A DNA stretch of 64,000 nt, from the NCBI RefSeq assembly GCF_000013445.1, contig NC_007796.1:248001-312000 (forward strand), given 5' to 3'. Both the position numbers and the translations under genes were made by a program. Source of the stretch: Methanospirillum hungatei JF-1 (lineage in GTDB: Archaea > Halobacteriota > Methanomicrobia > Methanomicrobiales > Methanospirillaceae). The notes beneath the pieces were generated by a model. That model did no database searches and was not told the DNA's origin. It saw only the letters and a program-made list of their open reading frames with translations. Positions 1 to 64,000 of this stretch are shown here, one piece after another. The stretch's first letter is position 1. Every line of letters begins with the position of its first letter.

Positions 1-117
1 TATTCTGCAGGAACCTGTAAGGATGTTACTCCGGAGATGATCCATGATGTCTATGGTGTTCAGACAGCAATTAATGAGATGTATGGATATCCGGTTGTTA
101 TCCCGTTAACTGGATAA
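1..117 (+). CDS. FecE/BtuD-type ABC ATPase, C-terminal end only
   Basis: The window opens inside a reading frame that ends with TAA at 115-117. The visible 38 residues read as the tail of an iron-siderophore/cobalamin ABC ATPase: a TPEMIHDVYGV segment (the usual 'T.E.i..vYG' near the end of FecE/BtuD proteins) followed by a short hydrophobic end. The tails of the ATPases at 23.7 kb (TPEIIEDVYGLPV) and 35.4 kb (TSELIHEVFRI) match it, which supports the family call. The start, the P-loop and any partner permease lie upstream and cannot be judged. The DrrA-like gene begins only 8 bases downstream. Confidence 0.7.
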   Translation, partial: YSAGTCKDVTPEMIHDVYGVQTAINEMYGYPVVIPLTG

Positions 118-124
118 ATGATAT

Positions 125-1117
125 ATGGCATCTATTATTGAAACACACGATCTTACCAAACGATTCGGTTCACACACTGCCGTGAACAATATATCTCTGA
201 CTATCCAGAAAGGAGAGGTTTTCGGACTACTCGGACCGAATGGTGCGGGCAAAACCACTTTTTTATCTATGCTCTGTACCATCCTGAAACCCTCCTCCGG
301 TTCTGCACAAATAAACGGGTTTGATATTATTCGTGAATCGGCTCAGGTCCGCAAGTCAATAGGTATTGTTTTTCAGGATCCAAGTGTTGATTCTGATATG
401 ACATCCCGTGAAAACCTCCAGATGCATGCTGATCTCTATGGGGTTCCGATTTCTGAGCAGAATGTGCGGATTTACGAGGTTCTAGAACTCGTCGGATTAT
501 CTGATCGGGCTGATGATTTCATGTATACCTATTCCGGAGGGATGCGAAGAAGACTGGAAATCGCCCGTGGCCTGCTCCATTATCCCCGTGTTTTGTTTCT
601 TGATGAACCCACCATCGGTCTGGATCCCAGGAGCCGTGAACATATCTGGGATTATATCAGAAAATTGCGAAAAAGAGAAGAGATGACCATTATTCTGACC
701 ACTCATTACATGGAGGAGGCAGACCGGCTTTGTGATAGAGTTGCAATTATTGATAAGGGAAGCATAGTTGCGATGGACACGCCTTCATTATTAAAACAGG
801 AAGTAGCAGGAGATACTATCATAATGGGTTCTGATCAGATCCAGAATCTGTCAGACGTGCTGATACGGGATAATATTGTACAAGATGTGTCCTTTCAGGG
901 GTCAGAAATTAAAATTTTTGTGCAGAATGCTCAATTCCTCCTTCCCCGAATTGTCGAATCAGCAGTTCATGCAGGGATACGGATTGACCATATTACCATC
1001 ACCCATCCGGATATGAATGACGTCTTCATCCATTATACAGGAAAAGACCTGGGTGGGGGAGAGGTACGGGAGCAGACCGGCAGGGTTGCCATGATGAAGA
1101 GGCGGAGAGCCAGATGA
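125..1117 (+). CDS. ABC-2 type exporter ATP-binding protein (DrrA-like)
   Basis: Cytoplasmic ATPase of a two-gene ABC exporter. Walker A GPNGAGKT is at residues 37-44, the signature SGGM at 137-140, and Walker B LFLDEP at 157-162, followed by the H-loop TTHYMEEAD. The roughly 100 residues after the core match the C-terminal extension of daunorubicin-resistance (DrrA) and CcmA-type ATPases. At 330 residues it has the usual length. The ATG follows the previous stop by a few bases. Its TGA overlaps the ATG of the permease at 1114, so the two are surely translated together. The substrate cannot be read from the sequence; drugs, lipids or small metabolites are all possible. Confidence 0.9.
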   Translation: MASIIETHDLTKRFGSHTAVNNISLTIQKGEVFGLLGPNGAGKTTFLSMLCTILKPSSGSAQINGFDIIRESAQVRKSIGIVFQDPSVDSDMTSRENLQMHADLYGVPISEQNVRIYEVLELVGLSDRADDFMYTYSGGMRRRLEIARGLLHYPRVLFLDEPTIGLDPRSREHIWDYIRKLRKREEMTIILTTHYMEEADRLCDRVAIIDKGSIVAMDTPSLLKQEVAGDTIIMGSDQIQNLSDVLIRDNIVQDVSFQGSEIKIFVQNAQFLLPRIVESAVHAGIRIDHITITHPDMNDVFIHYTGKDLGGGEVREQTGRVAMMKRRRAR

Positions 1118-1869
1118 GTGAACTTCGGGGAATTTACACCCTGTGGCTTCGGGAAGTCAAGAAATTCCTGCGGGAAAAACCCAGGCTATTAAACGCCATC
1201 TGTCAGCCTCTGTTATGGCTTTTTATCTTTGGAACCGGGATGCGATTTTCATCTGGTATGCCTGGAATAAATTACCAGGAGTTTATCTTCCCCGGACTGG
1301 TTGTCCAGGCAATGTTGTTTACTGCTATGTTCATGGGAGTGTCGGTCATATGGGACCGGGAATTCGGGTTTCTAAAAGAGATCCTCGTCTCTCCTATCTC
1401 AAGAACGTCAGTCTTTCTGGGGAAAATGCTTGGCGTCAGTACAGATGTAATGATCCAGGGGATTATCATATTTCCTTTTGCGTATCTGATTGGAATACCG
1501 GTTACTGTGTTCATGGTTTTCGAGGCTCTGCCACTTATGATCCTGATAACAACCGGTCTTGTGTGTATTGGCCTTACCTTTGCAAGCCTGATGAAAAGTT
1601 TTGAGGGATTCGGGCTAATTCAGACGTTTATCAATCTCCCGATGTTCTTTTTAAGCGGGGCACTCTTTCCGCTTGCCAATGTTCCAATCTGGCTTCAATG
1701 GGCGAGTTATCTAAATCCTCTCACCTATGGTGTTGATGCCCTCCGGACGGTTATGATGGGAGATACCTGGGTGCAGCTCTTTCCGATGGAACTGGATATC
1801 CTGGTCCTGGTTTGTTTTGACATCATTATGTTCATCATCGGAAAAACAGCATTCTGCAGGACAGAATAG
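1114..1869 (+). CDS. ABC-2 type exporter permease
   Basis: Membrane partner of the upstream ATPase. It is 251 residues with about six hydrophobic segments, an N-terminal amphipathic stretch (LWLREVKKFLREKPR) before the first helix, and the ABC-2 motif region near FFLSGALFPLANVP in the second half, where ABC-2 permeases (DrrB/NodJ type) carry their signature. It starts at an ATG overlapping the ATPase stop (ATGA). No third subunit or regulator follows; the next genes are on the opposite strand. The export direction is family knowledge and the cargo is unknown. Confidence 0.9.
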   Translation: MSELRGIYTLWLREVKKFLREKPRLLNAICQPLLWLFIFGTGMRFSSGMPGINYQEFIFPGLVVQAMLFTAMFMGVSVIWDREFGFLKEILVSPISRTSVFLGKMLGVSTDVMIQGIIIFPFAYLIGIPVTVFMVFEALPLMILITTGLVCIGLTFASLMKSFEGFGLIQTFINLPMFFLSGALFPLANVPIWLQWASYLNPLTYGVDALRTVMMGDTWVQLFPMELDILVLVCFDIIMFIIGKTAFCRTE

Positions 1870-1905
1870 TCCAACTTGGTCACACAATCTGGTTGAAACC
1901 AGGAT

Positions 1906-2517
1906 TTAATCATCCTGGTATTTTTTCGCGATGGGATCGACATTATGCGGGAACATCGCACTGAATGGATCCGAACGTCCAGTGTCAGTTACGGTGCAAT
2001 AATGCATACTGGTATCAGATCCGGTCATGAGGAGTGGTTCTGCCCGTTCAACATCCCATGAACCATCCGGCCTGTATATCTCATCAAGAATCTCAAGATG
2101 TACAACTTTCCCGATAATGAGGATGTATGATGGCTCTTCAATGAGTTTATCCAATGTACATTCCATCCATGCATAACAGCCCATTATTCCCGGGGGTTTT
2201 ACGACGACTGATGGTTTCTCATCAAGACCGGCTGAAATAAATTCATCCTCTTCCGGAGGAGAAATTCGGGCAGTCGGGATGACTGCATCAGTTAAGTCGG
2301 TTGTAGCCATGTTGATGACGAACTCCCCGGTTTCCTTAATATTGTCAAGGGTATCCCGTCGTTTGGCGGTTGCGATGCAGACCAGATCAAGTGGTCGTAA
2401 TATGGGCATGACACAGGAATATGGTGCAATATTTCTGATGCCTTTTGAACTGATCGTTGAGATAAGGGTTATTGGAAGGGGAAATACAGATTCCCTCTTC
2501 ATTGGTTTAAGCTTCAT
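1906..2517 (-). CDS. flavin reductase-like FMN-binding protein
   Basis: A 203-residue protein of the flavin-reductase-like (DIM6/NTAB) family, which binds FMN as a split-barrel dimer. Typical features are the N-terminal segment passing from PLPITLIST to IAPYSCVMPI, the stretch KRRDTLDNIKETGEFVIN, and the GCYAWMECTLDKLIEEP region with VVHLEI after it. Methanogens carry many such proteins as flavin or ferric reductases or iron-sulfur flavoprotein relatives; no specific substrate is visible. It lies 25 bases downstream of a methyltransferase on the same strand and is probably cotranscribed with it. Confidence 0.85.
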   Translation of the reverse strand: MKLKPMKRESVFPLPITLISTISSKGIRNIAPYSCVMPILRPLDLVCIATAKRRDTLDNIKETGEFVINMATTDLTDAVIPTARISPPEEDEFISAGLDEKPSVVVKPPGIMGCYAWMECTLDKLIEEPSYILIIGKVVHLEILDEIYRPDGSWDVERAEPLLMTGSDTSMHYCTVTDTGRSDPFSAMFPHNVDPIAKKYQDD

Positions 2518-2542
2518 AATTGTATCTTCTCCTGATGTAAAT

Positions 2543-3433
2543 TCAGGGTTTTGTGTTCTGTTCTCTTACATCCCAGACCATCATGCCGGTTATTACCTGT
2601 GATCGGGCAAGGTATTTTCCATCTTGTGCATGGGGGGTGATATACTCCCTGATACGGTCTTTCATCTGGTCATCAATCTGTCTTGTGGTGCTGAAAAAAC
2701 CAGCAGCAGTCTCAATATACTCATCTATCGTCTCGTAATTACTCCAGTCATCCTCAAGAAGGGATACTTCCGGCCGGTATCCGAGCAGATACAGGTACAT
2801 GAACGGGAGGTAAAACCCATGGGGTGATTCTTTGAACTCCTCATGAAACAGAGTTTTGTAGAGGTCATAGTATGAGGGATCCCATTTTCGATGAACCCAT
2901 CCACTGTAATAGCAGATTCCTTTTGCCGTTTCAAGCATGAGGGAGAGATCATGGGGATTCCTGACTGCTGGTGTCATGGATGCAATAACAAGATCAAATT
3001 TCTTTCGAAATCCTTCCTCATCAGGATTGATTGTGTCCCAGGATTTTAAGATTGTCTGAATGGTGACGTTCTCCTCATCTGCCCGTTTATTTAATTTTTT
3101 CAGCATCTCATCTGAAAAATCAAGGGCGGTCACGTGAGCACCCATATGTGCAAGTGGGATTGAGAGAGAACCAGTTCCGGCACCGATGTCAAGAACCTGG
3201 GATCCTTTTATGTCAATGCCTGTACTGATAATCAGGTCCAATATCCTTTTCAGTCTGGCTTCTTCTTTTTCCTGGGGTGTGTCCCGGGCATATCGGTGAG
3301 CCATATGGTTCCAGAACGCGGGAGTCAAAGGTCCTTTCTTGTTTCCGGTTTGGGTTGTCTTTTCCCAGAATGCAGCCCAACACCGCGAATTGTCGTTTTC
3401 ATTCAGATTTTCTGTCATAGGTATCATTCTCAA
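2543..3433 (-). CDS. class I SAM-dependent methyltransferase
   Basis: A 296-residue cytoplasmic methyltransferase. Motif I is LDIGAGTGSLSIP at about 81-93, the motif II acid is in VTALDFSDEML, and FDLVIASMTPAV is the later sheet. The C-terminal part (GWVHRKWDPSYYDLY onward) resembles the methyltransferase at 22.8 kb in layout, including the hydrophobic region after motif IV and the 'W..Y.sid' region, so the two are paralogs. This subfamily recurs beside metal and cobalamin importers in this window. The substrate is unknown. Two in-frame ATGs lie 15 bases apart at the start and I cannot choose between them. The flavin reductase follows in the same direction. Confidence 0.85.
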   Translation of the reverse strand: MRMIPMTENLNENDNSRCWAAFWEKTTQTGNKKGPLTPAFWNHMAHRYARDTPQEKEEARLKRILDLIISTGIDIKGSQVLDIGAGTGSLSIPLAHMGAHVTALDFSDEMLKKLNKRADEENVTIQTILKSWDTINPDEEGFRKKFDLVIASMTPAVRNPHDLSLMLETAKGICYYSGWVHRKWDPSYYDLYKTLFHEEFKESPHGFYLPFMYLYLLGYRPEVSLLEDDWSNYETIDEYIETAAGFFSTTRQIDDQMKDRIREYITPHAQDGKYLARSQVITGMMVWDVREQNTKP

Positions 3434-3824
3434 GGAATAGTCTGGTTTTTTTGCATAGTAGGTTTATGAAGATACTATGTATTTTATATCAGATCGTAAG
3501 AATACTTTCTGATTTAATCACAAAAGATGAGATGCTGATCAAGGCTTAATATACTGAGATGATAATAACAATTCATCTATCGATAATTTTTTGGTTTCTG
3601 TTTAAATTTTCAGGAAATCTTGAAAAATAGGTCACACATTTTAGTCTTATGTCGCATCTTATTTACACATATACAATCTTCCTTTCATGATCCTTCATGA
3701 GAGTAATGTGATGAATTCATGCATGACAGCTTTATGGCCTGATACCTAACAGAGCCAAAATCAGTGTTACTTATCAAGAATACATTTTCAAATACAAATC
3801 GATACCTTTATATATTTTCTGCGC
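3434..3824. other. intergenic region, probably partly IS left end
   Basis: AT-rich DNA with no supported gene between the methyltransferase and the IS4-type transposase. A TATA-like TTTATATA lies near 3807-3815, about 50 bases ahead of the transposase start. A weak inverted match between GATACCTAACAGAGC (about 3741) and the reverse complement of 5259-5273 might mark the element ends, but only 11 of 15 bases agree and I find no target duplication. Confidence 0.3.
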
Positions 3825-3850
3825 CGCCCTACGGTGAGCACCGTCGGGCG
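3825..3850 (+). promoter_or_regulatory. hairpin immediately upstream of the transposase start
   Basis: Two 12-base arms with a single mismatch (CGCCCTACGGTG and CACCGTCGGGCG) surround a two-base centre, ending 11 bases before the transposase ATG. It is strikingly GC-rich in an AT-rich context. Such structures ahead of IS transposase genes are known to hide the start site in read-through transcripts; that role here is inference. It could also be an operator. Confidence 0.5.
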
Positions 3851-3861
3851 ACCTAAAGAAT

Positions 3862-5220
3862 ATGAAGAAGCCTTCTTCTAAGGGTCTAAAAAACCTAAAA
3901 TCTTGGGTATTTCAAAAATTTACCTTTGATTTTATTGAAAAGACAGCTCGGGAAACAGGATTTATGCAGAGAAAAAGGAAACTCGATCCTGTTCTTTTGA
4001 TATTTACCCTCATTTTTGGAGTCAGCAGTCATATGAAACCCACATTAGACGAGATCCATCGTCATTATATTGACCTTGATGATAATCCAAAGATACTAAC
4101 CTCAATTCGTAACCAAAGTTTCAGGAAGCGGTTTAATTTAAAATTAGTAGATTTTCTGAAATCACTGATGGAACATTATATAGATCAAATGGTTCATCAG
4201 TCTCCTGCTCATTTAAAGGGAATTGTAGGGGGTTTCAAAGATATTTTAGTTCAAGACAGCAGTATTATTCGAATTAGTAAAAAACTCTATGAATTGCATC
4301 CTGCAGCACGTTCTCGCGATGAATCTGCTGGATTAAAGATCCATGCAATTTATAGTGTTGTTTCTAATTCAGTAAAAAATGCAATTATAACAACAGAAAG
4401 GGTTCATGACTCTAAGATGTTAAAAATTGGACCTGAAATAGAGAATATTCTCCTAATAAACGACCTGGGATACTATTCTCTAAAAATTTTCTCTAAAATT
4501 CAACAATATGGAGGTTTTTTTGTTAGTAGAATAAAAAGCAATGCTGTTTTTAAGGTTGTTTCAATCAATTCAGGACCTTCTGAAATAACATCAATTGTTG
4601 ATCATATTCGTTTTAAAAGCATTAATGGCTACGATTTTTTAGATCTAATGCCAAAAAAAGGAGTTTATGATCTCATTTGTTCATTTCATGTTGGAGACAA
4701 GCGGATTAACAAAATTAAAACTCCAATTTTTCAAGAATTCAGGGTAATTTGTACCTGGAATCCTCTTACTGAAAAATGGCACCTCTATATCACAAATATC
4801 AGTAAAGAGTTATTTTCGGCTGATGATATTTATGATTTATACCGATTTCGTTGGGTGATTGAACTTATTTTTAAGGAATTAAAAGGGGATTACGACCTTG
4901 GAAAAATGTTTCTCGGAAATGAGCCAATGGCGTTTATTCACATTTATTCCATGTTACTACGGTTTATTATTAGCAGAGATCTGTTTTCCTGGATTGTATC
5001 TACGTCTCGAAAAAATGATAAAGGAAAATATACCCCGATGTTATGGTCAAAAGTATTTTCAGAGAAAGGATTGGAGTTTTTGAGTGTTTTGAATCAAAAT
5101 TTATTTGGCAAAGGGAACGTAAACAAACGATGGGTTAAATTAGAAAAATCACTGCGGCACCTTGCAAAAAGCCGCAACATAAAAGAAACTCTCTCATTGA
5201 AATTTTCTGAAATTTTGTAG
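3862..5220 (+). CDS. IS4-family DDE transposase
   Basis: A 452-residue transposase. The DDE pieces are visible: Asp in KDILVQDSSIIRI, Asp in LLINDLGYY, and the IS4 signature Y-x2-R-x3-E-x6-K in YRFRWVIELIFKELK, near residue 330. The length is normal and the frame is open, so the gene may be active. Codon use is more AT-rich than its neighbours, as for the other elements here. Element ends could not be fixed. It lies directly upstream of the hcg cluster and may have separated hcgD-G from other hcg genes. Confidence 0.9.
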   Translation: MKKPSSKGLKNLKSWVFQKFTFDFIEKTARETGFMQRKRKLDPVLLIFTLIFGVSSHMKPTLDEIHRHYIDLDDNPKILTSIRNQSFRKRFNLKLVDFLKSLMEHYIDQMVHQSPAHLKGIVGGFKDILVQDSSIIRISKKLYELHPAARSRDESAGLKIHAIYSVVSNSVKNAIITTERVHDSKMLKIGPEIENILLINDLGYYSLKIFSKIQQYGGFFVSRIKSNAVFKVVSINSGPSEITSIVDHIRFKSINGYDFLDLMPKKGVYDLICSFHVGDKRINKIKTPIFQEFRVICTWNPLTEKWHLYITNISKELFSADDIYDLYRFRWVIELIFKELKGDYDLGKMFLGNEPMAFIHIYSMLLRFIISRDLFSWIVSTSRKNDKGKYTPMLWSKVFSEKGLEFLSVLNQNLFGKGNVNKRWVKLEKSLRHLAKSRNIKETLSLKFSEIL

Positions 5221-5446
5221 GTCTTTATCTTCGGATCGATAGTCTGAAGGAGGGTTATGTACTATTAGTTATCGTTAAAAAACCGGAAAATACTCGTAAT
5301 TCTCTCTTTTTTTCTATCGTCTCTTTGAAGTTTCAATGATTGTAGTTTAGACCACTATAGTGAGACATTTGCGCGTCTGGGTTAAAGAAATGGATCAGAG
5401 AAGTATCTCTATCTTCATGATAAGACATACAGTGTAATACGAATTA

Positions 5447-5824
5447 TTGAAAAATTATGCCTCAAGATCTGGATTAATCTACAAAGCTGTCTTACATGAA
5501 TCCCTCTTCACAGCCATGGGGACGAGGCATAAAGGAATCCTCCGGACATTCGGACTGGGATCGAAGACATCCGGCACGATGACCCTTACCCTGGAGGTTA
5601 TCCGTTCCAGTATGAATGCGGCATTACAGGAAGAAGGGGTTTTATATTGCTCATCTCATCTTGATTTTTTTGAACGAATGATCTTTAAAGAGAACGATCT
5701 GGATAAATTTTTCACACAATTGCTACGATCAGCCCTGATAATATCATCTCTGAAAGATGTTGATCCCGATGCAATACTTAAGAGATATCTCAGCCGGATT
5801 TTGTGCCAGATAGATGGGGCATAG
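5447..5824 (+). CDS. hypothetical protein ahead of hcgD
   Basis: A 125-residue open frame from a TTG; a later ATG at 5514 would give about 103 residues (MGTRHKGILRTFGLGSKTSG). I do not recognise it with certainty. It ends within the first codons of the hcgD frame, so it looks like the upstream gene of the hcg operon. A motif-like TSGTMTLTLEVIRSSMNAAL is followed by an alpha-helical tail. It has no signal peptide or membrane segment. Position suggests a role in FeGP-cofactor synthesis or a remnant of a longer hcg gene (hcgB or hcgC) cut by the IS upstream; I could not confirm either. Confidence 0.5.
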   Translation: MKNYASRSGLIYKAVLHESLFTAMGTRHKGILRTFGLGSKTSGTMTLTLEVIRSSMNAALQEEGVLYCSSHLDFFERMIFKENDLDKFFTQLLRSALIISSLKDVDPDAILKRYLSRILCQIDGA

Positions 5825-5832
5825 GATTTCCA

Positions 5833-6597
5833 ATGAAGGCTGTTGAACTTTTCTCCCGGTTCGAGCAGGATATTCCACCATCTTATGCAGTACCGGGTGA
5901 TCAAAACGGGTATATTGGAACTTTGGATCCTCATATCTTCGATGTTCAGAAAATACTTGTTCTGATGGATTATATTCTGCCAGAATCACCAAACATTGAC
6001 TATTCTCTCTATGATTTGCTTGTACTTCACCATCCTCCGCCTATATCTCCGGTAATTCCTACATATGTTATTCATTCCAATTGGGATATTGTCACGGGTG
6101 GTGCATGTGATGCTCTAGCAGATGCCCTAAACATTACCTCTTTCGATGTTCTGGATGAATCAACTGGAATCGGAAGAATTGGGGGAATTGATCGGGAGAC
6201 AGAAGATATTATCACTCAGGGTCGGTTTATTCATGAAATCATGGCAACGCTCAGAGTCCATGATATTCGGACCGTGAACTGTAACCGATTTCAACCGGTT
6301 GGTACAATCTGCGTTATATCAGGTTTTGGACTTACTCCTCCTCTCATATCAAAAGCGATCAGCAAAGGAGTGGATATCGTTGTATCCGGCGATTTAACCC
6401 ATCCTGGGGCGGTTCTTGCAAAGAATGCAAACATTACCCTCATTGATGCGACTCATCATGCAACTGAATTGCCCGGATTGTACCGGCTTGGTGAAATGAT
6501 CTCATCATATGGCCTGGACGTACAGGTTAGAAATTTTGGCATCCCATGGACGAGGAGTGTGAACAGGGGTGTCAGGAGAGAGTATGACAATCATTGA
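5833..6597 (+). CDS. hcgD: Nif3-like protein, HcgD of FeGP cofactor synthesis
   Basis: A Nif3/NGG1p-interacting-factor-3 family protein of about 254 residues. Metal ligands typical of the family are visible: DLLVLHHPP (His66-His67), HSNWD (81-85) and DATHHATE (205-212), plus the SGDLTH segment before the last motif. HcgD binds two irons and is thought to deliver iron to the guanylylpyridinol cofactor of [Fe]-hydrogenase (Hmd). The identification rests on the following order of hcgE, hcgF and hcgG; a stand-alone Nif3 protein would be the alternative. I prefer ATG 5833, matching the family N-terminus (MKAVELF), to the GTG at 5803. Confidence 0.8.
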   Translation: MKAVELFSRFEQDIPPSYAVPGDQNGYIGTLDPHIFDVQKILVLMDYILPESPNIDYSLYDLLVLHHPPPISPVIPTYVIHSNWDIVTGGACDALADALNITSFDVLDESTGIGRIGGIDRETEDIITQGRFIHEIMATLRVHDIRTVNCNRFQPVGTICVISGFGLTPPLISKAISKGVDIVVSGDLTHPGAVLAKNANITLIDATHHATELPGLYRLGEMISSYGLDVQVRNFGIPWTRSVNRGVRREYDNH

Positions 6598-7228
6598 GAT
6601 GGAAAACCAGAAAATTCCGAGGGGTCATGTCACTCTGGTTGGCCTTGGAAGACTTGGATTTCGCATAGCATTGGATCTTATTCAGGTACATCGGGGTGGT
6701 CCGAAAAAGATCACAGTGATAGATGGACAGAAGATATCAGCAGAGGACATCATATTTCGGATGAATGGGGGCACAATCGGAGAATATAAAGTCGATCTCC
6801 TGCACCAGTTGTCACATCCACAAAATACACGTCAAATTGAAACCATCCATGAAAACATTGCACCCCATAATCTTGACCTGATTACTGGTGATGTGGTTAG
6901 CATTCAGATTGCTGGAGGCGATACCCTTCCGGTTACTGCGATGATCGTTGCTCATGCCCATTCCTATGGTGCCAAAACTATCAGTACCATGGGTGTATCT
7001 GGTATCGGTAATGAGCAGATCAGAGCCCTGGATATCGATTCAGCTGACCCTCATAATCCGATTGTGAAATCTCTTCGTGACCAGCAGATTAAGGGCCACA
7101 TATTAGTTGGGACCGGAAAACTCATCCGTGACTGGGAACCGGTGACCCCCCATATCCTGGATCGGGTTTCTGAGGTAATGACGGCAGAAATTTTAACACT
7201 CCTTCATGAAACATGGTTATCAGGGTAG
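6584..7228 (+). CDS. hcgE: ThiF/E1-like adenylyltransferase HcgE
   Basis: A ThiF/MoeB/E1-type enzyme of about 214 residues. The Rossmann nucleotide-binding loop is VGLGRLGFR near the N-terminus. The following strand, ITVIDGQKIS, ends in the acidic residue that binds ribose, and the conserved RMNGGTIGEYK region follows. In FeGP cofactor synthesis HcgE uses ATP to adenylate the carboxyl group of guanylylpyridinol. The start ATG at 6584 overlaps the end of hcgD by 14 bases and has AGGAG very close upstream; GTG 6569 or ATG 6599 are alternatives. The 3' end overlaps hcgF. Confidence 0.8.
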   Translation: MTIIEMENQKIPRGHVTLVGLGRLGFRIALDLIQVHRGGPKKITVIDGQKISAEDIIFRMNGGTIGEYKVDLLHQLSHPQNTRQIETIHENIAPHNLDLITGDVVSIQIAGGDTLPVTAMIVAHAHSYGAKTISTMGVSGIGNEQIRALDIDSADPHNPIVKSLRDQQIKGHILVGTGKLIRDWEPVTPHILDRVSEVMTAEILTLLHETWLSG

Positions 7229-7737
7229 CCCTTGCAGAATGTTTTACGCATGGGTTAATCTCACGTGAGATTCATGCATTTTCCATGGGATATCCCCTTA
7301 CGTATCATTGGAGCACTGACCCGGAAGACTTTCCAATATCGGTGATAGCTGGTCTTTTCATCCCGACATTGTCAGGCATTCGGACTATTCTTCACTTTGA
7401 GCCCCTTCCTCCTGCTGAAGTAATAAATGACATTAAGATATACAACCAGGACCAGGATCTGCTAATGGCTTTTTTGATGGCCCAGGCAGTAAAAAATCTG
7501 ACCTGTGCAGATATTGGCATCGGAACCTGTGCCGGTGTCGGGAAAGGGGGGATAGCCCTGGTCTATGAGAAGGGAAGTGAGGTAATTACATCAGAACACT
7601 ATGCTGATCTCCGATTCTCATCTGCATGTGAGATCATGTCCAGACAGAAATCCGGGGTAGTGATGTGTCTTCGCCATTTTGAATCCATATTGAATACAAA
7701 ATTTAAGAATTGTCAGAAAATTATTCCCAGTAATTAA
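7213..7737 (+). CDS. hcgF: HcgF, FeGP cofactor biosynthesis protein
   Basis: A 174-residue protein overlapping the end of hcgE by 16 bases. Recognisable features are the start ALAECFTHGLISREIHAF, a central loop STDPEDFPISVIAGLF, and the conserved ADIGIGTCAGVGKGGIA, where a Cys sits in a glycine-rich segment. In HcgF a cysteine forms a thioester with the guanylylpyridinol carboxyl group activated by HcgE; whether the Cys in GTCAGVG is that residue is inference. About 100 AT-rich bases separate it from hcgG. Confidence 0.75.
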   Translation: MVIRVALAECFTHGLISREIHAFSMGYPLTYHWSTDPEDFPISVIAGLFIPTLSGIRTILHFEPLPPAEVINDIKIYNQDQDLLMAFLMAQAVKNLTCADIGIGTCAGVGKGGIALVYEKGSEVITSEHYADLRFSSACEIMSRQKSGVVMCLRHFESILNTKFKNCQKIIPSN

Positions 7738-7842
7738 CGAATAGGTATATTCTTAAATTTAATGTATATCATATTAATAAATGCAAAAATACTAAAATTT
7801 TTAACACATATTCATATGTATAAAATTTTTTTGGGTTGTATT

Positions 7843-9360
7843 ATGCATGATTTAATTAGAAAAGCCATAAATGACCCTGATGCTGCATGGGAACTCTCTA
7901 AAATCGAAAAGGGTCCACGTGACGTCATCGACGCGGTCACGTCGCTAAACCGTGAAGAAGCAATTAAACTCGGAAATACCTTTAAACGGTTCCCTCTGGG
8001 GTGTGATCTTACAGAAATACTTGTAGGCACCTGTGCATCTGATCTTGAAAAGACTGATATTTTAGGCAATTGTATGCTTGCCGATAGTATTGGAGCATCT
8101 ATTCATGTATGCGCATATGCCTTTGCAGATATTGCTGAAGCACATGGTATGAAAGGAATCGATCTTTTAAAAGAAGTACGGGAGATAACTGAAGTACCCC
8201 TGGACCTTGATCATTTCGGGAGATATGGTCCTATGAGGCTGCCTCCTCAAATTATCGGTTGTAATGGTCAATGCTATAATGAAGGACCTCCTTTTTCCGG
8301 TTGTCCACGAGATCGGATTCACTCACGGCTTTTGGATGTTGAGCAGGATGCGCTATCAGATCGGGATGAATGGGTGAAAATTTCGTCATCGGTTGCCGTG
8401 AATCTTACCTGTGTTCAGGGTGCTGATGGTCATGCAGCTCCCCTGGATGAGGCGCAGGAAGTTGCAGACCTTGCGAGAAAATATGGGAAAGGGATCGAGG
8501 CAATCATGTTCGTTGGTGATGGATATGATGATTTAATAAAGGGATTTACCGCAGCTCTTGATATGGGTGTGGATGTTTTTGTCCTGGAAGGAGGGCCTTT
8601 TAACTGCTCAACAGACCGCCTCACAGCATTTGCCAGGGCTGTAGCCATCGCCCGCATTCTGGTTCCGGGGAAGATTGTCGCTACCAATGGTGCATATGAA
8701 GATGAATGCAGAATTGGACTTCGGGCTGGATTGAATGCAATAATTACAGGTTTTCCAAAGAATCACCACGGGTATATGTGTGGCTATTCTCCCGGTAAGA
8801 TTAAGAGAGGTTATTTTGGATTACCGCGGATTTTACAGATTATAAAAGAAGAGGTCCGGGATCGATGGACACATACTCCAATTCAAAAAGGTGAATTAGA
8901 AGCACTTGCACGGGCGGTGAAGGTCGTAGGAATTGATACTGTCTATCCACAGAAGATCAGATATACGTATGTAGGAGATGCACATTGGGCATGTCTTCCC
9001 CATACTCCGGTATTCTCCCGGACTCATGTTCTCAAGACTGTACAGGATATTGTTTCAATGGCACTTGACGGTCAGATTGGTGATACGGTGGCTTTATTGG
9101 GAGGTAGGTTTGTCTCTTGGGCGATTGCAAAGAAACTTGATGGTGTTGTGGACAGTATCATCATCAGTGATGTTGATCCATGGATTGAGCACGTGACTAT
9201 TGATAATCTTCGCTCTGAATTACATACTGAGATCTCTCCTGCCAAATCCAGTGATACGTATGCACATGAGCATGCTGATACATCAATCATCTGTTCTACA
9301 ATGCCTGAACTGGTCAGGAAAATGAGTTGGAAATGCGGGGATGCAATTACCCTGATTTAA
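7843..9360 (+). CDS. hcgG: HcgG-like FeGP cofactor biosynthesis protein
   Basis: A protein of about 505 residues following hcgF in the same direction. Conserved Cys-rich stretches include CNGQCYNEGPPFSGCPRD and HHGYMCGYSPGK. The C-terminal third has a SAM-fold-like GDTVALLGGRFVSWAIAKK, consistent with the fibrillarin-like description given to HcgG proteins. Its biochemical step is not firmly known. I chose the ATG at 7843 (MHDLIRKAIND); the longer frame from 7762 adds an AT-rich, Ile/Lys-rich stretch that looks like leader DNA. The AT-rich gap upstream could hold its own promoter. No hmd gene is in the window. Confidence 0.75.
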   Translation: MHDLIRKAINDPDAAWELSKIEKGPRDVIDAVTSLNREEAIKLGNTFKRFPLGCDLTEILVGTCASDLEKTDILGNCMLADSIGASIHVCAYAFADIAEAHGMKGIDLLKEVREITEVPLDLDHFGRYGPMRLPPQIIGCNGQCYNEGPPFSGCPRDRIHSRLLDVEQDALSDRDEWVKISSSVAVNLTCVQGADGHAAPLDEAQEVADLARKYGKGIEAIMFVGDGYDDLIKGFTAALDMGVDVFVLEGGPFNCSTDRLTAFARAVAIARILVPGKIVATNGAYEDECRIGLRAGLNAIITGFPKNHHGYMCGYSPGKIKRGYFGLPRILQIIKEEVRDRWTHTPIQKGELEALARAVKVVGIDTVYPQKIRYTYVGDAHWACLPHTPVFSRTHVLKTVQDIVSMALDGQIGDTVALLGGRFVSWAIAKKLDGVVDSIIISDVDPWIEHVTIDNLRSELHTEISPAKSSDTYAHEHADTSIICSTMPELVRKMSWKCGDAITLI

Positions 9361-9503
9361 TTTTTTATGATTTTCTGATAGTAAAAATCCCTTTTAATTT
9401 TAGAAATCAGGATATATCTGTCACCTATTCTGCATATTGAAATATAAAAAAATTACCGTAACTATGCAACCTGAATTATTATACTGAATTAATGAAAAAC
9501 GAC

Positions 9504-9621
9504 GATAGCAGTATCAGGTATATCCAAAATCACGTCTCACCATGCTTTCTGTTCAGAACAGGTCGTATCTCATCCATAAACGGACCTCTTTCAGAATGAA
9601 TATCTTCCTGGTACTGCTATC
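9504..9621. ncRNA. candidate structured RNA
   Basis: In the 470-base gap after hcgG, two 15-base arms at 9504-9518 (GATAGCAGTATCAGG) and 9607-9621 (CCTGGTACTGCTATC) are complementary, with one position forming a G-U pair. They enclose about 88 bases. Inside are at least two more local pairings: CTGTT/AACAG around 9548-9560 and AGGTC/GACCT around 9562-9590. A closed outer stem with inner hairpins suggests a folded RNA or 5' leader. The strand is undecided, it matches no family I recognise, and it does not occur again in the window. The rest of the gap is AT-rich with no gene. Confidence 0.4.
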
Positions 9622-9832
9622 TCATTATATCATTATCCAGCCAATCTAAAAATGTTACGAAATTTATTTTTTTAGCAATCCTGCAAACAATATCTGATAA
9701 ACGATTTTTGAATAAATTGAAAAATTAATATTTAATTTTTAAATAAATTACTATTTGAGATTTTTAACCGCGCTCAAATATGACTTGGTTGGCAATAAGT
9801 ATTAATAATTATTAAATCACTTAAAGTGATAT

Positions 9833-10894
9833 ATGGACAATCACGTTGCTCCACCTCATACAATTCTTCAGTGGAATCTAACCCTCCCTCCTCATACTTC
9901 CCAGCCAGGAGTTGTCATACTAATTCCTGACTGGGTGTATGGACTACTTCCCCTATGTGGGCCCGGACTACGAAAAGACATCTGGATCAGGGAGGAAAAA
10001 TTCATTGATGAGATATACCGTTTTTTTTATCAGAGCGGATTTGGCGTACTTACCCTGTCTTGTCCAATGGAAGTTGATGAAATTCCATCTGATGCTACCA
10101 TATTAGCTGCTACACAAATCCCCGATGCATATGTAACAATAAAAAAATTAATGAAAGAATCCTCCTGTAATCTGAATAAATCTGTATTATTCGGGCACGG
10201 GTTTGGAGTGTGTATGATGTGTGAGCTGGTTGCATATGGTCTGAAACCTGCAGGATTTATAGTTGCAAGTGGTATCTATTCGGATGTTGAATCAATTCTT
10301 ACTCAGAAATATTTCCCCTTTAAGGATCTGAATCTGCAATCTGCTGGGGTAAAGAACTATTCTCCGGTTGATCCGGATACTGCACTGATTATAAAGAACC
10401 TTGGAAAGATCCTGCAGGCAGCCCGAAGAGGAAGAGAAAAGATTAAACTAAAGGAATTGAATCATTTCCTCGAGTTACCGATTCCAAAAAGGTTATTTTC
10501 AGATGAATCATCACCCTCTGCATTATTATCCACACTTGATGCCCCATCAGTAATTCTACATGGTTCAGGGGATCTGGATATTTCAGTAACGAATGCCTTT
10601 TTTCTTGAGACCAAATTAAAACAGAAGAACAATTCTGTAAGTCGGCTTGTAATGCTTGATGATGATCACTGGTTCAGGGAGATGCCACATGATATGGCGG
10701 AACGAATACGGGAGCGATTATCTGGTGAATGCATTCAACACCCGATTGATAAGCGTTTTTTAAAAAATGTGCAGATATTTGTCGAGGATGTACTAAAGAT
10801 TCGTCGAACAAAAAAGGATATACCAGATATCATCACGGTTACGGATTCGACCATGACTTCATCATCCATGCCGGGAATAGAAAAAATTATCTGA
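9833..10894 (+). CDS. alpha/beta hydrolase-fold protein lacking the nucleophile
   Basis: A 353-residue cytoplasmic protein with alpha/beta-hydrolase order: a core strand (GVVILIPDW), the nucleophile elbow VLFGHGFGVCM at about 118-128, an acid loop ILHGSGDLD (241-249) and a histidine loop LDDDHWF (275-281). At the elbow the pattern is G-H-G-F-G, so the serine, cysteine or aspartate expected at residue 123 is glycine. This argues for a non-catalytic role or different chemistry. The C-terminal 50 residues lie beyond the fold. It stands alone, 88 bases before a secreted protein. No substrate can be inferred. Confidence 0.6.
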   Translation: MDNHVAPPHTILQWNLTLPPHTSQPGVVILIPDWVYGLLPLCGPGLRKDIWIREEKFIDEIYRFFYQSGFGVLTLSCPMEVDEIPSDATILAATQIPDAYVTIKKLMKESSCNLNKSVLFGHGFGVCMMCELVAYGLKPAGFIVASGIYSDVESILTQKYFPFKDLNLQSAGVKNYSPVDPDTALIIKNLGKILQAARRGREKIKLKELNHFLELPIPKRLFSDESSPSALLSTLDAPSVILHGSGDLDISVTNAFFLETKLKQKNNSVSRLVMLDDDHWFREMPHDMAERIRERLSGECIQHPIDKRFLKNVQIFVEDVLKIRRTKKDIPDIITVTDSTMTSSSMPGIEKII

Positions 10895-11058
10895 AGATTG
10901 CGGGATCCATTTCATGTCACACTATGCTCATACATGCAGGGTAATTCTTCATGCGCAATTGAATCAGAATTCATGATCTCTCTATGAAAAATGATTTATT
11001 CGTGAGTGTTATTGGTTTTCATGAGAAAAATATTACCCGGTATGAATTACCAAAGTAC

Positions 11059-12003
11059 ATGATGCGAGAAAAAATTCTGATTCGTCTGATTTTGTCTTTA
11101 TTTCTTTCAGTTTTCATATTCACTGCAGGATATGCAGAGGTGAATACAGGAGAACCCTCACAGTCAATGAATCTGGTCAGTTATGATGATACAGTAGGTT
11201 TATTTGAGATTCGGATAGTCTCACCGGAGATGCTTGAAACCGTTCTGCTTAATTATGGAAAACAGGCAGTCCCACTCAAAGTTGAACGGGGTCTATTTAT
11301 TGGCGTTCTTACTCCTGGAATACTGTATTTACGTGGTGATTTGAATGAAGAGGACTTTCCGGTCAGGCAGATTATTCAAGACAGTACTGATGAGAAAGTG
11401 GGGAACCATCTGATCGATATCACATTTGGTCGTGATAATTCGAAAACTGAGTTGTTTGATAATACGAAGGAATACCTCATCTGGTTTGATGCGATGTATC
11501 GCCCTGAAGATCTTCAGACAATTCGTGAATTTATTGAGGAGATAAATGATCTCTCCCAGACTACCAGGTTCAGTGATGATGATATCGCTCTTCCTTCATA
11601 TAAGCCAAATTACAATCCGATTCCCTATATTTATTATAAAATTAGCATTGTTGACAAAGATTTGCTGAAGGAAAAGTTGGATAAGCGTGATAGTTCAAAA
11701 GAACAGATTCTGAAGGACAATAATGGGGTTTCAGTCGCATTAGTTCGAAATGATCATCTCTTTCTTCTGAATGATCTCTCCGGAGATGAACGAAAACATT
11801 TCCTTCTCAAAGGACTTCTCTTTAGCATGGGATTTCATGGGGAGAGTAAGTTGCAGGATAGTTTCTTTTATAATCATGGAATTAAGACTGTATTATCTCC
11901 ATTAGATAAAATGGCAATAGAACTTTTGTATGGGGGACGTCTCCAATCCGGCCTTGATGTTGAGGCAGTGAAGAAAACCCTGGGTATAGTCTCAAAAGAA
12001 TAA
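11059..12003 (+). CDS. secreted repeat protein, zincin-like (paralog 1)
   Basis: A protein of about 314 residues with a signal peptide (LIRLILSLFLSVFIFTAGYA). I chose the ATG pair at 11059 because the longer frame from 10984 puts 25 polar residues before the signal. The mature part resembles the downstream paralog: a segment about IRIVSPEMLETVL repeated later as YKISIVDKDLLKEKL, a central DITFGRDNSKTELFDN block, and an end with FSMGFHGES, then LSPLDKMAIELLYGGRLQSG. The closing LD-AI-LLYG-RL-G pattern recalls DUF2927-type zincin metalloproteases, but no HExxH is visible, so an active protease is doubtful. Confidence 0.65.
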   Translation: MMREKILIRLILSLFLSVFIFTAGYAEVNTGEPSQSMNLVSYDDTVGLFEIRIVSPEMLETVLLNYGKQAVPLKVERGLFIGVLTPGILYLRGDLNEEDFPVRQIIQDSTDEKVGNHLIDITFGRDNSKTELFDNTKEYLIWFDAMYRPEDLQTIREFIEEINDLSQTTRFSDDDIALPSYKPNYNPIPYIYYKISIVDKDLLKEKLDKRDSSKEQILKDNNGVSVALVRNDHLFLLNDLSGDERKHFLLKGLLFSMGFHGESKLQDSFFYNHGIKTVLSPLDKMAIELLYGGRLQSGLDVEAVKKTLGIVSKE

Positions 12004-12135
12004 TATCAATAAAAATTGAACAAAAAACAATATTTTCAATAGATCTATAGGATCTCTAGAGATCGTAACAACTTAATTATTAATACCAATATTTCGTAAT
12101 ACTATATTAACAAAATATGAAACAGGAGTAATCAA

Positions 12136-13125
12136 ATGAAGTGGTATACCATTTTTTCTCTGGCCTGCCTCGTAGCAATCCTTCTCCCGGCCGGGTGTGT
12201 ATTCGCATCAGGACCGGAATCGGATCAGTCACCGGTACACAATGAACAAACAACAGCACCAGTATCAAAAAGTCCATCTGAATCCGGCTCTGAAATCCAA
12301 CGAACGGATGATGATCGGTATTTTTACAATATCAGGATTGTCTCGCCCAAAGACCTGGAATCCATGAAAAATGAATTGAACAGTGATGAATCACTTATCA
12401 GAAACGAAAACGGTGACATCATTGGTATCGTCTCTCCTCGAAAACTCTACATCCGGGGAGACCTTGTCGATCTTCAGAAAGAAACTGGCAAGGCAGGAAA
12501 GACCTTTGATAAAACAGACGTTGCAGAACATCTTGTTGATATTGTCTTTGGTAATGACAATGCAAAATTGAATCTCTTTAAATCCAATAAGGATTACCAG
12601 TTCTGGCTTGATGCGTACTATACATCTGATGATACACAATATCTTCTTGAATTAGCGAAACTCCTGAATACCCTCTCTGATACAACCGAATTCGAAGATG
12701 AAGAACTGGCTCTCGGGTTCCTGAAGACGAATTATGCAGATGTTCCCTATAATTTCTATAACATCAAGATCATCCCCCAAAAGATGCTTGATGAGTTCAA
12801 GGATAACCGAAAGAGCGATGAGCGTCTGATTAAGGATTCAGAAGGAAAACTCATAGGCATTGTAGGAAATGATCACCTCTATCTGGTTGATTCCATGTCA
12901 TTTGAAGATCGGAAATACTACATGCTTTATGGTACACTCTATAGCATGGGAATGCATGGAACAACCTATTCAGAAAGGGATAGTTTCTTCTATCAGGTGG
13001 GAGGTGTCAGAAATACTGAATTATCAGAACTTGATAAAGAGTCGATAAAATTACTCTATGGTGGACGGCTCAAGACCGGAATTGATATGGAAGAGATGAA
13101 AAAGACCCTGGGGTTAAAGACATAG
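12136..13125 (+). CDS. secreted lipoprotein, zincin-like (paralog 2)
   Basis: A 329-residue paralog of the preceding gene. The signal peptide ends in a lipobox-like PAGC, so it is probably a membrane-anchored lipoprotein, followed by a Ser/Pro/Thr-rich linker. Two internal repeats of about 50 residues are clear: FYNIRIVSPKDLESM with IIGIVSPRKLYIRGDL, and FYNIKIIPQKMLDEF with LIGIVGNDHLYLVDSM. The C-terminus (LYSMGMHGTTYSERDSFFYQ, then LDKESIKLLYGGRLKTG) resembles the end of DUF2927 zincins without HExxH. An AGGAG ribosome site precedes the ATG. The function is unknown; an extracellular binding or degenerate protease role is possible. Confidence 0.65.
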   Translation: MKWYTIFSLACLVAILLPAGCVFASGPESDQSPVHNEQTTAPVSKSPSESGSEIQRTDDDRYFYNIRIVSPKDLESMKNELNSDESLIRNENGDIIGIVSPRKLYIRGDLVDLQKETGKAGKTFDKTDVAEHLVDIVFGNDNAKLNLFKSNKDYQFWLDAYYTSDDTQYLLELAKLLNTLSDTTEFEDEELALGFLKTNYADVPYNFYNIKIIPQKMLDEFKDNRKSDERLIKDSEGKLIGIVGNDHLYLVDSMSFEDRKYYMLYGTLYSMGMHGTTYSERDSFFYQVGGVRNTELSELDKESIKLLYGGRLKTGIDMEEMKKTLGLKT

Positions 13126-13202
13126 GGCTAAATTTACCTTATTTTTCCTTTATTTTCTTCTTCTCTTAATTTTTTACGTCTTCAGATTGAGATAATTTTA
13201 AT

Positions 13203-13886
13203 TCATGATAATGCTCCGTTTTCCATAGAATATATACGATCTGACATAAAGGAGAGGACATCAGAGTCATGGGAGATGATAATATATGACATCTTTTCTC
13301 TCTTTTTTACTTCCTTAAGTAACCTGAGTATTTGAGCCTGCACTGAAATGTCAAGTCCGGATGTAGGCTCATCAAGGATGATTAGTTCAGGTTTAGTAAG
13401 AAGAATGCGGGCAAGAGCAAGACGCTGTGCCTGTCCTCCCGATATTTCATGTGGATACCGGGAGAGAATCTCCTCATGTAATCCTACTTTATGCAGGATT
13501 TCTGAAAATCCCTGCCTGGGCAAGGTGACGCCTGGGAGGTTGATAAGCCGATTCATTGAGACATTTAATTTTCTGACCGGATTAAATGAACTTCCCGGAT
13601 CCTGAAATAAAATCTGGATCTTTCTTCTCATCTCTTTTCGTATCTTGTTATCTACAGATGAAAGAAGAATTGTCCGAAACCATATCTCCCCTTTATCCGG
13701 TTCTTCAAGCCCGGCTAGAATGCGACTTAAGGTACTCTTCCCACAACCAGACGGTCCACATATTCCTACAGTTTCTCCATCATGCACCATCATGGACACA
13801 TTGGTAAGTATCTGCTGCCACTCTCCAGCCAGGCCGTTTCGATATCGTTTAGATACATTTTTGGCTTCAATCAATACCGATGACAT
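13203..13886 (-). CDS. peptide/nickel ABC importer ATPase (DppF/NikE type)
   Basis: Last gene of a five-gene importer operon on the minus strand. It is 227 residues with Walker A GPSGCGKST, signature SGGQAQRLALAR, Walker B LIILDEPTSGLD and the H-loop IIISHDSDVL. It lacks the C-terminal oligopeptide extension of longer DppF proteins, consistent with the shorter NikE form. It pairs with the ATPase encoded at 13871-14815, whose end it overlaps by 16 bases. Substrate assignment depends on the binding protein at 16.6 kb. Confidence 0.9.
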   Translation of the reverse strand: MSSVLIEAKNVSKRYRNGLAGEWQQILTNVSMMVHDGETVGICGPSGCGKSTLSRILAGLEEPDKGEIWFRTILLSSVDNKIRKEMRRKIQILFQDPGSSFNPVRKLNVSMNRLINLPGVTLPRQGFSEILHKVGLHEEILSRYPHEISGGQAQRLALARILLTKPELIILDEPTSGLDISVQAQILRLLKEVKKREKMSYIIISHDSDVLSFMSDRIYSMENGALS

Positions 13887-14815
13887 CGTATCATTCTTCC
13901 ATTCACCTGTGTAAGTTTTGCAGGCCTTTTATGGCACAACTTTGTTACCTGATAGCACCGGTCTGCAAACCTGCATCCCTCAGGAAGATTGGTCAGTGGA
14001 GGGGCACATCCTGGAATTGGATTAAACCCGTTCTCCGGAAGGCTTTGTATCAGACCTCTGGTATATGGATGAGATGGTGAGGACAGAATTGCATTTGCAG
14101 GACCTGCTTCAACAATTTCTCCTGCATACATGACCACGATATGATGAGCCATAGTATGAGCAAGTCTGATATCATGAGTAATCAGGAGCAAAGTCCTTTT
14201 TTCATGTAAAACTTCTTGTAATGAGGCCTGAATGTCTAGAATTTTTGATCTGTCAAGTCCTTTTGTTGGTTCATCAGCAATTACAAGATCCGGCTCAAGA
14301 GATAGGATGATTGCAGTGACAGCACGCTGGTTCATCCCTCCGGAACAATGACATGGATAAAGCCTTGCAGCCAGTTCAGGATTTGAAAATCCTGCTTTTA
14401 TAAGTGCCTTATGGATGTGTGCCTCTCTCTCTTGTACAGGGACAACTTTATGTGTATCAAGTGGCTGGAACATCTGTTTATAAAGCCGGTAGATCGGATT
14501 GAGTGCCCTATCTGGACTTTGGAACATGATACCAATCTCTTTTCCCCTGATGCTCTGTAACAATCTCTCATCAAGTCTGTAAATATTCTGATTTTTAAAA
14601 ATTATTGTGCCTTCAACCTGTGAATTTTTTGGAAGCAGACGGAGAATTGCATGAGCAACAACAGATTTTCCGCATCCAGACTCCCCGATGATTGCCGTAC
14701 ATGTCCCTTGCATAATTCTACAGGAAAAACTGGATACCGCAGGAATTTTTATTCCATCTGAAAGAAAGGTGATGGAAAGGTTTGAAATGTCAAGTATCGG
14801 ATAAGGAGAATTCAT
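13871..14815 (-). CDS. peptide/nickel ABC importer ATPase (DppD/NikD type)
   Basis: A 314-residue ATPase with Walker A GESGCGKSV, signature CSGGMNQRAVTA and Walker B LVIADEPTKGLD. It has the C-terminal extension of Dpp/Opp ATPases: PYTRGLIQSLP, followed by the Cys-containing CRFADRCYQVTKLCHKRPA that in this family can hold an iron-sulfur cluster. It overlaps the permease upstream by four bases and the second ATPase downstream by 16 bases, so the operon is tightly coupled. Confidence 0.9.
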   Translation of the reverse strand: MNSPYPILDISNLSITFLSDGIKIPAVSSFSCRIMQGTCTAIIGESGCGKSVVAHAILRLLPKNSQVEGTIIFKNQNIYRLDERLLQSIRGKEIGIMFQSPDRALNPIYRLYKQMFQPLDTHKVVPVQEREAHIHKALIKAGFSNPELAARLYPCHCSGGMNQRAVTAIILSLEPDLVIADEPTKGLDRSKILDIQASLQEVLHEKRTLLLITHDIRLAHTMAHHIVVMYAGEIVEAGPANAILSSPSHPYTRGLIQSLPENGFNPIPGCAPPLTNLPEGCRFADRCYQVTKLCHKRPAKLTQVNGRMIRCHRY

Positions 14816-15651
14816 TCAAATACCATCTCCGGTTCATTACTTTCATAAATCATACCTATCCGGGTGATAGCAAGCACCGTTACACACATGCATATCGCAG
14901 GAGGAAGAAACCACCACCACATTTCACGAATAAATCCCCCATGATCAAACGCATCTGCGATCATCTTTCCCCAGCTCTCCATCATGGGATCAGACAATCC
15001 CAGAAATGAGAGTGATGCTTCAGATATCATGGCACTGGCAATTGTGAGCATAAATTTTGGCAGAAGAACCGGGTAAATCACCGGGATAATGTCATGAATT
15101 ATAATTGAAAAAGATGAAAATCCCAGGCACCGGGAAGAAAGGACAAATCCGGAATTACGAATCTGCATAGTCTTTGTCCGTACAACCCTGGCGGTTGTCT
15201 CCCATGAAAACAAACCAAGTACAATGATAAGTATCCAGATGCTGGGATGCAAATATGCTGCAATAAGGATAATCACCGGAATTTTCGGAATAATAAGGGT
15301 GATATCGGTCACTCCCATCATCAGGTCATCAACCCATCCCTGGAGAAAACCACTTACAATTCCAATTGAGGTTCCGATAAATAACGAGAGAATACCGGTG
15401 AAAACGCCAATTATGAGAGATATCCTGGTTGCGTAAATAAGGAGTGTGAGAACATCATATCCCATGTCATCAGTTCCGAGGATATGATTCTCATCAGGTT
15501 CTCCATACGGCGAAAAACGGATATCCGGACTATATGGTGAGATAGTCTTGGGAAAAATGGCCGCATATACAAATATTCCAAGGATAATGATGCATAATGT
15601 CGGAGAATATCCCATTTTTTTTAACCATGAAGGGAAAATTACCATGGTCAT
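14812..15651 (-). CDS. peptide/nickel ABC importer permease (DppC/NikC type)
   Basis: A 279-residue inner-membrane permease with about six hydrophobic segments. The N-terminal region contains the family's PYSPDIRFSPYGEPDENHILGTDDMG stretch (conserved LGTDDMGYDV), which is diagnostic for DppC/OppC/NikC. The EAA-loop region lies around SEASLSFLGLSDP. It overlaps both neighbours by four bases. The substrate is nickel or small peptides. Confidence 0.9.
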   Translation of the reverse strand: MTMVIFPSWLKKMGYSPTLCIIILGIFVYAAIFPKTISPYSPDIRFSPYGEPDENHILGTDDMGYDVLTLLIYATRISLIIGVFTGILSLFIGTSIGIVSGFLQGWVDDLMMGVTDITLIIPKIPVIILIAAYLHPSIWILIIVLGLFSWETTARVVRTKTMQIRNSGFVLSSRCLGFSSFSIIIHDIIPVIYPVLLPKFMLTIASAMISEASLSFLGLSDPMMESWGKMIADAFDHGGFIREMWWWFLPPAICMCVTVLAITRIGMIYESNEPEMVFE

Positions 15652-16616
15652 GAACTTCTCCTGATTCGGGGATCTATAATAAGTGACATGATATCTGCAG
15701 TGATATTGGCAATAATGACAAAGATTGCAATGATAAGGAGTGATCCGGTCAGTATCGGATAATCCCTGGCAAGGATTGCGTCATACATAAGGCTCCCCAT
15801 TCCATTCAGGGAAAAGACAATCTCGATAAAAAGTGCACCTGAAAAAAGAAATCCAAAGTCAAGAGCGATTAGTGCTATCAGTGGAATTATTGCATTTTTT
15901 CTGATATGATGGAGCAATATATTCCGTTCAGAAATACCCAGTGACCGGGCAAACTGTGGATAAAGGAGTTCCTTTTCGGTTAATACCGCACCTCTCATGA
16001 TAAGAATATTTCTTGAAGTATAAAATGAGATCAAAACGAACGTTGGCAATATGAGATGGTAGAGGATACTTTGAAGATTATAGGTATCGTAAAACCCTTT
16101 GAAAGGGAATAAACCGAGATGGTAGACAAATAGGACCAGGACAAGAAGACTGAGAAGATAGGGTGGGGTTGAAGATATGACAAGAGCTATTAAAGATATT
16201 GCATCTGACCACCATTTTCCACTCTGAAAACCCGCTCGTGCTCCAAGGGATATACCAATCCATGCACCGATAATAATGGAGGGAATGGTATACAAAAGAG
16301 TCCACCATGCTCTGCTGATGAGAATTTCAAAAACAGGCCCATGCATATGATAGGAGTATCCAAGATTTCCATGCATGATCTGGAGACAATATATGAGAAA
16401 CTGTTCATGAAGCGGGGTATCAAGCCCAAATGCTGCTCGTAATGAATCAATAGTACTCTGTGACAGGTAAATATCTTCTCCAACCAGGTTCGAGACCGGA
16501 TCACCGGGCATCATTCTGGGTAGGAGAAAAACTATCAACAGAATGCAGAAAAAAGAAAGGATATATCTGAGCAATTTTCGGGATAAAAAAATACCTGCCG
16601 GGTGGATCATCACCAT
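15648..16616 (-). CDS. peptide/nickel ABC importer permease (DppB/NikB type)
   Basis: A 322-residue permease with an N-terminal helix (LLRYILSFFCILLIVFLLPRM) followed by the DppB-typical MPGDPVSNLVGED. Further family signatures are LGLDTPLHEQF and the EAA-loop region ARSLGISERNILLHHIRKNA. It is the first permease of the operon, 19 bases after the binding-protein gene, and overlaps the NikC-type gene. It presumably forms a heterodimer with that protein. Confidence 0.9.
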   Translation of the reverse strand: MVMIHPAGIFLSRKLLRYILSFFCILLIVFLLPRMMPGDPVSNLVGEDIYLSQSTIDSLRAAFGLDTPLHEQFLIYCLQIMHGNLGYSYHMHGPVFEILISRAWWTLLYTIPSIIIGAWIGISLGARAGFQSGKWWSDAISLIALVISSTPPYLLSLLVLVLFVYHLGLFPFKGFYDTYNLQSILYHLILPTFVLISFYTSRNILIMRGAVLTEKELLYPQFARSLGISERNILLHHIRKNAIIPLIALIALDFGFLFSGALFIEIVFSLNGMGSLMYDAILARDYPILTGSLLIIAIFVIIANITADIMSLIIDPRIRRSS

Positions 16617-16635
16617 AAAAAAAGGCCTGGATGGG

Positions 16636-18219
16636 TCAGGCAGAGGATTTTACACCGGTGAAGGTGAATTCATTCATGATCCCATACAGTGGATTTGAGT
16701 ACCAGCCAGTAATCTTCTTGTTGTATGGGGTTATATCATTCTTCCAGTACAGAGGAATCCCTGGCAGATTTTCTGCATAATACTCCTGAACTTCCTTTGC
16801 ATACCCGTTGAGTAAGGTCTGATCAGTTGTACTCAGGATATCATCACAGAGTTTGAGGAAGACTTCATCATCAACGGTATGGAGGACACCCTGCCCCGTT
16901 CTCCTGCTGTCAAAATATCCCGTTGCCCATCCGGCATGCATAAGCATTCCCCATGGTGTGGTTCGTGTCAGTGTGATATCATAGTCAAGTTTGTCTTTCA
17001 TCTCAAACCATGTATTATCTTCAACTGTTCTTACCTCAACTCCGATTCCTGCTTTTTCAAGGTACTCTTTAATAAGTTCTGCCTCACGGGCATAGGAATT
17101 TCTAATTAATAGGTCAAGAGTAATATCTTTCCCATCTGCTGCCTCTATGATACCATTTCCGTCAGAATCTTTATATCCTGCTGAATCAAGGGTCTTCTTG
17201 GCAGTTTCGAGATTATATTCCATTGGTTTTGTCTGGATATACCCATCCATGGCCGGAGGAACAAAGCCCCTGTTCGGCACTAATCCATATCCTAGTGTTG
17301 AAATATCAACTAGTTCCTGGTAATTTATGGCACTACTGACTGCTTCTCTGAATGCTGGATCAGACATTGGCTCCCTTTTCAGGTTAAATCCTAAAAATGT
17401 GAGCCCACTTGTTGGTTTTTCCAGCATTTCAAAATTGCCGGTTTTTCTGAGTGAGTCAATGGCTGCATACGGGTATGATGATGCATACTTCCAGTAGGTG
17501 TCCATTATACCGCTTTCCAATGCCTTTGCCGCTGCATCTTCATTTTTAAACCAGCTTATCTCGACCGTTTCATAATCTGATATCTTTCCCTTCCAACTTG
17601 GATTTCTCTTAAAAATCACTTTTCCTGCATTTAAATCAACATTATCCAGATAATAAGGTCCCGCTCCGACATACGGGCCGGTACTGGTAAATTCATTCGG
17701 GTTTTCAATAGATTCCCAGATATGTTTTGGGAGAATACTATACGAGGTAAATTCAAGGGCAAGATTTGTGTATGGTTTGTTGAATTTGAAGGTTACTTTA
17801 TTACCGTCAACCTGTGTGTCAATTAGTGTCTCTCCAATCCAGCCTGCATTCGGAATACTGGTGCCATACATCTGAATAGAGAAAGCAACATCATCTGCCG
17901 TTACTGGTATTCCATCACTCCAGAACTGGTTATCCTTGATAACAAATGTCCATTCTGTATTATCAGGTGATACCTCAAAGTGGTCTGCTAGCAGGCCGAT
18001 TAATTTTCCTTTCTCATCCATCTGCATAAGGGGTGGATTTGAAAGATGGTTAAAAATGCCGAGGGTATAATCGCCAATAAATGCTGGTGACTTGACTTCA
18101 TTCGTGGTTGCGATACGAAGTATGGCGTCATCTGCAATTACTCCCATAGAACAGCAGATTGTGACAAAGCTCAAAATAAGGAAGAGCAAACTCCAGATTT
18201 TGTGATATGTTTCTCTCAT
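16636..18219 (-). CDS. extracellular solute-binding protein, family 5 (peptide/nickel)
   Basis: A 527-residue binding protein with a signal/anchor sequence (WSLLFLILSFVTICCSMG). Family-5 hallmarks are present: the N-terminal YTLGIFNHLSNPPLMQMDEKG, FVIKDNQFWSDGIPVTADDVAFS and the FREAVSSAINYQEL region. The C-terminal half has TPWGMLMHAGWATGYFDSRR, a region like that seen in NikA-type nickel binders, so nickel is a reasonable guess given the many nickel-related genes, but peptides cannot be excluded. It is the first gene of a five-gene operon. About 80 AT-rich bases upstream separate it from the MITE. Confidence 0.85.
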   Translation of the reverse strand: MRETYHKIWSLLFLILSFVTICCSMGVIADDAILRIATTNEVKSPAFIGDYTLGIFNHLSNPPLMQMDEKGKLIGLLADHFEVSPDNTEWTFVIKDNQFWSDGIPVTADDVAFSIQMYGTSIPNAGWIGETLIDTQVDGNKVTFKFNKPYTNLALEFTSYSILPKHIWESIENPNEFTSTGPYVGAGPYYLDNVDLNAGKVIFKRNPSWKGKISDYETVEISWFKNEDAAAKALESGIMDTYWKYASSYPYAAIDSLRKTGNFEMLEKPTSGLTFLGFNLKREPMSDPAFREAVSSAINYQELVDISTLGYGLVPNRGFVPPAMDGYIQTKPMEYNLETAKKTLDSAGYKDSDGNGIIEAADGKDITLDLLIRNSYAREAELIKEYLEKAGIGVEVRTVEDNTWFEMKDKLDYDITLTRTTPWGMLMHAGWATGYFDSRRTGQGVLHTVDDEVFLKLCDDILSTTDQTLLNGYAKEVQEYYAENLPGIPLYWKNDITPYNKKITGWYSNPLYGIMNEFTFTGVKSSA

Positions 18220-18297
18220 GATAATTAGTTTATGTGTGTTTAAAATATTAAAAAAATTTGATTTGTGTTATTTTATATTATATTAAGTTGCATTATA

Positions 18298-18427
18298 GAG
18301 GCTGTTGCAGAACCAAAATGTCATTTCCGCAAGAGGACCATTTCCATTCGATTGGAACTTAAATCGTCGAAAAAAAATCTGGGTTTTTCCTCTTTGTACT
18401 AACTGTTTGAAGTTATGCAACAGCCTC
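18298..18427. mobile_element. MITE copy 1 (130 bp, IS1182-like ends)
   Basis: A non-coding element whose ends are inverted repeats: GAGGCTGTTGCA at the left and its complement TGCAACAGCCTC at the right. It is flanked by a TATA duplication on each side. A nearly identical 129-bp copy lies at 42353-42481, differing at a handful of positions. The terminal sequence equals the right end of the IS1182-family elements at 50.3 and 54.8 kb, which also make 4-bp duplications, so those elements may mobilise it. Confidence 0.85.
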
Positions 18428-18446
18428 TATATATAAAAATAATATA

Positions 18447-19526
18447 GGAGTTACGCAGTTAACTTTTATTATAGAAAGATCTATATATATTGACAACACC
18501 TATAATATACGTGCCTATAACGAAGCAGCCTTCAGATGTAGATTATGTCAATTACCTCATCGCAGCTCGATGCGACGTTTCTTGTATAAAAGTCGCTGAT
18601 TGTTATTCGACGTCTGAATTCTCGATATCACATTATACCTTCAATCGATTCCTAACAAGACAGTCTCTAACTCCTGAGACGTTGTGGGCTGAAGTTGAGG
18701 CATATGTTGACAGAAAAAGGGGCTGGTTGGTTCTGGATGACACTATTCTAGATAAAAAACATTCCAAAAAAATCGAATGTACATATTACCAGTGGAGTGG
18801 AAAAGAGCACAAAGTAATCAAAGGAATAGGATTGATTACCTTAATTTGGACAGATGGAATCACTTCATTTCCAATTGATTATCGAATTTATGATAAGGAT
18901 GTTGATGATAAGACCAAAAATGATCATCTCCAAGAAATGGCCTTGACAGCTTTCAAGAGAGGATTTACTCCTGCCTTTGTCTTGTTTGATAGTTGGTATT
19001 CCGGAAATGAAAATTTGAAGTTGATTAACCGTCTTGGATGGTTTTATTTCACACGAGTTAAGAAAAATCGTATGGTCAATCCCGATGCCCAAGGTATTGT
19101 TCAAGTGTCATCATTAAATATACCAGAGGAGGGATTAGAAGTCCATTTAAAGAAATATGGATTTATTCGTCTTTTTCACTCACTAAATCGTAAAGGTGTA
19201 AGTAGATATTGGGCAACCAATTTTTTGCCGATGAATAATGAAGATAGGCTGGTTTTACGATCTATTTGCTGGACAATCGAGAATTATCATAGGGCAATCA
19301 AAGAACTATGTGGTGTCGAAAAATGCCAAGCTAGAAAGGGAATTATCCAACGAAATCATATTAATTGCTCACTTCGGGCATATTTACAATTCGAAGTCAA
19401 TAAATTTTTGAATGGTGTTACTCCGTACGATGCTCAATGGCAAATCATAAAAGTTGGAATTTCAGAATATATTCAGAACCCAAAATATGCGCTATAAATT
19501 TTTTAGAGGTTGTTCTGCGTAACTCC
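18447..19526 (+). mobile_element. IS701-like insertion sequence
   Basis: An element of about 1080 bp bounded by perfect 12-base inverted repeats GGAGTTACGCAG / CTGCGTAACTCC and flanked on both sides by TATA, consistent with a 4-bp target duplication (because TATA is a palindrome the repeats can also be read as 16 bases). It sits about 15 bases beyond the end of MITE copy 1, in the gap between the Nik/Dpp-type operon and the HxlR gene. It appears intact, with one full transposase gene. Confidence 0.85.
18490..19497 (+). CDS. IS701-like DDE transposase
   Basis: A 335-residue transposase of the SRSO17/IS701 type. The catalytic acidic residues probably lie in WLVLDDTILDKKHSKK, FVLFDSWYSGNENL and CWTIENYHRAIKE. 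The HWSG/TKNDH-type features seen in the family occur as YYQWSGKEHKVIKG and KTKNDHLQEMA. The frame is open and fits between the inverted repeats. Base composition is more AT-rich than the flanking chromosomal genes. Confidence 0.85.
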   Translation: MTTPIIYVPITKQPSDVDYVNYLIAARCDVSCIKVADCYSTSEFSISHYTFNRFLTRQSLTPETLWAEVEAYVDRKRGWLVLDDTILDKKHSKKIECTYYQWSGKEHKVIKGIGLITLIWTDGITSFPIDYRIYDKDVDDKTKNDHLQEMALTAFKRGFTPAFVLFDSWYSGNENLKLINRLGWFYFTRVKKNRMVNPDAQGIVQVSSLNIPEEGLEVHLKKYGFIRLFHSLNRKGVSRYWATNFLPMNNEDRLVLRSICWTIENYHRAIKELCGVEKCQARKGIIQRNHINCSLRAYLQFEVNKFLNGVTPYDAQWQIIKVGISEYIQNPKYAL

Positions 19527-19624
19527 TATAATATAAAAATTTAAGATCATGGATTATAATCTAAATAAAAACACTACCTAAAAAATAACCCGGAGTAATA
19601 TCTTGAGAGTTTAGATATTTATCC

Positions 19625-20044
19625 TCACAGATTACGGCTCATATCGTCTTTTCTCATGCATATTTTTTCTTTTGACTGGCATATCTGTTTCCTGCATTTC
19701 TTCTCACATCGGTCTTTATCACGATAATCACGCTCTGCAGCCCACTCTATTAGAGGTTTTATTGATTCCCAGAGGGTCAGCCCTTCTGTCGTAAGGAAAT
19801 ACTCTACCCGGGGAGGAATTTCAGAAAATGATTCCCTTTCAACGAGCCCCTCATGTACCAGGTCTTTTAAGGTTTCAGATAACGCCTGAGGATTTATCGA
19901 ATCAAGTTCGGTTGAGAATTCAGAAAACCTGAGCCTTCCTCTGGTTCCTAATTTGTAAATGATTAAAAGGGCCCATTTTTTAGAGATAATGGAAAGTATG
20001 CCTCCGGTAGCACACAGATAAACATGGTCTTTATCGGCACACAT
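19625..20044 (-). CDS. HxlR-family transcriptional regulator
   Basis: A 139-residue winged-helix regulator of the HxlR family. It shows the N-terminal Cys (YLCATGGILSIISKKW), the family core WALLIIYKLGTRGRLRFSEF, the recognition-helix region INPQALSETLKDLVHEGL and the wing PPRVEYFLTTEG. An unusual Cys/Lys-rich tail (about CEKKCRKQICQSKEKIC) could bind a metal or sense thiols. It is divergent from a small Cys-rich ORF and an ABC exporter, which it probably controls; a two-fold symmetric site lies between them. Confidence 0.85.
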   Translation of the reverse strand: MCADKDHVYLCATGGILSIISKKWALLIIYKLGTRGRLRFSEFSTELDSINPQALSETLKDLVHEGLVERESFSEIPPRVEYFLTTEGLTLWESIKPLIEWAAERDYRDKDRCEKKCRKQICQSKEKICMRKDDMSRNL

Positions 20045-20055
20045 GACATTCCATT

Positions 20056-20095
20056 ACTATGAATGTTATAGTTTAAATAGTATGATTATCATAGT
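20056..20095. promoter_or_regulatory. candidate HxlR operator in divergent promoter
   Basis: Two 17-base half-sites, ACTATGAATGTTATAGT (20056-20072) and AGTATGATTATCATAGT (20079-20095), are inverted relative to each other with 12 of 17 matches. Each half-site is itself partly palindromic. Between them is TTTAAATA, a possible TATA element. The site lies just upstream of hxlR on one side and of the small ORF and exporter on the other, as expected for HxlR autoregulation and control of the exporter. This is inferred from symmetry and position. Confidence 0.5.
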
Positions 20096-20111
20096 GAAGT
20101 GAGGAGACGAG

Positions 20112-20264
20112 GTGTCGCCTATGTGTTTTCCACACCAGAGAAACAACAAAACCAGTGCATGCAGTGGTTATAACGCACCTGAACCAGAACCATTCTGCAA
20201 TTGCCATGAGATAAGAAAGAGTTTTGATGGAAGACTCCGTGCTCTTGAGAAGAAATTCGAGTAA
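20112..20264 (+). CDS. small Cys-rich protein ahead of ABC exporter
   Basis: A 50-residue frame from GTG (or 47 residues from ATG 20121). GAGGAG at 20101-20106 gives the GTG a good ribosome site. The protein has four cysteines, two of them in FCNCHEIRKSFDG, and a charged helical end LRALEKKFE. It ends 15 bases before the exporter ATPase. I do not recognise a family. The location under the HxlR operator and the CxC motif suggest metal or thiol chemistry linked to the exporter, but that is inference. Confidence 0.5.
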   Translation: MSPMCFPHQRNNKTSACSGYNAPEPEPFCNCHEIRKSFDGRLRALEKKFE

Positions 20265-20279
20265 TTCATCTTCTCATTT

Positions 20280-21218
20280 ATGGGTATCATGTCAGATGCA
20301 ATAATAGTCAAAGACCTTACCAAACATTTTGGTTCCCTCACTGCTGTAGATAATATCTCATTTTCTGTTAGAAAGGGAGAAATCTTTGGATTTCTTGGTC
20401 CGAATGGAGCAGGCAAAACGACGACGACACGAATGATCACTGGTATTATAAAACCAGATGCCGGGGATATTCAGATATTTGGCGACAACATGGTTACCGC
20501 TCCTCTTCAGGCAAAACAGAAATGTGGTGTGGTCCCTGAAACGTCAAATGCATATCCTGATCTTACTGCCTGGCAGAATCTGATGTTCATGGGAGAGGTA
20601 TTCGGACTTTCTGATGCGTATGCCAGGAGACAATCAGAAACCCTTCTCAGGGCATTTGAATTAACTGAACATGCCGGGAGAAAGGTTCAGTCTTTTTCAA
20701 AAGGCATGAAACAACGCCTGGTTCTCGCTATGGCCATTCTCCATGAGCCAGAGGTACTCTTTCTTGATGAACCGACCAGCGGTCTGGATGTCTCAAGTTC
20801 CCGCCTGATTCTCTCAATGCTCCGGGAGATGAATACGCGGGGAGTGACGATATTTCTTACTACTCATAACATGGATGAAGCAAATAATCTATGTCACCAG
20901 GTGGGTATCATTAGGTCAGGAAAGCTTATTGCGATCGATTCTCCAGAAAAACTCAAGAATACAATAGATAAACTTCACCAGGTGGAAGTAAGTTTTGAAC
21001 AGGAAATATCTGAAGACCTGCTCAGAATTATCCCGGGAATAAAGCAGATGTCTCATATTGGAGACAAATGGAAGATCTCTGGCGATAATAACGATGCACT
21101 CATCCGCTCACTGGTTCGTTTGAGTGAACGGGAAGGGCTGACGATTATTTCTTTACATACTCTCGCCCCAACACTTGACGATGTATTTCTCCAGCTGACC
21201 GGAGGGCAGTATTCATGA
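20280..21218 (+). CDS. ABC-2 exporter ATP-binding protein
   Basis: A 312-residue CcmA/DrrA-type ATPase with Walker A GPNGAGKTT, signature SFSKGMKQRL (SKGM in place of SGGM), Walker B VLFLDEPTSGLD and the H-loop LTTHNMDEAN. The C-terminal extension of about 90 residues is typical. ATG 20280 or 20289 are both possible starts. It ends by overlapping the permease start. It is under the HxlR/small-ORF promoter and exports an unknown compound. Confidence 0.9.
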   Translation: MGIMSDAIIVKDLTKHFGSLTAVDNISFSVRKGEIFGFLGPNGAGKTTTTRMITGIIKPDAGDIQIFGDNMVTAPLQAKQKCGVVPETSNAYPDLTAWQNLMFMGEVFGLSDAYARRQSETLLRAFELTEHAGRKVQSFSKGMKQRLVLAMAILHEPEVLFLDEPTSGLDVSSSRLILSMLREMNTRGVTIFLTTHNMDEANNLCHQVGIIRSGKLIAIDSPEKLKNTIDKLHQVEVSFEQEISEDLLRIIPGIKQMSHIGDKWKISGDNNDALIRSLVRLSEREGLTIISLHTLAPTLDDVFLQLTGGQYS

Positions 21219-21970
21219 ATACCCGGATTATTGGTGAACAGGTTCTACGAGCATGGGCTGTTGCAAAGAAAGATATCAGAATTTATTACTATAAACCCCC
21301 GGTGCTGATCTCCGGCATACTGATGCCGGTATTTCTCTATCTGGCATTTCTCATGGGGAGCAAACCGATATCCATGTCTTTTTTAATATCCGGACTGCTT
21401 GGAATGACATTGTTCTTCACATCAACCGCAGTTTCCCCTGTCATATTTCCCTGGGAAGGACAGGCAAAAACTTTAGAGCGGCTTGTCTCCTGCCCGATAT
21501 CTCCTGAAGCCATCATCCTTGGGGATTTGATAGCATCCTCGGTATTTGGTATTGCAGTAACCTTGGTTGCACTTATAATTGGTCTAATACTCGGAGCATC
21601 GGTTTTGAACTTTTTTTTACTCATCTGTGTAATTATTCTTGGAGCACTATGTTTTTCAGCAATCGGAATTCTGTTATCTGTTCCGCCAACTGCTATCCCC
21701 CAGAATATCATGCTCTTATCAACTCTGGTGAAATTTCCCCTGATATTTATATCCGGAATTTTTATGCCGGTTGATCAGCTCCCTCCGCTGGGCCAGATAT
21801 TAGCCTTTATTTCACCCCTTACATACTTTACCGATATTGTACGGTTTTCGTATACCGGTGCAGGAAGTTTTCCGATTAGTTTTGATCTTGGAATGTTGCT
21901 GGCATTCACAATTATCCTGATTCTGGCAAGCGTGGTTCTCCATAAAAAAACCATGCCGCTTCGGATATAA
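21215..21970 (+). CDS. ABC-2 exporter permease
   Basis: A 251-residue membrane protein with about six hydrophobic segments and the ABC-2 motif region FISGIFMPVDQLPPLGQ near residue 180. It starts within the last codons of the ATPase gene (ATGA overlap). An N-terminal amphipathic stretch (VAKKDIRIYYYKPP) precedes the first helix. It pairs with the upstream ATPase. A short AT-rich gap separates it from the convergent cooC gene. Confidence 0.88.
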   Translation: MNTRIIGEQVLRAWAVAKKDIRIYYYKPPVLISGILMPVFLYLAFLMGSKPISMSFLISGLLGMTLFFTSTAVSPVIFPWEGQAKTLERLVSCPISPEAIILGDLIASSVFGIAVTLVALIIGLILGASVLNFFLLICVIILGALCFSAIGILLSVPPTAIPQNIMLLSTLVKFPLIFISGIFMPVDQLPPLGQILAFISPLTYFTDIVRFSYTGAGSFPISFDLGMLLAFTIILILASVVLHKKTMPLRI

Positions 21971-22000
21971 ATTTTTTAAATAAAGAATGTTTCTTGTTCT

Positions 22001-22777
22001 TTAGGAACTTTTTATTCCTGCGATGATATTCTGGATAACCGGCATAACAGACTGTGATGAACCGGTTATCTCCTTCCCGGCAAGTCCTGCTGACAGGAGG
22101 TTCTGATCAACAGGGATTTCTCCGATGATTTTGTCAGCGGGGAGATCTTTTCTCATCTGGGTACTGATTTCCTGTGTGACTTTATTGAGAACAAAGTACA
22201 TCGGAAGACTCAGGGACGCGGCCATATCTGCAGCTTTTTTTGCGAGAAGAACAGACTCATACGAAGGGTCAAGGACCATCAGAACAGCATCAGCTCCTTC
22301 CTCAACTCCCCGTCCAAAGTGTTCGAGACCAGCTTCAGTATCGATGATCACCATCTCGTTATCCAAGAGTTTGAGGTTTTTCAGAAACTGTTTGGCTACA
22401 AAACCCATGGGACAGGCACATCCTTCACCGGCATGATGTATCTTTCCGATAGAAAGAAGTCTCACGGTACCGTTTTCTGCAATACAGGCAGGGGGAATGT
22501 CCTGAAGCTTCCATTCCTGGTCAAATAACTGTAGATTCATAATGCCCTCAGAACTCTTCATGGCTGACATCATCTTCCCCAAAAGTTCCTGTTTTCCTCC
22601 CATCTGATCCATAAGATCAGTCGGATGGTTCACTCCAAGGAACCGGTGAAGTCCGAGATTTGATTCATCGGTATCTACGACCATGACTTTTTTTCCATCT
22701 TTTCCATAATACTCTGCAAGAAGAGCGGTCAGAGTGCTTTTTCCGCTGCCTCCTTTTCCACAAATAAGTATCTTCAT
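22001..22777 (-). CDS. cooC: CooC-like nickel-insertion ATPase
   Basis: A 258-residue MinD/SIMIBI-class ATPase. The P-loop GKGGSGKST is at residues 7-15, with the signature lysine before the GKS. Further features are VVDTDESN (35-40) and the CooC hallmark Cys-x-Cys, GCACPMGF, with Cys120 and Cys122, which binds nickel at the dimer interface in carbon monoxide dehydrogenase maturation. It is the last of six codirectional genes with an FmdE protein, an importer and a methyltransferase. No CO dehydrogenase is nearby, so it may serve another nickel enzyme or the imported compound. Confidence 0.85.
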   Translation of the reverse strand: MKILICGKGGSGKSTLTALLAEYYGKDGKKVMVVDTDESNLGLHRFLGVNHPTDLMDQMGGKQELLGKMMSAMKSSEGIMNLQLFDQEWKLQDIPPACIAENGTVRLLSIGKIHHAGEGCACPMGFVAKQFLKNLKLLDNEMVIIDTEAGLEHFGRGVEEGADAVLMVLDPSYESVLLAKKAADMAASLSLPMYFVLNKVTQEISTQMRKDLPADKIIGEIPVDQNLLSAGLAGKEITGSSQSVMPVIQNIIAGIKSS

Positions 22778-22812
22778 ATTACATGCAACTCCTATATTTC
22801 ATGTGATTTACA

Positions 22813-23649
22813 TCATTTTTTGGGGTACTGATTCGAATCCCACCACATACATACCCGTGTGGTCATGCCATTTTCGATGAAAGACTGTCCGTTCATGTAA
22901 ATTTTATCCTTGAGATATTCTTTGATAAGAGGATCATAATTATCAGAACACCCAATCTGCCGCCTCATTTCATAGACTGCATCGTCCATGGATTGATACT
23001 TTTTCTCATATTTCATCTCATGCACCGTCATATTCGGGTAAATCCCTTTTTGATACAGCACATTATACAAAACATCAGATTTCGGACCATGTGAGTAAGA
23101 TTCGTTATGTATATCCGGCCATAACCGTTCCATGTGCCGTTCCCAGGGTGTTGTTCCTGCAAACCAGAAAAGCCATATCTGGCCAGAAGAAACAGCGAGC
23201 ATTTTGTCAATGGCAGCACTAATATCGGGCATTCCAAGAGAGTACGATGCAACAATGATGTCAAATCTTTCCGTAAGATCTGAAGAAGGATCGACATCCT
23301 CCCATCGTTTTGGAACAATAGTAAGATTATGTACCTGTAATTCAGCAATCTGGTCCTTCATGACTTCAATCATTCCGGGAGACGGTTCTATGGCAGTGAC
23401 ATGTGCTGCCCGTTCTGCAAACGGAAAGGCAAGTGTTCCGGGACCTGCACCGATATCAAGAATTCGGCTTTCATGGGTTATCGGAAGTCGTGATAATACC
23501 TGCTCTATCCGTTCAGGGTTTTCCCGTGACATATTCAGAAATTCAAGGGCACGCTCTTTTGAATTCCAAAGAGAGGCACAGTCTCCGACTTCTTTGAGTC
23601 TGCTCCCTGCTTCATACTGTTCTTTCCATATGTGAGCCCAGTCTATCAT
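22813..23649 (-). CDS. class I SAM methyltransferase in importer operon
   Basis: A methyltransferase of about 278 residues. Motif I LDIGAGPGTLAFPFA, motif II VTAIEPSPGM and FDIIVASYSLGMPD are clear. The later WLFWFAGTTPWERHMERLWP stretch is shared in layout with the paralog at 2.5 kb. I prefer the ATG at 23649 (MIDWAHIWKEQY) to a TTG four codons earlier. It lies 21 bases after the importer ATPase and 35 bases before cooC, strongly implying a role in the same pathway, perhaps methylating a ligand or corrinoid. The substrate is unknown. Confidence 0.85.
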   Translation of the reverse strand: MIDWAHIWKEQYEAGSRLKEVGDCASLWNSKERALEFLNMSRENPERIEQVLSRLPITHESRILDIGAGPGTLAFPFAERAAHVTAIEPSPGMIEVMKDQIAELQVHNLTIVPKRWEDVDPSSDLTERFDIIVASYSLGMPDISAAIDKMLAVSSGQIWLFWFAGTTPWERHMERLWPDIHNESYSHGPKSDVLYNVLYQKGIYPNMTVHEMKYEKKYQSMDDAVYEMRRQIGCSDNYDPLIKEYLKDKIYMNGQSFIENGMTTRVCMWWDSNQYPKK

Positions 23650-23682
23650 TTTAATCGTCAAATTCGATAAATTAATGTTTGT

Positions 23683-24453
23683 TTATGCTTCAGAAGGGCT
23701 GAGGCCAGGAACAATGCACCGCACCCCTCCGACCATTCCCATCATAACAGGAAGACCGTATACGTCTTCAATAATCTCCGGTGTAACGGCATCATATGAA
23801 CCATGGAAGTGAATATACCCGTCTTTTAAAAAGATGAAACGGTCAGCATATCGCAGTGCCTGATTGAGATCATGCATGGTCATCACTGCAGCAATTCCAT
23901 GTTCTCTTACAATTCCTGCAATTGTTGAAAGGATATCCACCTGGTTTTTCAGATCAAGACTACTGGTAGGTTCGTCAAGGAGTAAGATCCGTGGTTCCTG
24001 GACAAGTGCACGAGCAATGGCGATCTTCTGCAGTTCACCCCCGCTCATCTCATCGATGTACGAGAGCCGGAGATTATCCATTGACAGCCGGCTGAAAATG
24101 GCATCAACAATACGGAGATCCCGATCACTCACATCCCAACCGATATGAGGCCTTCTGCCGAGAAGAACGGCATCAAACGCAGTGAGTCTTCCGGTCTCAA
24201 CCCGCTGGGGAACATATCCGGCCCGACGGGCAATTTCAAGCGTTTCAAGTGTTTGGATCTCTGATCCATCCAGATAAATATGGCCCTTTTTCGCGTTAAG
24301 TATCCTGTTCAGGCATTTGAGAAGTGTGGTCTTCCCTACCCCGTTAGGACCGAGAATCGCCATTATTTCGCCATGATTTACTTCAAATGCAATATCATGC
24401 AGTACATCGTGATTCCTGTACAAAAAACCGAGTTCCTGAACATTCAGAATCAT
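23683..24453 (-). CDS. FecE/BtuD-type ABC importer ATPase
   Basis: A 256-residue ATPase with Walker A GPNGVGKTT, signature MSGGELQKIAIAR and Walker B ILLLDEPTSSLD, then TMHDLNQALRYAD. This is the iron-siderophore/cobalamin/heme importer class. It overlaps the permease gene upstream by four bases. With the permease and binding protein it forms a complete importer inside the FmdE-CooC operon. The cargo could be a metal chelate or tetrapyrrole. Confidence 0.9.
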   Translation of the reverse strand: MILNVQELGFLYRNHDVLHDIAFEVNHGEIMAILGPNGVGKTTLLKCLNRILNAKKGHIYLDGSEIQTLETLEIARRAGYVPQRVETGRLTAFDAVLLGRRPHIGWDVSDRDLRIVDAIFSRLSMDNLRLSYIDEMSGGELQKIAIARALVQEPRILLLDEPTSSLDLKNQVDILSTIAGIVREHGIAAVMTMHDLNQALRYADRFIFLKDGYIHFHGSYDAVTPEIIEDVYGLPVMMGMVGGVRCIVPGLSPSEA

Positions 24454-25529
24454 CGCTTATACCCCCTGATGATAAGATAAATAAATACCGGAGCCCCCAT
24501 AAAGGCTGTAAGGACTGCAACAGGAAGGACATATGGGGCAACAATAAGCCGTGCAACGGTGTCAGATGTCAGGAGCAGGATACCTCCCATTACGCACGAT
24601 CCGGGGATCAGGTACCGCTGATCATCACCGATGATTCGTCGTACCATATGGGGACAGACAAGGCCGACAAATCCGATGACTCCAAGAAATGCAACAAGAA
24701 CGGCGGTTATCATTGCAGAAATTGTCATTCCAAACAACCTGACTTGTTCCACGTTCACCCCAAGGCCTTTTGCAGTCTCATTTCCCGCATCAATCGCATT
24801 GTAATTCCACCGGTTTAAGAGAAAATAAATGCAGGCAAGGGTGACAAGGACTGACATAAGGCCGAGTTCAGACCAGTTTGCACGGCTTACATCACCAAAT
24901 GTCCAGAATACAACAGCGGCTAGTTGTGTATCTGATGCAAAATACTGCAGAAACATGGTCCCGGCAGTAAATAATGAAGATAATGCTACACCAGTGAGGA
25001 CCATTACTTCAGGGGATGCTCCCCTAATTCGGGAGATCATAAGAATTACTCCCGTTGCAATCATACAAAAGATGAATGCAGATATGGTGGTGATGTACGG
25101 GTTATTTATGGTAATCGGGTTAGCAATGGTGGATTGTATCTTTCCTGTCCCTAAAAATATCACCGATACTGCAGCTCCAAATGCACCTGCATTGGATATT
25201 CCCAATGTGAATGGCGATCCCAGGGGATTTCTGAGAATTGACTGCATCGCAACCCCTGCCACAGAAAGACCAATACCTGCAATAATTGCGGTCAATGCCT
25301 GTGGAAGCCTGATATTCCAGATGATTGCATCGTATTTATGATTCACATTTTGTCCAAAAAGTGTCATAAGAACATCATATGGTGGTATGGAGACAGCACC
25401 AACTGAAATGGATATGATAAACAGAAAGAATAGGAGAATAATTCCAAAAACAATCCAGAGGTATTTTATTCTGACATAACCGAGATAATCAGCTGGGATT
25501 CTTCCATCAGCGACATGCACATCTATCAC
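24450..25529 (-). CDS. FecCD/BtuC-type importer permease
   Basis: A 359-residue permease with about ten hydrophobic segments. FecCD-family landmarks are WNIRLPQALTAIIAGIGLSVAGVAMQSILRNPLGSPFTLGISNAGAFGA in outline (conserved RLPQAL and RNPLGSP), IGFVGLVCPHMVRR near the C-terminus, and the final ALPLAVL-like PVAVLTAFMGAPVFIYL. It is located 36 bases after the binding-protein gene and overlaps the ATPase gene. Confidence 0.92.
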   Translation of the reverse strand: MIDVHVADGRIPADYLGYVRIKYLWIVFGIILLFFLFIISISVGAVSIPPYDVLMTLFGQNVNHKYDAIIWNIRLPQALTAIIAGIGLSVAGVAMQSILRNPLGSPFTLGISNAGAFGAAVSVIFLGTGKIQSTIANPITINNPYITTISAFIFCMIATGVILMISRIRGASPEVMVLTGVALSSLFTAGTMFLQYFASDTQLAAVVFWTFGDVSRANWSELGLMSVLVTLACIYFLLNRWNYNAIDAGNETAKGLGVNVEQVRLFGMTISAMITAVLVAFLGVIGFVGLVCPHMVRRIIGDDQRYLIPGSCVMGGILLLTSDTVARLIVAPYVLPVAVLTAFMGAPVFIYLIIRGYKR

Positions 25530-25565
25530 CTCCGGAAAAAAAGGAAATGTGGTTGTTCATCGACA

Positions 25566-26693
25566 TCAAAGAGAGATTTGAGAGAATCCCATGTTTTTAT
25601 ACTGGGAGTTAATTTTGTCCAGTGGAGATGAACCAAGGAATTTGGTCATGATCTCATTTGCCTTTGCTTCAGGATCAATATCTGCAAACTTCTCTGGATA
25701 GACGATCTTTCCAATGTAGTATGCATCTGCAAGAACATTCTCATAATTCGTGTTATAGAAATTGTATGGGAGAACTCCGTATACCTTTCCTTCTTTCACT
25801 GCTGTTAATCCCTGAAGGGCCGGATCATTCTTCAATTCTCCAATTGCTCCTTCGCTGTCCATCTGTAGCGTTCCAACATCCATGAACAGGAATTCAGGAT
25901 CCCAGTCAACAATTGCTTCTTTTGCAACATCAGCATGTTGAGTCCCCATTTTTCCTGCAACATTCTTGATATTCAGCCATAGGAATGGTGGATATGCCGG
26001 TTCAGTTGAAATAATTCCATGAGCTCCTGAATAACTGACACCTCCGACATATGCTGTCTTTTGTTCAGACTCCGGAATATCCTTAGTTCTGGATTTAAGA
26101 TCAGAAATGGTCTCCTCAATGTAAGCAATCAGTTCATTTGCACGGTCTTCTTTACCAATTACTTCTCCCATTAAACGAAGTCCACCAAACATCTCGGCCT
26201 GTTCAGCAGCCGTTCTTAGTGACCCATAAGGAAACATAACAACGGGGATATTCGTCTTTTCGGTTAATTTATCCCCTTCGACAGAATTTGTTGCAGATGG
26301 CTGACCTGAAGCTCCGGTCTTAAAAATTAACTGGGGGGCTAGAGCAATTACCTTTTCAGGATCATCTTTTCCTCTGAATTCACCGAATAAAGGGTAATCC
26401 TTAAACTGTGGGTTGAGGAGTGCATATCCACGAGCATCCATGGCCTGCGGTTCTTTCTCAATACTATCAACACCCACAATCAGATCCTGTCCATCAAGGT
26501 AGGTAAGATACCGGAGACATCCGGAGCCTGAACAGATAACTTCTTTTACCTCTGTTGGAATGGTGACCGTTCTGCCAAATCCATCGGTAATTGTTCTCTC
26601 TGCTCCATTTGAATCAGTAGCCATGCATGCTGGTATAGATACAAGAGAAACCAGCATTAAGATTGCAACCAGAATTTTTGTCAGGTTTTTCAT
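25566..26693 (-). CDS. periplasmic-type binding lipoprotein of FecB/BtuF class
   Basis: A protein of about 375 residues with a signal peptide (ILVAILMLVSLVSIPAC) and a Cys that may be lipid-modified. The peripla_BP_2 fold is indicated by TITDGFGRTVTIPTEVKEV at the start, DPEKVIALAPQLIF and the final DAYYIGKIVYPEKF. ATG 26693 is preferred to GTG 26705. It is 28 bases downstream of the secreted FmdE gene, so it may receive its ligand from that protein. Cobalamin, siderophore or another metal chelate are possible. Confidence 0.88.
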   Translation of the reverse strand: MKNLTKILVAILMLVSLVSIPACMATDSNGAERTITDGFGRTVTIPTEVKEVICSGSGCLRYLTYLDGQDLIVGVDSIEKEPQAMDARGYALLNPQFKDYPLFGEFRGKDDPEKVIALAPQLIFKTGASGQPSATNSVEGDKLTEKTNIPVVMFPYGSLRTAAEQAEMFGGLRLMGEVIGKEDRANELIAYIEETISDLKSRTKDIPESEQKTAYVGGVSYSGAHGIISTEPAYPPFLWLNIKNVAGKMGTQHADVAKEAIVDWDPEFLFMDVGTLQMDSEGAIGELKNDPALQGLTAVKEGKVYGVLPYNFYNTNYENVLADAYYIGKIVYPEKFADIDPEAKANEIMTKFLGSSPLDKINSQYKNMGFSQISL

Positions 26694-26733
26694 ATGATCA
26701 CTCACATTTTTTTGTATGCAGGTGGTAATGCAA

Positions 26734-27840
26734 TTACAGCATCCCCAGGACTTTGTACGGGTTATTCCCGGCTGTCTTCAATTTTGTCAAATTTGCCTCG
26801 TCGATATCAAACTCCTTAAGCGTAGTGATGACTGATTCAGGTTTGTCAATATAATCCATCATGCCGATATCCTGCACCAGCTTGGGAGCCCAGGATGGTC
26901 CGGTCCAGTTTGCAACTCCAACTTCTTCGCTGATAGTATCAAAGTCAAACCCAAGGGCAACTCCTTTTCCTTTCTTGGCTGCATCATTCCATCTGATGAT
27001 TATTCCTGCAGGACGGGTCCCATACTTTGCCTTCAGGGCGGCTTCATCATCTGGGCTTAATGCCATAACAAACATACTGTTTTTACCAGGGGTACTATCC
27101 CAGATCATCTGGAATGCATCTTCCTTGCACCAATTCGGGCATCCGATGTCGATGTACGTTTCAGCCGACTGATTCGTGATCGGCAGGTTCTTCTGAATAT
27201 ATTTGATTATCATATATCCACTGGTAACACCCGGACAGAGATGATCATGAAATGCTGCAGCGTTCATGAAATCATAGGTTGCTCCTGCAGCCCAGACATT
27301 TGAGAGTCCTACAAGCGAGAACTCGTTCCCGCCAAATTTTTTCTTGTTAAAGGTGGTATTCCCTTCATTTGGGTTTGCAAGGAGTGTGTCCAGATTTGCA
27401 CTCATGAGCGTAACCTGTCCGAACGCCTTGTCTGCCGGAAGAGCTGTCCGTTCCTCTGTGCTCATGGTGTAGAACGCTGCATCCGGTTCCATATATGCAG
27501 CAAGTCCTGAATCCTTGTTATAAAAGTAGAACCAGAGCCCTTTCCAGTCCGGGCGGTTTACCTGGTAAAGATTATTGTCACCATTTCGAAGACCGGACAT
27601 ATCAGTAAGGCCGGAAAGAGCACGTTCTGTGGTCTTTCCTTTCACAATTGCATGGCCGGCATTGGTAAGGGCCAGGATATTGTCTGCTCCCGGTTCAAAT
27701 TTCAAAAGATCCATACCTACTTCCGCTGCCCGCGACCCAAGGTCATACATGAGATCATCTTCAGCTGTTGCTGATAATGGTATAACCAGGCAGCAGAATG
27801 CTATCAGGAAGATTATCGTTCGTTTCATTGTATTCCTCAT
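26734..27840 (-). CDS. secreted FmdE-family protein
   Basis: A 368-residue protein with a clear signal peptide (IIFLIAFCCLVIPLSATA). The FmdE domain lies in the second half: FHDHLCPGVTSGY with His198, His200 and Cys202, and IGCPNWCKEDAF with Cys234 and Cys238, then an extended tail. FmdE/FwdE domains occur with formylmethanofuran dehydrogenase, but this version is exported and heads an operon with a FecBCD importer, so an extracellular metal- or cofactor-binding role is more likely. The N-terminal 190 residues are not recognised. The start ATG at 27840 or a few codons later both fit. Confidence 0.8.
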   Translation of the reverse strand: MRNTMKRTIIFLIAFCCLVIPLSATAEDDLMYDLGSRAAEVGMDLLKFEPGADNILALTNAGHAIVKGKTTERALSGLTDMSGLRNGDNNLYQVNRPDWKGLWFYFYNKDSGLAAYMEPDAAFYTMSTEERTALPADKAFGQVTLMSANLDTLLANPNEGNTTFNKKKFGGNEFSLVGLSNVWAAGATYDFMNAAAFHDHLCPGVTSGYMIIKYIQKNLPITNQSAETYIDIGCPNWCKEDAFQMIWDSTPGKNSMFVMALSPDDEAALKAKYGTRPAGIIIRWNDAAKKGKGVALGFDFDTISEEVGVANWTGPSWAPKLVQDIGMMDYIDKPESVITTLKEFDIDEANLTKLKTAGNNPYKVLGML

Positions 27841-27888
27841 TCATCCGGAATGATTGCCATTCATTAAGAAATCCGATGTCTGTTTTAA

Positions 27889-27928
27889 TAAAGTAATTTT
27901 AAGCCACAATCCGTCTTAATTTACTTTA
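27889..27928. promoter_or_regulatory. inverted repeat between divergent FmdE genes
   Basis: Arms TAAAGTAATTTTAAG (27889-27903) and CTTAATTTACTTTA (27915-27928) are complementary apart from one register slip, with 11 bases between. The site sits 50 bases upstream of the six-gene operon and 210 bases upstream of the divergent FmdE gene. It could be an operator for a metal-responsive regulator such as a DtxR- or NikR-type repressor; no regulator gene is adjacent. The remainder of this 297-base gap is AT-rich and holds no gene. Confidence 0.4.
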
Positions 27929-28137
27929 CAAATTTTAAAGACATCTTAATTAATTATACGATTATTATGAAATTTAAAACTATTGAAAATAATTTCATAA
28001 ATTTTCACAATTGAGTAACTATTTTTGATAGATTTTCTTTCTTTATCTCAATTTTTTCAATTTAAAGAGTCACTCATAATACAATTCAGACACAAAAACG
28101 ATGGATATATGTGTTTCCACCGATAACCTAATATCAT

Positions 28138-28770
28138 ATGTGTATTTCATCATCCGCCGGAGAACCCGCCCGGGGCAATTACGGGTCATATGAACAGGCA
28201 GTTGAGTTTCATGGACATTCATGCGGTGGACTTGCATCCGGCTATCGGGTCGCTGTTGCTGCGCTGAAAGCACTCGGAGTAGAGCGTCCAAAAGATGAAG
28301 AACTGGTAGCAATCGCAGAGACCAATGCCTGTGGTGTTGATGCCATCCAGTTCATTACCGGATGCACGGCAGGCAAAGGAAATCTCATCATTCATGATTA
28401 TGGAAAACATGCGTTTACTTTTTACTGCAGGAAGAGCAACAAAGCCGTTCGTGTTGTGACCAGTCTTGATGGATTCCTGCCTGAAGAGATGAATTCGCTT
28501 AGACCAAAGGTGTTCTCCGGCCATGCAACAGAGGAAGAAAAAGCACGATACCAGGAACTTGCTCATCAGGGTGTTCATGCAATACTTTCAGCACCAGAAG
28601 AGAAAATTCTGAAGATACAATTTGTTGATATGCAGCCACCCCAGAAAGCGAGGATATTTCAGTCAATTCCCTGTGAATGCTGTGGTGAGATGGTAGCCGA
28701 TGCAAAAACCCGCGAACTTGATGGAAAGCGGGTGTGCATGCCGTGTTATCTTTCAGCTACGAATCAATAG
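28138..28770 (+). CDS. FmdE-family protein with C-terminal zinc ribbon
   Basis: A 210-residue cytoplasmic FwdE/FmdE-type protein. The metal motif FHGHSCGGLASGYR has His25, His27 and Cys29 (the usual CPG is CGG here); ETNACGVDA (Cys65) and FITGCTAGKGN (Cys76) follow. The end carries CECCGEMVADAKT and VCMPCY, a four-cysteine zinc ribbon as in FwdE. It may act with formylmethanofuran dehydrogenase, but no fwd/fmd genes are in the window. Divergent placement from the secreted FmdE operon suggests a shared pathway. Confidence 0.85.
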   Translation: MCISSSAGEPARGNYGSYEQAVEFHGHSCGGLASGYRVAVAALKALGVERPKDEELVAIAETNACGVDAIQFITGCTAGKGNLIIHDYGKHAFTFYCRKSNKAVRVVTSLDGFLPEEMNSLRPKVFSGHATEEEKARYQELAHQGVHAILSAPEEKILKIQFVDMQPPQKARIFQSIPCECCGEMVADAKTRELDGKRVCMPCYLSATNQ

Positions 28771-28895
28771 TTTTTCCCCTATAATCACTATTTTAAAAAG
28801 AATTGGAATTATAATCAAAGGTTTTTTATGTCTCATCAATTAAATTTATTTTTATCTAATCCAAAATAATTGTGGTTATTTCGTGGACATATGAT

Positions 28896-29501
28896 ATGAA
28901 CAATAATAGAGTAATCAATGAGAAAATAATTCGAGGTACACCTTTCCAAAGTTTTTTCCAATCCGTCGGAAATGAAAAAAAGATAAAAGATCCTGCGGTT
29001 TCTCCAGTCATTGGAATAATGCTTATGCTTATTGTCACCGTGATTCTTGCAGCGATAATATCCGGTTACGTTGGTGGAATGTCAGAGACAAAAAGTAAAC
29101 CTCCACAATTAGTTTTACAAACCGAGTTGGTAAAAGGTGATTATGTTAACGTTTCAATGACTGTATTATCAGCAGGGAATGGGATACCCACACGAGATTT
29201 AAAGATCATAACATCATGGACTTCAGGATCATATTCTGGTGGAAATATTACAGTACCCGGTTTTAAATATCCCCTGGGGCTCGTCCCAAGTAGAGGAAAC
29301 CCATTAGTTGAAGATTTTGGTAATTATACCCTTCTAGGCGGAACAAAAATGATTGTAAATAATACGGATGGAATTGAGGCTTTTTTCGGGGATCAATATG
29401 CACTGGTCGATGCCGGAGGTATTGTTGATATAAAAATCATTCATATTCCATCACAGTCCACAATTTACAACCAAGAGTTCATTATTGAAGGAGATTACTG
29501 A
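28896..29501 (+). CDS. archaeal type IV pilin-like protein
   Basis: A protein of about 201 residues. After a charged leader (NEKKIKDPAVSPVIG) comes one long hydrophobic segment, IMLMLIVTVILAAIISGYVGG, the archaeal pilin N-terminal domain processed by EppA-like prepilin peptidases. The rest is a hydrophilic beta-rich domain. The leader is unusually long (about 35 residues from ATG 28896; GTG 28872 is a longer alternative). It forms a pair with the pilin that starts at its stop codon. Confidence 0.8.
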   Translation: MNNNRVINEKIIRGTPFQSFFQSVGNEKKIKDPAVSPVIGIMLMLIVTVILAAIISGYVGGMSETKSKPPQLVLQTELVKGDYVNVSMTVLSAGNGIPTRDLKIITSWTSGSYSGGNITVPGFKYPLGLVPSRGNPLVEDFGNYTLLGGTKMIVNNTDGIEAFFGDQYALVDAGGIVDIKIIHIPSQSTIYNQEFIIEGDY

Positions 29502-30025
29502 TGACAACGGATTCAGGGGTCTCGCCTGTTATTGGCGTTCTTCTCATGTTAACTTTGACCTTAATTATTGCTGCGATTGTGAATAGTTTTGCCGGAGGAC
29601 TTGTGGATACCAAAGAAAAACCTCCTTCGGCTACTTTGCAGGCCACTTTTCATCAAAATCGCATTGCTGATCCCAACAATGCCAGTCTTTTGATTACTCA
29701 TGTTTCTGGTGATCCATTACCTGTATCTGATATCTCAATAATTTTAAGGCCTACCCGGACTTTTGGTGATGATGCAGAGAATAATTTTATAGAAATAGGC
29801 AAGGCAAATATTACAAATAGCAGAACTTATTCAGAAACATGGGCAAATGGGATAACATCAATGAAAGTTGGAGATACTCATGGTGTTTTTGGTGATACAA
29901 ACATCTCAAAATTAAATGGTAAATATGATCTCATGGCCGAAAAATATCAAGGAAATACGGTTTATCTCGAATTTTATTATGACCGAAACCTCATTGCCAA
30001 ACCTGAAGTTCTGATTCAGGGATAA
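29501..30025 (+). CDS. archaeal type IV pilin-like protein
   Basis: A 174-residue pilin. The leader is very short (MTTDSGVSPVIG), followed by VLLMLTLTLIIAAIVNSFAGGLVDTKEKPP, the class signature. It begins at the stop codon of the preceding pilin (TGATG). The remaining domain is not recognised. Such pairs occur again at 48.8-50.0 kb on the other strand and probably make heteromeric surface fibres. Confidence 0.85.
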   Translation: MTTDSGVSPVIGVLLMLTLTLIIAAIVNSFAGGLVDTKEKPPSATLQATFHQNRIADPNNASLLITHVSGDPLPVSDISIILRPTRTFGDDAENNFIEIGKANITNSRTYSETWANGITSMKVGDTHGVFGDTNISKLNGKYDLMAEKYQGNTVYLEFYYDRNLIAKPEVLIQG

Positions 30026-30030
30026 AAAAA

Positions 30031-31266
30031 TTATTTTTTTCCCACAGCAACCAGTCCATATGGGTGAGCGATAACCTGTACCCAGGTAAAACCGATATCC
30101 TGTAACAGGATCTCTAACTCCTCTTTTGTATACGCTGCCTGAACTGAGGTTTGAAACCCTTTTTTGATCTCCGGCCCCTTACAACTATCGAGCATGAACT
30201 GGTAGATCTCTGGTGACAGATCCCTTCGGAGATCACTCACACGTAACTCCCCGCCTGGTTTTAAGACCCTGAATATCTCTGAAAAAACCTTTCCCGGATC
30301 TTCCCATTCATGCAGGGATCCGTTTGAAAACGCAAGATCAAATGAATTATCTGCAAATGGCATAGAGAGGGCATTTCCTTCATGATAGATTGAACGGTCA
30401 GAAAGACCATAATCCTTGCTGTTCTTCTCTGCCATACGAATCATGGCAGGACTTATCTCAAGGCCGGTCAGGTGAGTTTTTTTTGTATGTTTCAGCCATT
30501 CTAGACCAAAGTACCCGGGTCCAGGACCAATTTCAAGAGCACTATCTCCTGGTTTTGACGCCCGGATCAGTTCCTCAACCGGGAGATGCCCGTTATCCCG
30601 AAGCCCTCTTTGCATATGGTCATACTGCTCTACGGTAATTTCATCTTGTATTCCTTCTGATGTTTCTGGTATTCTGGGTTTTAATGTCATTTGTTCCTCT
30701 TTTATGTCTGTTTCATGTGAATGTGCATATCGTCCATCAACAACTTCTTCCAACCTGAGCAGTCTGCCGTTTCGTCTTTGGATGAGCGAGATCCGATTCT
30801 GACTTCCTGTTTCCCGGAATGTTCTCAGTGATGAGGTGAAACTGGCAGTATCATGTACGCCTGAAAACCGTGTACAGAGGTCAGCAAACTGTTTTTGTTC
30901 ATCAGGTGTCAACCTGGAAAGACCGGATTCGAGAAATCCATAGATCTTTTCTTCAGTAGAAAGGATCCATTCCTCACCTTTTTCAGTAGGTATCACCTGA
31001 ATACTCCGTCTGTTCTCTGTATCAGGAACGCGTCTAACATACCCCTCCCGCTCAAGATAATTGACCAGGTCTGTAGCAGAGCTGGGGGATATCTCAAGCA
31101 TTCCGGCAATATCTCCCATACAAATCCTGGAGAAATATGATGAGTAGAGTATCTCAATGGCTCCCGGGCTGAGAAGGTTTTTTCTCCCTTTATTTGTTCC
31201 AAAGATCATACTCATGACCGTTGAAACAAATCCCAGGGAGAGCCGTAATCTGGATGTCGGATCCAT
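30031..31266 (-). CDS. MarR-family regulator fused to SAM methyltransferase
   Basis: A 411-residue fusion. Residues 1-150 form a MarR winged helix: ICMGDIAGMLEISPSSATDLVNYLEREGYVRR in outline, then the wing RVPDTENRRSIQV. Residues about 215-411 are a UbiE-type methyltransferase: ALEIGPGPGYFGLE, LTGLEISPAMIRMAEK, MPFADNSFDLAFSNGSLHEW. A charged linker joins them. A methyltransferase in the same chain as a repressor suggests a sensor whose ligand is the methylation substrate, or autoregulation. A palindrome covers the likely promoter. It is convergent with the pilins. Confidence 0.85.
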   Translation of the reverse strand: MDPTSRLRLSLGFVSTVMSMIFGTNKGRKNLLSPGAIEILYSSYFSRICMGDIAGMLEISPSSATDLVNYLEREGYVRRVPDTENRRSIQVIPTEKGEEWILSTEEKIYGFLESGLSRLTPDEQKQFADLCTRFSGVHDTASFTSSLRTFRETGSQNRISLIQRRNGRLLRLEEVVDGRYAHSHETDIKEEQMTLKPRIPETSEGIQDEITVEQYDHMQRGLRDNGHLPVEELIRASKPGDSALEIGPGPGYFGLEWLKHTKKTHLTGLEISPAMIRMAEKNSKDYGLSDRSIYHEGNALSMPFADNSFDLAFSNGSLHEWEDPGKVFSEIFRVLKPGGELRVSDLRRDLSPEIYQFMLDSCKGPEIKKGFQTSVQAAYTKEELEILLQDIGFTWVQVIAHPYGLVAVGKK

Positions 31267-31284
31267 GTGCTACATAATTAGGAT

Positions 31285-31311
31285 ATCCGTAATGATATAA
31301 ATATTACGGAT
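31285..31311. promoter_or_regulatory. palindromic operator over the TATA box of the MarR fusion gene
   Basis: Perfect 9-base arms ATCCGTAAT and ATTACGGAT flank GATATAAAT, which on the minus strand reads ATTTATATC, a good archaeal TATA box. The box lies about 30 bases upstream of the ATG of the MarR-methyltransferase gene, so its transcript should begin near the start codon. A repressor bound here would block TBP, the classical MarR autoregulation geometry. Confidence 0.65.
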
Positions 31312-31430
31312 GGCCTTAATGAGTATCTGAAATCACATGATGAAGTTCTCATACTCACATGGAATTATAAAATTTTCATGAAAACATTGGAATATTACAA
31401 GATCCATATGATACAAAACAGGAGAGTCAT

Positions 31431-31631
31431 ATGTGTGAGTTTACCGTTTATGTAAAGACAGCAGATTCAGAAGAGCAGGAGAAGATTACCCGGAATATCG
31501 TAGGTGCAATAAAAAGGGAAACCTCAGTTACTCTCATGGATGTTATGGGTAATTCTCAAGTCGTTGAGAACGCGTACATAGAATCGGTGAGCACGATGAA
31601 ACAGGAGTTGATACTCCGGAAAATGAGTTAG
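31431..31631 (+). CDS. cooT: CooT-like small nickel-binding protein
   Basis: A 66-residue protein starting MCEFTVYV, the N-terminal Met-Cys of CooT proteins, in which Cys2 ligates nickel in a small dimer. The remaining sequence is beta-rich (VTLMDVMGNSQVV, AYIESVS). The length is right for CooT (about 65 residues). AGGAG eight bases upstream supports the start. It stands alone between the MarR-methyltransferase gene (divergent) and an AAA ATPase gene (convergent); cooC is 9 kb away. It probably supplies nickel to an enzyme not present here. Confidence 0.75.
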   Translation: MCEFTVYVKTADSEEQEKITRNIVGAIKRETSVTLMDVMGNSQVVENAYIESVSTMKQELILRKMS

Positions 31632-31672
31632 ACATCCGGTCGTTTTGGGTGTTATCCTTTTCCGAAAAAAAA

Positions 31673-32938
31673 TTATGGGGCTGTTAACAGCCATTTCCAA
31701 ATTGGGATAACTGATATTCTAATATCAGGAATATCAAATAACTCTTCGTCTTCAAAAGTCAGGATAAGTCCCTTTTTCACATTGAATTTTTCCATTGCGA
31801 GGGTAAGCCCTTTTATCTCCCTGTCCAGAGTTTTTTGATCACTAAGTGAATAGGATACCTGAATTGCTTCTTCTACTACCTGATTCTTTTTAACAAGAAA
31901 ATCACATTCTCCAGAGCCAGAGTAAAAGTATACTTCCTGATATCTTCGGAGCAGCTCCAGGAATATGAGATTTTCTATTCTTTGACCCAGATCTTCGGAC
32001 AGATGAAATCCTGCTGATTGGATAAAACTAAGATCCCCTGCATAGATTTTATGTGATGCCCTGCTGGTTGCTTTGAGTGAATAATGAAGAGGCGCAATCC
32101 GGAAGAGAAGAAATGCCTGCTCCAGATAATCAAGATAATTCTTTATCGTGCTTACACTTTTAAGGCCGGTAATATCAGCAAGTTTTTTGTATGATATCAT
32201 CCTGCCAGCATTGGAAATCAGATACACTGTCAGATCCTTCAATTCCTTGATCTCACGAATTCCAAATCTGCTCACAATATCTCTGTATATGATATCTGTC
32301 AGGTACTGCTCGGAAAGAGCGATATCACCAGAACGGATAACTGCAGGAAATCCTCCCTCTTCCAGGTATTTTCTAAGATAGCGGATTATTTCTCCCTTCT
32401 GTGTTGATGAAACGAATTCAGGATTCTCACAGGATATGGAGTAATATCGAAGGTATTCCCTGAATGAAAATGGATGGACCCTGATTGTTTTGTGTCGTCC
32501 GGTAAGATATGTACTCAGTTCAGAGCTGAGAACCGATGCATTTGATCCAGTCACAATGGTTTTGATCTTAAAAGTATGGAGATTGTTAAGCCAGCGTTCC
32601 CAACCGTGGATATTCTGGATCTCATCCAAAAGTAGGATCACGTGTGCATCAGGTCCAAAGAGTTCGCCCAAAATTTCATAAATATGCTGAAAGTTTTCTT
32701 GATTAAAATCTGAAAACCTGATATCATCAAAATTAATATAAAGAAACTTGCCATCAAGTATTTTTGACAACTGGGTAAGGATTGTACTCTTACCACACCT
32801 GCGAATCCCGGATAATACGATGATTTCTTCTGACTGAAGGAGTGATTCAAGAGGAATGTCTCGGGGGACATACTGTTCATCAAAGTCCAGGATTTTTTGT
32901 TGATCAATGATGGTTTGTCTCAGGGCACTTTTGAGCAC
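31673..32938 (-). CDS. AAA ATPase with DUF4143 C-terminal domain
   Basis: A 421-residue ATPase of the ORC1/Cdc6-related family common in archaea and many bacteria. It has Walker A LSGIRRCGKST, Walker B VILLLDEIQN, sensor-like TGSNASVLS and arginine-rich TGRHKTIRVHPFSFREYL. The C-terminal part is the DUF4143 nuclease-like domain, with SGSGECDFLV and EEAIQVSYSLSD. The function is generally unknown, and copies are often scattered and laterally transferred. It has no apparent operon partner. Confidence 0.85.
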   Translation of the reverse strand: MLKSALRQTIIDQQKILDFDEQYVPRDIPLESLLQSEEIIVLSGIRRCGKSTILTQLSKILDGKFLYINFDDIRFSDFNQENFQHIYEILGELFGPDAHVILLLDEIQNIHGWERWLNNLHTFKIKTIVTGSNASVLSSELSTYLTGRHKTIRVHPFSFREYLRYYSISCENPEFVSSTQKGEIIRYLRKYLEEGGFPAVIRSGDIALSEQYLTDIIYRDIVSRFGIREIKELKDLTVYLISNAGRMISYKKLADITGLKSVSTIKNYLDYLEQAFLLFRIAPLHYSLKATSRASHKIYAGDLSFIQSAGFHLSEDLGQRIENLIFLELLRRYQEVYFYSGSGECDFLVKKNQVVEEAIQVSYSLSDQKTLDREIKGLTLAMEKFNVKKGLILTFEDEELFDIPDIRISVIPIWKWLLTAP

Positions 32939-33110
32939 AATTATGATATGTTATTTTCTGATTATTTATTCGTTTGTAACGAACAGAGATCATCGGGACA
33001 TAACCCCTGGACCATCTCTCCATTTTCAGTCAACTATCTCAATTGTGACATTTGTTAGAAATTTTCACCCTGCAAAACCTTTTTGCGACCTTATCCCTTA
33101 GTATGTATTA

Positions 33111-34271
33111 TTGAAACAAGAAAACCCCCTTATCTATCTGAATAACGCTGCAACCAGCTGGCCAAAACCGCCGGAAGTTATTCAGGCCGTTCAGGAATCA
33201 TTGGAATTACCCTTCGGTGGGGGAGGAAGGGGAACTGGCAGAGCACAGAGGGATTATCTGACCGAAGGTCGGGAAACGGTAGCACAATTTTTTGGTAAAG
33301 ATTCTCCGGATACAATCGTCTTCTCGTTGAATGCAACCGATGCCTTAAACACTCTCATTCATGGGTTTGCTGCATCACAGACCGAAAAATTCCATGTGAT
33401 TACAACCGCCCTTGAACATAACTCTGTGCTCCGGCCTCTTCATTATCTGGAAAAAACAGGGATGATTTATCTGGATTATATCCCTTTTTCCAATGCACAG
33501 GTAAATCCTGAGTCCATCATTGAAGCGGTGACCGATAAAACCCATCTGGTGGTAATGAATCATGGAAGCAATGTCCTTGGATCGGTGCAGGACATCCGTG
33601 CGGTTGGGGAGTATCTGCATGATAAAGGAATTTTCTTTATTGTTGACGGATCACAAACCGCCGTACATATTTCCCTGAATCTCTCCTCTCTCGAACTAGA
33701 TGCCTTTGTGTTTACCGGGCATAAAGGTCTCTTTGGAATGCCCGGTATTGGCGGGTTCTGTATTCGAAATCCTGATCCGGTTCTTCCGGTTCGGATGGGG
33801 GGAACTGGTACTAATTCCAAATCCCTTGATCAACCGGGTGATCTGCCGGAGCGGTATGAGATTGGAACTCACAACTATCCGGGAGTTGCATCGCTGATTG
33901 CAGGTATCTCCTTCCTCCAGACAATCGGGATGGATACCCTGCAAAGAAAAGCAGATCGTCAGATTGAATATTTCATGAAGGAACTCTCATCCGAACCAGG
34001 GATTACCATCTATAATCCTGAGCCTGATCTTCCGATTATTGCGTGTAACATTGCCGGACTTGATAATGATGATGTGGGGTATATTCTTGCCAGGAAAGAT
34101 AATATCGTTGTCAGAACCGGTCTTCATTGTGCTCCACTGCTGCATAATGCAATAGATGATGGAGCCGGATGTGTACGAATCAGTCCTTCATGGTTTACGA
34201 CTGATGAAGAATGCCAGATAGCCGCTGATGCTATAAAGGAGATTGCCCACCATGCGGATTCTCAGATCTAA
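33111..34271 (+). CDS. class V aminotransferase / cysteine desulfurase-like protein
   Basis: A 386-residue PLP enzyme of the IscS/SufS superfamily. The N-terminus is YLNNAATSWPKPPEV. The PLP-contacting TALEHNSVLRP, VDGSQTA and lysine motif FTGHKGLFGMPGIGG are present, and the catalytic-loop Cys is in VRTGLHCAPLLH. It looks like the EF2568-type subgroup. A start by TTG (33111) is needed because the nearby ATG is out of frame. Sulfur or selenium mobilisation is likely. A small ORF follows with overlap. Confidence 0.85.
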   Translation: MKQENPLIYLNNAATSWPKPPEVIQAVQESLELPFGGGGRGTGRAQRDYLTEGRETVAQFFGKDSPDTIVFSLNATDALNTLIHGFAASQTEKFHVITTALEHNSVLRPLHYLEKTGMIYLDYIPFSNAQVNPESIIEAVTDKTHLVVMNHGSNVLGSVQDIRAVGEYLHDKGIFFIVDGSQTAVHISLNLSSLELDAFVFTGHKGLFGMPGIGGFCIRNPDPVLPVRMGGTGTNSKSLDQPGDLPERYEIGTHNYPGVASLIAGISFLQTIGMDTLQRKADRQIEYFMKELSSEPGITIYNPEPDLPIIACNIAGLDNDDVGYILARKDNIVVRTGLHCAPLLHNAIDDGAGCVRISPSWFTTDEECQIAADAIKEIAHHADSQI

Positions 34272-34386
34272 TCGCCATAAATATTGTGCTGACGGTTCGT
34301 TTATGAAAGAATTCATCCTTGATACAGAAGTTACTCCTGAATTTCTGGATTTAACCATCGTGATGCCGCTCTCATGGAGCGTGTGA
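34252..34386 (+). CDS. small ORF overlapping the cysteine desulfurase end
   Basis: A 44-residue frame (starts MRILRSNRHKYC, ends VMPLSWSV). It has a good ribosome site, AAGGAGA, about 9 bases before the ATG and overlaps the preceding stop, as translationally coupled genes do. I recognise no family. It could be a remnant of a sulfur-carrier gene that often accompanies such desulfurases. It is too short for certainty. Confidence 0.4.
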   Translation: MRILRSNRHKYCADGSFMKEFILDTEVTPEFLDLTIVMPLSWSV

Positions 34387-34398
34387 AAACCCGGTTAT

Positions 34399-35001
34399 AT
34401 GGTAATTCATCCTGATTTCATGTCTTTTTCCGTCTTTGAAGAGTATGCTGATGAGTATGATCAGTGGTTTTTAGATAATCGCGATGTTTATCTGGAGGAA
34501 TTAAAACGGATCAGGGAGGCTATAGGGGATATCCCTTCTCCGGCTCTTGAGATCGGGGTTGGCAGCGGACGGTTTTCAGAGCCGCTTGGTATCAGGCATG
34601 GTATTGAACCATCCCGTGCTCTTGGTTTGATGGCGAAAGAGAGAGGAATTGAGGTTATCCGTGCTGTGGGAGAAGCAGTTCCGATGAAGCCTGGAATAAT
34701 CTGGATGGTCGTGATGATTACCGTTCTCTGTTTTCTAAAAAAACCTGAGGAGACCTTCCGGGAGGTCCATCGGATTCTCATACATAATGGGGACCTTCTG
34801 GTTGCATGTATTGAAAAAGGTGGGATTATTGCAGAGCGATATCTGGCCCGTCCGGATAAGGGGAGGTTTCTTTCGCATGCCCGGTTTTATGAGCATGATG
34901 AGGTGATTCACATGATCACTGGGACTGGGTTTGATATCACATCAATCGATTGCAGATTGGGATTTTGTATCCTGAAATTTAATAAGCGTGACAAAGTCTG
35001 A
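34399..35001 (+). CDS. class I SAM methyltransferase, UbiE-like
   Basis: A 200-residue methyltransferase. Motif I is LEIGVGSGRFSEPLG, motif II is GIEPSRALGLMAKERG, and a motif III-like GEAVPMKPGIIWMVVMITVLCFLKKPEETFREV region follows. The stretch GIIWMVVMIT replaces the usual F-D-vv-mvt and may be slightly degenerate. It shares a direction with the desulfurase and small ORF but no substrate is evident. It ends just before the convergent J-domain gene. Confidence 0.8.
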   Translation: MVIHPDFMSFSVFEEYADEYDQWFLDNRDVYLEELKRIREAIGDIPSPALEIGVGSGRFSEPLGIRHGIEPSRALGLMAKERGIEVIRAVGEAVPMKPGIIWMVVMITVLCFLKKPEETFREVHRILIHNGDLLVACIEKGGIIAERYLARPDKGRFLSHARFYEHDEVIHMITGTGFDITSIDCRLGFCILKFNKRDKV

Positions 35002-35024
35002 AAAACTGATTTTGCATCAGCCGT

Positions 35025-35336
35025 TTATCCCCAAATCGGATCATCACCAAAATGTTCCTTCCAGTATTCCATTGATCGGGAAATATGCCGTTTATTGTTC
35101 CCTTCATCGGTAAATGTGACCTGGTAATTCATACAGTAATCAACAAGGATCTCATATGCTTCTTTATACCGTATCATCATCTCATGGGATTCATCAGGTT
35201 CATGTGCTGATACATCCGGGTGCCATTCCCTGACTAATTCATGATATCTTTTCCTGATTTCCATCAGGCTGGCTTTATTAGAAAATCCCAGTAATTTTGC
35301 GGCTTGTTGTATAGAAATCTCCGGTGTCGTTATCAT
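35025..35336 (-). CDS. J-domain (DnaJ-like) protein
   Basis: A 103-residue protein with a single J domain. The HPD motif is in REWHPDVSAHE, preceded by helix II RKRYHELV and followed by helix III IRYKEAYEILVD. It would stimulate an Hsp70 partner. There is no Gly/Phe or zinc-finger region, so it is a type-III-like mini J protein. It lies between a methyltransferase gene and the importer ATPase, with no clear operon tie. Confidence 0.85.
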   Translation of the reverse strand: MITTPEISIQQAAKLLGFSNKASLMEIRKRYHELVREWHPDVSAHEPDESHEMMIRYKEAYEILVDYCMNYQVTFTDEGNNKRHISRSMEYWKEHFGDDPIWG

Positions 35337-35387
35337 AATGAGGGGCTCTCAGGATATTAGGTGACTGAGAGTAATAATGATGCATAA

Positions 35388-36662
35388 TTATTGCATTGTA
35401 TCTTTAGAGAAAATTTTTGATTGCATCATCTCCAGAAGTTCAGCCGGGTTTGATATCTTATGTGCACCGGCTGACAAAAGCCTTTTTATGGTTTCGGTTG
35501 CAACCCCGCTTGTAAAATCCGGAAGAAATGGTTCTGACGAAGGGAGAATGCAAATTATCTTTTTTGGATCAATCTGTTCAAGAACCCTGATATTTGGATA
35601 ATTCCCCCACCCGACCGGCATTGATGTTACGATGACAACATCAGCTTTTTGTACTTGTTCGGTCAGTTTTTCTTCCATTTCCAGGGAGAGACGGGAAAAA
35701 GGTGGTTCTGCAAGAGTTGGAACCTCATATTTTCTTGCCATCATGCAGTCTGAATCATTTTCTGTCAATACTCCGCAACTGAGTGAATATCCGGATCTGC
35801 TCATTAGTGAGATCAGGTATGATCCCGTTCCTCCCCCTGAAATCAGGTGAACCCTGGGTTTGTGCACTTCTGACTCTTTCCACTCCTCCTCTACATATAC
35901 AAAGGGTGTTCCGGTTATGGGATTGATATCAATAACTGGTCTTATCCTGAATACCTCATGGATGAGTTCGCTGGTCAGGACTTCCTCCGGTTTTCCACAT
36001 GCCCGTATCCTGCCGTCATGCATGAGTACCAGGTGATCGCAGTATGCCGCAGCAAGGTTGATATCATGAAAAACCCCGATTACTGCTCTTTTATCCCTGG
36101 ATGTCTCACGAATAATCCGGATGAGTTCATACTGGTGATGAATATCAATATGGGCGAAGGGTTCATCGAGCAGAAGGAGAATTGGATCCTGTGCAAGCAC
36201 CCGTGCGATCATGACCCGTTGCCGTTCTCCTCCGGAGAGTGCGGTAATTGGTCGGTCTGCAAGTTCGAGGGTCCCGGTCTGCGCAAGAGCTCTTCTGACT
36301 GCCTCATGATCTTCTTCTGATGGAGAACGAAATCGCTCGATATGTGGATTCCTGCCCATCATAACCACATCATAAACCGGATATTTGAATTTTATTTCCG
36401 ATTCCTGTGGTACATAGCCCACTTTCATCCCAAAATCACGAAATGAATAGGATTGAAGGGAATCACCCAGAAGCATAATGTCCCCTTCCCTGACCGGAAG
36501 TGATCGGGCAAGCACCTGCATAAACGTACTTTTTCCTGAGCCGTTCGGTCCTATGATTCCAATAAAACTTTTCTCCCTGACGAGCAGTGAGATCTCATGA
36601 AGAATATCATTCTCATCATAACCGGTAGAGAGATCTGATATTTCGAGGATCTGTCCAGTCAT
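35388..36662 (-). CDS. BtuD-type importer ATPase with extra C-terminal domain
   Basis: A protein of about 424 residues. The N-terminal FecE/BtuD ATPase has GPNGSGKST, signature LSGGERQRVMIAR and ILLLLDEPFAHID. About 160 extra residues follow the ATPase (from KPRVHLISGGGTGSYLI to the end), containing a Rossmann-like GGGTGSYL and KADVVIVTSMPVG; such extensions occur in some archaeal cobalamin transporters. The start at 36662 overlaps the permease stop (ATGA); the longer frame to 36794 would run into the permease gene. It belongs with the permease and binding protein at 36.7-38.6 kb. Confidence 0.85.
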   Translation of the reverse strand: MTGQILEISDLSTGYDENDILHEISLLVREKSFIGIIGPNGSGKSTFMQVLARSLPVREGDIMLLGDSLQSYSFRDFGMKVGYVPQESEIKFKYPVYDVVMMGRNPHIERFRSPSEEDHEAVRRALAQTGTLELADRPITALSGGERQRVMIARVLAQDPILLLLDEPFAHIDIHHQYELIRIIRETSRDKRAVIGVFHDINLAAAYCDHLVLMHDGRIRACGKPEEVLTSELIHEVFRIRPVIDINPITGTPFVYVEEEWKESEVHKPRVHLISGGGTGSYLISLMSRSGYSLSCGVLTENDSDCMMARKYEVPTLAEPPFSRLSLEMEEKLTEQVQKADVVIVTSMPVGWGNYPNIRVLEQIDPKKIICILPSSEPFLPDFTSGVATETIKRLLSAGAHKISNPAELLEMMQSKIFSKDTMQ

Positions 36663-37624
36663 AAATCTGATCTCCGTCTGATGAGCATGAGGAAGAATGG
36701 TGCCCCAAAAAATGCGGTAACAATTCCAACCGGCAGATCTCCAAGCCATGTCCGGGAGATAGTGTCTGCACAGACCAACAGGAGTGCTCCACATCCCAGC
36801 GATGCAGGAATTAGGACCCGGTGATCCGGACCTGTGATGATACGCATAATATGGGGAGATACAAGTCCGATAAACCCGATTGATCCGGATACTGAAACTA
36901 CCAGGCCGGTGATTCCTGCTGATACCGCAAGGAGAAGGAGTTTTGTTTTCTCTGGATCAATACCGAGAGTTCGTGTCTCTGCCTCTCCACAAGACATGAT
37001 GTTCAGGTCACGGGAAAAAAGTGCAAGTATCCCGGCAGGGATGAGCGTTATGAGAAGGAGAGGAATATCTGCCCATGAAGCATTCCACAGCCCTCCCATC
37101 AGCCAGAACATTATCTGGTGCATGTTCTTTCCGGAAAATACCAGACATACAGAAACCACCGACGAGAAAAACATGGAAACCGCGATCCCGGTAAGGAGAA
37201 GATTTCCTGTACTGAGTCGTCTCTTTTGTGCTGCCAGAAGATACACGAGAAATGCCGAACCTATTGCGCCGCAAAATGCTGCAATCGGTACCAGCAAAAC
37301 AGCACCGGTGATTATGGCAAGAGATACACCAACCGCCCCACCTGCTGATGTTCCAAGTGTATACGGATCAGCAAGATCATTGCGGAATAATGTCTGCATG
37401 GCTGCTCCTGCACAGGCAAGTCCGGCACCTACAAGCGACGCTGCGATAGCCCTTGGCAGGCGGATATCAAAAAGGATCTGCGAATGCGTAGTATCCTGCA
37501 TTATACCGGTCAGAATTTCTATCAATGATATTTCAACCGGGCCGGTGATGACAGATAGCAGGATCGCTATAATCACCGTACAAAAGAGTCCGATAAGTAT
37601 TAGAAAATTTCGAATGGTATTCAT
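36659..37624 (-). CDS. FecCD/BtuC-type importer permease
   Basis: A 321-residue permease with about ten hydrophobic segments. Landmarks are FDIRLPRAIAASLVGAGLACAGAAMQTLFRNDLADPYTLG in outline (RLPRA, RNDLADP), SGNLLLTGIAVSMFF, and GFIGLVSPHIMRI near the end. It is divergent from the binding-protein gene (37684), and its stop overlaps the ATPase start. A likely cobalamin or corrinoid importer. Confidence 0.9.
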   Translation of the reverse strand: MNTIRNFLILIGLFCTVIIAILLSVITGPVEISLIEILTGIMQDTTHSQILFDIRLPRAIAASLVGAGLACAGAAMQTLFRNDLADPYTLGTSAGGAVGVSLAIITGAVLLVPIAAFCGAIGSAFLVYLLAAQKRRLSTGNLLLTGIAVSMFFSSVVSVCLVFSGKNMHQIMFWLMGGLWNASWADIPLLLITLIPAGILALFSRDLNIMSCGEAETRTLGIDPEKTKLLLLAVSAGITGLVVSVSGSIGFIGLVSPHIMRIITGPDHRVLIPASLGCGALLLVCADTISRTWLGDLPVGIVTAFFGAPFFLMLIRRRSDL

Positions 37625-37683
37625 ATGATGAGTGGGAAATTATTAAATTAATTTTTACTTAATGTAAGATAAGTGATTGTGTT

Positions 37684-38649
37684 ATGATGAAGAGAAAATC
37701 CGAATCTGATATGAGATCGAATTATCGTTTGAAATGGCTGAAAGCGGCGATTTATTGTATAATATTCATATCTCTTCTGTGTTCTCCTCTTTCAGGTACT
37801 CTTCAGGAAGGGAATTCTGATCCATGGCCGCGGACAATTCAGGATGATCAACAGCAATCAGTACTGGTATCTTCTGAACCTCAACGAATCGTCTCCCTTG
37901 CCCCATCGAATACCGAAGTTCTTTTTGCCCTTGGACTTGGTGACCGGATCGTCGGAGTCACCGATTTTTGTAATTATCCGGCAGAAGCATTAGAAAAAAG
38001 TAAAATAGGCGGATTTTCTACGGTGAGTATCGAGAGAGTCGTTGCATTACACCCTGACCTTGTTATTGCCTCTCCAGGAAATAACCAGGAAGCGGTTGAT
38101 CGGATCAAAGACCTTGGTATTCCGGTTTATTTTGCAGATGCCCAGAACCTTGCTGGTATATATGCCACTTTTGAAAAACTGGGATACATAACCGGAACAT
38201 CTGATAAGGCATCGGAAATAATTGCTGAACTGAAAGCCAGGGAAGAAAAAGTCCGGAAAGAGGGAGAAGCCTTTACGAAAAAACCGGTTATTGCCCATGT
38301 TATCTGGTATGATCCGATCTACGTAAGTGGGAAAGGGACATTCCAGGATGAACTTATTCAGATTGCCGGGGGAGTGAATGCCTTTTCAGATAAGAACAGT
38401 CATGCAATCGCAAATATTGAGGAATTTATCAGTAAGAAACCGGATATTATCATGGTAAACTCAGGAAGTGGAATGGGAAGTGATAAGACAGATATTTTAG
38501 ATTATTTCGTAAATGAGCCTCGATTATCCGGGTTGTCAGCAATTACTTCAAATAAGACCATCATGGTTAATAGTGATATTGCAGATCGTGCCGGGCCGCG
38601 TCTGTGGGATCTGTTAGAGGAGATTGCCCCGAAAATCAGGGAATTGTAA
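37684..38649 (+). CDS. BtuF-type cobalamin/metal-chelate binding protein
   Basis: A 321-residue exported binding protein (signal around YCIIFISLLCSPLSG). The peripla_BP_2 fold is shown by RIVSLAPSNTEVLFALGLGDRIVGVTDFCNYP in outline (SLAPSNTE, GVTDFCNYP), the latter being characteristic of BtuF. FSTVSIERVVALHPDLVI and the C-terminal IMVNSDIADRAGPRLWDLLEE follow. It is divergent from the permease and ATPase, sharing a short AT-rich promoter region with a small dyad (ACTTA/TAAGT, 37657-37674). The BtuF-like motif favours cobalamin. Confidence 0.88.
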   Translation: MMKRKSESDMRSNYRLKWLKAAIYCIIFISLLCSPLSGTLQEGNSDPWPRTIQDDQQQSVLVSSEPQRIVSLAPSNTEVLFALGLGDRIVGVTDFCNYPAEALEKSKIGGFSTVSIERVVALHPDLVIASPGNNQEAVDRIKDLGIPVYFADAQNLAGIYATFEKLGYITGTSDKASEIIAELKAREEKVRKEGEAFTKKPVIAHVIWYDPIYVSGKGTFQDELIQIAGGVNAFSDKNSHAIANIEEFISKKPDIIMVNSGSGMGSDKTDILDYFVNEPRLSGLSAITSNKTIMVNSDIADRAGPRLWDLLEEIAPKIREL

Positions 38650-39634
38650 CTTCTATACTCCTTTTTAGAGTATTTTTCTGAGCCATAATCTTTTCCTGAA
38701 ATTCATCTCTTGATCTACTGGTAAATTCATGCACCAGGTAGTCAGGGTTAATTATCTCAATTATTTTTTTACACCATGGATCTGAAAAAGGCCGGTGTTC
38801 ATCAAGTTTAGCAACCATGGGCATGAGCAGAGAAATTTGATCCCCATATGAGAGACTCGAAAAACCGGATGGGGGTTCCCTGAAAAAGTGTTCTCTTTGA
38901 TATGCTCCGGAGGTGCTACATTGGAAATGAACTGATCGAATCCGTCTTATCGTTCTCTCAGATAACCCATCAAGAGCTGATATAACATATACAATTCCAT
39001 CCTGTTCAGTCCGGATATCTCCAGCATTCATCATATGTCCGGTATCAAGGACAAAGATCCAGTTATTAAATTCAAGTTGCTCCGTAAAAAAATCCACTTC
39101 AGCCTGTGATAAGAACGTCAGCCCAGGCCACCAGAGGTTTTCAAATCCAATAGTCACCGGGGGCTCACCACCTGGATAATTCCTACAGACGGCATTTAAA
39201 AATGAGGCAGCAGAGGAGAGGACTTCGTGATAGGAATATCGGTGGTTCCGGGTAAAAAATTCGTCAAGTTCAATATGGGTGATATGAAACACCGCATATA
39301 CTGCACCCAGTTTTCCGGCTTTTTCCAGGTTATCACAAAATGTCCGGATGAGTGTATCCGGCGTTGCAGCTCCATAATAGTATGCCTGTTTGAATGGATC
39401 ACATTTCGCAGGAACTGATTCAGGTTCCCGCCAGAGGCGTACCCATCCAAGCCAGCCGGGAAGGTGAACCGATGATATGAGATCCCTTGGGATTGTTTCG
39501 TCATATTCTCCCCCCATCAGGAGTTCAACACCTGAACATTCCATATCCTTTACAAATCTCCTGACTTCTTCCCAGGAGTTGTTATACCGTTCCAAATCAA
39601 CGGAATATCCAGATATATTGATAATTTCTTTCAT
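38636..39634 (-). CDS. AP endonuclease-family TIM-barrel protein, CbiR candidate
   Basis: A 332-residue xylose-isomerase/AP-endonuclease-like TIM barrel. Metal-binding positions are visible: FHITHIELDEFF, GFENLWWPGL (Glu), VLDTGHMMNAGD (Asp and His), SVHFQCS (His) and LVHEFTS (Glu). Its 3' end overlaps the BtuF gene by 14 bases, pointing into the same locus. CbiR, a cobamide-remodelling amidohydrolase, belongs to this superfamily and is linked to corrinoid uptake, so CbiR is a good hypothesis. I could not compare to a reference sequence; a sugar isomerase or unrelated enzyme is possible. Confidence 0.6.
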   Translation of the reverse strand: MKEIINISGYSVDLERYNNSWEEVRRFVKDMECSGVELLMGGEYDETIPRDLISSVHLPGWLGWVRLWREPESVPAKCDPFKQAYYYGAATPDTLIRTFCDNLEKAGKLGAVYAVFHITHIELDEFFTRNHRYSYHEVLSSAASFLNAVCRNYPGGEPPVTIGFENLWWPGLTFLSQAEVDFFTEQLEFNNWIFVLDTGHMMNAGDIRTEQDGIVYVISALDGLSERTIRRIRSVHFQCSTSGAYQREHFFREPPSGFSSLSYGDQISLLMPMVAKLDEHRPFSDPWCKKIIEIINPDYLVHEFTSRSRDEFQEKIMAQKNTLKRSIEVTIP

Positions 39635-40129
39635 GTTCTTATAATCGTTCAGTCATTTTCTTCAATCACACCATGAATCTCCTGTACATCAATAACAGAT
39701 CCTTTCCCCGAATATTCAAGATTCCTATTATAAATATTCCTACCATATTTTTTGAAAATAACCCCAAAATAGAGGTTTAATTTTAGAGATTTCCAGATGT
39801 CCGAATAACGGGCATATTAACGTTCATTTCGAAAATTATAAGAAAATTACGATTTACTGTGGCCCTATATTAGTGAGCATATATATCCCTTTGGTAGATA
39901 TGATCTGACATATAATTTGGGCATTATGACCTTTGGTACAGTCTGCATATGGGAAAAGGATGGGTGGAATTTCAGGGGGTAAAAAATTGACAAAAATTTT
40001 GTGATATCATCTTCTATGTCCCTTCAATGCAGAATGACAGCAGATTATGGGGTCTCCCCAACTCTCTCGCAATAAAAGAACCTGGCGAAAATACGTATTT
40101 TATATATAACCTCACCTCCCGAAAACCTT
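39635..40129. other. intergenic region before IS1634-like element
   Basis: About 495 bases, AT-rich, with no supported gene, RNA hairpin or operator. It lies between the TIM-barrel gene and the right boundary of the IS1634-like element. Confidence 0.4.
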
Positions 40130-41721
40130 TAGGCGCATAGACTTAATGCAGTCAAAATTTCTCTATTTTTCTTACTGACTTCAGATTGAATAATCTCTCC
40201 CTGAGATAGTACAAAAAGTTTGATCTTTTCAAGTTCGAGAAGTAGTTTTTCGACAGAATATTGTTTTGAAAGGCCCGTTTCCTTCAAAATCATTTGTAAT
40301 CTCATTCTAATGATAAGGGCTATAAAAACCATGAACAAATAACCCCTCACCGTATCTTCTCTTCTTGCATTAAGAGGTAAAGTGTCCAAATCGTTCTTCA
40401 TTCTTAAGAAACACTTCTCAACTGCATCTCTCTCACGATAAAGGGTGAGACAGGAAAGCCAGTCTAATTCGCCGTTGTAAAAAAGAATAAATCGTCCTAG
40501 GCGATTTATTCTTTGAGTAACTGCTTTCTGTCTTATTGAAACCTCGAATGTTCCGTCTGTAAATTTCCATTTCAGGTAACGTGCAAACCCTTTCGCGATT
40601 TCATTCACCACTACTTCAGGTCTTTTCCAACTTTGTGGTCTTGCTTTCTTCAATCTATCAGCCGCGTCGAATAATTGTACATAAAAAGAATCTCTTTCAT
40701 CCTGTTCTCTTTTTGGGTCATAATAGCAATAGCCATCAACAGTAATTGTTCGAGGTTTATCATCGATCTCTAATTGATGCTCTAATTTCACTGGCATTGC
40801 AAATATAGGACCTTTCTCCAATTTCTGAAGATATTCAGCTTGTTTTACCTTATTTTGAGATTTACTCATTAATTCTTTAATTGACGTGAGTTGATAGGTC
40901 GCAGGCAGAATAAAAGGGATATTCTCGCTCAAAAGTTCAGCCAATGTGGTTTGGGAAAAGAAACCTCTATCCATTACTAGTCTAAATTGTTCTGAACCAG
41001 CATCTCTCAATCGTATGATGGTATTTTTCAACGTAGTGATGTCGGCAATACTTCCTGGATATATATCATAACGGACGGGAATACCTTTTTCCTTATCCAC
41101 TACCAGTGAAAAATTAATCTGAGGAAGGCCATCATTATCCCGATTGTATCCATATTCTAGGCTCTCTAAAAGTTTAGATGAACTGGATAAACTGGTAATG
41201 TCATAGAGAAGAGTTGCATTTGGTTCAATTTGAGCAGCGAATCGTCTCATAAACTCTTCAGGGATGTTTTTTTGACCAAGGTTTGCCAAGAATTCACTTA
41301 TTCTTTGGCTAGATAGAGGCAATTTATTGTTATTTAGCCATAGTGAAGATCCTTCATACCACACCTGAACATTTGTCATCGCCGTTGGGCGAAGAATTCG
41401 GTTGTAAACGAGAGTTAATAATGTATCCGTTTCTGATTCTGAAAGAAATTCTTCCAGTGTTGCCTGTATTGAAAGCTCTTGGGTAATACTTTGAAGTGGT
41501 AGCAGATTCCCGTGATTATATGCGAATTTTGGGGCAGAAGAAACTACCATTCGTGCAGGAATCATTTCACTCGTTCGAACCTTAACAGGTTGCCCATCTA
41601 TGTTTTTTCCGAGGTACTTTGATTTATGCCGGATCTGCTTTTTTTCTTTATCATAGTAAGGAGTATCTTCGTACCAGTACTCAATCCCATTAATTTTTTT
41701 GATACGTTTTTTAACCTGCAT
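40129..41721 (-). CDS. IS1634-like DDE transposase
   Basis: A 530-residue transposase. Its N-terminus (KKINGIEYWYEDTPYYD, KHKSKYLGK-like) and the DDE region (LLYDITSLSSSS, then RLVMDRGFFS, and a YRERDAVEKCFLRMKNDL helix with the E and K/R motif) are of the IS4-superfamily IS1634 group. The frame is intact. The stop codon touches the terminal inverted repeat at the element's edge. Confidence 0.85.
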   Translation of the reverse strand: MQVKKRIKKINGIEYWYEDTPYYDKEKKQIRHKSKYLGKNIDGQPVKVRTSEMIPARMVVSSAPKFAYNHGNLLPLQSITQELSIQATLEEFLSESETDTLLTLVYNRILRPTAMTNVQVWYEGSSLWLNNNKLPLSSQRISEFLANLGQKNIPEEFMRRFAAQIEPNATLLYDITSLSSSSKLLESLEYGYNRDNDGLPQINFSLVVDKEKGIPVRYDIYPGSIADITTLKNTIIRLRDAGSEQFRLVMDRGFFSQTTLAELLSENIPFILPATYQLTSIKELMSKSQNKVKQAEYLQKLEKGPIFAMPVKLEHQLEIDDKPRTITVDGYCYYDPKREQDERDSFYVQLFDAADRLKKARPQSWKRPEVVVNEIAKGFARYLKWKFTDGTFEVSIRQKAVTQRINRLGRFILFYNGELDWLSCLTLYRERDAVEKCFLRMKNDLDTLPLNARREDTVRGYLFMVFIALIIRMRLQMILKETGLSKQYSVEKLLLELEKIKLFVLSQGEIIQSEVSKKNREILTALSLCA

Positions 41722-41853
41722 TTCTGTTACTAATTTATAAGCACATAAAATATTTAAATGTAACTGTTAAAAAGTTTAAAAATAGGGTTATTTATCAAAA
41801 TTATTCTAAAACAAAGTAAAAATTAGACTTAAAACAAGTTTTCTTATGCGCCT
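40130..41853. mobile_element. IS1634-like insertion sequence
   Basis: Ends are defined by the 10-base inverted repeat TAGGCGCATA at 40130-40139 and its complement TATGCGCCTA at 41844-41853, enclosing one full transposase gene. I see no clear target duplication outside the repeats, so the exact boundaries are provisional. Confidence 0.7.
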
Positions 41854-42226
41854 ATGATCCAGTAGATGAGGATATAAGGCTATAATGTCACAATGGATTG
41901 GTTCATCTGGTCACCGCGGTCATGCAGTCATGAAATTAGATACTTGATTTCGTGTTGAAGTGACTATGAGCGGTGGTCGTGGGTATGCAGTCCAAAACTT
42001 AAATTTTTATTCGTGATATTATTACACTGATAAAAATCCTAGATTTTTATGGAACTACGTTCATTTCACCAATATGTGAGTTTGTTGTTTTTTAGATCAG
42101 GTTCACAATGAAAAAACCCGGTCAATATTGGAAGGATGATCTGATATGGAAAAAGATACTATTTTACTTCGTATATCATATATTATTAGTGAATACTTAA
42201 TACCTAGGAGAGTATGGTTCAATAAG
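41854..42226. other. intergenic DNA ahead of decayed VapB
   Basis: Low-complexity AT-rich DNA with no supported gene. A loosely repeated GTCATGCAGTC / GTATGCAGTCC pair at about 41925-41990 is too short to interpret. Confidence 0.3.
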
Positions 42227-42595
42227 GTGATTATCATAACTAGTCAGACAAAAATTTCAGAAGGTTACTCGACAGTTCTCCCTGCTGAAATCAGAAAAAC
42301 ACTAACCCTAACTCCCGGGGATATTCTCCAATGGTATATTGACAATAATACAGAGGCTGTTGCATAACCAAAATGTCATTTCCGCAAGAGGACAATTTCC
42401 ATTCGATTGGAACTTAAATCGTCGAAAAAAAACTGGGTTTTTCCTCATTGTACTAACTGTTTGAAGTTATGCAACAGCCTCTACAATTATAATTAAACCA
42501 AGAAAGAGGGTGACACTATCTGATATTTTGGTTCTATAAGCTCTGGAGGGGATGCTGTAGAAGATAAAAAGAAAAATCAATGTGGTGAGAAATGA
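42227..42595 (+). pseudogene. VapB-like antitoxin, split by MITE
   Basis: An AbrB/SpoVT-type VapB antitoxin remnant. The N-terminal part KISEGYSTVLPAEIRKTLTLTPGD is typical of the DNA-binding domain. A 129-bp MITE is inserted after LQWYIDNNT, with TACA duplicated; removing it restores IIIKPRKRVTLSDIL. A single-base lesion then shifts frame before SSGGDAVEDKK-type tail residues ending TGA at 42593-42595, which overlaps the toxin ATG. The GTG start at 42227 is a guess; an ATG lies upstream in frame at 42146. Confidence 0.65.
42353..42481. mobile_element. MITE copy 2 (129 bp)
   Basis: Starts with GAGGCTGTTGCATAAC and ends with the complement GTTATGCAACAGCCTC, a 16-base perfect inverted repeat. 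Flanked by TACA on each side. Almost identical to copy 1 at 18298-18427. It disrupts the VapB gene. Confidence 0.85.
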
Positions 42596-42987
42596 TTTTT
42601 GTTGATTCATCTTTTTTTTTGTCGCACTTGTTGATTCAAAGGATCAATGGCTTAAAAAGGCAAAAGATCTCCTGCCTGTTCTTGCAGATGACAATATGCT
42701 TATTTCAGATCTTATCATAGTTGAATCGGTATCCATAATAGGAAAAAGAAGTGGAGGAAAAGCAGGAGAGTAACTATTCAATTATTTTTACTGATAATTG
42801 CCATACTGTTCATTTAGGAGAAAAAACCCTAAAATAAGGCATATTTGAGTTTTTAAAGTACGATGGGACTCTTTCAGTCCCAGATGCTGTATCAGTTTTC
42901 ATAATGAAAATACAACATCTTGATAAAATAGTCTCATTTGATTCATATTTCGATAAAGCTGATGGAATTATAAGAATTTGTGGTTAA
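42592..42987 (+). pseudogene. VapC-like PIN-domain toxin, frameshifted
   Basis: Remnant of a PIN-domain ribonuclease toxin. It starts MIFVDSS (catalytic Asp), but a run of T bases shifts frame before VALVDSKDQWLKKAKDLLPVLADD. More of the fold reads DLIIVESVSIIGK, TDNCHTVHLGEK, then after an in-frame stop LSVPDAVSVFIMKIQ (second Asp) and IVSFDSYFDKADGI (Asp pair). At least three lesions, so non-functional. ATGA overlap with the antitoxin confirms a VapBC pair. Confidence 0.7.
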
Positions 42988-43067
42988 TGTGTCGCTAAGA
43001 ATATACAAAGCAGGTTTACGATAGAAGCCAGTATTTAGATAAATACAGTTATTCTGACATATTGAGG

Positions 43068-43452
43068 TGTAATAGCTTCAATTTTTCGAAAGAAAAAGAT
43101 GATGCAGTTGTTCTGGTATCCCCAACCGCTAAAGGATGGGCCGAACCTGCTCTCTGGCAATTGCAGATGATCCTGGACGATATCTGTCCTGGTGGTCAGA
43201 TCAACATAGAAACAGTGAATGGTTATCAGGATTTTTAGAAAGTAAAAACCCGCTTGACATATATCGGGGCACATAAGGACAAACTGGTGTCACTCACCAT
43301 TGTTCCGGGTATTCATGCATGGATAGAATATTCAGGCGATGTTAAAAATCAGTCATGGCAGAAAAAGTTTGAATCCAATTGTATATCTGTCACGGTTGAA
43401 GCCAAAGGATTGGGAGAATATAATCTGGTCATAGAATTGTTCATGTACCTGC
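43068..43452 (+). pseudogene. truncated CbiK-like chelatase copy
   Basis: A fragment matching the C-terminal half of the CbiK-family protein at 47.5 kb: DDAVVLVSPTAKGWAEPALWQLQ, then a stop in YQDF*KVK, then SLTIVPGIHAWIEYSGD and GLGEYNLVIELFM. Nucleotide similarity to the intact gene is clearly high across the region. It lacks the first half and ends where the group II intron begins. Probably a decayed duplicate. Confidence 0.8.
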
Positions 43453-45584
43453 GTCGAATAGCCAGGTTAGGTTACCCTAACCCAGCCTTCCAAGAACGGA
43501 CCGTGCGATTTTCACCGCAATCCGCTCAAGTTTTTCACTACCCGCTTTTATGGGCGTAGTGAAGGAACATCCGTATCGATCTTTGCTTTGAGAGGAAAAC
43601 TCCTGGCCTGTTTTCAAAATACTCGGTATCAATAAACGGATTTGCATCCAGTTTTATGAATTTTCGGTATTGAATTTTGGTGTTGGAGAAGTTTTCGAGA
43701 GTAAGAGTAGAGGTTCTAAAGACCTGTTTTCTGGTAAGTGTTGGGTGCCAGTATTTTCTGGCAATCCATCTCTTCCCTTTATTATTATGACGGCGCTTTG
43801 CCCATCTCCACAACATATTTCGGACAACCCAGTCAAGTTTCCCAAAGGTCATACTTGCAGAAACCGTCCGGTGATACATTGCCCATCCCTTAATTACGGG
43901 ATTTAGGGCTTTGATAAGGTCTTCCTGTTTCCAGGCCTTCGCCGACTTAATGATTACCCTTACTTTATCAATGATTGCGGCAATAGCTTTCTTCGAAGGT
44001 TGTATCAGGAATTTGCCTTTGAATTTTCTGAATTTCAGCCCAGGAAATCGAACCCCTCGTTGATATGAACGATTTTGGTCTTTTCCTCAGAGAGTTCAAG
44101 CCCTCGTTCATGAAGAAATTCAGTGATGAGTTCCTTGCACTGGAGTGCCGTTTCCTGTGAGTCTGCCGTTACGAGAAAATCATCTGCAAACCGTATGAGA
44201 TGAACCTTATTTCCGGGAAAGTGTTCTTTCAACATTCTTTCCATGCCGTCAAGAGCCATGTTAGCCAATAAGGGGGAAATTAAGCCGCCTTGGGGCGTAC
44301 CTGACTTGTTACGGTAGAGTATTCCATCATAAATATAACCGGCTTTCAGGAATTGGTTAAGGATTCTTTGGTCAAGAGGGATGTTATCAAGCATCCATTG
44401 GTGTGCGAAATTATCGAAGCACCCTTTTATGTCACCTTCTAATATCCATTGGCCCGAAGTCTTTCTGCTTAAGCACTGAAAAGTGTATGAAGCAGCATCC
44501 TGTGCATTTCGCTTCATTCGGAATCCGAATGATGTCTTGTCTGCTGTGGTCTCAGCCCAAGGCATAAGAGCCATTGCATACAAAGCTTGCATAGCACGGT
44601 CATACATGGTTGGAATCGAAAGAGGTCGCATTTTACTCGATTGCGGTTTAGGGATGTAGATTCTCCGGAGAGGTTTTGCCCGATAGCCCTTGTCCGAAAG
44701 CGTTAATGCTGCTTTCATTTTCTGTTCAGGGGTGGTCCATTTTTCCCCATCTACTCCTGCACTTCTTTTACCTCTGTTTTTGGTTACTCGTTGTACTGCC
44801 AACATTTTTGCATAAAACGAATGTGTAAGCAGATACTGGAGTCGTCTTGCAAGTCGACATTGGCCGTTCTTCACTGCTTTTGCGATACGTGTCTGAAGTC
44901 GCTTTACATAATCTCTTGCTTTAGCAAATGGAAATTTCTTCCATTGTTTTGCAAGTTTTCTGTCCGAGATGTCCTCGCTTTTATGCGTAATTGAACTTAT
45001 CCCGTTCATTGAAACCATCCTGTTCGCCGTGAAAAACCAGCTGCACGTCGGCACCCTTTCAGGTCAGGGCAAAGTTTGAACCCCTATCCACAGCCATTAC
45101 AGCCGGGCATTCGCGTTTTGCAGCCTCCTACTCCCACTACGCATGTGGTTCCTCTCACAAGGTTCTTACCTAAAAAAATTTTTTTTTTTTTTTTTTTAGG
45201 AGCGTATTGGGTTTTCCAAGTTCAATAAATCGGATAATTGTGGTATTTTAGGACCCGCCCATAGACCGGAATCAGCTTCGTCCATTCGTACCAGCATAAT
45301 TCAAGCTACTGATACCGTGATTCTCCCTCAGTGGGGACAGGGGCAAATCTCTTTCCTCCTGATATAATTAACGATCCTGCAGCGGTTCAACGTTTGTTTG
45401 TCCATGATACCTTTCCCTGGCAGCTTATCCCAAAGAGACTATGGGAATCACCACGTTGTTCCTGCAGCTTCGCACCCGTTTATTGCTAAACACGCACGTG
45501 CAGGTAGGGACGCCCAGAATGGATTGGGTGGCGTTCCCGATTTTAAACCGGGTTCGCAATCCGATTTACTGCTTCTTGTCGCAC
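43453..45584 (-). mobile_element. group II intron with degenerate reverse transcriptase
   Basis: On the minus strand the element begins with GTGCGACAAGAAGC at 45584, the group II 5' end. Domain V reads GAGCGGATTGCGGTGAAAAT through GCACGGTCCGTTC (about 43534-43500), the standard hairpin, followed by a domain VI-like stem (GGGTTAGG/CCTAACC) ending near CTATTCGAC at 43453. The intron carries a maturase frame in between. It is inserted in the response-regulator gene and abuts the truncated CbiK copy. A run of 19 T bases at 45179-45197 follows seven A bases within the 5' region. Confidence 0.85.
43538..45018 (-). pseudogene. ltrA: group II intron-encoded reverse transcriptase/maturase, frameshifted
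   Basis: The N-terminal part (to about 44035) has RT domains: AGVDGEKWTTPEQK, IPKPQSSKMRPLSIPTM, EGDIKGCFDNF, SGTPQGGLISPLLAN and the catalytic RFADDFLV. A stop occurs after GFDFLG. One base of frame shift at about 44037 restores the continuation GLKFRKFKGKFLIQPSKKA, then the maturase (X) region WAMYHRTVSASMTFGKLDW and the C-terminal end. The enzyme is therefore broken unless the shift is a sequencing error. Start ATG 45018 or 45054. Confidence 0.85.
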
Positions 45585-45984
45585 TGGATCGTTTTACTTC
45601 TTCAATTGATTGATGCCGCTGGATGGCATGTATGGTAACATGAGCAAGTTCACGGAACTGATCAGATCCTCCACCTTTATGGAGATAGTGATCTGCACCC
45701 CAGTTCAGGGCTTCTACCGCTATCTCTTCCCTGCTTTTCCCGGTAAAAAGAATAAATGGAGTTTTGTCACCAGTTGATCGAAGATTGATAAGAAAGGTAA
45801 TGCCATTTGATCCAGGCATATCAAAATCTGAAATAATTGCATCATATTTCTTTTCCTGATGCATTATCAGACCGGTATCAGGATCTTCAGCCAGGTCTAT
45901 GGAGAATTCACCAAATTTAGGGAGAAATAAGCTGATGAGATCCCGAATTATTGGTTCATCATCAACATACAAGATAGAATACAT
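45585..45984 (-). pseudogene. response regulator receiver domain, cut by intron
   Basis: A CheY-like receiver: SILYVDDEPIIRD (acidic pocket), the phospho-acceptor Asp in DAIISDFDMPGSNG, Thr in FILFTGKSREE and Lys in HYLHKGG. It then enters the HQSIEEVKRS helix that usually links to a further PAS or output domain, and at that point the group II intron begins. The reading frame runs on into intron DNA to a stop at 45448; that tail is not native. Confidence 0.8.
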
Positions 45985-45989
45985 GAAAA

Positions 45990-46367
45990 TCAGATCTGAA
46001 ACCGAGAAAGATTTAATAAAGCATTTGGTTCAAAAGCAATAAAAAAACTAAAGTATTCCGGATTTTTTATGAGTATCTGTTTTAGAAGTTCCGTAGCATC
46101 ATCACGTGAGAGTTGATGGTTTTGATAATTAGCTGAAAAATATGTCGAAAGCATGTTAGCGCAGAGGAGCCCTTCACTTATTTTTTCCTTGATTATGGTT
46201 AATTCCATAGTATTTTGGGTGACCAGTAGTTCCTCTGCAGATTGTGCAGCAAGGGCTGATAAACTGAACCATGAGAATACAATCACACATAATCCGATAA
46301 GAATCATACAACATGTTGATGATATTGCAATCTTTTTTTGGATGGTATTTAATCGAAATATAGGCAT
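45990..46367 (-). pseudogene. truncated membrane sensor N-terminus
   Basis: About 125 residues: one transmembrane helix (SSTCCMILIGLCVIVFSWFSL) and the beginning of an extracellular dCACHE-like sensor (NTMELTIIKEKISEG, then FFIAFEPNALL), stopping abruptly where the second half of the domain should be. AGGAG before ATG 46367 supports that start over 46397. The receiver gene begins only 6 bases after the stop, so a deletion has probably joined a sensor kinase remnant to a receiver. Confidence 0.65.
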
Positions 46368-46398
46368 TTCTATTCTCCTGAAAAAATTATGCCCCATT

Positions 46399-46418
46399 AA
46401 GTAAATTTATATTTACTT
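46399..46418. promoter_or_regulatory. perfect palindrome upstream of sensor remnant
   Basis: AAGTAAAT-TTAT-ATTTACTT: 8-base perfect arms with a four-base centre, about 32 bases upstream of the preferred ATG at 46367 of the minus-strand sensor gene. Likely an operator or part of a promoter. The half-site AAGTAAAT partly resembles the AAAGTAA arms at 27889. Confidence 0.4.
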
Positions 46419-47474
46419 TGATACAAAATATTTGTTTTAATGGGTTAATAGCCTGTTGATCCAGGCATATATGTTGGGAAAATAGTGTTAATAATACTAA
46501 CTAAATATTAAAAATTTTCAATACGTAATAATATTGTTCGAATTCCTCGCGTAATCACTTTTAAACTCGAGAAATATTATTCTTCATTGTATTCATTGAC
46601 ATAGCTTATTCCCTGATATAATTTGGAATGGCATTTCGGATTTTTTGAAGAGGATATCTATATGTTACAATGGTGATTAAGATTAAAAAATATAATCTCA
46701 TATTTTCTATACCAGGTAAGGGGGTATGACACGTGTGTAACTCAAATATTTTTCTTGATGTTCAAATTAATAAAATGGGTCTTTTTTTTTAAAATAAAGT
46801 CGAATTTGCTAATTTGAGATTGACTGCTTTTTTAAATAATAAAGGGAGTTCAAATAGGGTTTATAATGGCTAAAAATTGTACGAAATTAGATTTTTAAAT
46901 GCCCGCTATTGTGGGGATGATTAGGATCATGGTTTGATATGAATCAGACAAGATTTAGAAATAGTGGCTCGTGGTACAAACATTTTGGGGGCAAATATCC
47001 GGCACAAAAAAAGGCACGGGTATTTGATAAAAAGTATGTTATCTCGTATACGTGCCCTTTAGTGAGTTAATAGGGGCGATTAGGATCCGGGGATGAGATG
47101 ATCGTTCATGTGTGCCATGTTAATTGAATTAAGGATTGGAAATTACTGGCATTTAAGATTTTTTCAGCGATCAAGGAAGAATTCCTGAGTTTTTGATTGA
47201 ATGAATAAGGATATGTGGTGCAGTTATTTTTTGTAAAATTGAATGGTCAAGTCTTACATATCACTAACTATTTAAGTTCAATTTTAAATAATAATTTAAT
47301 AAATTTAAATGCCTTCTCTACAAATTACAAATAATGCGTATTTTATCGCAAATTTATTGTAATAGCGAGTATATTAAAATTATTTTTAATTATATATAAA
47401 TTTAACAAAATAAATAATTTTATAAGTAAATAATTACACACAATTATGTGCTTATAAATTTATGGAGTGGCATA
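46419..47474. other. AT-rich gene-free region ahead of cbiK
   Basis: About 1.05 kb with no supported gene. A possible stem pairs GGCACG..TAT with ATACGTGCC (about 47017-47060, loop about 26 bases). The last 200 bases are extremely AT-rich and probably contain the cbiK promoter. No riboswitch consensus such as the cobalamin box was recognised. Confidence 0.4.
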
Positions 47475-48320
47475 ATGAAAGGTCATGGCAAGAAAATTGA
47501 GAGTCATGGAGCAGTGTTACTTGTCTCCATCGGAACGACCCAGGCGGAAGGGAGAGCAGTTATTGATACCTGTATAAAGAAGATACAGAAAGAATATCCA
47601 AAAGCAGAGGTTGCGTATTCATTCACATCCGAACCGGTCAGACTTGTCCTGCGGGAACAGAATGAATATATTCTGGGACCTCTGGCGGCGATTACATCTC
47701 TTCTGGATAAAGGTCATTCACAGGTTGTTGTGCAGCCATTATTCATTACATCCGGGGCACGATATCATGAGTTATATCCGATTATCACTGCCCTCAATGA
47801 ACTAGCCGGAGCACATGGAGCAGTGGGTTTTGACGGGATACTTATCAGTTCCTCACTGCTCATGAACCCGGAGGATTATGTTGACACGGCTCAGGCAATC
47901 GAGTCAATTTACTCAATTAAGGCAAAAGATGAGGCAGTTGTTCTGGTATCTCCAACGGCAGAAGGGGGAGCTGAACCTGCATTATGCCAACTGCAGATGA
48001 TTCTGGATGATATCTGTCCAGGTGGTCAGATTATTATTGGAACAGTGAATGGTTATCCGGATTTTGAGAAAGTGAAAAAACGTCTGTCCCATATCGGAGC
48101 AAAGAAAGTTAAACTGGTTCCACTCACCATCGTTCCGGGAATTCATGCATGGATAGAACTTTCCGGCAATGCAAATACCCAGTCGTGGCAGAAGCAGTTA
48201 GAATCCATTGGTTGTTCTGTCACAGTTGAAACCAAAGGATTAGGAGAATATGATCAGGTCATTGAACTGTTCATGAATCGGCTGAAAAGAACGGCTGAAT
48301 CACATAATTTCCTTAAATAA
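47475..48320 (+). CDS. CbiK-like anaerobic cobaltochelatase family protein
   Basis: A protein of about 281 residues of the CbiK family, which inserts cobalt into sirohydrochlorin. The family start AVLLVSIGTTQAEGRAVID, the middle VQPLFITSGARYHELYPI and the second-histidine segment LTIVPGIHAWIE (His224) are clear. At the place of the first catalytic histidine (Salmonella His145, MGHG) this protein has VLVSPTAEGG, so the residue is missing. It may use another ligand, or be a paralog with a different role. ATG 47475 is preferred to GTG 47448 because GGAGTGG precedes it. Confidence 0.8.
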   Translation: MKGHGKKIESHGAVLLVSIGTTQAEGRAVIDTCIKKIQKEYPKAEVAYSFTSEPVRLVLREQNEYILGPLAAITSLLDKGHSQVVVQPLFITSGARYHELYPIITALNELAGAHGAVGFDGILISSSLLMNPEDYVDTAQAIESIYSIKAKDEAVVLVSPTAEGGAEPALCQLQMILDDICPGGQIIIGTVNGYPDFEKVKKRLSHIGAKKVKLVPLTIVPGIHAWIELSGNANTQSWQKQLESIGCSVTVETKGLGEYDQVIELFMNRLKRTAESHNFLK

Positions 48321-48768
48321 CCTTTTTTCTGTAATTCATTTGGGTACGATCCCAAAGATCATACCTGTACCCCATCATGCTCTGCCGTTTCAGTTAGAAT
48401 CTTCTCATCCCAGATTTTCTCTTCCTCCCGATCTTACATGAGCAAGTAGATCTCATTAGCCCCGCATTAATTAGTAGATCCAGAAATCGGGCTACATTTC
48501 CTGGTAATTATTGCTTTGCGTAATCCTCTCAAATTATTGCATTCAATAACAAACCACAGAATTGTTCCATCCGGAAGAGACAATTGAATAAAAACATCAG
48601 ACAGGCCTATCCTTAAGTCATATTCCCTGGTTATCTGTTCGCCTGTGTTAATTATTCACTGAAAAGGGGTCTGATAGAGAAGTGAGAGTCATTTTTTTGT
48701 AAATGGCGTTCTAGGGTTATTTTTTTGTTTTTCTCTAAAAATCTAACAAAAAAAGGGGAATAATTGCT
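48321..48768. other. intergenic region downstream of cbiK
   Basis: About 450 bases between cbiK and the convergent pilin gene, with no supported gene. T-rich tracts near 48690-48735 may act as a terminator for either gene. Confidence 0.4.
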
Positions 48769-49371
48769 TTATTGTAAAACAAAAGATCCCTGTTGCATGA
48801 CCTTGTCGCTGGCCTTATCAATGAGTTTATACTCACACTTGGTGTTCAGGTATGCTGCAAAACCACCTGCTGCACCATCTGGTTTCCAGGATATCACGGA
48901 ACCACTGGAATCAATACGGCAGTCATCTGCATAAACCATGAACTTATCTCCGGGTTTTATGAATCCATCATCGTCTCCAATTTCCATAATATACTTATCT
49001 ACAGATGGTGGAAGACAGGTAGTACTTGGGATTTTGTCACTTAAATCAATAATTGTTTTTGTGTCACCTGATTGAATCTGGAGGGCAACATCTGCAAGAG
49101 CAAAAGATTCTCCACCCTTATGTTCAAATTCCAAACCATTTGCGGACACAAATCCGGATGGATGATCTGCTTGATAGTTGGTTTTATCTGTATCGGAAAT
49201 ATTTTGGATAATCCCTTTTACTCCAAGAGAGATCTGAGGGGCTTTGGATTGATCTGAAGCTAATGATCCGGCAAATCCACTGACTACTGCAGCGATGATA
49301 ATCGTTACTACCAGCATCAGGAGAATGCCAACAACCGGTGAAACCGCTTCATCTTTTCTTACAGCGATCAT
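48769..49371 (-). CDS. archaeal type IV pilin-like protein
   Basis: A 200-residue protein with the short leader AVRKDEAVSPVVG and the hydrophobic helix ILLMLVVTIIIAAVVSGFAGSLASDQSKAPQ. The remainder is a beta-rich hydrophilic domain. It overlaps the preceding pilin gene (ATGA), so both are cotranslated. Similar to the pilins at 28.9-30.0 kb. Confidence 0.85.
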   Translation of the reverse strand: MIAVRKDEAVSPVVGILLMLVVTIIIAAVVSGFAGSLASDQSKAPQISLGVKGIIQNISDTDKTNYQADHPSGFVSANGLEFEHKGGESFALADVALQIQSGDTKTIIDLSDKIPSTTCLPPSVDKYIMEIGDDDGFIKPGDKFMVYADDCRIDSSGSVISWKPDGAAGGFAAYLNTKCEYKLIDKASDKVMQQGSFVLQ

Positions 49372-50009
49372 TTTACCACAACCTCCTTGGAATAGATAGT
49401 TTTTTGACTGGGAGTATGAAGAATGTTTACCTGAACGGTTGCCCCTGGTTTAAAGTCCGCATCATCAATAGTATCAGGATCCGGATCCGTCCCTGCAGTC
49501 CAATCAAGGCCGAGGAATTCTGCAACCTGCCGGGTAGATCCTGCAGAAAGGATGTCACCAGTTGAAATGGTGTAGTTACCAAAATCTGCTTTATCATTAT
49601 TTCCAGCATATCCAACCTTTGAAATGTCATTGAGATATGGTAACCGTGTATAACTTGTTCCATATCCATATAAATCAAATTTTTCACTGGTGGCGGAGTG
49701 AGAAGTCTTGTAAATATGACCCGTGCTATTGGTAAAGTAGGTAATAATTTCAAGATCTTTGGTGGGTATAGGATCTCCACTCAGCATTTCGAATGTCATT
49801 TGGCTTGTTGTTCCTCCCATCCCATTACTTGCAGATGTATCAATCTTTACATCCATGGACACCGATGGAGCTGCCTTGGCATCTCCGGCCAGCCCCCCGG
49901 CAAACCCACTCACCACAGCAGCAACGATAATCGTCACCACAAGCATTAACAGAACACCGATCACAGGCGATACTGCCGGATCCGTTCTGCCTTTATTTAT
50001 TTTCATCAT
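49368..50009 (-). CDS. archaeal type IV pilin-like protein
   Basis: About 213 residues. Leader MMKINKGRTDPAVSPVIG, then hydrophobic VLLMLVVTIIVAAVVSGFAGGLAGDAKAAPS. ATG 50009 or 50006 is preferred, since the longer frame from 50057 gives a hydrophobic pre-leader unlike the family. Upstream of the 48.8 kb pilin on the same strand with a four-base overlap. Both presumably form one fibre. Confidence 0.85.
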   Translation of the reverse strand: MMKINKGRTDPAVSPVIGVLLMLVVTIIVAAVVSGFAGGLAGDAKAAPSVSMDVKIDTSASNGMGGTTSQMTFEMLSGDPIPTKDLEIITYFTNSTGHIYKTSHSATSEKFDLYGYGTSYTRLPYLNDISKVGYAGNNDKADFGNYTISTGDILSAGSTRQVAEFLGLDWTAGTDPDPDTIDDADFKPGATVQVNILHTPSQKTIYSKEVVVK

Positions 50010-50272
50010 TGTCACACGCTCAAATATTTTTGTGCTAAGTAAAAAAATTCTTAGCAAAAAAAGAATGATGGTTCTACATTAATATACATTTCTTTCATAT
50101 GTGGGCACCCTAATTAGAATCTAAAGGCATTCAATGCAATCTTTTTACTATCCCGGTAATACCATAGAAAACACGCATCATAAGGGAACATTGTAATATC
50201 CAGGAAGAAACTATTTGTGGAGAATCAGGATCAATCTCTCATAAAACGCATCAACATATAATTTTATCAATA

Positions 50273-52032
50273 GAGGGTGTTGCACCAATGATCAATATCA
50301 TGCAGGATCACAAATGATCGATCTCTACCCCTTAAGCTATCAACCAAAATAGACTAATGGATGTATGAACCTGCATGTATCAATTCCCACTTTACATACT
50401 GTGTTTGCAAAAATATAGGAAAAACCTGAACCTCTTGACGGTTTTATAATATTCGTAGCAAATTCTTTAATTTTAACTATACCCTCAAATCTGATAAGTT
50501 TTTTTATATTATGCACTAATGCAGCTAAAAAGAATTCTCCCTCGCAATTCTCTTTCCCTTTTTGAGAGAAACTCCTAAACCTCATATTATGTTTCATATT
50601 ACCAAAAACTGGTTCGACCATGTATTTTCGTTTTCGATATAACTCTCTACCAGTGGGGGATTTCACACGTACTTCCATAACTCGTTTACAAATTTCCTGA
50701 GTTGTTGCTTGTTTCTCTCTGTTCATAAAAGATTGCCAAACAAACGTCCCGATACTTTGCAATTCCGGAAATGTGATTATTTCTCCCATACAAATCGCCC
50801 GACATATCATTTCCATTCGTGAGATATACCCATCATTATCTGAATATTCTGGAATTTTTCTTTCTTTAGAAGGAGGGATGATGAGTTGAATGCCATAATC
50901 CAATTCTGCTAAAGAATTCGGGTATGAGAAATAACCTGCATCAGATAGTAGTATATTAGGCGAAATTGATGGATGAATACCCGTAAAAAGGTCTTCGAGT
51001 TCATTTAGCATAGGTATTAATAATTTTTTATCGTTTTGCTCATCTGATATCATTGCAGCGAGGATAAATTGATTTTCAGAAACGATAATCTGCCCATTAT
51101 ACCCTTGAATCCAGCCATTGGTGGTTGACATTATCTGACTTTCAGGATCAGTGAGATTTACTTTTGAATCTGAAGATGGCTCTTTTTTAGGCTCTAAAGG
51201 CTTTCTACCTCGTTTCTTTTTACCCGATTCTAATTCTTCTTTTTCGCGGTCCAGAATCTTTTCTTCTTGTTTTTTAGATTCGATATCATGTCGTTCAATT
51301 AATTTCTCTTTAGCCCGATTAAGAACTTCCTTTCGTTTTTCTTTTGTTGAAAGATGCTCAGGTAGTCGGTTAATCTCCATATCCTGAATATTTATATCAT
51401 CGTTTTCTAACTCATCAATTTCCTGTGATTCATCAAAAAGCCGACCTAGCTCTGCTTCAAGGTATTTTAATTTTTTATTGGCTGATAAAGAGGCATTACA
51501 GCCAAATTTTGATCCATCGAGGGCTAGGACACCGATTCTTGCTATCCCGGATTCTACGATAATTTGAGATAATTGTTTAAAAAGGGATTTGATTTCTTTT
51601 GAATTATTCTTCTTGAAACGATAGATCGTTGTATGGTCAGGTGTAAGATTATTGGCGACAATCCGATATCCAATATCATAATGGCAGCACATCTCAATTT
51701 TTCTGCTAGATTTTTCTCCACGAATCATTGAATAAATTATTATTCCAAGCATTGAACGAGGATCAAAAAAGGCAGAACCGCGACCATCGTCACGATATTT
51801 ATTAATAAATGGACTAATATCGAGAATCGAAAGAATTTCTAATATGCCATAAGTAATATCATTTTCAGATAGCCAGTCCATCGCATTGACAGGGAGTAAA
51901 AATTGTTGTTCATTACCATATCCTCTAATCATGTTATAGCGATGAGACATATAATATATTGATCTTAATAATATATATAATTAAGCTTTAATAATTTATA
52001 TTAAGCTTTTTTTGTGTTTGTGCAACAGCCTC
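50273..52032. mobile_element. IS1182-family element, intact copy
   Basis: A 1760-bp element ending GAGGGTGTTGCACC at the left and GTTTGTGCAACAGCCTC at the right, i.e. an imperfect terminal inverted repeat about 12 bases long. It is flanked by AATA on each side, a 4-bp duplication. A second, almost identical copy is at 54839-58419. It carries one transposase on the minus strand. Confidence 0.9.
50340..51950 (-). CDS. IS1182-family transposase
   Basis: A 536-residue transposase of the DUF772/DDE_Tnp_1 type. The N-terminal part contains PFINKYRDDGRGSAFFDPRSMLGIIIYSMI in outline. A charged linker (EKILDREKEELESGKKKRGRKPL) splits the DDE domain, with GVLALDGSKFGCNA and ILLSDAGYFS likely holding acidic residues. 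The C-terminal end has YMVEPVFGNMKHNMRFRSF, typical of IS1182. The frame is open, so this copy may be active. Confidence 0.88.
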   Translation of the reverse strand: MSHRYNMIRGYGNEQQFLLPVNAMDWLSENDITYGILEILSILDISPFINKYRDDGRGSAFFDPRSMLGIIIYSMIRGEKSSRKIEMCCHYDIGYRIVANNLTPDHTTIYRFKKNNSKEIKSLFKQLSQIIVESGIARIGVLALDGSKFGCNASLSANKKLKYLEAELGRLFDESQEIDELENDDINIQDMEINRLPEHLSTKEKRKEVLNRAKEKLIERHDIESKKQEEKILDREKEELESGKKKRGRKPLEPKKEPSSDSKVNLTDPESQIMSTTNGWIQGYNGQIIVSENQFILAAMISDEQNDKKLLIPMLNELEDLFTGIHPSISPNILLSDAGYFSYPNSLAELDYGIQLIIPPSKERKIPEYSDNDGYISRMEMICRAICMGEIITFPELQSIGTFVWQSFMNREKQATTQEICKRVMEVRVKSPTGRELYRKRKYMVEPVFGNMKHNMRFRSFSQKGKENCEGEFFLAALVHNIKKLIRFEGIVKIKEFATNIIKPSRGSGFSYIFANTVCKVGIDTCRFIHPLVYFG

Positions 52033-52168
52033 AATAACCAAAAAAATTGAATATAGATACACCTTCACAAAAGAGTCTCCAAATAATGATGGTACTGGAT
52101 TCGTTCGTATGCATACCTGATTCCAATCTAGAATCTGAACTTGTCAAAGAGAAAAAACCCTCGAAGCC

Positions 52169-53008
52169 ATGAAACTATTAATGATCAGTTCTAACTGCCA
52201 AAAACTGGCATGGACACTTTTTTTGCTCTTATGTACCATGATCTGTTCTGCCGGTTGTCTTGATATGTCCTTCCTTGCCCCTCATTCATCCGATAGTTCA
52301 GATACTTCTTTGACAGAGGATAAGGACCCAGAGCCTACAATTACTCCGGCCCCGGAAGAAAATACAGAATCGGCATTCCCCCCTGACATGCCCCCACAAA
52401 TACGGGAAAGACTCATACGGGAGGGAAAAATCCCATCTCCTGTGCAGAGGCAGATAACCGAAACACAACAGACTATACACAATCCTGTCCCCACGTCCTA
52501 TGTCATTCAGGGTGCAGGTTCCCTCTCTGATGATGTGTTTATTCCTTCACGGGAATCAATTTATTTTTCGAATAATACTTCAGGGTCCGGACCCGGAAAC
52601 CTCAATCCAGTATATGCCCAAACGGACATTCCATTAAACTCCAATATAAAGGAACTGAAAATCCATGCCGAAAAGGGTCCCTTTTCTGTCAGATTCACCG
52701 TGCATCCAAAAAGTACTCCTCTTGTTTCCTGGGCAAAAATTACAGTTCTGGATCCTTTCCAGAATATCCTTCATGAAGATGGATATAATCGAGAATTCAG
52801 CAGTGAGCAAGTCAAAGAATTTGTTGTATTTAGAGAAGGTAATTTTACGGTCATGATAAGCGGTGGCTATGCAACCCTTGACATCAGTATCAACACTCCG
52901 GACGGACAGGTCCAACCCCGGGCATCAGCAACGAAGAGCGGGCTGGAAATTCCTGATGATATACCTCCACAGCTCAGGGAACGGCTGATGAGGGAGGGGA
53001 AGCTGTAG
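52169..53008 (+). CDS. secreted lipoprotein with repeated PPQ-RERL-REGK motif
   Basis: A 279-residue exported protein: hydrophobic signal LAWTLFLLLCTMICSAGC with a Cys lipobox, then a Pro/Glu/Thr-rich linker, and a beta-rich domain. Two short repeats bracket the protein: MPPQIRERLIREGKIP at about residues 74-89 and IPPQLRERLMREGKL at the extreme C-terminus. I do not recognise the domain. The repeat may be a sorting or anchoring element. The gene starts 137 bases after the IS1182 element. Confidence 0.6.
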   Translation: MKLLMISSNCQKLAWTLFLLLCTMICSAGCLDMSFLAPHSSDSSDTSLTEDKDPEPTITPAPEENTESAFPPDMPPQIRERLIREGKIPSPVQRQITETQQTIHNPVPTSYVIQGAGSLSDDVFIPSRESIYFSNNTSGSGPGNLNPVYAQTDIPLNSNIKELKIHAEKGPFSVRFTVHPKSTPLVSWAKITVLDPFQNILHEDGYNREFSSEQVKEFVVFREGNFTVMISGGYATLDISINTPDGQVQPRASATKSGLEIPDDIPPQLRERLMREGKL

Positions 53009-53064
53009 AAAAAACCGTTGGTATTAGAATAAGGTATTATAAAATAGAGAGCCTGAAAGAGATT

Positions 53065-53238
53065 TCAGGCTTCGTATGCTACAAGGACAGCTCCGAGTTT
53101 CCCTTCAAGATCCTTAATAGCCTTGAGGTCATCTGGTGTCAGGTTCTTATAATGGGGTTCTGCAAGCAGGTAAACACCAAGCTCGTTCTCCAATTGCTGA
53201 ATTTTTTCTAGTTTTTGTCCGGTCAGGTTTGCAAACAT
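53065..53238 (-). CDS. small conserved-looking protein with internal duplication
   Basis: A protein of 57 residues from ATG 53238 (MFANLTGQKLEKIQQ); longer frames reach 53307. Two similar halves, KIQQLENELGVYLLAE and AIKDLEGKLGAVLVAYE, suggest a repeat of a small helix-strand unit. No family recognised. Convergent with the lipoprotein gene. Confidence 0.5.
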   Translation of the reverse strand: MFANLTGQKLEKIQQLENELGVYLLAEPHYKNLTPDDLKAIKDLEGKLGAVLVAYEA

Positions 53239-53479
53239 CTTGACCACCAGCATTGCATAATACGCGTAAGATAATAAAATATCGCTGAAATTATTTAACG
53301 TTAACAAAACATTTGTTTATTAGGTAATCCTTTCTCCGAAAATTGCATAACAACCCTTTTTACAAATTTCAGATCAAATATTTTTTACTTTTATACATCT
53401 CACTTGTATAAGATCGCTGGTCATTTCTTTACCAGATTTAATTGTAAATAAAACCTGATACGGGGAGTATACATTACGT

Positions 53480-54598
53480 ATGTCAGAACCTGAGCCATCT
53501 ATAAAACTATTCCATACGACATCGAACCATGAAGAGATATACCGGACAGAGGATAGCATATTTATCAAACTTCCACCCGGACGGGCTGTCCTCTCGACAT
53601 CATGGATAAACGGGGGATACCAGGAAGGACTAAGGGGAGTATTCAACCACCAGCCTCCCCATCATGCAACCTGTTCGCACAGCCTTGAAGGCGGATCAGT
53701 AGAAGCATACATGGCAATAGTTGCCGGAAGACTTGGATTTTCACCAAAGAAAAGTGCCGGACTTCTGACCGCGGCAAAGATGAAACATGCTGCAGTCGTA
53801 ACCCGGTCATTCAGGGGGGTAGAAGTTACCGCAGTTGTCACCGGGGGAATAGAAGTGAACGGAGGGCGTGCAGGAGATCCGGCATCATACTTCCAGGAAA
53901 ACGGAAATATAGAGATGATTTCCGGCACTATCAACACGCTTCTTCTCATTGGCGCACACCTCCCGGCATACGCCATGACAAAGGCCGTAATGACTGCAAC
54001 CGAGGCGAAAGCAGCAGCGCTACAGGAACTCATGGCCCAGAGCAAATATTCTTCAGGAATAGCAACCGGTTCCGGGACGGATGGAATCGCAGTTATTGCA
54101 GACACAACTCATGAAAAACGACTTACTGATGCAGGCAAACACTCGAAGCTCGGTGAACTTATTGGAATTGTGGTAAAGGAGGCAACAACTACAGCGCTCC
54201 GGAGACAGTCTGAGCTTTCAGCAGAAAGCCAGGCAGATTGTATGGTACGGTTAAACCGGTTTGGAGTGAAGGAGGATGACCTCTGGGTTTTTGCAACAAG
54301 ATTGGATGGAGAGAATCGAAAACCTGCCTTTTTCCGTTCACTTCAACAGGTAGCACGAGATCCTGCCATTCTCGCCGGAGTTACTGCTATTATTCATATT
54401 ATGGATGAGATCAGCTGGGGTCTCCTCCCTGAGACTGCAGGAAGAAACACTGCGAGAATTTATCTTAAGGGGATTCCGGAAATGTGCGGATTAATACCGG
54501 ATGAGGAACTCCACTCACTCCTCCAAAATGAAGACTCGGTAAAAGAACTCCTTCAGAAAACACTTGCATGGATAATCAAAAGGAGGATTCCGGTATAA
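53480..54598 (+). CDS. cbiZ: adenosylcobinamide amidohydrolase CbiZ
   Basis: A 372-residue CbiZ protein, which removes the lower-ligand side chain to give adenosylcobyric acid so that cobamides can be rebuilt. Family features: [20 protein letters not shown] near residue 40-59, [20 protein letters not shown], the catalytic-region [20 protein letters not shown], and [15 protein letters not shown]. The C-terminal 110 residues form an extension. The stop overlaps the chelatase-like gene start (TAATG). Its role fits the many cobamide importers here. Confidence 0.88.
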
Positions 54599-56384
54599 TG
54601 TCTGAATCATACAATTTTCCTTTTACTGCCATTGTTGGTCAGGAAGCAATGAAACAGGCCCTGCTCTATAATATTATAATGCCCTCCATAGGGGGCGTAC
54701 TTATCAGGGGAGAGAAAGGAACAGCAAAATCAACCGCAGTCAGGGCATTGGCATCACTCCTGCCTGAACGAAAATGCGTAAAAGGGTGCCCGTTCCGATG
54801 TAATTTTGATGAACCGGATAATTATTGCTCACTCTGTAGAGGGTGTTGCACCAATGATCAATATCATGCAGGATCACAAATGATCGATCTCTACCCCTTA
54901 AGCTATCAACCAAAATAGACTAATTGATGTATGAACCTGCATGTATCAATTCCCACTTTACATACTGTGTTTGCAAAAATATAGGAAAAACCTGAACCTC
55001 TTGACGGTTTTATAATATTCGTAGCAAATTCTTTAATTTTAACTATACCCTCAAATCTGATAAGTTTTTTTATATTATGCACTAATGCAGCTAAAAAGAA
55101 TTCTCCCTCGCAATTCTCTTTCCCTTTTTGAGAGAAACTCCTAAACCTCATATTATGTTTCATATTACCAAAAACTGGTTCGACCATGTATTTTCGTTTT
55201 CGATATAACTCTCTACCAGTGGGGGATTTCACACGTACTTCCATAACTCGTTTACAAATTTCCTGAGTTGTTGCTTGTTTCTCTCTGTTCATAAAAGATT
55301 GCCAAACAAACGTCCCGATACTTTGCAATTCCGGAAATGTGATTATTTCTCCCATACAAATCGCCCGACATATCATTTCCATTCGTGAGATATACCCATC
55401 ATTATCTGAATATTCTGGAATTTTTCTTTCTTTAGAAGGAGGGATGATGAGTTGAATGCCATAATCCAATTCTGCTAAAGAATTCGGGTATGAGAAATAA
55501 CCTGCATCAGATAGTAGTATATTAGGCGAAATTGATGGATGAATACCCGTAAAAAGGTCTTCGAGTTCATTTAGCATAGGTATTAATAATTTTTTATCGT
55601 TTTGCTCATCTGATATCATTGCAGCGAGGATAAATTGATTTTCAGAAACGATAATCTGCCCATTATACCCTTGAATCCAGCCATTGGTGGTTGACATTAT
55701 CTGACTTTCAGGATCAGTGAGATTTACTTTTGAATCTGAAGATGGCTCTTTTTTAGGCTCTAAAGGCTTTCTACCTCGTTTCTTTTTACCCGATTCTAAT
55801 TCTTCTTTTTCGCGGTCCAGAATCTTTTCTTCTTGTTTTTTAGATTCGATATCATGTCGTTCAATTAATTTCTCTTTAGCCCGATTAAGAACTTCCTTTC
55901 GTTTTTCTTTTGTTGAAAGATGCTCAGGTAGTCGGTTAATCTCCATATCCTGAATATTTATATCATCGTTTTCTAACTCATCAATTTCCTGTGATTCATC
56001 AAAAAGCCGACCTAGCTCTGCTTCAAGGTATTTTAATTTTTTATTGGCTGATAAAGAGGCATTACAGCCAAATTTTGATCCATCGAGGGCTAGGACACCG
56101 ATTCTTGCTATCCCGGATTCTACGATAATTTGAGATAATTGTTTAAAAAGGGATTTGATTTCTTTTGAATTATTCTTCTTGAAACGATAGATCGTTGTAT
56201 GGTCAGGTGTAAGATTATTGGCGACGATCCGATATCCAATATCATAATGGCAGCACATCTCAATTTTTCTGCTAGATTTTTCTCCACGAATCATTGAATA
56301 AATTATTATTCCAAGCATTGAACGAGGATCAAAAAAGGCAGAACCGCGACCATCGTCACGATATTTATTAATAAATGGACTAAT

Positions 56385-58200
56385 CTCACCGTTCGCTGAT
56401 CTTAAATTCAGATTCCTGAATTGATCCCAATTGAGTATAAACACTAATATCAACATTCATCAGATTTAAAATCTCTCGATGCTTTTGATTTATCCCAGTA
56501 ATTGTGTAAAAAACCTGTTCACCATAAAATGAAACTAACAAATAAATCTCTTTGAAAAACTCAATAATTCTTTCAGTTTTAGGATTATTTACTATTTTCG
56601 TTGGATTATATTCGAAAAGACCACTCAAACCCTGACCTCTACTTTTCAGCGAATCCCTGACTTTTTTCTCAATAATAACAAGTGGTCTCATTACAATAGT
56701 CAAAAACTTCACTAAACCATCAATTCTGTCATCTCGTTGAATAAACATTGGGGCAAGTGAAAGTGCCTTTCCCTTCAGCCGATGAAATTGATGCTCTATG
56801 ATATACTGATCACGGTAAGTCAGAACAACATCTTGCATCGATAATTCATTTTCTGGTTTATTTGTTACATATACCCTCCATCCTGATAATTCCTGCGCTT
56901 GTTGAAGGGCTTGCAAGTTAATAGTTGGTTTAACCTCAATTCTCGTCGATTGTTCAATTCTGGCGGGATTGTTTCCGTATTTTCGTTTTGGAGTATTACT
57001 AATATGCTCGATATACTCAACTTCGAATACCGCTGTTAATCCCTTATCTCCAAGAATAGCATGTACTTTTTCTTTTGCTTCCTCGATTGTTCGGTAAATT
57101 TTCTTTCCCTTTCCTCTTTTATTCATTGAATTTATCTCAAAGAAAGCTTTTTTTACTTGCTCTTCAAGTGATAATCTGAATTTATTTGCATGAGCAAATG
57201 ATTTTGCGTAGATTAGCCGTTCCTCCCAGGTTATGATTTTCCCCTCATATTCCATTGAATGAGATATTTTTTTCTCAAATCCTTCGGCTATAATCGCATC
57301 GCTTCCATCATAGTACGATCGTGAAACTTGTGTGAAGGAAAGATTAGACTCCTGATGTGCTATGATTGCAGAATAAATTTCCTGAGTAGGATGAGAGACT
57401 TCTGATAACGGGCATAAATAAAAGTCATTATTGATAGTCGTATACAAACGAGTTGCTATGGCACCCATTTTGCAATCTCCCACAAAAAGTAATCCAGATT
57501 GTCCCGTAGATTTTTTCACCTTTTCCATTGCAGGGATATAGAGAGGATCATCAGCACAATTTCCAGGGACTACACTAACGGTGAGGGGCAAACCCAGCAC
57601 ATCAAGCACTGAAAGTACGATTTTTATTTGAGGGAGGGAGGCGTCATCTTTTGAGTTGCCAAATTGTATTAATCCGTTTTTATCGATAATTCCATTGCTG
57701 TTTACTGTTGTCATATCAAGACGGACGATGTTTTCATCCGTTAAACCATATATACGCAGTGTAGAACGATTTAATTCAGATTCAAATCGGTTCCAAAGTT
57801 CATTATTGTGCAATAGAGATAATATACGAGCCAAATGGTCATCAGTAAAGCATTTTGGACTAAATTGAAAACCAATCAATTTTTCCAGTAAATTTTTTTT
57901 GGTAGTAACCCACTTCTCCAAGGGACACATACGATGATCATTTTCGGTCAGGCAGTAGCAGATCCAAATGGCAATCGTTTCACCAATCGGCAAACCCACC
58001 CAGTTTCTGTGAGGCGAATATACCTCATTCAAAATTCGTATGATTTGAAGTTCTTTTAATGTTTCAAAGATATATGGGATTCCGCCGATGTGTTCAATTT
58101 GATGTGTCGGAGCGATCATCCCATATATATGTACACTTCTCAGATATAAAGTTAAGCTTTATAATTTAACATTTACCTTATAAGATCAGCGAAAGGTAAG
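56385..58200. mobile_element. IS1634-family element nested in IS1182 copy 2
   Basis: A 1816-bp element with inverted ends CTCACCGTTCGCTGATCTTA and CTTACCTTTCGCTGATCTTA (18 of 20 match), flanked by a CTAAT duplication at 56380-56384 and 58201-58205. In copy 1 the same place has a single CTAAT, proving insertion after the IS1182 transposed. It carries one transposase. Confidence 0.92.
56386..58119 (-). CDS. IS1634-family transposase
   Basis: A 577-residue transposase. The N-terminal DUF4277-like segment (QIEHIGGIPYIFETLKELQI, LPIGETIAIWICYCLTE) is diagnostic for IS1634. DDE candidates are DMTTVNSNGIID, GLLFVGDCKMGA and YIIEHQFHRLKGKALSLAPMF in outline. The stop overlaps the inverted repeat. 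Intact frame. Confidence 0.88.
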   Translation of the reverse strand: MIAPTHQIEHIGGIPYIFETLKELQIIRILNEVYSPHRNWVGLPIGETIAIWICYCLTENDHRMCPLEKWVTTKKNLLEKLIGFQFSPKCFTDDHLARILSLLHNNELWNRFESELNRSTLRIYGLTDENIVRLDMTTVNSNGIIDKNGLIQFGNSKDDASLPQIKIVLSVLDVLGLPLTVSVVPGNCADDPLYIPAMEKVKKSTGQSGLLFVGDCKMGAIATRLYTTINNDFYLCPLSEVSHPTQEIYSAIIAHQESNLSFTQVSRSYYDGSDAIIAEGFEKKISHSMEYEGKIITWEERLIYAKSFAHANKFRLSLEEQVKKAFFEINSMNKRGKGKKIYRTIEEAKEKVHAILGDKGLTAVFEVEYIEHISNTPKRKYGNNPARIEQSTRIEVKPTINLQALQQAQELSGWRVYVTNKPENELSMQDVVLTYRDQYIIEHQFHRLKGKALSLAPMFIQRDDRIDGLVKFLTIVMRPLVIIEKKVRDSLKSRGQGLSGLFEYNPTKIVNNPKTERIIEFFKEIYLLVSFYGEQVFYTITGINQKHREILNLMNVDISVYTQLGSIQESEFKISER

Positions 58201-59215
58201 CTAATATCGAGAATCGAAAGAATTTCTAATATGCCATAAGTAATATCATTTTCAGATAGCCAGTCCATCGCATTGACAGGGAGTAAAAATTGTTGTTCAT
58301 TACCATATCCTCTAATCATGTTATAGCGATGAGACATATAATATATTGATCTTAATAATATATATAATTAAGCTTTAATAATTTATATTAAGCTTTTTTT
58401 GTGTTTGTGCAACAGCCTCTGTAAAGAACGTGTATTGTCCGGGGAAGAACTGATCCCGGATATGGTCCGGATGAGAGTTGTTGAGCTTCCATTGAGTGCC
58501 ACTGAAGATCGGGTTTCCGGAACACTGGATATTGAACATGCTATCCGGACTGGAAAGAGAAAGTTTCAACCGGGAATTCTTGCTGAAGCCAATGGAAATA
58601 TTCTCTACGTTGATGAAGTAAATCTGCTCGAAGACCATCTGGTGGATCTACTTCTTGATGCAGCGGCAATGGGGGTAAATTACGTAGAAAGAGAAGGAAT
58701 TTCATTTTCTCATCCGGCACGGTTCCTTCTTGTGGGGACTATGAACCCTGAAGAGGGTGACCTCCGTCCCCAGCTCCTGGACCGGTTTGGCCTTGTGGTG
58801 GATGTAACCGGTGAAGAGGATATGCAGGTACGCAAAGAGATCATCCGGAGAAGACTGGCCTTTGAACATAATCCAAAGGAATTCACCCGTTCTTATCATG
58901 AATCAGAAAAAGCATTACGGGATTGTGTGATGTCTGCAAAACCCATGACTGACCGGATACCAATCGATGATACAATTCTTGACAAGGTTGTAACTATTAG
59001 TCTGCGACTGGGTGTTGACGGTCATCGGGCTGATCTGACATTGATACGTGCTGCTCTTGCTTCAGCAGCTCTTGCAGGAAGAGCATCCATTTCCCGGGAA
59101 GACATTACCCGGGCTGCCGGACTTGCCCTCCCTCACCGGATGTATCGCAGACCTTTCGAGGAACAGTATAGTAACATGGAACAGGTAGAATCCTGGATTG
59201 CGGAGCTTTATCAGG

Positions 59216-61075
59216 ATGTTTCATGAGCACGAGTATTTTGCTGATATTAAAGGACTTAATGAAGCAAAATTATCACTTCTTCTCTTCCTGGTATCACCAG
59301 TTATCAGGAGTCTGATTCTTATTGGTGGGACCGGTACTGGTAAATCTCATCTTGCCAGGCTGACCAAATCAGTAACAGATGTGAAAACCGTACATCTCCC
59401 TCAACATGCAACATGGGACCGGGTTTTTGGCTCAATTGATATCACGGCCTCATTAGCACGGGGAGAAAAAGTAATTGAGCACGGACTTTTAAAAAAGGCT
59501 GATGGAGGTATTGTTATCATGGATGATATTCATCTCATGGATCATACTCTCATAACCGCAGTTCTCTCTGCAGCAGAAACCGGAATGGTGAAAATTGAAA
59601 GAGATGGAATATCATCAGGATATCAGACAAATTTTAAAATAATCGCGACCCTGAATCAGGATGAAGGGGAAATCTCTCCACATATAATTGATCGGTTTTC
59701 CCTCTGTGCTCTATGCCCGGCAATAACCGATCCACTGCTCCGGAAGCAGTTTCTTGAAAAAGCCATAATAAGAAATCCTGGTAATTTTATTCCCGATTCT
59801 AAATCCTCTGAAAAAGAAAATCAACAAAGAGAACAGATTTTACAAGCCCAACACCGGTACCCATATGTCCAAATTCCGGATGGGATAATGGATCTGATCA
59901 CCAGCCTTGCTACAGACCTGGGAGTTGAGGGTCATCGTGGTGATATTGCTCATTCCAGCGCAGCATCTGCCCTTGCAGCGTTGAACGAACGAGATCAGGT
60001 TTCGGTTGATGATATTTCAGCAACTCTCCAGGTATCTCTCCAACACCGAAGACGAGATTACCAGAAAGAGCCACAATCTTCACATGATACCGATAAAAAT
60101 AAATCATCTCCACCGGAACCCGAGAATAAAAAGGACGGCGATGGATTGCCACAGGATAACCGGCACGAAGAAGGGGATCAGAATGAGTCACAGCAAAAAC
60201 AAATCCCACAAGCTCCTGCTCCGGATCAGGTCTTTACAATAGGCGATATACAATTCACAAAAGATCTCATAGTTCAAAAGAAAAACAAAAATTTCCATTC
60301 AATGGTTAAAACCGGGAAAAAGGGATCACATCAGAAAATATCTGATAGCGGGAGATATTTCCGGTCAAAAAATCCTTCAGGAAAAATCTACGATATCGCG
60401 TTTGATGCGACTTTCCGTGCAGCGGCACCACACCAGATTACCCGATCAAATGGAACGCTCGCCTTGAATATATCCGTACAGGACATTCGTGTAAAAGAAC
60501 GGAAACGAAAATCCGGGCGTACTATAATCTTTGTTGTCGATTCAAGTGGTTCCATGGGTGCTGCAAAACGAATGAGTGCAGTCAAGGGAGCAGTCCTCTC
60601 ATTATTGAAAGATGCATATATCAACCGAGACCAGGTGGCTCTCATTTCATTCAGGGGGCCGGGAGCAGAAGTTCTGTTAAAACCCACCCGAAGTGGAATG
60701 ACTGCGTATCATCAGCTGGCGCATCTTCCAACCGGAGGACAAACCCCCTTATCCTCTGGAATTTACACTACAGTAAGCCTCATCAGAACTATCAGACGGA
60801 AAAATTCTCATGATGAACCGTTTGTCATAATTATCTCTGATGGCAGGGCCAATCATGCACGATCTGATAATGATCCGGTTGCAGAAGCATGGATGGCTGC
60901 GGCGGCTGCGAGAAATGAGAAAGCACATTACTATGTCATAGATACTGAATGTGGCTACCCCCGGTTTTTCCTGGCAAAAAAACTTGCTGAACATATCGGG
61001 GGAACATATACCCTGCTTGATACGATGAACGGAGAAGAAATCGTTCAGCTTGTCAGACAGGAGAGGGGTCGTTAA
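59216..61075 (+). CDS. ChlD-like AAA + VWA chelatase subunit
   Basis: About 619 residues. An N-terminal ChlI-like AAA module has [13 protein letters not shown] and [13 protein letters not shown], then an acidic/Lys/Gln-rich hydrophilic linker, and a C-terminal von Willebrand A domain with the MIDAS motif [18 protein letters not shown] and IISDGRAN. This is the ChlD/CobT-like partner of the split ChlI gene, with which it overlaps by 11 bases. No CobN/ChlH large subunit is present. Start ATG 59216 was chosen as it aligns with the AAA domain; TTG 59198 is the longer alternative. Intact, but its partner is not. Confidence 0.85.
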
Positions 61076-61148
61076 ACCAAATATCGATGAATTAAATAAA
61101 AAAATATTTAACTAAAATAAAGTTACACATGTAAAGGAGAATTTGATC

Positions 61149-62333
61149 ATGGTAAGCCATACAGTCTCCTTACAAAGCTCCTGTATTATCTTTGTGTTAT
61201 TTTTGCTATTGGGATTTCTCATACCTCTGCCGGTGTTGGCAGATGATAAACTCCAGAATGTGGATCAGGATCAGGTACATCCGGAATATGCAACCGGTTT
61301 TTCTGTTGAATATCATGAGGGCTATAAAGTTGTCACAGTTACAAAACCCTGGCGAGGATCTGATGAATCATATACATATGTCCTCGTAAAACCGGGAGTG
61401 AGCCCTCCTCATCTTGGAAAAGGAGAAGAAATTATAACTATTCCATCAGAACGATTTGTTTCACTCTCATCGACCTATCTTCCATATCTTCCCATACTTG
61501 GAATCACCAGTTCATTAAAAGGAGTCACGAATACGAATACCGTGTATACGCCTGAGGTTATGAATCTCATACAGGAGGGGAAAGTAATTGATGTCTCCGG
61601 AGGTGGGTCCGGAATGGCAACAGGTATCAATCTTGAAACTTTGATAGACCTGAACCCTGATCTTGTCATGACCTATGCAACCGGACAACCGGAGTATGAT
61701 GCACACCCAAAACTCCAGGAAGCAGGTATTCCGGTTGTTCTGAATGCTGAATACATGGAAGAAGATCCCCTGGGACGGGCAGAATGGATAAAATTCATTT
61801 CAGTATTTTTCAACCGGGAAAAAGAAGCGAATGCCTACTTTGAAAAGATAAAAAATGAATACCAGTCACTTGAAAAATCTGTTCATTTCCTCAATGGTAC
61901 CAATCCGACCGTATTTGTGAATAATAACTGGCAAGGGACCTGGAATATGGCTGGAGGCCAGAGTTATGTTGCTGAACTTTTAAGAGACGCAGGAGCAGAT
62001 TATCTCTGGTCTGATGACACAACTACCGGAAGCATCCCTCTTGATTTTGAAATAGTATATGATAAGGGCCAGAATGCAGACTATTGGTTAAATCCGGGTA
62101 CTGCTATGACTCTTCAGGAATTATTGGGAGAGGACGCCAGGTATTCAGAGTTTACAGCTGTAAAATCTAAAAAGATTTATAACAATAATGCCCGAGTAAA
62201 TGCCGGAGGAGGGAATGATTACTGGGAATCCGGCGTGGCACATCCTGAAACAGTATTAAAGGATTTAATTAAAATATTCCATCCGGAAATCGTGTCAGAT
62301 CATAATCTGGTTTACTATCGGCATCTGGAATAA
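61149..62333 (+). CDS. Fec/Btu-type solute-binding protein of chelatase locus
   Basis: About 394 residues, exported (FVLFLLLGFLIPLPVLAD). A peripla_BP_2-type binding protein of the kind found beside cobaltochelatase genes. Conserved points: VVTVTKPWRGSDESYTYVLV, PSERFVSLSSTYLPYLPILG, NLETLIDLNPDLVMTY. AGGAG precedes ATG 61149. It lies 73 bases after the ChlD gene and directly before its permease. Cargo likely a corrinoid or metal chelate. Confidence 0.85.
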   Translation: MVSHTVSLQSSCIIFVLFLLLGFLIPLPVLADDKLQNVDQDQVHPEYATGFSVEYHEGYKVVTVTKPWRGSDESYTYVLVKPGVSPPHLGKGEEIITIPSERFVSLSSTYLPYLPILGITSSLKGVTNTNTVYTPEVMNLIQEGKVIDVSGGGSGMATGINLETLIDLNPDLVMTYATGQPEYDAHPKLQEAGIPVVLNAEYMEEDPLGRAEWIKFISVFFNREKEANAYFEKIKNEYQSLEKSVHFLNGTNPTVFVNNNWQGTWNMAGGQSYVAELLRDAGADYLWSDDTTTGSIPLDFEIVYDKGQNADYWLNPGTAMTLQELLGEDARYSEFTAVKSKKIYNNNARVNAGGGNDYWESGVAHPETVLKDLIKIFHPEIVSDHNLVYYRHLE

Positions 62334-63416
62334 ATGAAATATCCAATATCAATGATTCTGTCCGGGCATTTCAATATGAGAATTACAGGAATAATGATAT
62401 TCCTTCTTCTTTCATTAATTATCCTGTTTTTTCTTGAATTAGTTCTCGGATCAGTTGCAATCCCCTATCCAGAAATTGTCCGTATTCTTACTGGTCAGGG
62501 TTCCTCTCATGACAGCTGGATTATGATCATTTACAATTTCCGCCTGCCAAAAGCAATGGTTGGTTTATGTGCAGGTGCATGTCTCGCAATCGCCGGTCTT
62601 TTTATGCAGACCCTTTTTCGAAATCCTCTGGCCGGACCTGATGTTCTTGGTCTTTCAGCAGGAGCAGGTCTTGGGGTTGCAATTGTTGTTCTCTCAGCAG
62701 GAACGGCTGGAGCCTCTTCAATTCTTGGTAATCTTGGATTCTTCGGAAGTGTTGGTATTGCAATAGCAGCATCTTTTGGATCAGGTCTTGTACTGTTGAT
62801 GATCCTGGCGGTTTCAAAAAGAGTTCAAAACAGTATGACGCTCCTTATTCTTGGACTCATGTTTGGGTATACTGCAAATTCTTTCATTTCGATTCTCATG
62901 CATTTTGCCCTTGCAGAGCGTATACAGGCATATACCATATGGAGTTTTGGTTCATTTGGTGGAGCGACATGGGACCAGATACAGGTTTTGGTTTTGTTTG
63001 CCGTATTAGGTCTGATATATTCGATATCTCTGATAAAACATCTGAATGTACTCCTTCTCGGTGACCAGTATGCCGAGAGCATGGGTCTTGATCTTATCAG
63101 AACAAGAAATAAAATTTTCATCATCACCGCAGTTCTCTCCGGAGTGGTAACGGCATTTTGCGGACCTATTGGGTTTATTGGTATATCTGTCCCCCATCTC
63201 TGCCGTGCACTCTTTGCGACTGCAAATCATTGCATTCTTATTCCGGCATGTATCCTGCTGGGGGCCTGTCTTGCTCTTACTGCTGATATTATTGCATCAG
63301 TTCCGGGGTATTCCATTACTCTTCCATTAAATGCCATTACCTCCCTTATCGGGGCACCAGTAGTTATTTGGATTATTTTTTCAAAAAGCAGGAATGGGAT
63401 GGAGGTCAGTGTCTGA
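62334..63416 (+). CDS. FecCD/BtuC-type importer permease
   Basis: A 360-residue permease with about ten membrane helices. FRLPKAMVGLCAGACLAIAG, LFRNPLAGPDVLG and GFIGISVPHLCRALF are family landmarks. Its ATG immediately follows the stop of the binding-protein gene, and its TGA overlaps the ATPase start. Confidence 0.92.
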   Translation: MKYPISMILSGHFNMRITGIMIFLLLSLIILFFLELVLGSVAIPYPEIVRILTGQGSSHDSWIMIIYNFRLPKAMVGLCAGACLAIAGLFMQTLFRNPLAGPDVLGLSAGAGLGVAIVVLSAGTAGASSILGNLGFFGSVGIAIAASFGSGLVLLMILAVSKRVQNSMTLLILGLMFGYTANSFISILMHFALAERIQAYTIWSFGSFGGATWDQIQVLVLFAVLGLIYSISLIKHLNVLLLGDQYAESMGLDLIRTRNKIFIITAVLSGVVTAFCGPIGFIGISVPHLCRALFATANHCILIPACILLGACLALTADIIASVPGYSITLPLNAITSLIGAPVVIWIIFSKSRNGMEVSV

Positions 63417-64000
63417 TGGGGCTTATAAAAATAGACAAACTTACCATCGGATACAAAAAAAGAAAGAATGGAGAGAGAAAAGTCATCTCTCATCTTAACC
63501 TGGATATGAAATCCGGTGAGTTAATATGTCTTGTAGGTCCGAACGGCAGTGGAAAATCAACTCTTTTAAAAACAATTACTGGCCTTCTGCCGCCGTTAGA
63601 CGGTGAGGTTTTTCTTTCGGGCAGGAATATAAGATCGATATCATCTCTGGAACGGGCTAAACTGGTATCTATGGTACTAACAAATCCGGTACAGGCTGGA
63701 CAACTGACGGTATATGATGTGTGCAGTCTGGGAAGGTATCCACATACCGACTGGATGGGATCATTGGCACAGGAAGACCATGATATGATAACCGCATCTC
63801 TGGATGCTATTGGAATCAGACATTTTGCACACCGGTATTTACATGAACTGTCAGATGGCGAACGACAAAAGGTGATGATTGCCCGGGCTCTTGCACAAAA
63901 TTCAAAACTCATAATTCTGGATGAACCTACTGCCTTTCTTGATATGCCCTACCGGATAGAAATAATGCACATTCTCAAAAATCTTGCCATGAACGAAGAT
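63416..64000 (+). CDS. FecE/BtuD-type importer ATPase, 5' part
   Basis: The first 195 codons are in the window and the gene runs off the edge. Walker A GPNGSGKST, signature LSDGERQKVMIAR (SDGE in place of SGGE), and Walker B LIILDEPTAFLD are all present. It overlaps the permease stop (TGATG). It completes the importer of the chelatase locus. Confidence 0.9.
   Translation, partial: MGLIKIDKLTIGYKKRKNGERKVISHLNLDMKSGELICLVGPNGSGKSTLLKTITGLLPPLDGEVFLSGRNIRSISSLERAKLVSMVLTNPVQAGQLTVYDVCSLGRYPHTDWMGSLAQEDHDMITASLDAIGIRHFAHRYLHELSDGERQKVMIARALAQNSKLIILDEPTAFLDMPYRIEIMHILKNLAMNED

Follow-up and report, generated by a model that had tools for sequence, protein, structure and literature searches.

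A six-gene operon of Methanospirillum hungatei JF-1 combines a secreted FmdE protein, a FecBCD-type importer, a methyltransferase and a CooC-like ATPase and may serve in metal-chelate uptake

Within the window, i.e. the whole stretch of 64,000 nucleotides of the M. hungatei JF-1 genome that was analysed, six genes form an operon on the minus strand between 22001 and 27840. In the order of transcription, they encode a secreted FmdE protein (FmdE-sec, 27840-26734, 368 aa), a FecB-type binding protein (26705-25566, 379 aa), a FecC permease (25529-24450, 359 aa), a FecD/E-type ABC ATPase (24453-23683, 256 aa), a SAM-dependent class I methyltransferase (23661-22813, 282 aa) and a CooC-like P-loop ATPase (22777-22001, 258 aa). 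The intergenic gaps are 28, 36, -4 (a 4-base overlap of the permease and ATPase genes), 21 and 35 bases. Every family was confirmed by Pfam, namely FmdE (PF02663), Peripla_BP_2, FecCD, ABC_tran, Methyltransf_25 and CbiA (CooC/MinD/ParA type). A divergent gene on the plus strand (28138-28770) encodes a cytosolic FmdE protein with a dksA/traR-type zinc finger (Pfam FmdE with 156.9 bits plus zf-dskA_traR; PDB 2gvi with E=3.2e-21). The tightly packed operon with a divergent FmdE/zinc-ribbon gene, as described in an earlier note on this DNA, was thus borne out by ORF coordinates and Pfam. NCBIfam gave no specific family for the CooC-like ATPase, the methyltransferase or the two FmdE proteins. The downstream boundary of the operon is a convergent ABC-2 transporter pair on the plus strand (20280-21970; Pfam), which is co-conserved in Methanospirillum. 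About 4 kb downstream of the six genes and separate from them, an Opp/Nik-type importer operon is located on the minus strand (13203-18219), with an SBP_bac_5 protein at 16636-18219. A formylmethanofuran dehydrogenase operon was considered and rejected because no fmd/fwd catalytic subunit genes are adjacent and the neighbours are transporters, the methyltransferase and CooC.

The region between the divergent genes contains a perfect 10-bp inverted repeat (27965-27974 / 27991-28000), to which the earlier note had drawn attention. It is weaker evidence than stated there and not significant: when this stretch (25% GC) was shuffled with dinucleotides preserved, about 10% of the shuffles contained a repeat as good, and the second arm is not kept in the M59 locus (L037), which is 94% identical in the alignment. 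A distinct AT-rich block of about 50 bp (27935-27983, no strand assigned) is conserved in the alignment of Methanospirillum loci and is a candidate promoter or operator. Its consensus is AGTTATA-N16-TATAACT, imperfect in M. hungatei JF-1. As a candidate operator for NikR or another regulator, this pattern was not enriched genome-wide and had fewer matches than the reversed control; NikR itself is present in all twelve genomes tested. In M. stamsii, the sole other close match to the palindrome-like block is found where another gene begins, which presumably encodes a STAS-domain anti-sigma-factor antagonist. Scans for bacterial-type promoters and terminators stayed at chance level, which is no surprise in an archaeon.

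FmdE-sec consists of a predicted N-terminal signal peptide, a novel N-terminal domain and a C-terminal FmdE domain (61.5 bits against PF02663, cut-off 22.9). Its AlphaFold model has a pLDDT of 93.8, and the best PDB folds found with Foldseek were 2glz (E=4e-5, probability 1.00), 2gvi and 3d00; the extra N-terminal domain had no PDB match. The residues H198, H200, C202 and C238 form an H-x-H-x-C motif plus a distal Cys. This quartet corresponds to all four metal ligands of the solved FmdE proteins and is invariant in 57 of 57 aligned homologues. The Zn/Ni site of 2GLZ is made up of the same four ligands, and FmdE genes beside metal-ion transporters were already noted in 2010 (PMC2954224). Fusions of FmdE with a tRNA-methyltransferase in some Methanosarcinales and Archaeoglobales have been read as a matter of formylmethanofuran dehydrogenase (PMC11237513). 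At the ANME loci surveyed here, such fusions are located inside importer operons.

FmdE-sec is found next to unrelated types of metal importers, namely FecBCD, SBP_bac_5 with OppB/C and two ATPases (ANME-2), FeoB and a P-type ATPase. Together with the invariant ligands, this strongly supports the earlier proposal that the operon takes up and processes a metal complex. Many copies in Methanosarcina and several Methanomicrobiales have no importer nearby and lie next to unrelated genes, e.g. CofD or diphthamide-synthesis homologues, and this counts against the metal-uptake reading. A plasmid search with FmdE-sec returned nothing.

The adjacent genes for a Peripla_BP_2 protein, a FecCD permease and an ABC ATPase make up the gene set of a FecBCD-type importer. 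The binding protein matched PDB 2etv over its full length (E=3.4e-70) and is probably a lipoprotein, judging from a lipobox-like IPAC motif. The permease scored 301.6 bits (E=7e-90) against Pfam FecCD. The NCBIfam models nearest to the ABC ATPase were heme, corrinoid and Fe-dicitrate ATPases, all below cut-off. The methyltransferase is of the SAM-dependent class I type with motif I (LDIGAGPG) and a Rossmann methyltransferase domain (Pfam Methyltransf_25), and the alignment of its 19-member family has an N-terminal signature (I/T)DW..xW. An internal ATG at codon 5 may be an alternative start for both FecB and the methyltransferase; for the latter, a start at 23649 is probable.

Some of these matches would fit the uptake of a tetrapyrrole or corrinoid, which the earlier note had offered as an alternative: FecBCD would import a tetrapyrrole containing nickel or cobalt (F430 or a corrinoid breakdown product), the methyltransferase would modify the macrocycle and CooC would handle the freed metal. 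Heme and corrinoid importers are among the closest models for ATPase and permease, all below cut-off, and the weak PDB match of the methyltransferase is the CbiT-like 2yxd. Three FmdE-sec loci (L041, L078 and L079) have CobN, ChlI/D or CbiK genes in their vicinity, and within the window, at a distance of 20-40 kb, there are CbiK, CbiZ and a ChlI/D-FecB-FecC block. However, the generic Rossmann methyltransferase remained far under the NCBIfam cut-offs (CpaM 49.1 vs 180, CbiT 36.7 vs 78.3 and BchM 34.6 vs 158.9 bits). Homologues of CobN, ChlI/D or CbiK within 10 kb were found at none of 29 CooC-clade loci, and none is part of the six-gene operon. The alternative is weakened by these counts and we consider it unlikely.

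The CooC-like ATPase carries a CGKGGSGKS P-loop and GKIHHAGEGCACPMG, the CxC metal motif. It aligned with CooC1 (PDB 3kje) over its full length with E=4.3e-19, the CxC included, and its clade is marked by the signature GKIHxxGEGCACxMG. M. hungatei encodes CODH at 1444342 with its own CooC at 1449136, and at 798453-800204 with CooCs at 800542/801345. Two of these CODH-locus paralogues, one per locus, are split from the operon CooC clade with 100/99 support in the tree, and the closest CODH gene is more than 500 kb away from the operon CooC. An identity as CODH-linked CooC was therefore rejected. The protein had been called a nickel-insertion ATPase: the family is right, but the CODH linkage is absent in this clade. 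Its neighbours instead comprise FecBCD or NikA/Opp-type importers, the methyltransferase (adjoining CooC in 12 of 30 genomes) or a TrmO domain, and a flavin reductase (9 of 30).

The flavin reductase family includes the archaeal ferric reductase. This neighbour is consistent with import of an iron siderophore or other iron chelate with reductive release, where the CooC clade would be an ATPase with another role, e.g. in iron-sulfur or redox functions. FecBCD systems typically serve ferric siderophores, and FeoB beside FmdE-sec in a Clostridiales MAG (L047) points to iron and counts against nickel. On the other hand, the characterised CooC links this family and its CxC motif to nickel, SBP_bac_5/Opp importers take up not only peptides but also nickel chelates and metallophores, and strict anaerobes encounter mainly ferrous iron. 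Iron-chelate uptake of this kind appears improbable. Even less likely is detoxification of, or resistance to, a toxic metal or metalloid through methylation and transport. Methyltransferase and MarR-methyltransferase genes as well as HxlR regulators nearby, the exporter-like ABC-2 pair downstream and the heavy-metal P-type ATPase that accompanies CooC at some of its loci would fit such a role, but the ABC system of the operon is of the importer type with a substrate-binding protein, and the ABC-2 pair is convergent and outside the operon.

M. stamsii and a Methanomicrobiales MAG share the full block with the divergent gene and the convergent ABC-2 pair (72-89% protein identity), so the operon is more than a chance arrangement. 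Its exact order is confined to Methanospirillum, which also counts against the metal-uptake reading; beyond the genus, the association persists with changed order. In phylum surveys, FmdE-sec lies within 10 kb of the CooC clade in 13 of 77 FmdE-sec-positive genomes from four families, compared to a chance expectation of about 1% per genome. Lack of conservation in other genomes, which the earlier note had named as grounds for refutation, does not apply to the gene set but does apply to the exact order outside Methanospirillum. In 14 genomes that were picked partly for showing linkage and are in part related and hence non-independent, 14 of 20 FmdE-sec cases (1.4 expected) and 19 of 26 CooC-clade cases (1.9 expected) had FecCD or SBP_bac_5 genes in the vicinity. 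In M. hungatei, linkage among transporter genes comes easily because six of eight strong FecCD and all five SBP_bac_5 genes of the genome cluster within 208-326 kb. That the operon amounts to no more than a FecBCD importer plus passenger genes, placed by accident in a large transporter island, is nevertheless very improbable given that CooC is linked to the methyltransferase, to importers and to FmdE-sec in other families as well, at unrelated loci.

Sequence comparison establishes which genes make up the operon and to which families they belong, as well as the secretion signal, the conserved metal ligands and the conserved linkage. We propose, with a probability of roughly 0.58, that the operon is a module for capture, import and delivery of a transition-metal chelate. 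FmdE-sec would use its H-x-H-x-C...C site to bind a metal, as an ion or as a chelate, outside the membrane and present or load the cargo. The chelate would then be imported by FecB, the permease and the ATPase. In the cytosol, the methyltransferase may modify the chelating ligand or otherwise help in release, and the CooC-type ATPase would take the metal on its CxC motif for ATP-dependent delivery, a chaperone role that we infer for the clade. Nickel is the most likely metal at slightly less than even odds, the remainder being iron, cobalt or another metal; the earlier guess of nickel is plausible from a CooC with CxC motif, but neither the metal nor the ligand is readable from sequence.

A description of this system was not found in open-licence PubMed Central papers, and the association of CooC, importer and methyltransferase seems to be undescribed. 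Tentatively, and with the odds rather against it, the methane-cyclers of the Halobacteriota might have in common a route of metal acquisition that is so far undescribed. In it, FecBCD and NikA/Opp importers would be interchangeable, a dedicated CooC clade would act as importer-coupled metallochaperone, a dedicated methyltransferase or a TrmO-like enzyme would modify a metallophore, and secreted FmdE would bind the metal outside the cell. Methanogens and anaerobic methanotrophs have an unusually high need for nickel and cobalt, and little is known of how they capture these metals from sulfidic surroundings and deliver them internally. With a CooC clade that goes with importers and not with CODH, metal delivery would no longer be bound to one target enzyme. 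For the long-unexplained FmdE family, the handling of metals outside the cell becomes a likely role, and the operon offers a concrete gene set open to testing.

Compared to known systems, FmdE-sec shares the core fold and the complete metal quartet with the FmdE family PF02663 (2GLZ, 2GVI, 3D00), but it is secreted and carries an additional domain of about 190 residues at the N terminus. Two-domain FmdE members carry a zinc finger, which FmdE-sec lacks. The operon CooC resembles CooC1, the nickel-binding ATPase of CODH maturation, in its deviant Walker A motif with signature lysine and a CxC at the matching place; it differs by the missing CODH link, its own clade signature and its linkage to importers and methyltransferases. 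FecBCD-type chelate importers, among which we count NiuBDE of H. pylori, have the same general design of binding protein, permease and ATPase, whereas the operon described here adds secreted FmdE, a methyltransferase and CooC. The ABC transporter NiuBDE imports nickel and cobalt in Helicobacter pylori (PMC5140060). Nickel and metallophore importers of the NikABCDE/Opp type (SBP_bac_5) replace or accompany FecBCD at CooC-clade loci of other archaea, but none lies within the six-gene operon.

The operon consists of six minus-strand genes running from 27840 down to 22001. In transcription order, they encode a secreted FmdE protein (FmdE-sec, 27840-26734), a Peripla_BP_2 binding protein, a FecCD permease, an ABC ATPase, a class I SAM methyltransferase and a CooC/MinD-type ATPase (22777-22001), with intergenic gaps of 28, 36, -4, 21 and 35 bases. 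The divergent gene (28138-28770) combines FmdE with a zf-dskA_traR zinc finger, and an ABC-2 transporter pair convergent to the operon ends at 21970. This gene set and its families, as named in the earlier note, were borne out by the ORF listing, the sequence and Pfam and NCBIfam scans.

The close relatives identified belong to Methanospirillum. Gene order is identical, at 72-89% protein identity, for all six operon genes, the divergent gene and the ABC-2 pair in M. stamsii (L040/L088) and in L039, a Methanomicrobiales MAG. Past the ABC-2 pair, M. stamsii also has the HxlR gene, while the MAG sequence stops before that point. In G047, which represents a second genus of the family, only the methyltransferase-CooC pair is present (70 and 75% identity), and the contig ends soon after. 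A fusion of a MarR-type DNA-binding domain and a methyltransferase (30031-31266, minus strand), assigned via its L039 homologue, is also kept beside the locus in M. stamsii. Genes with an archaeal type IV pilin N-domain (28872-30025; also L041, L078, L079 and L081) repeatedly adjoin FmdE-sec loci in Methanomicrobiales.

The earlier note reported an inverted repeat between the divergent genes. A perfect 10-bp inverted repeat lies in this 297-base region; about 10% of shuffles match it, and the closest relative does not retain it. Methanospirillum loci do share a block of ∼50 bp that includes AGTTATA-N16-TATAACT and may be a promoter or local operator; the motif showed no genome-wide enrichment. 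NikR was found in all genomes tested, and no link between NikR and the operon could be demonstrated.

Beyond the genus, FmdE-sec was detected in 77 out of 393 genomes of the phylum Halobacteriota (E ≤ 1e-20) and the window's CooC was matched in 104 (E ≤ 1e-30). When the coordinates of both searches were compared by hand, the two lay within 10 kb of each other in 13 genomes from four families (G000, G149, G013, G066, G192, G208, G218, G239, G300, G398, G446, G450 and G326). The chance expectation is ∼1% per genome, as a genome of 2-3 Mb carries one or two CooC genes. Importer linkage was computed from whole-genome FecCD and SBP_bac_5 positions in 14 of these surveyed genomes: FmdE-sec had such a gene within 10 kb in 14 of 20 cases (expectation 1.4) and CooC-clade genes had one in 19 of 26 (expectation 1.9). 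Because the 14 genomes are related and were partly picked for linkage, the P values calculated for them are not to be read at face value.

An economical reading is that FmdE-sec would capture a metal or chelate outside the cell, FecBCD would import it, the methyltransferase would modify the ligand or release the metal and CooC would accept it. The secreted protein, whose FmdE domain is C-terminal, carries a signal sequence at its N terminus and an N-terminal region of ∼190 residues. Its residues H198, H200, C202 and C238, invariant in 57 homologues, align with the zinc/nickel-holding residues His15, His17, Cys19 and Cys55 of 2GLZ (PMC2954224). With the AlphaFold model (pLDDT 93.8), the only convincing Foldseek matches were the three solved FmdE proteins over ∼160 alignment columns; no solved relative of the N-terminal domain was among them.

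Neighbourhood maps and Pfam scans of neighbours revealed a recurrent gene set in which the importer is either FecBCD or an SBP_bac_5 protein accompanied by ATPases and permeases of the OppB/OppC type. The methylating enzyme belongs to the window's methyltransferase family, is an O-methyltransferase or carries a TrmO domain, fused in ANME-2 loci to the cytosolic type of FmdE. A flavin reductase, P-type ATPase or Band-7 protein may be added. Among 30 short loci, one per genome, 12 have the methyltransferase beside CooC, 9 have a flavin reductase there and 16 an importer gene. As typical cases, FmdE-sec, SBP_bac_5, CooC and TrmO are consecutive in several f22 genomes (L143-L147), and L149 carries FmdE-sec, SBP_bac_5, CooC, flavin reductase, methyltransferase, SBP_bac_5, TrmO, OppB and OppC. 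After FmdE-sec in L047, a Clostridiales MAG, come a short gene and then FeoB. FmdE-sec thus accompanies several unrelated metal-importer classes.

ANME-2-related loci (L053, L052, L054 and L063) show an operon of a TrmO-FmdE-zinc-finger fusion, flavin reductase, FmdE-sec, SBP_bac_5, OppB, OppC and two ATPases. Methanosarcina loci, among them L170 and L165 (G454 and G281), encode two FmdE-sec repeats in one chain of ∼690 aa, located between CofD-like and phosphoribosyltransferase/diphthamide-synthesis-like genes with no importer nearby.

Concerning the metal, CooC and the high nickel demand of methanogens speak for nickel. The FeoB gene at one FmdE-sec locus and the flavin reductases at many loci favour iron. 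Cobalt or a tetrapyrrole is a possible cargo, with chelatase-type genes at three FmdE-sec loci (L041, L078 and L079), but is less supported because none of 29 CooC-clade loci has a chelatase homologue within 10 kb. Of the metal-complex or tetrapyrrole uptake suggested in the earlier note, the metal-complex part gains from the conserved gene context, and the tetrapyrrole part is weakened.

The operon belongs to a metal and corrinoid transport island, since the region at 208-326 kb, which includes the window, accounts for six of the genome's eight strong FecCD genes and for all five of its SBP_bac_5 genes. The island also carries CbiK, CbiZ and ChlI/D homologues and several transposases. A reverse transcriptase with an RVT_N domain (44035-45054, minus strand) in a transposase-rich stretch is probably a group II intron fragment. 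The window further contains FeGP-cofactor biosynthesis genes (5803-9360, plus strand; NIF3/HcgD-like, ThiF/HcgE-like, HcgF and HcgG), although HMD ([Fe]-hydrogenase, PF03201) had zero matches in the M. hungatei genome or M. stamsii.

Against the PDB, the window's CooC matched CooC1 best (3kje, E = 4.3e-19), and the metal-binding CxC falls at the same place in the alignment. Each of the 45 distinct clade members that were long enough carried the pattern GKIH..[GR]EGCAC[PSA]MG, which was missing from both distinct same-genome paralogues included in the count; these two paralogues separate from the 45 in a maximum-likelihood tree (100/99 support). The genome has two CODH-type loci, at 1444342 with its own CooC paralogue at 1449136 and at 798453-800204 with paralogues at 800542 and 801345; the window's CooC lies more than 500 kb from either locus or its CooCs. 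The proposed nickel-insertion ATPase therefore keeps its family, but not a CODH partnership.

The association of FmdE with metal transport is not new, as metal-ion transporter genes were already reported to adjoin most FmdE-family genes in the 2010 structure paper (PMC2954224). The reading of the operon as a putative metal-chelate ABC import system, a known type, is partly supported; a distinct CooC clade and the methyltransferase are its conserved partners. With CooC1, which serves CODH maturation, the window's protein has family and CxC in common, but its gene is not linked to CODH.
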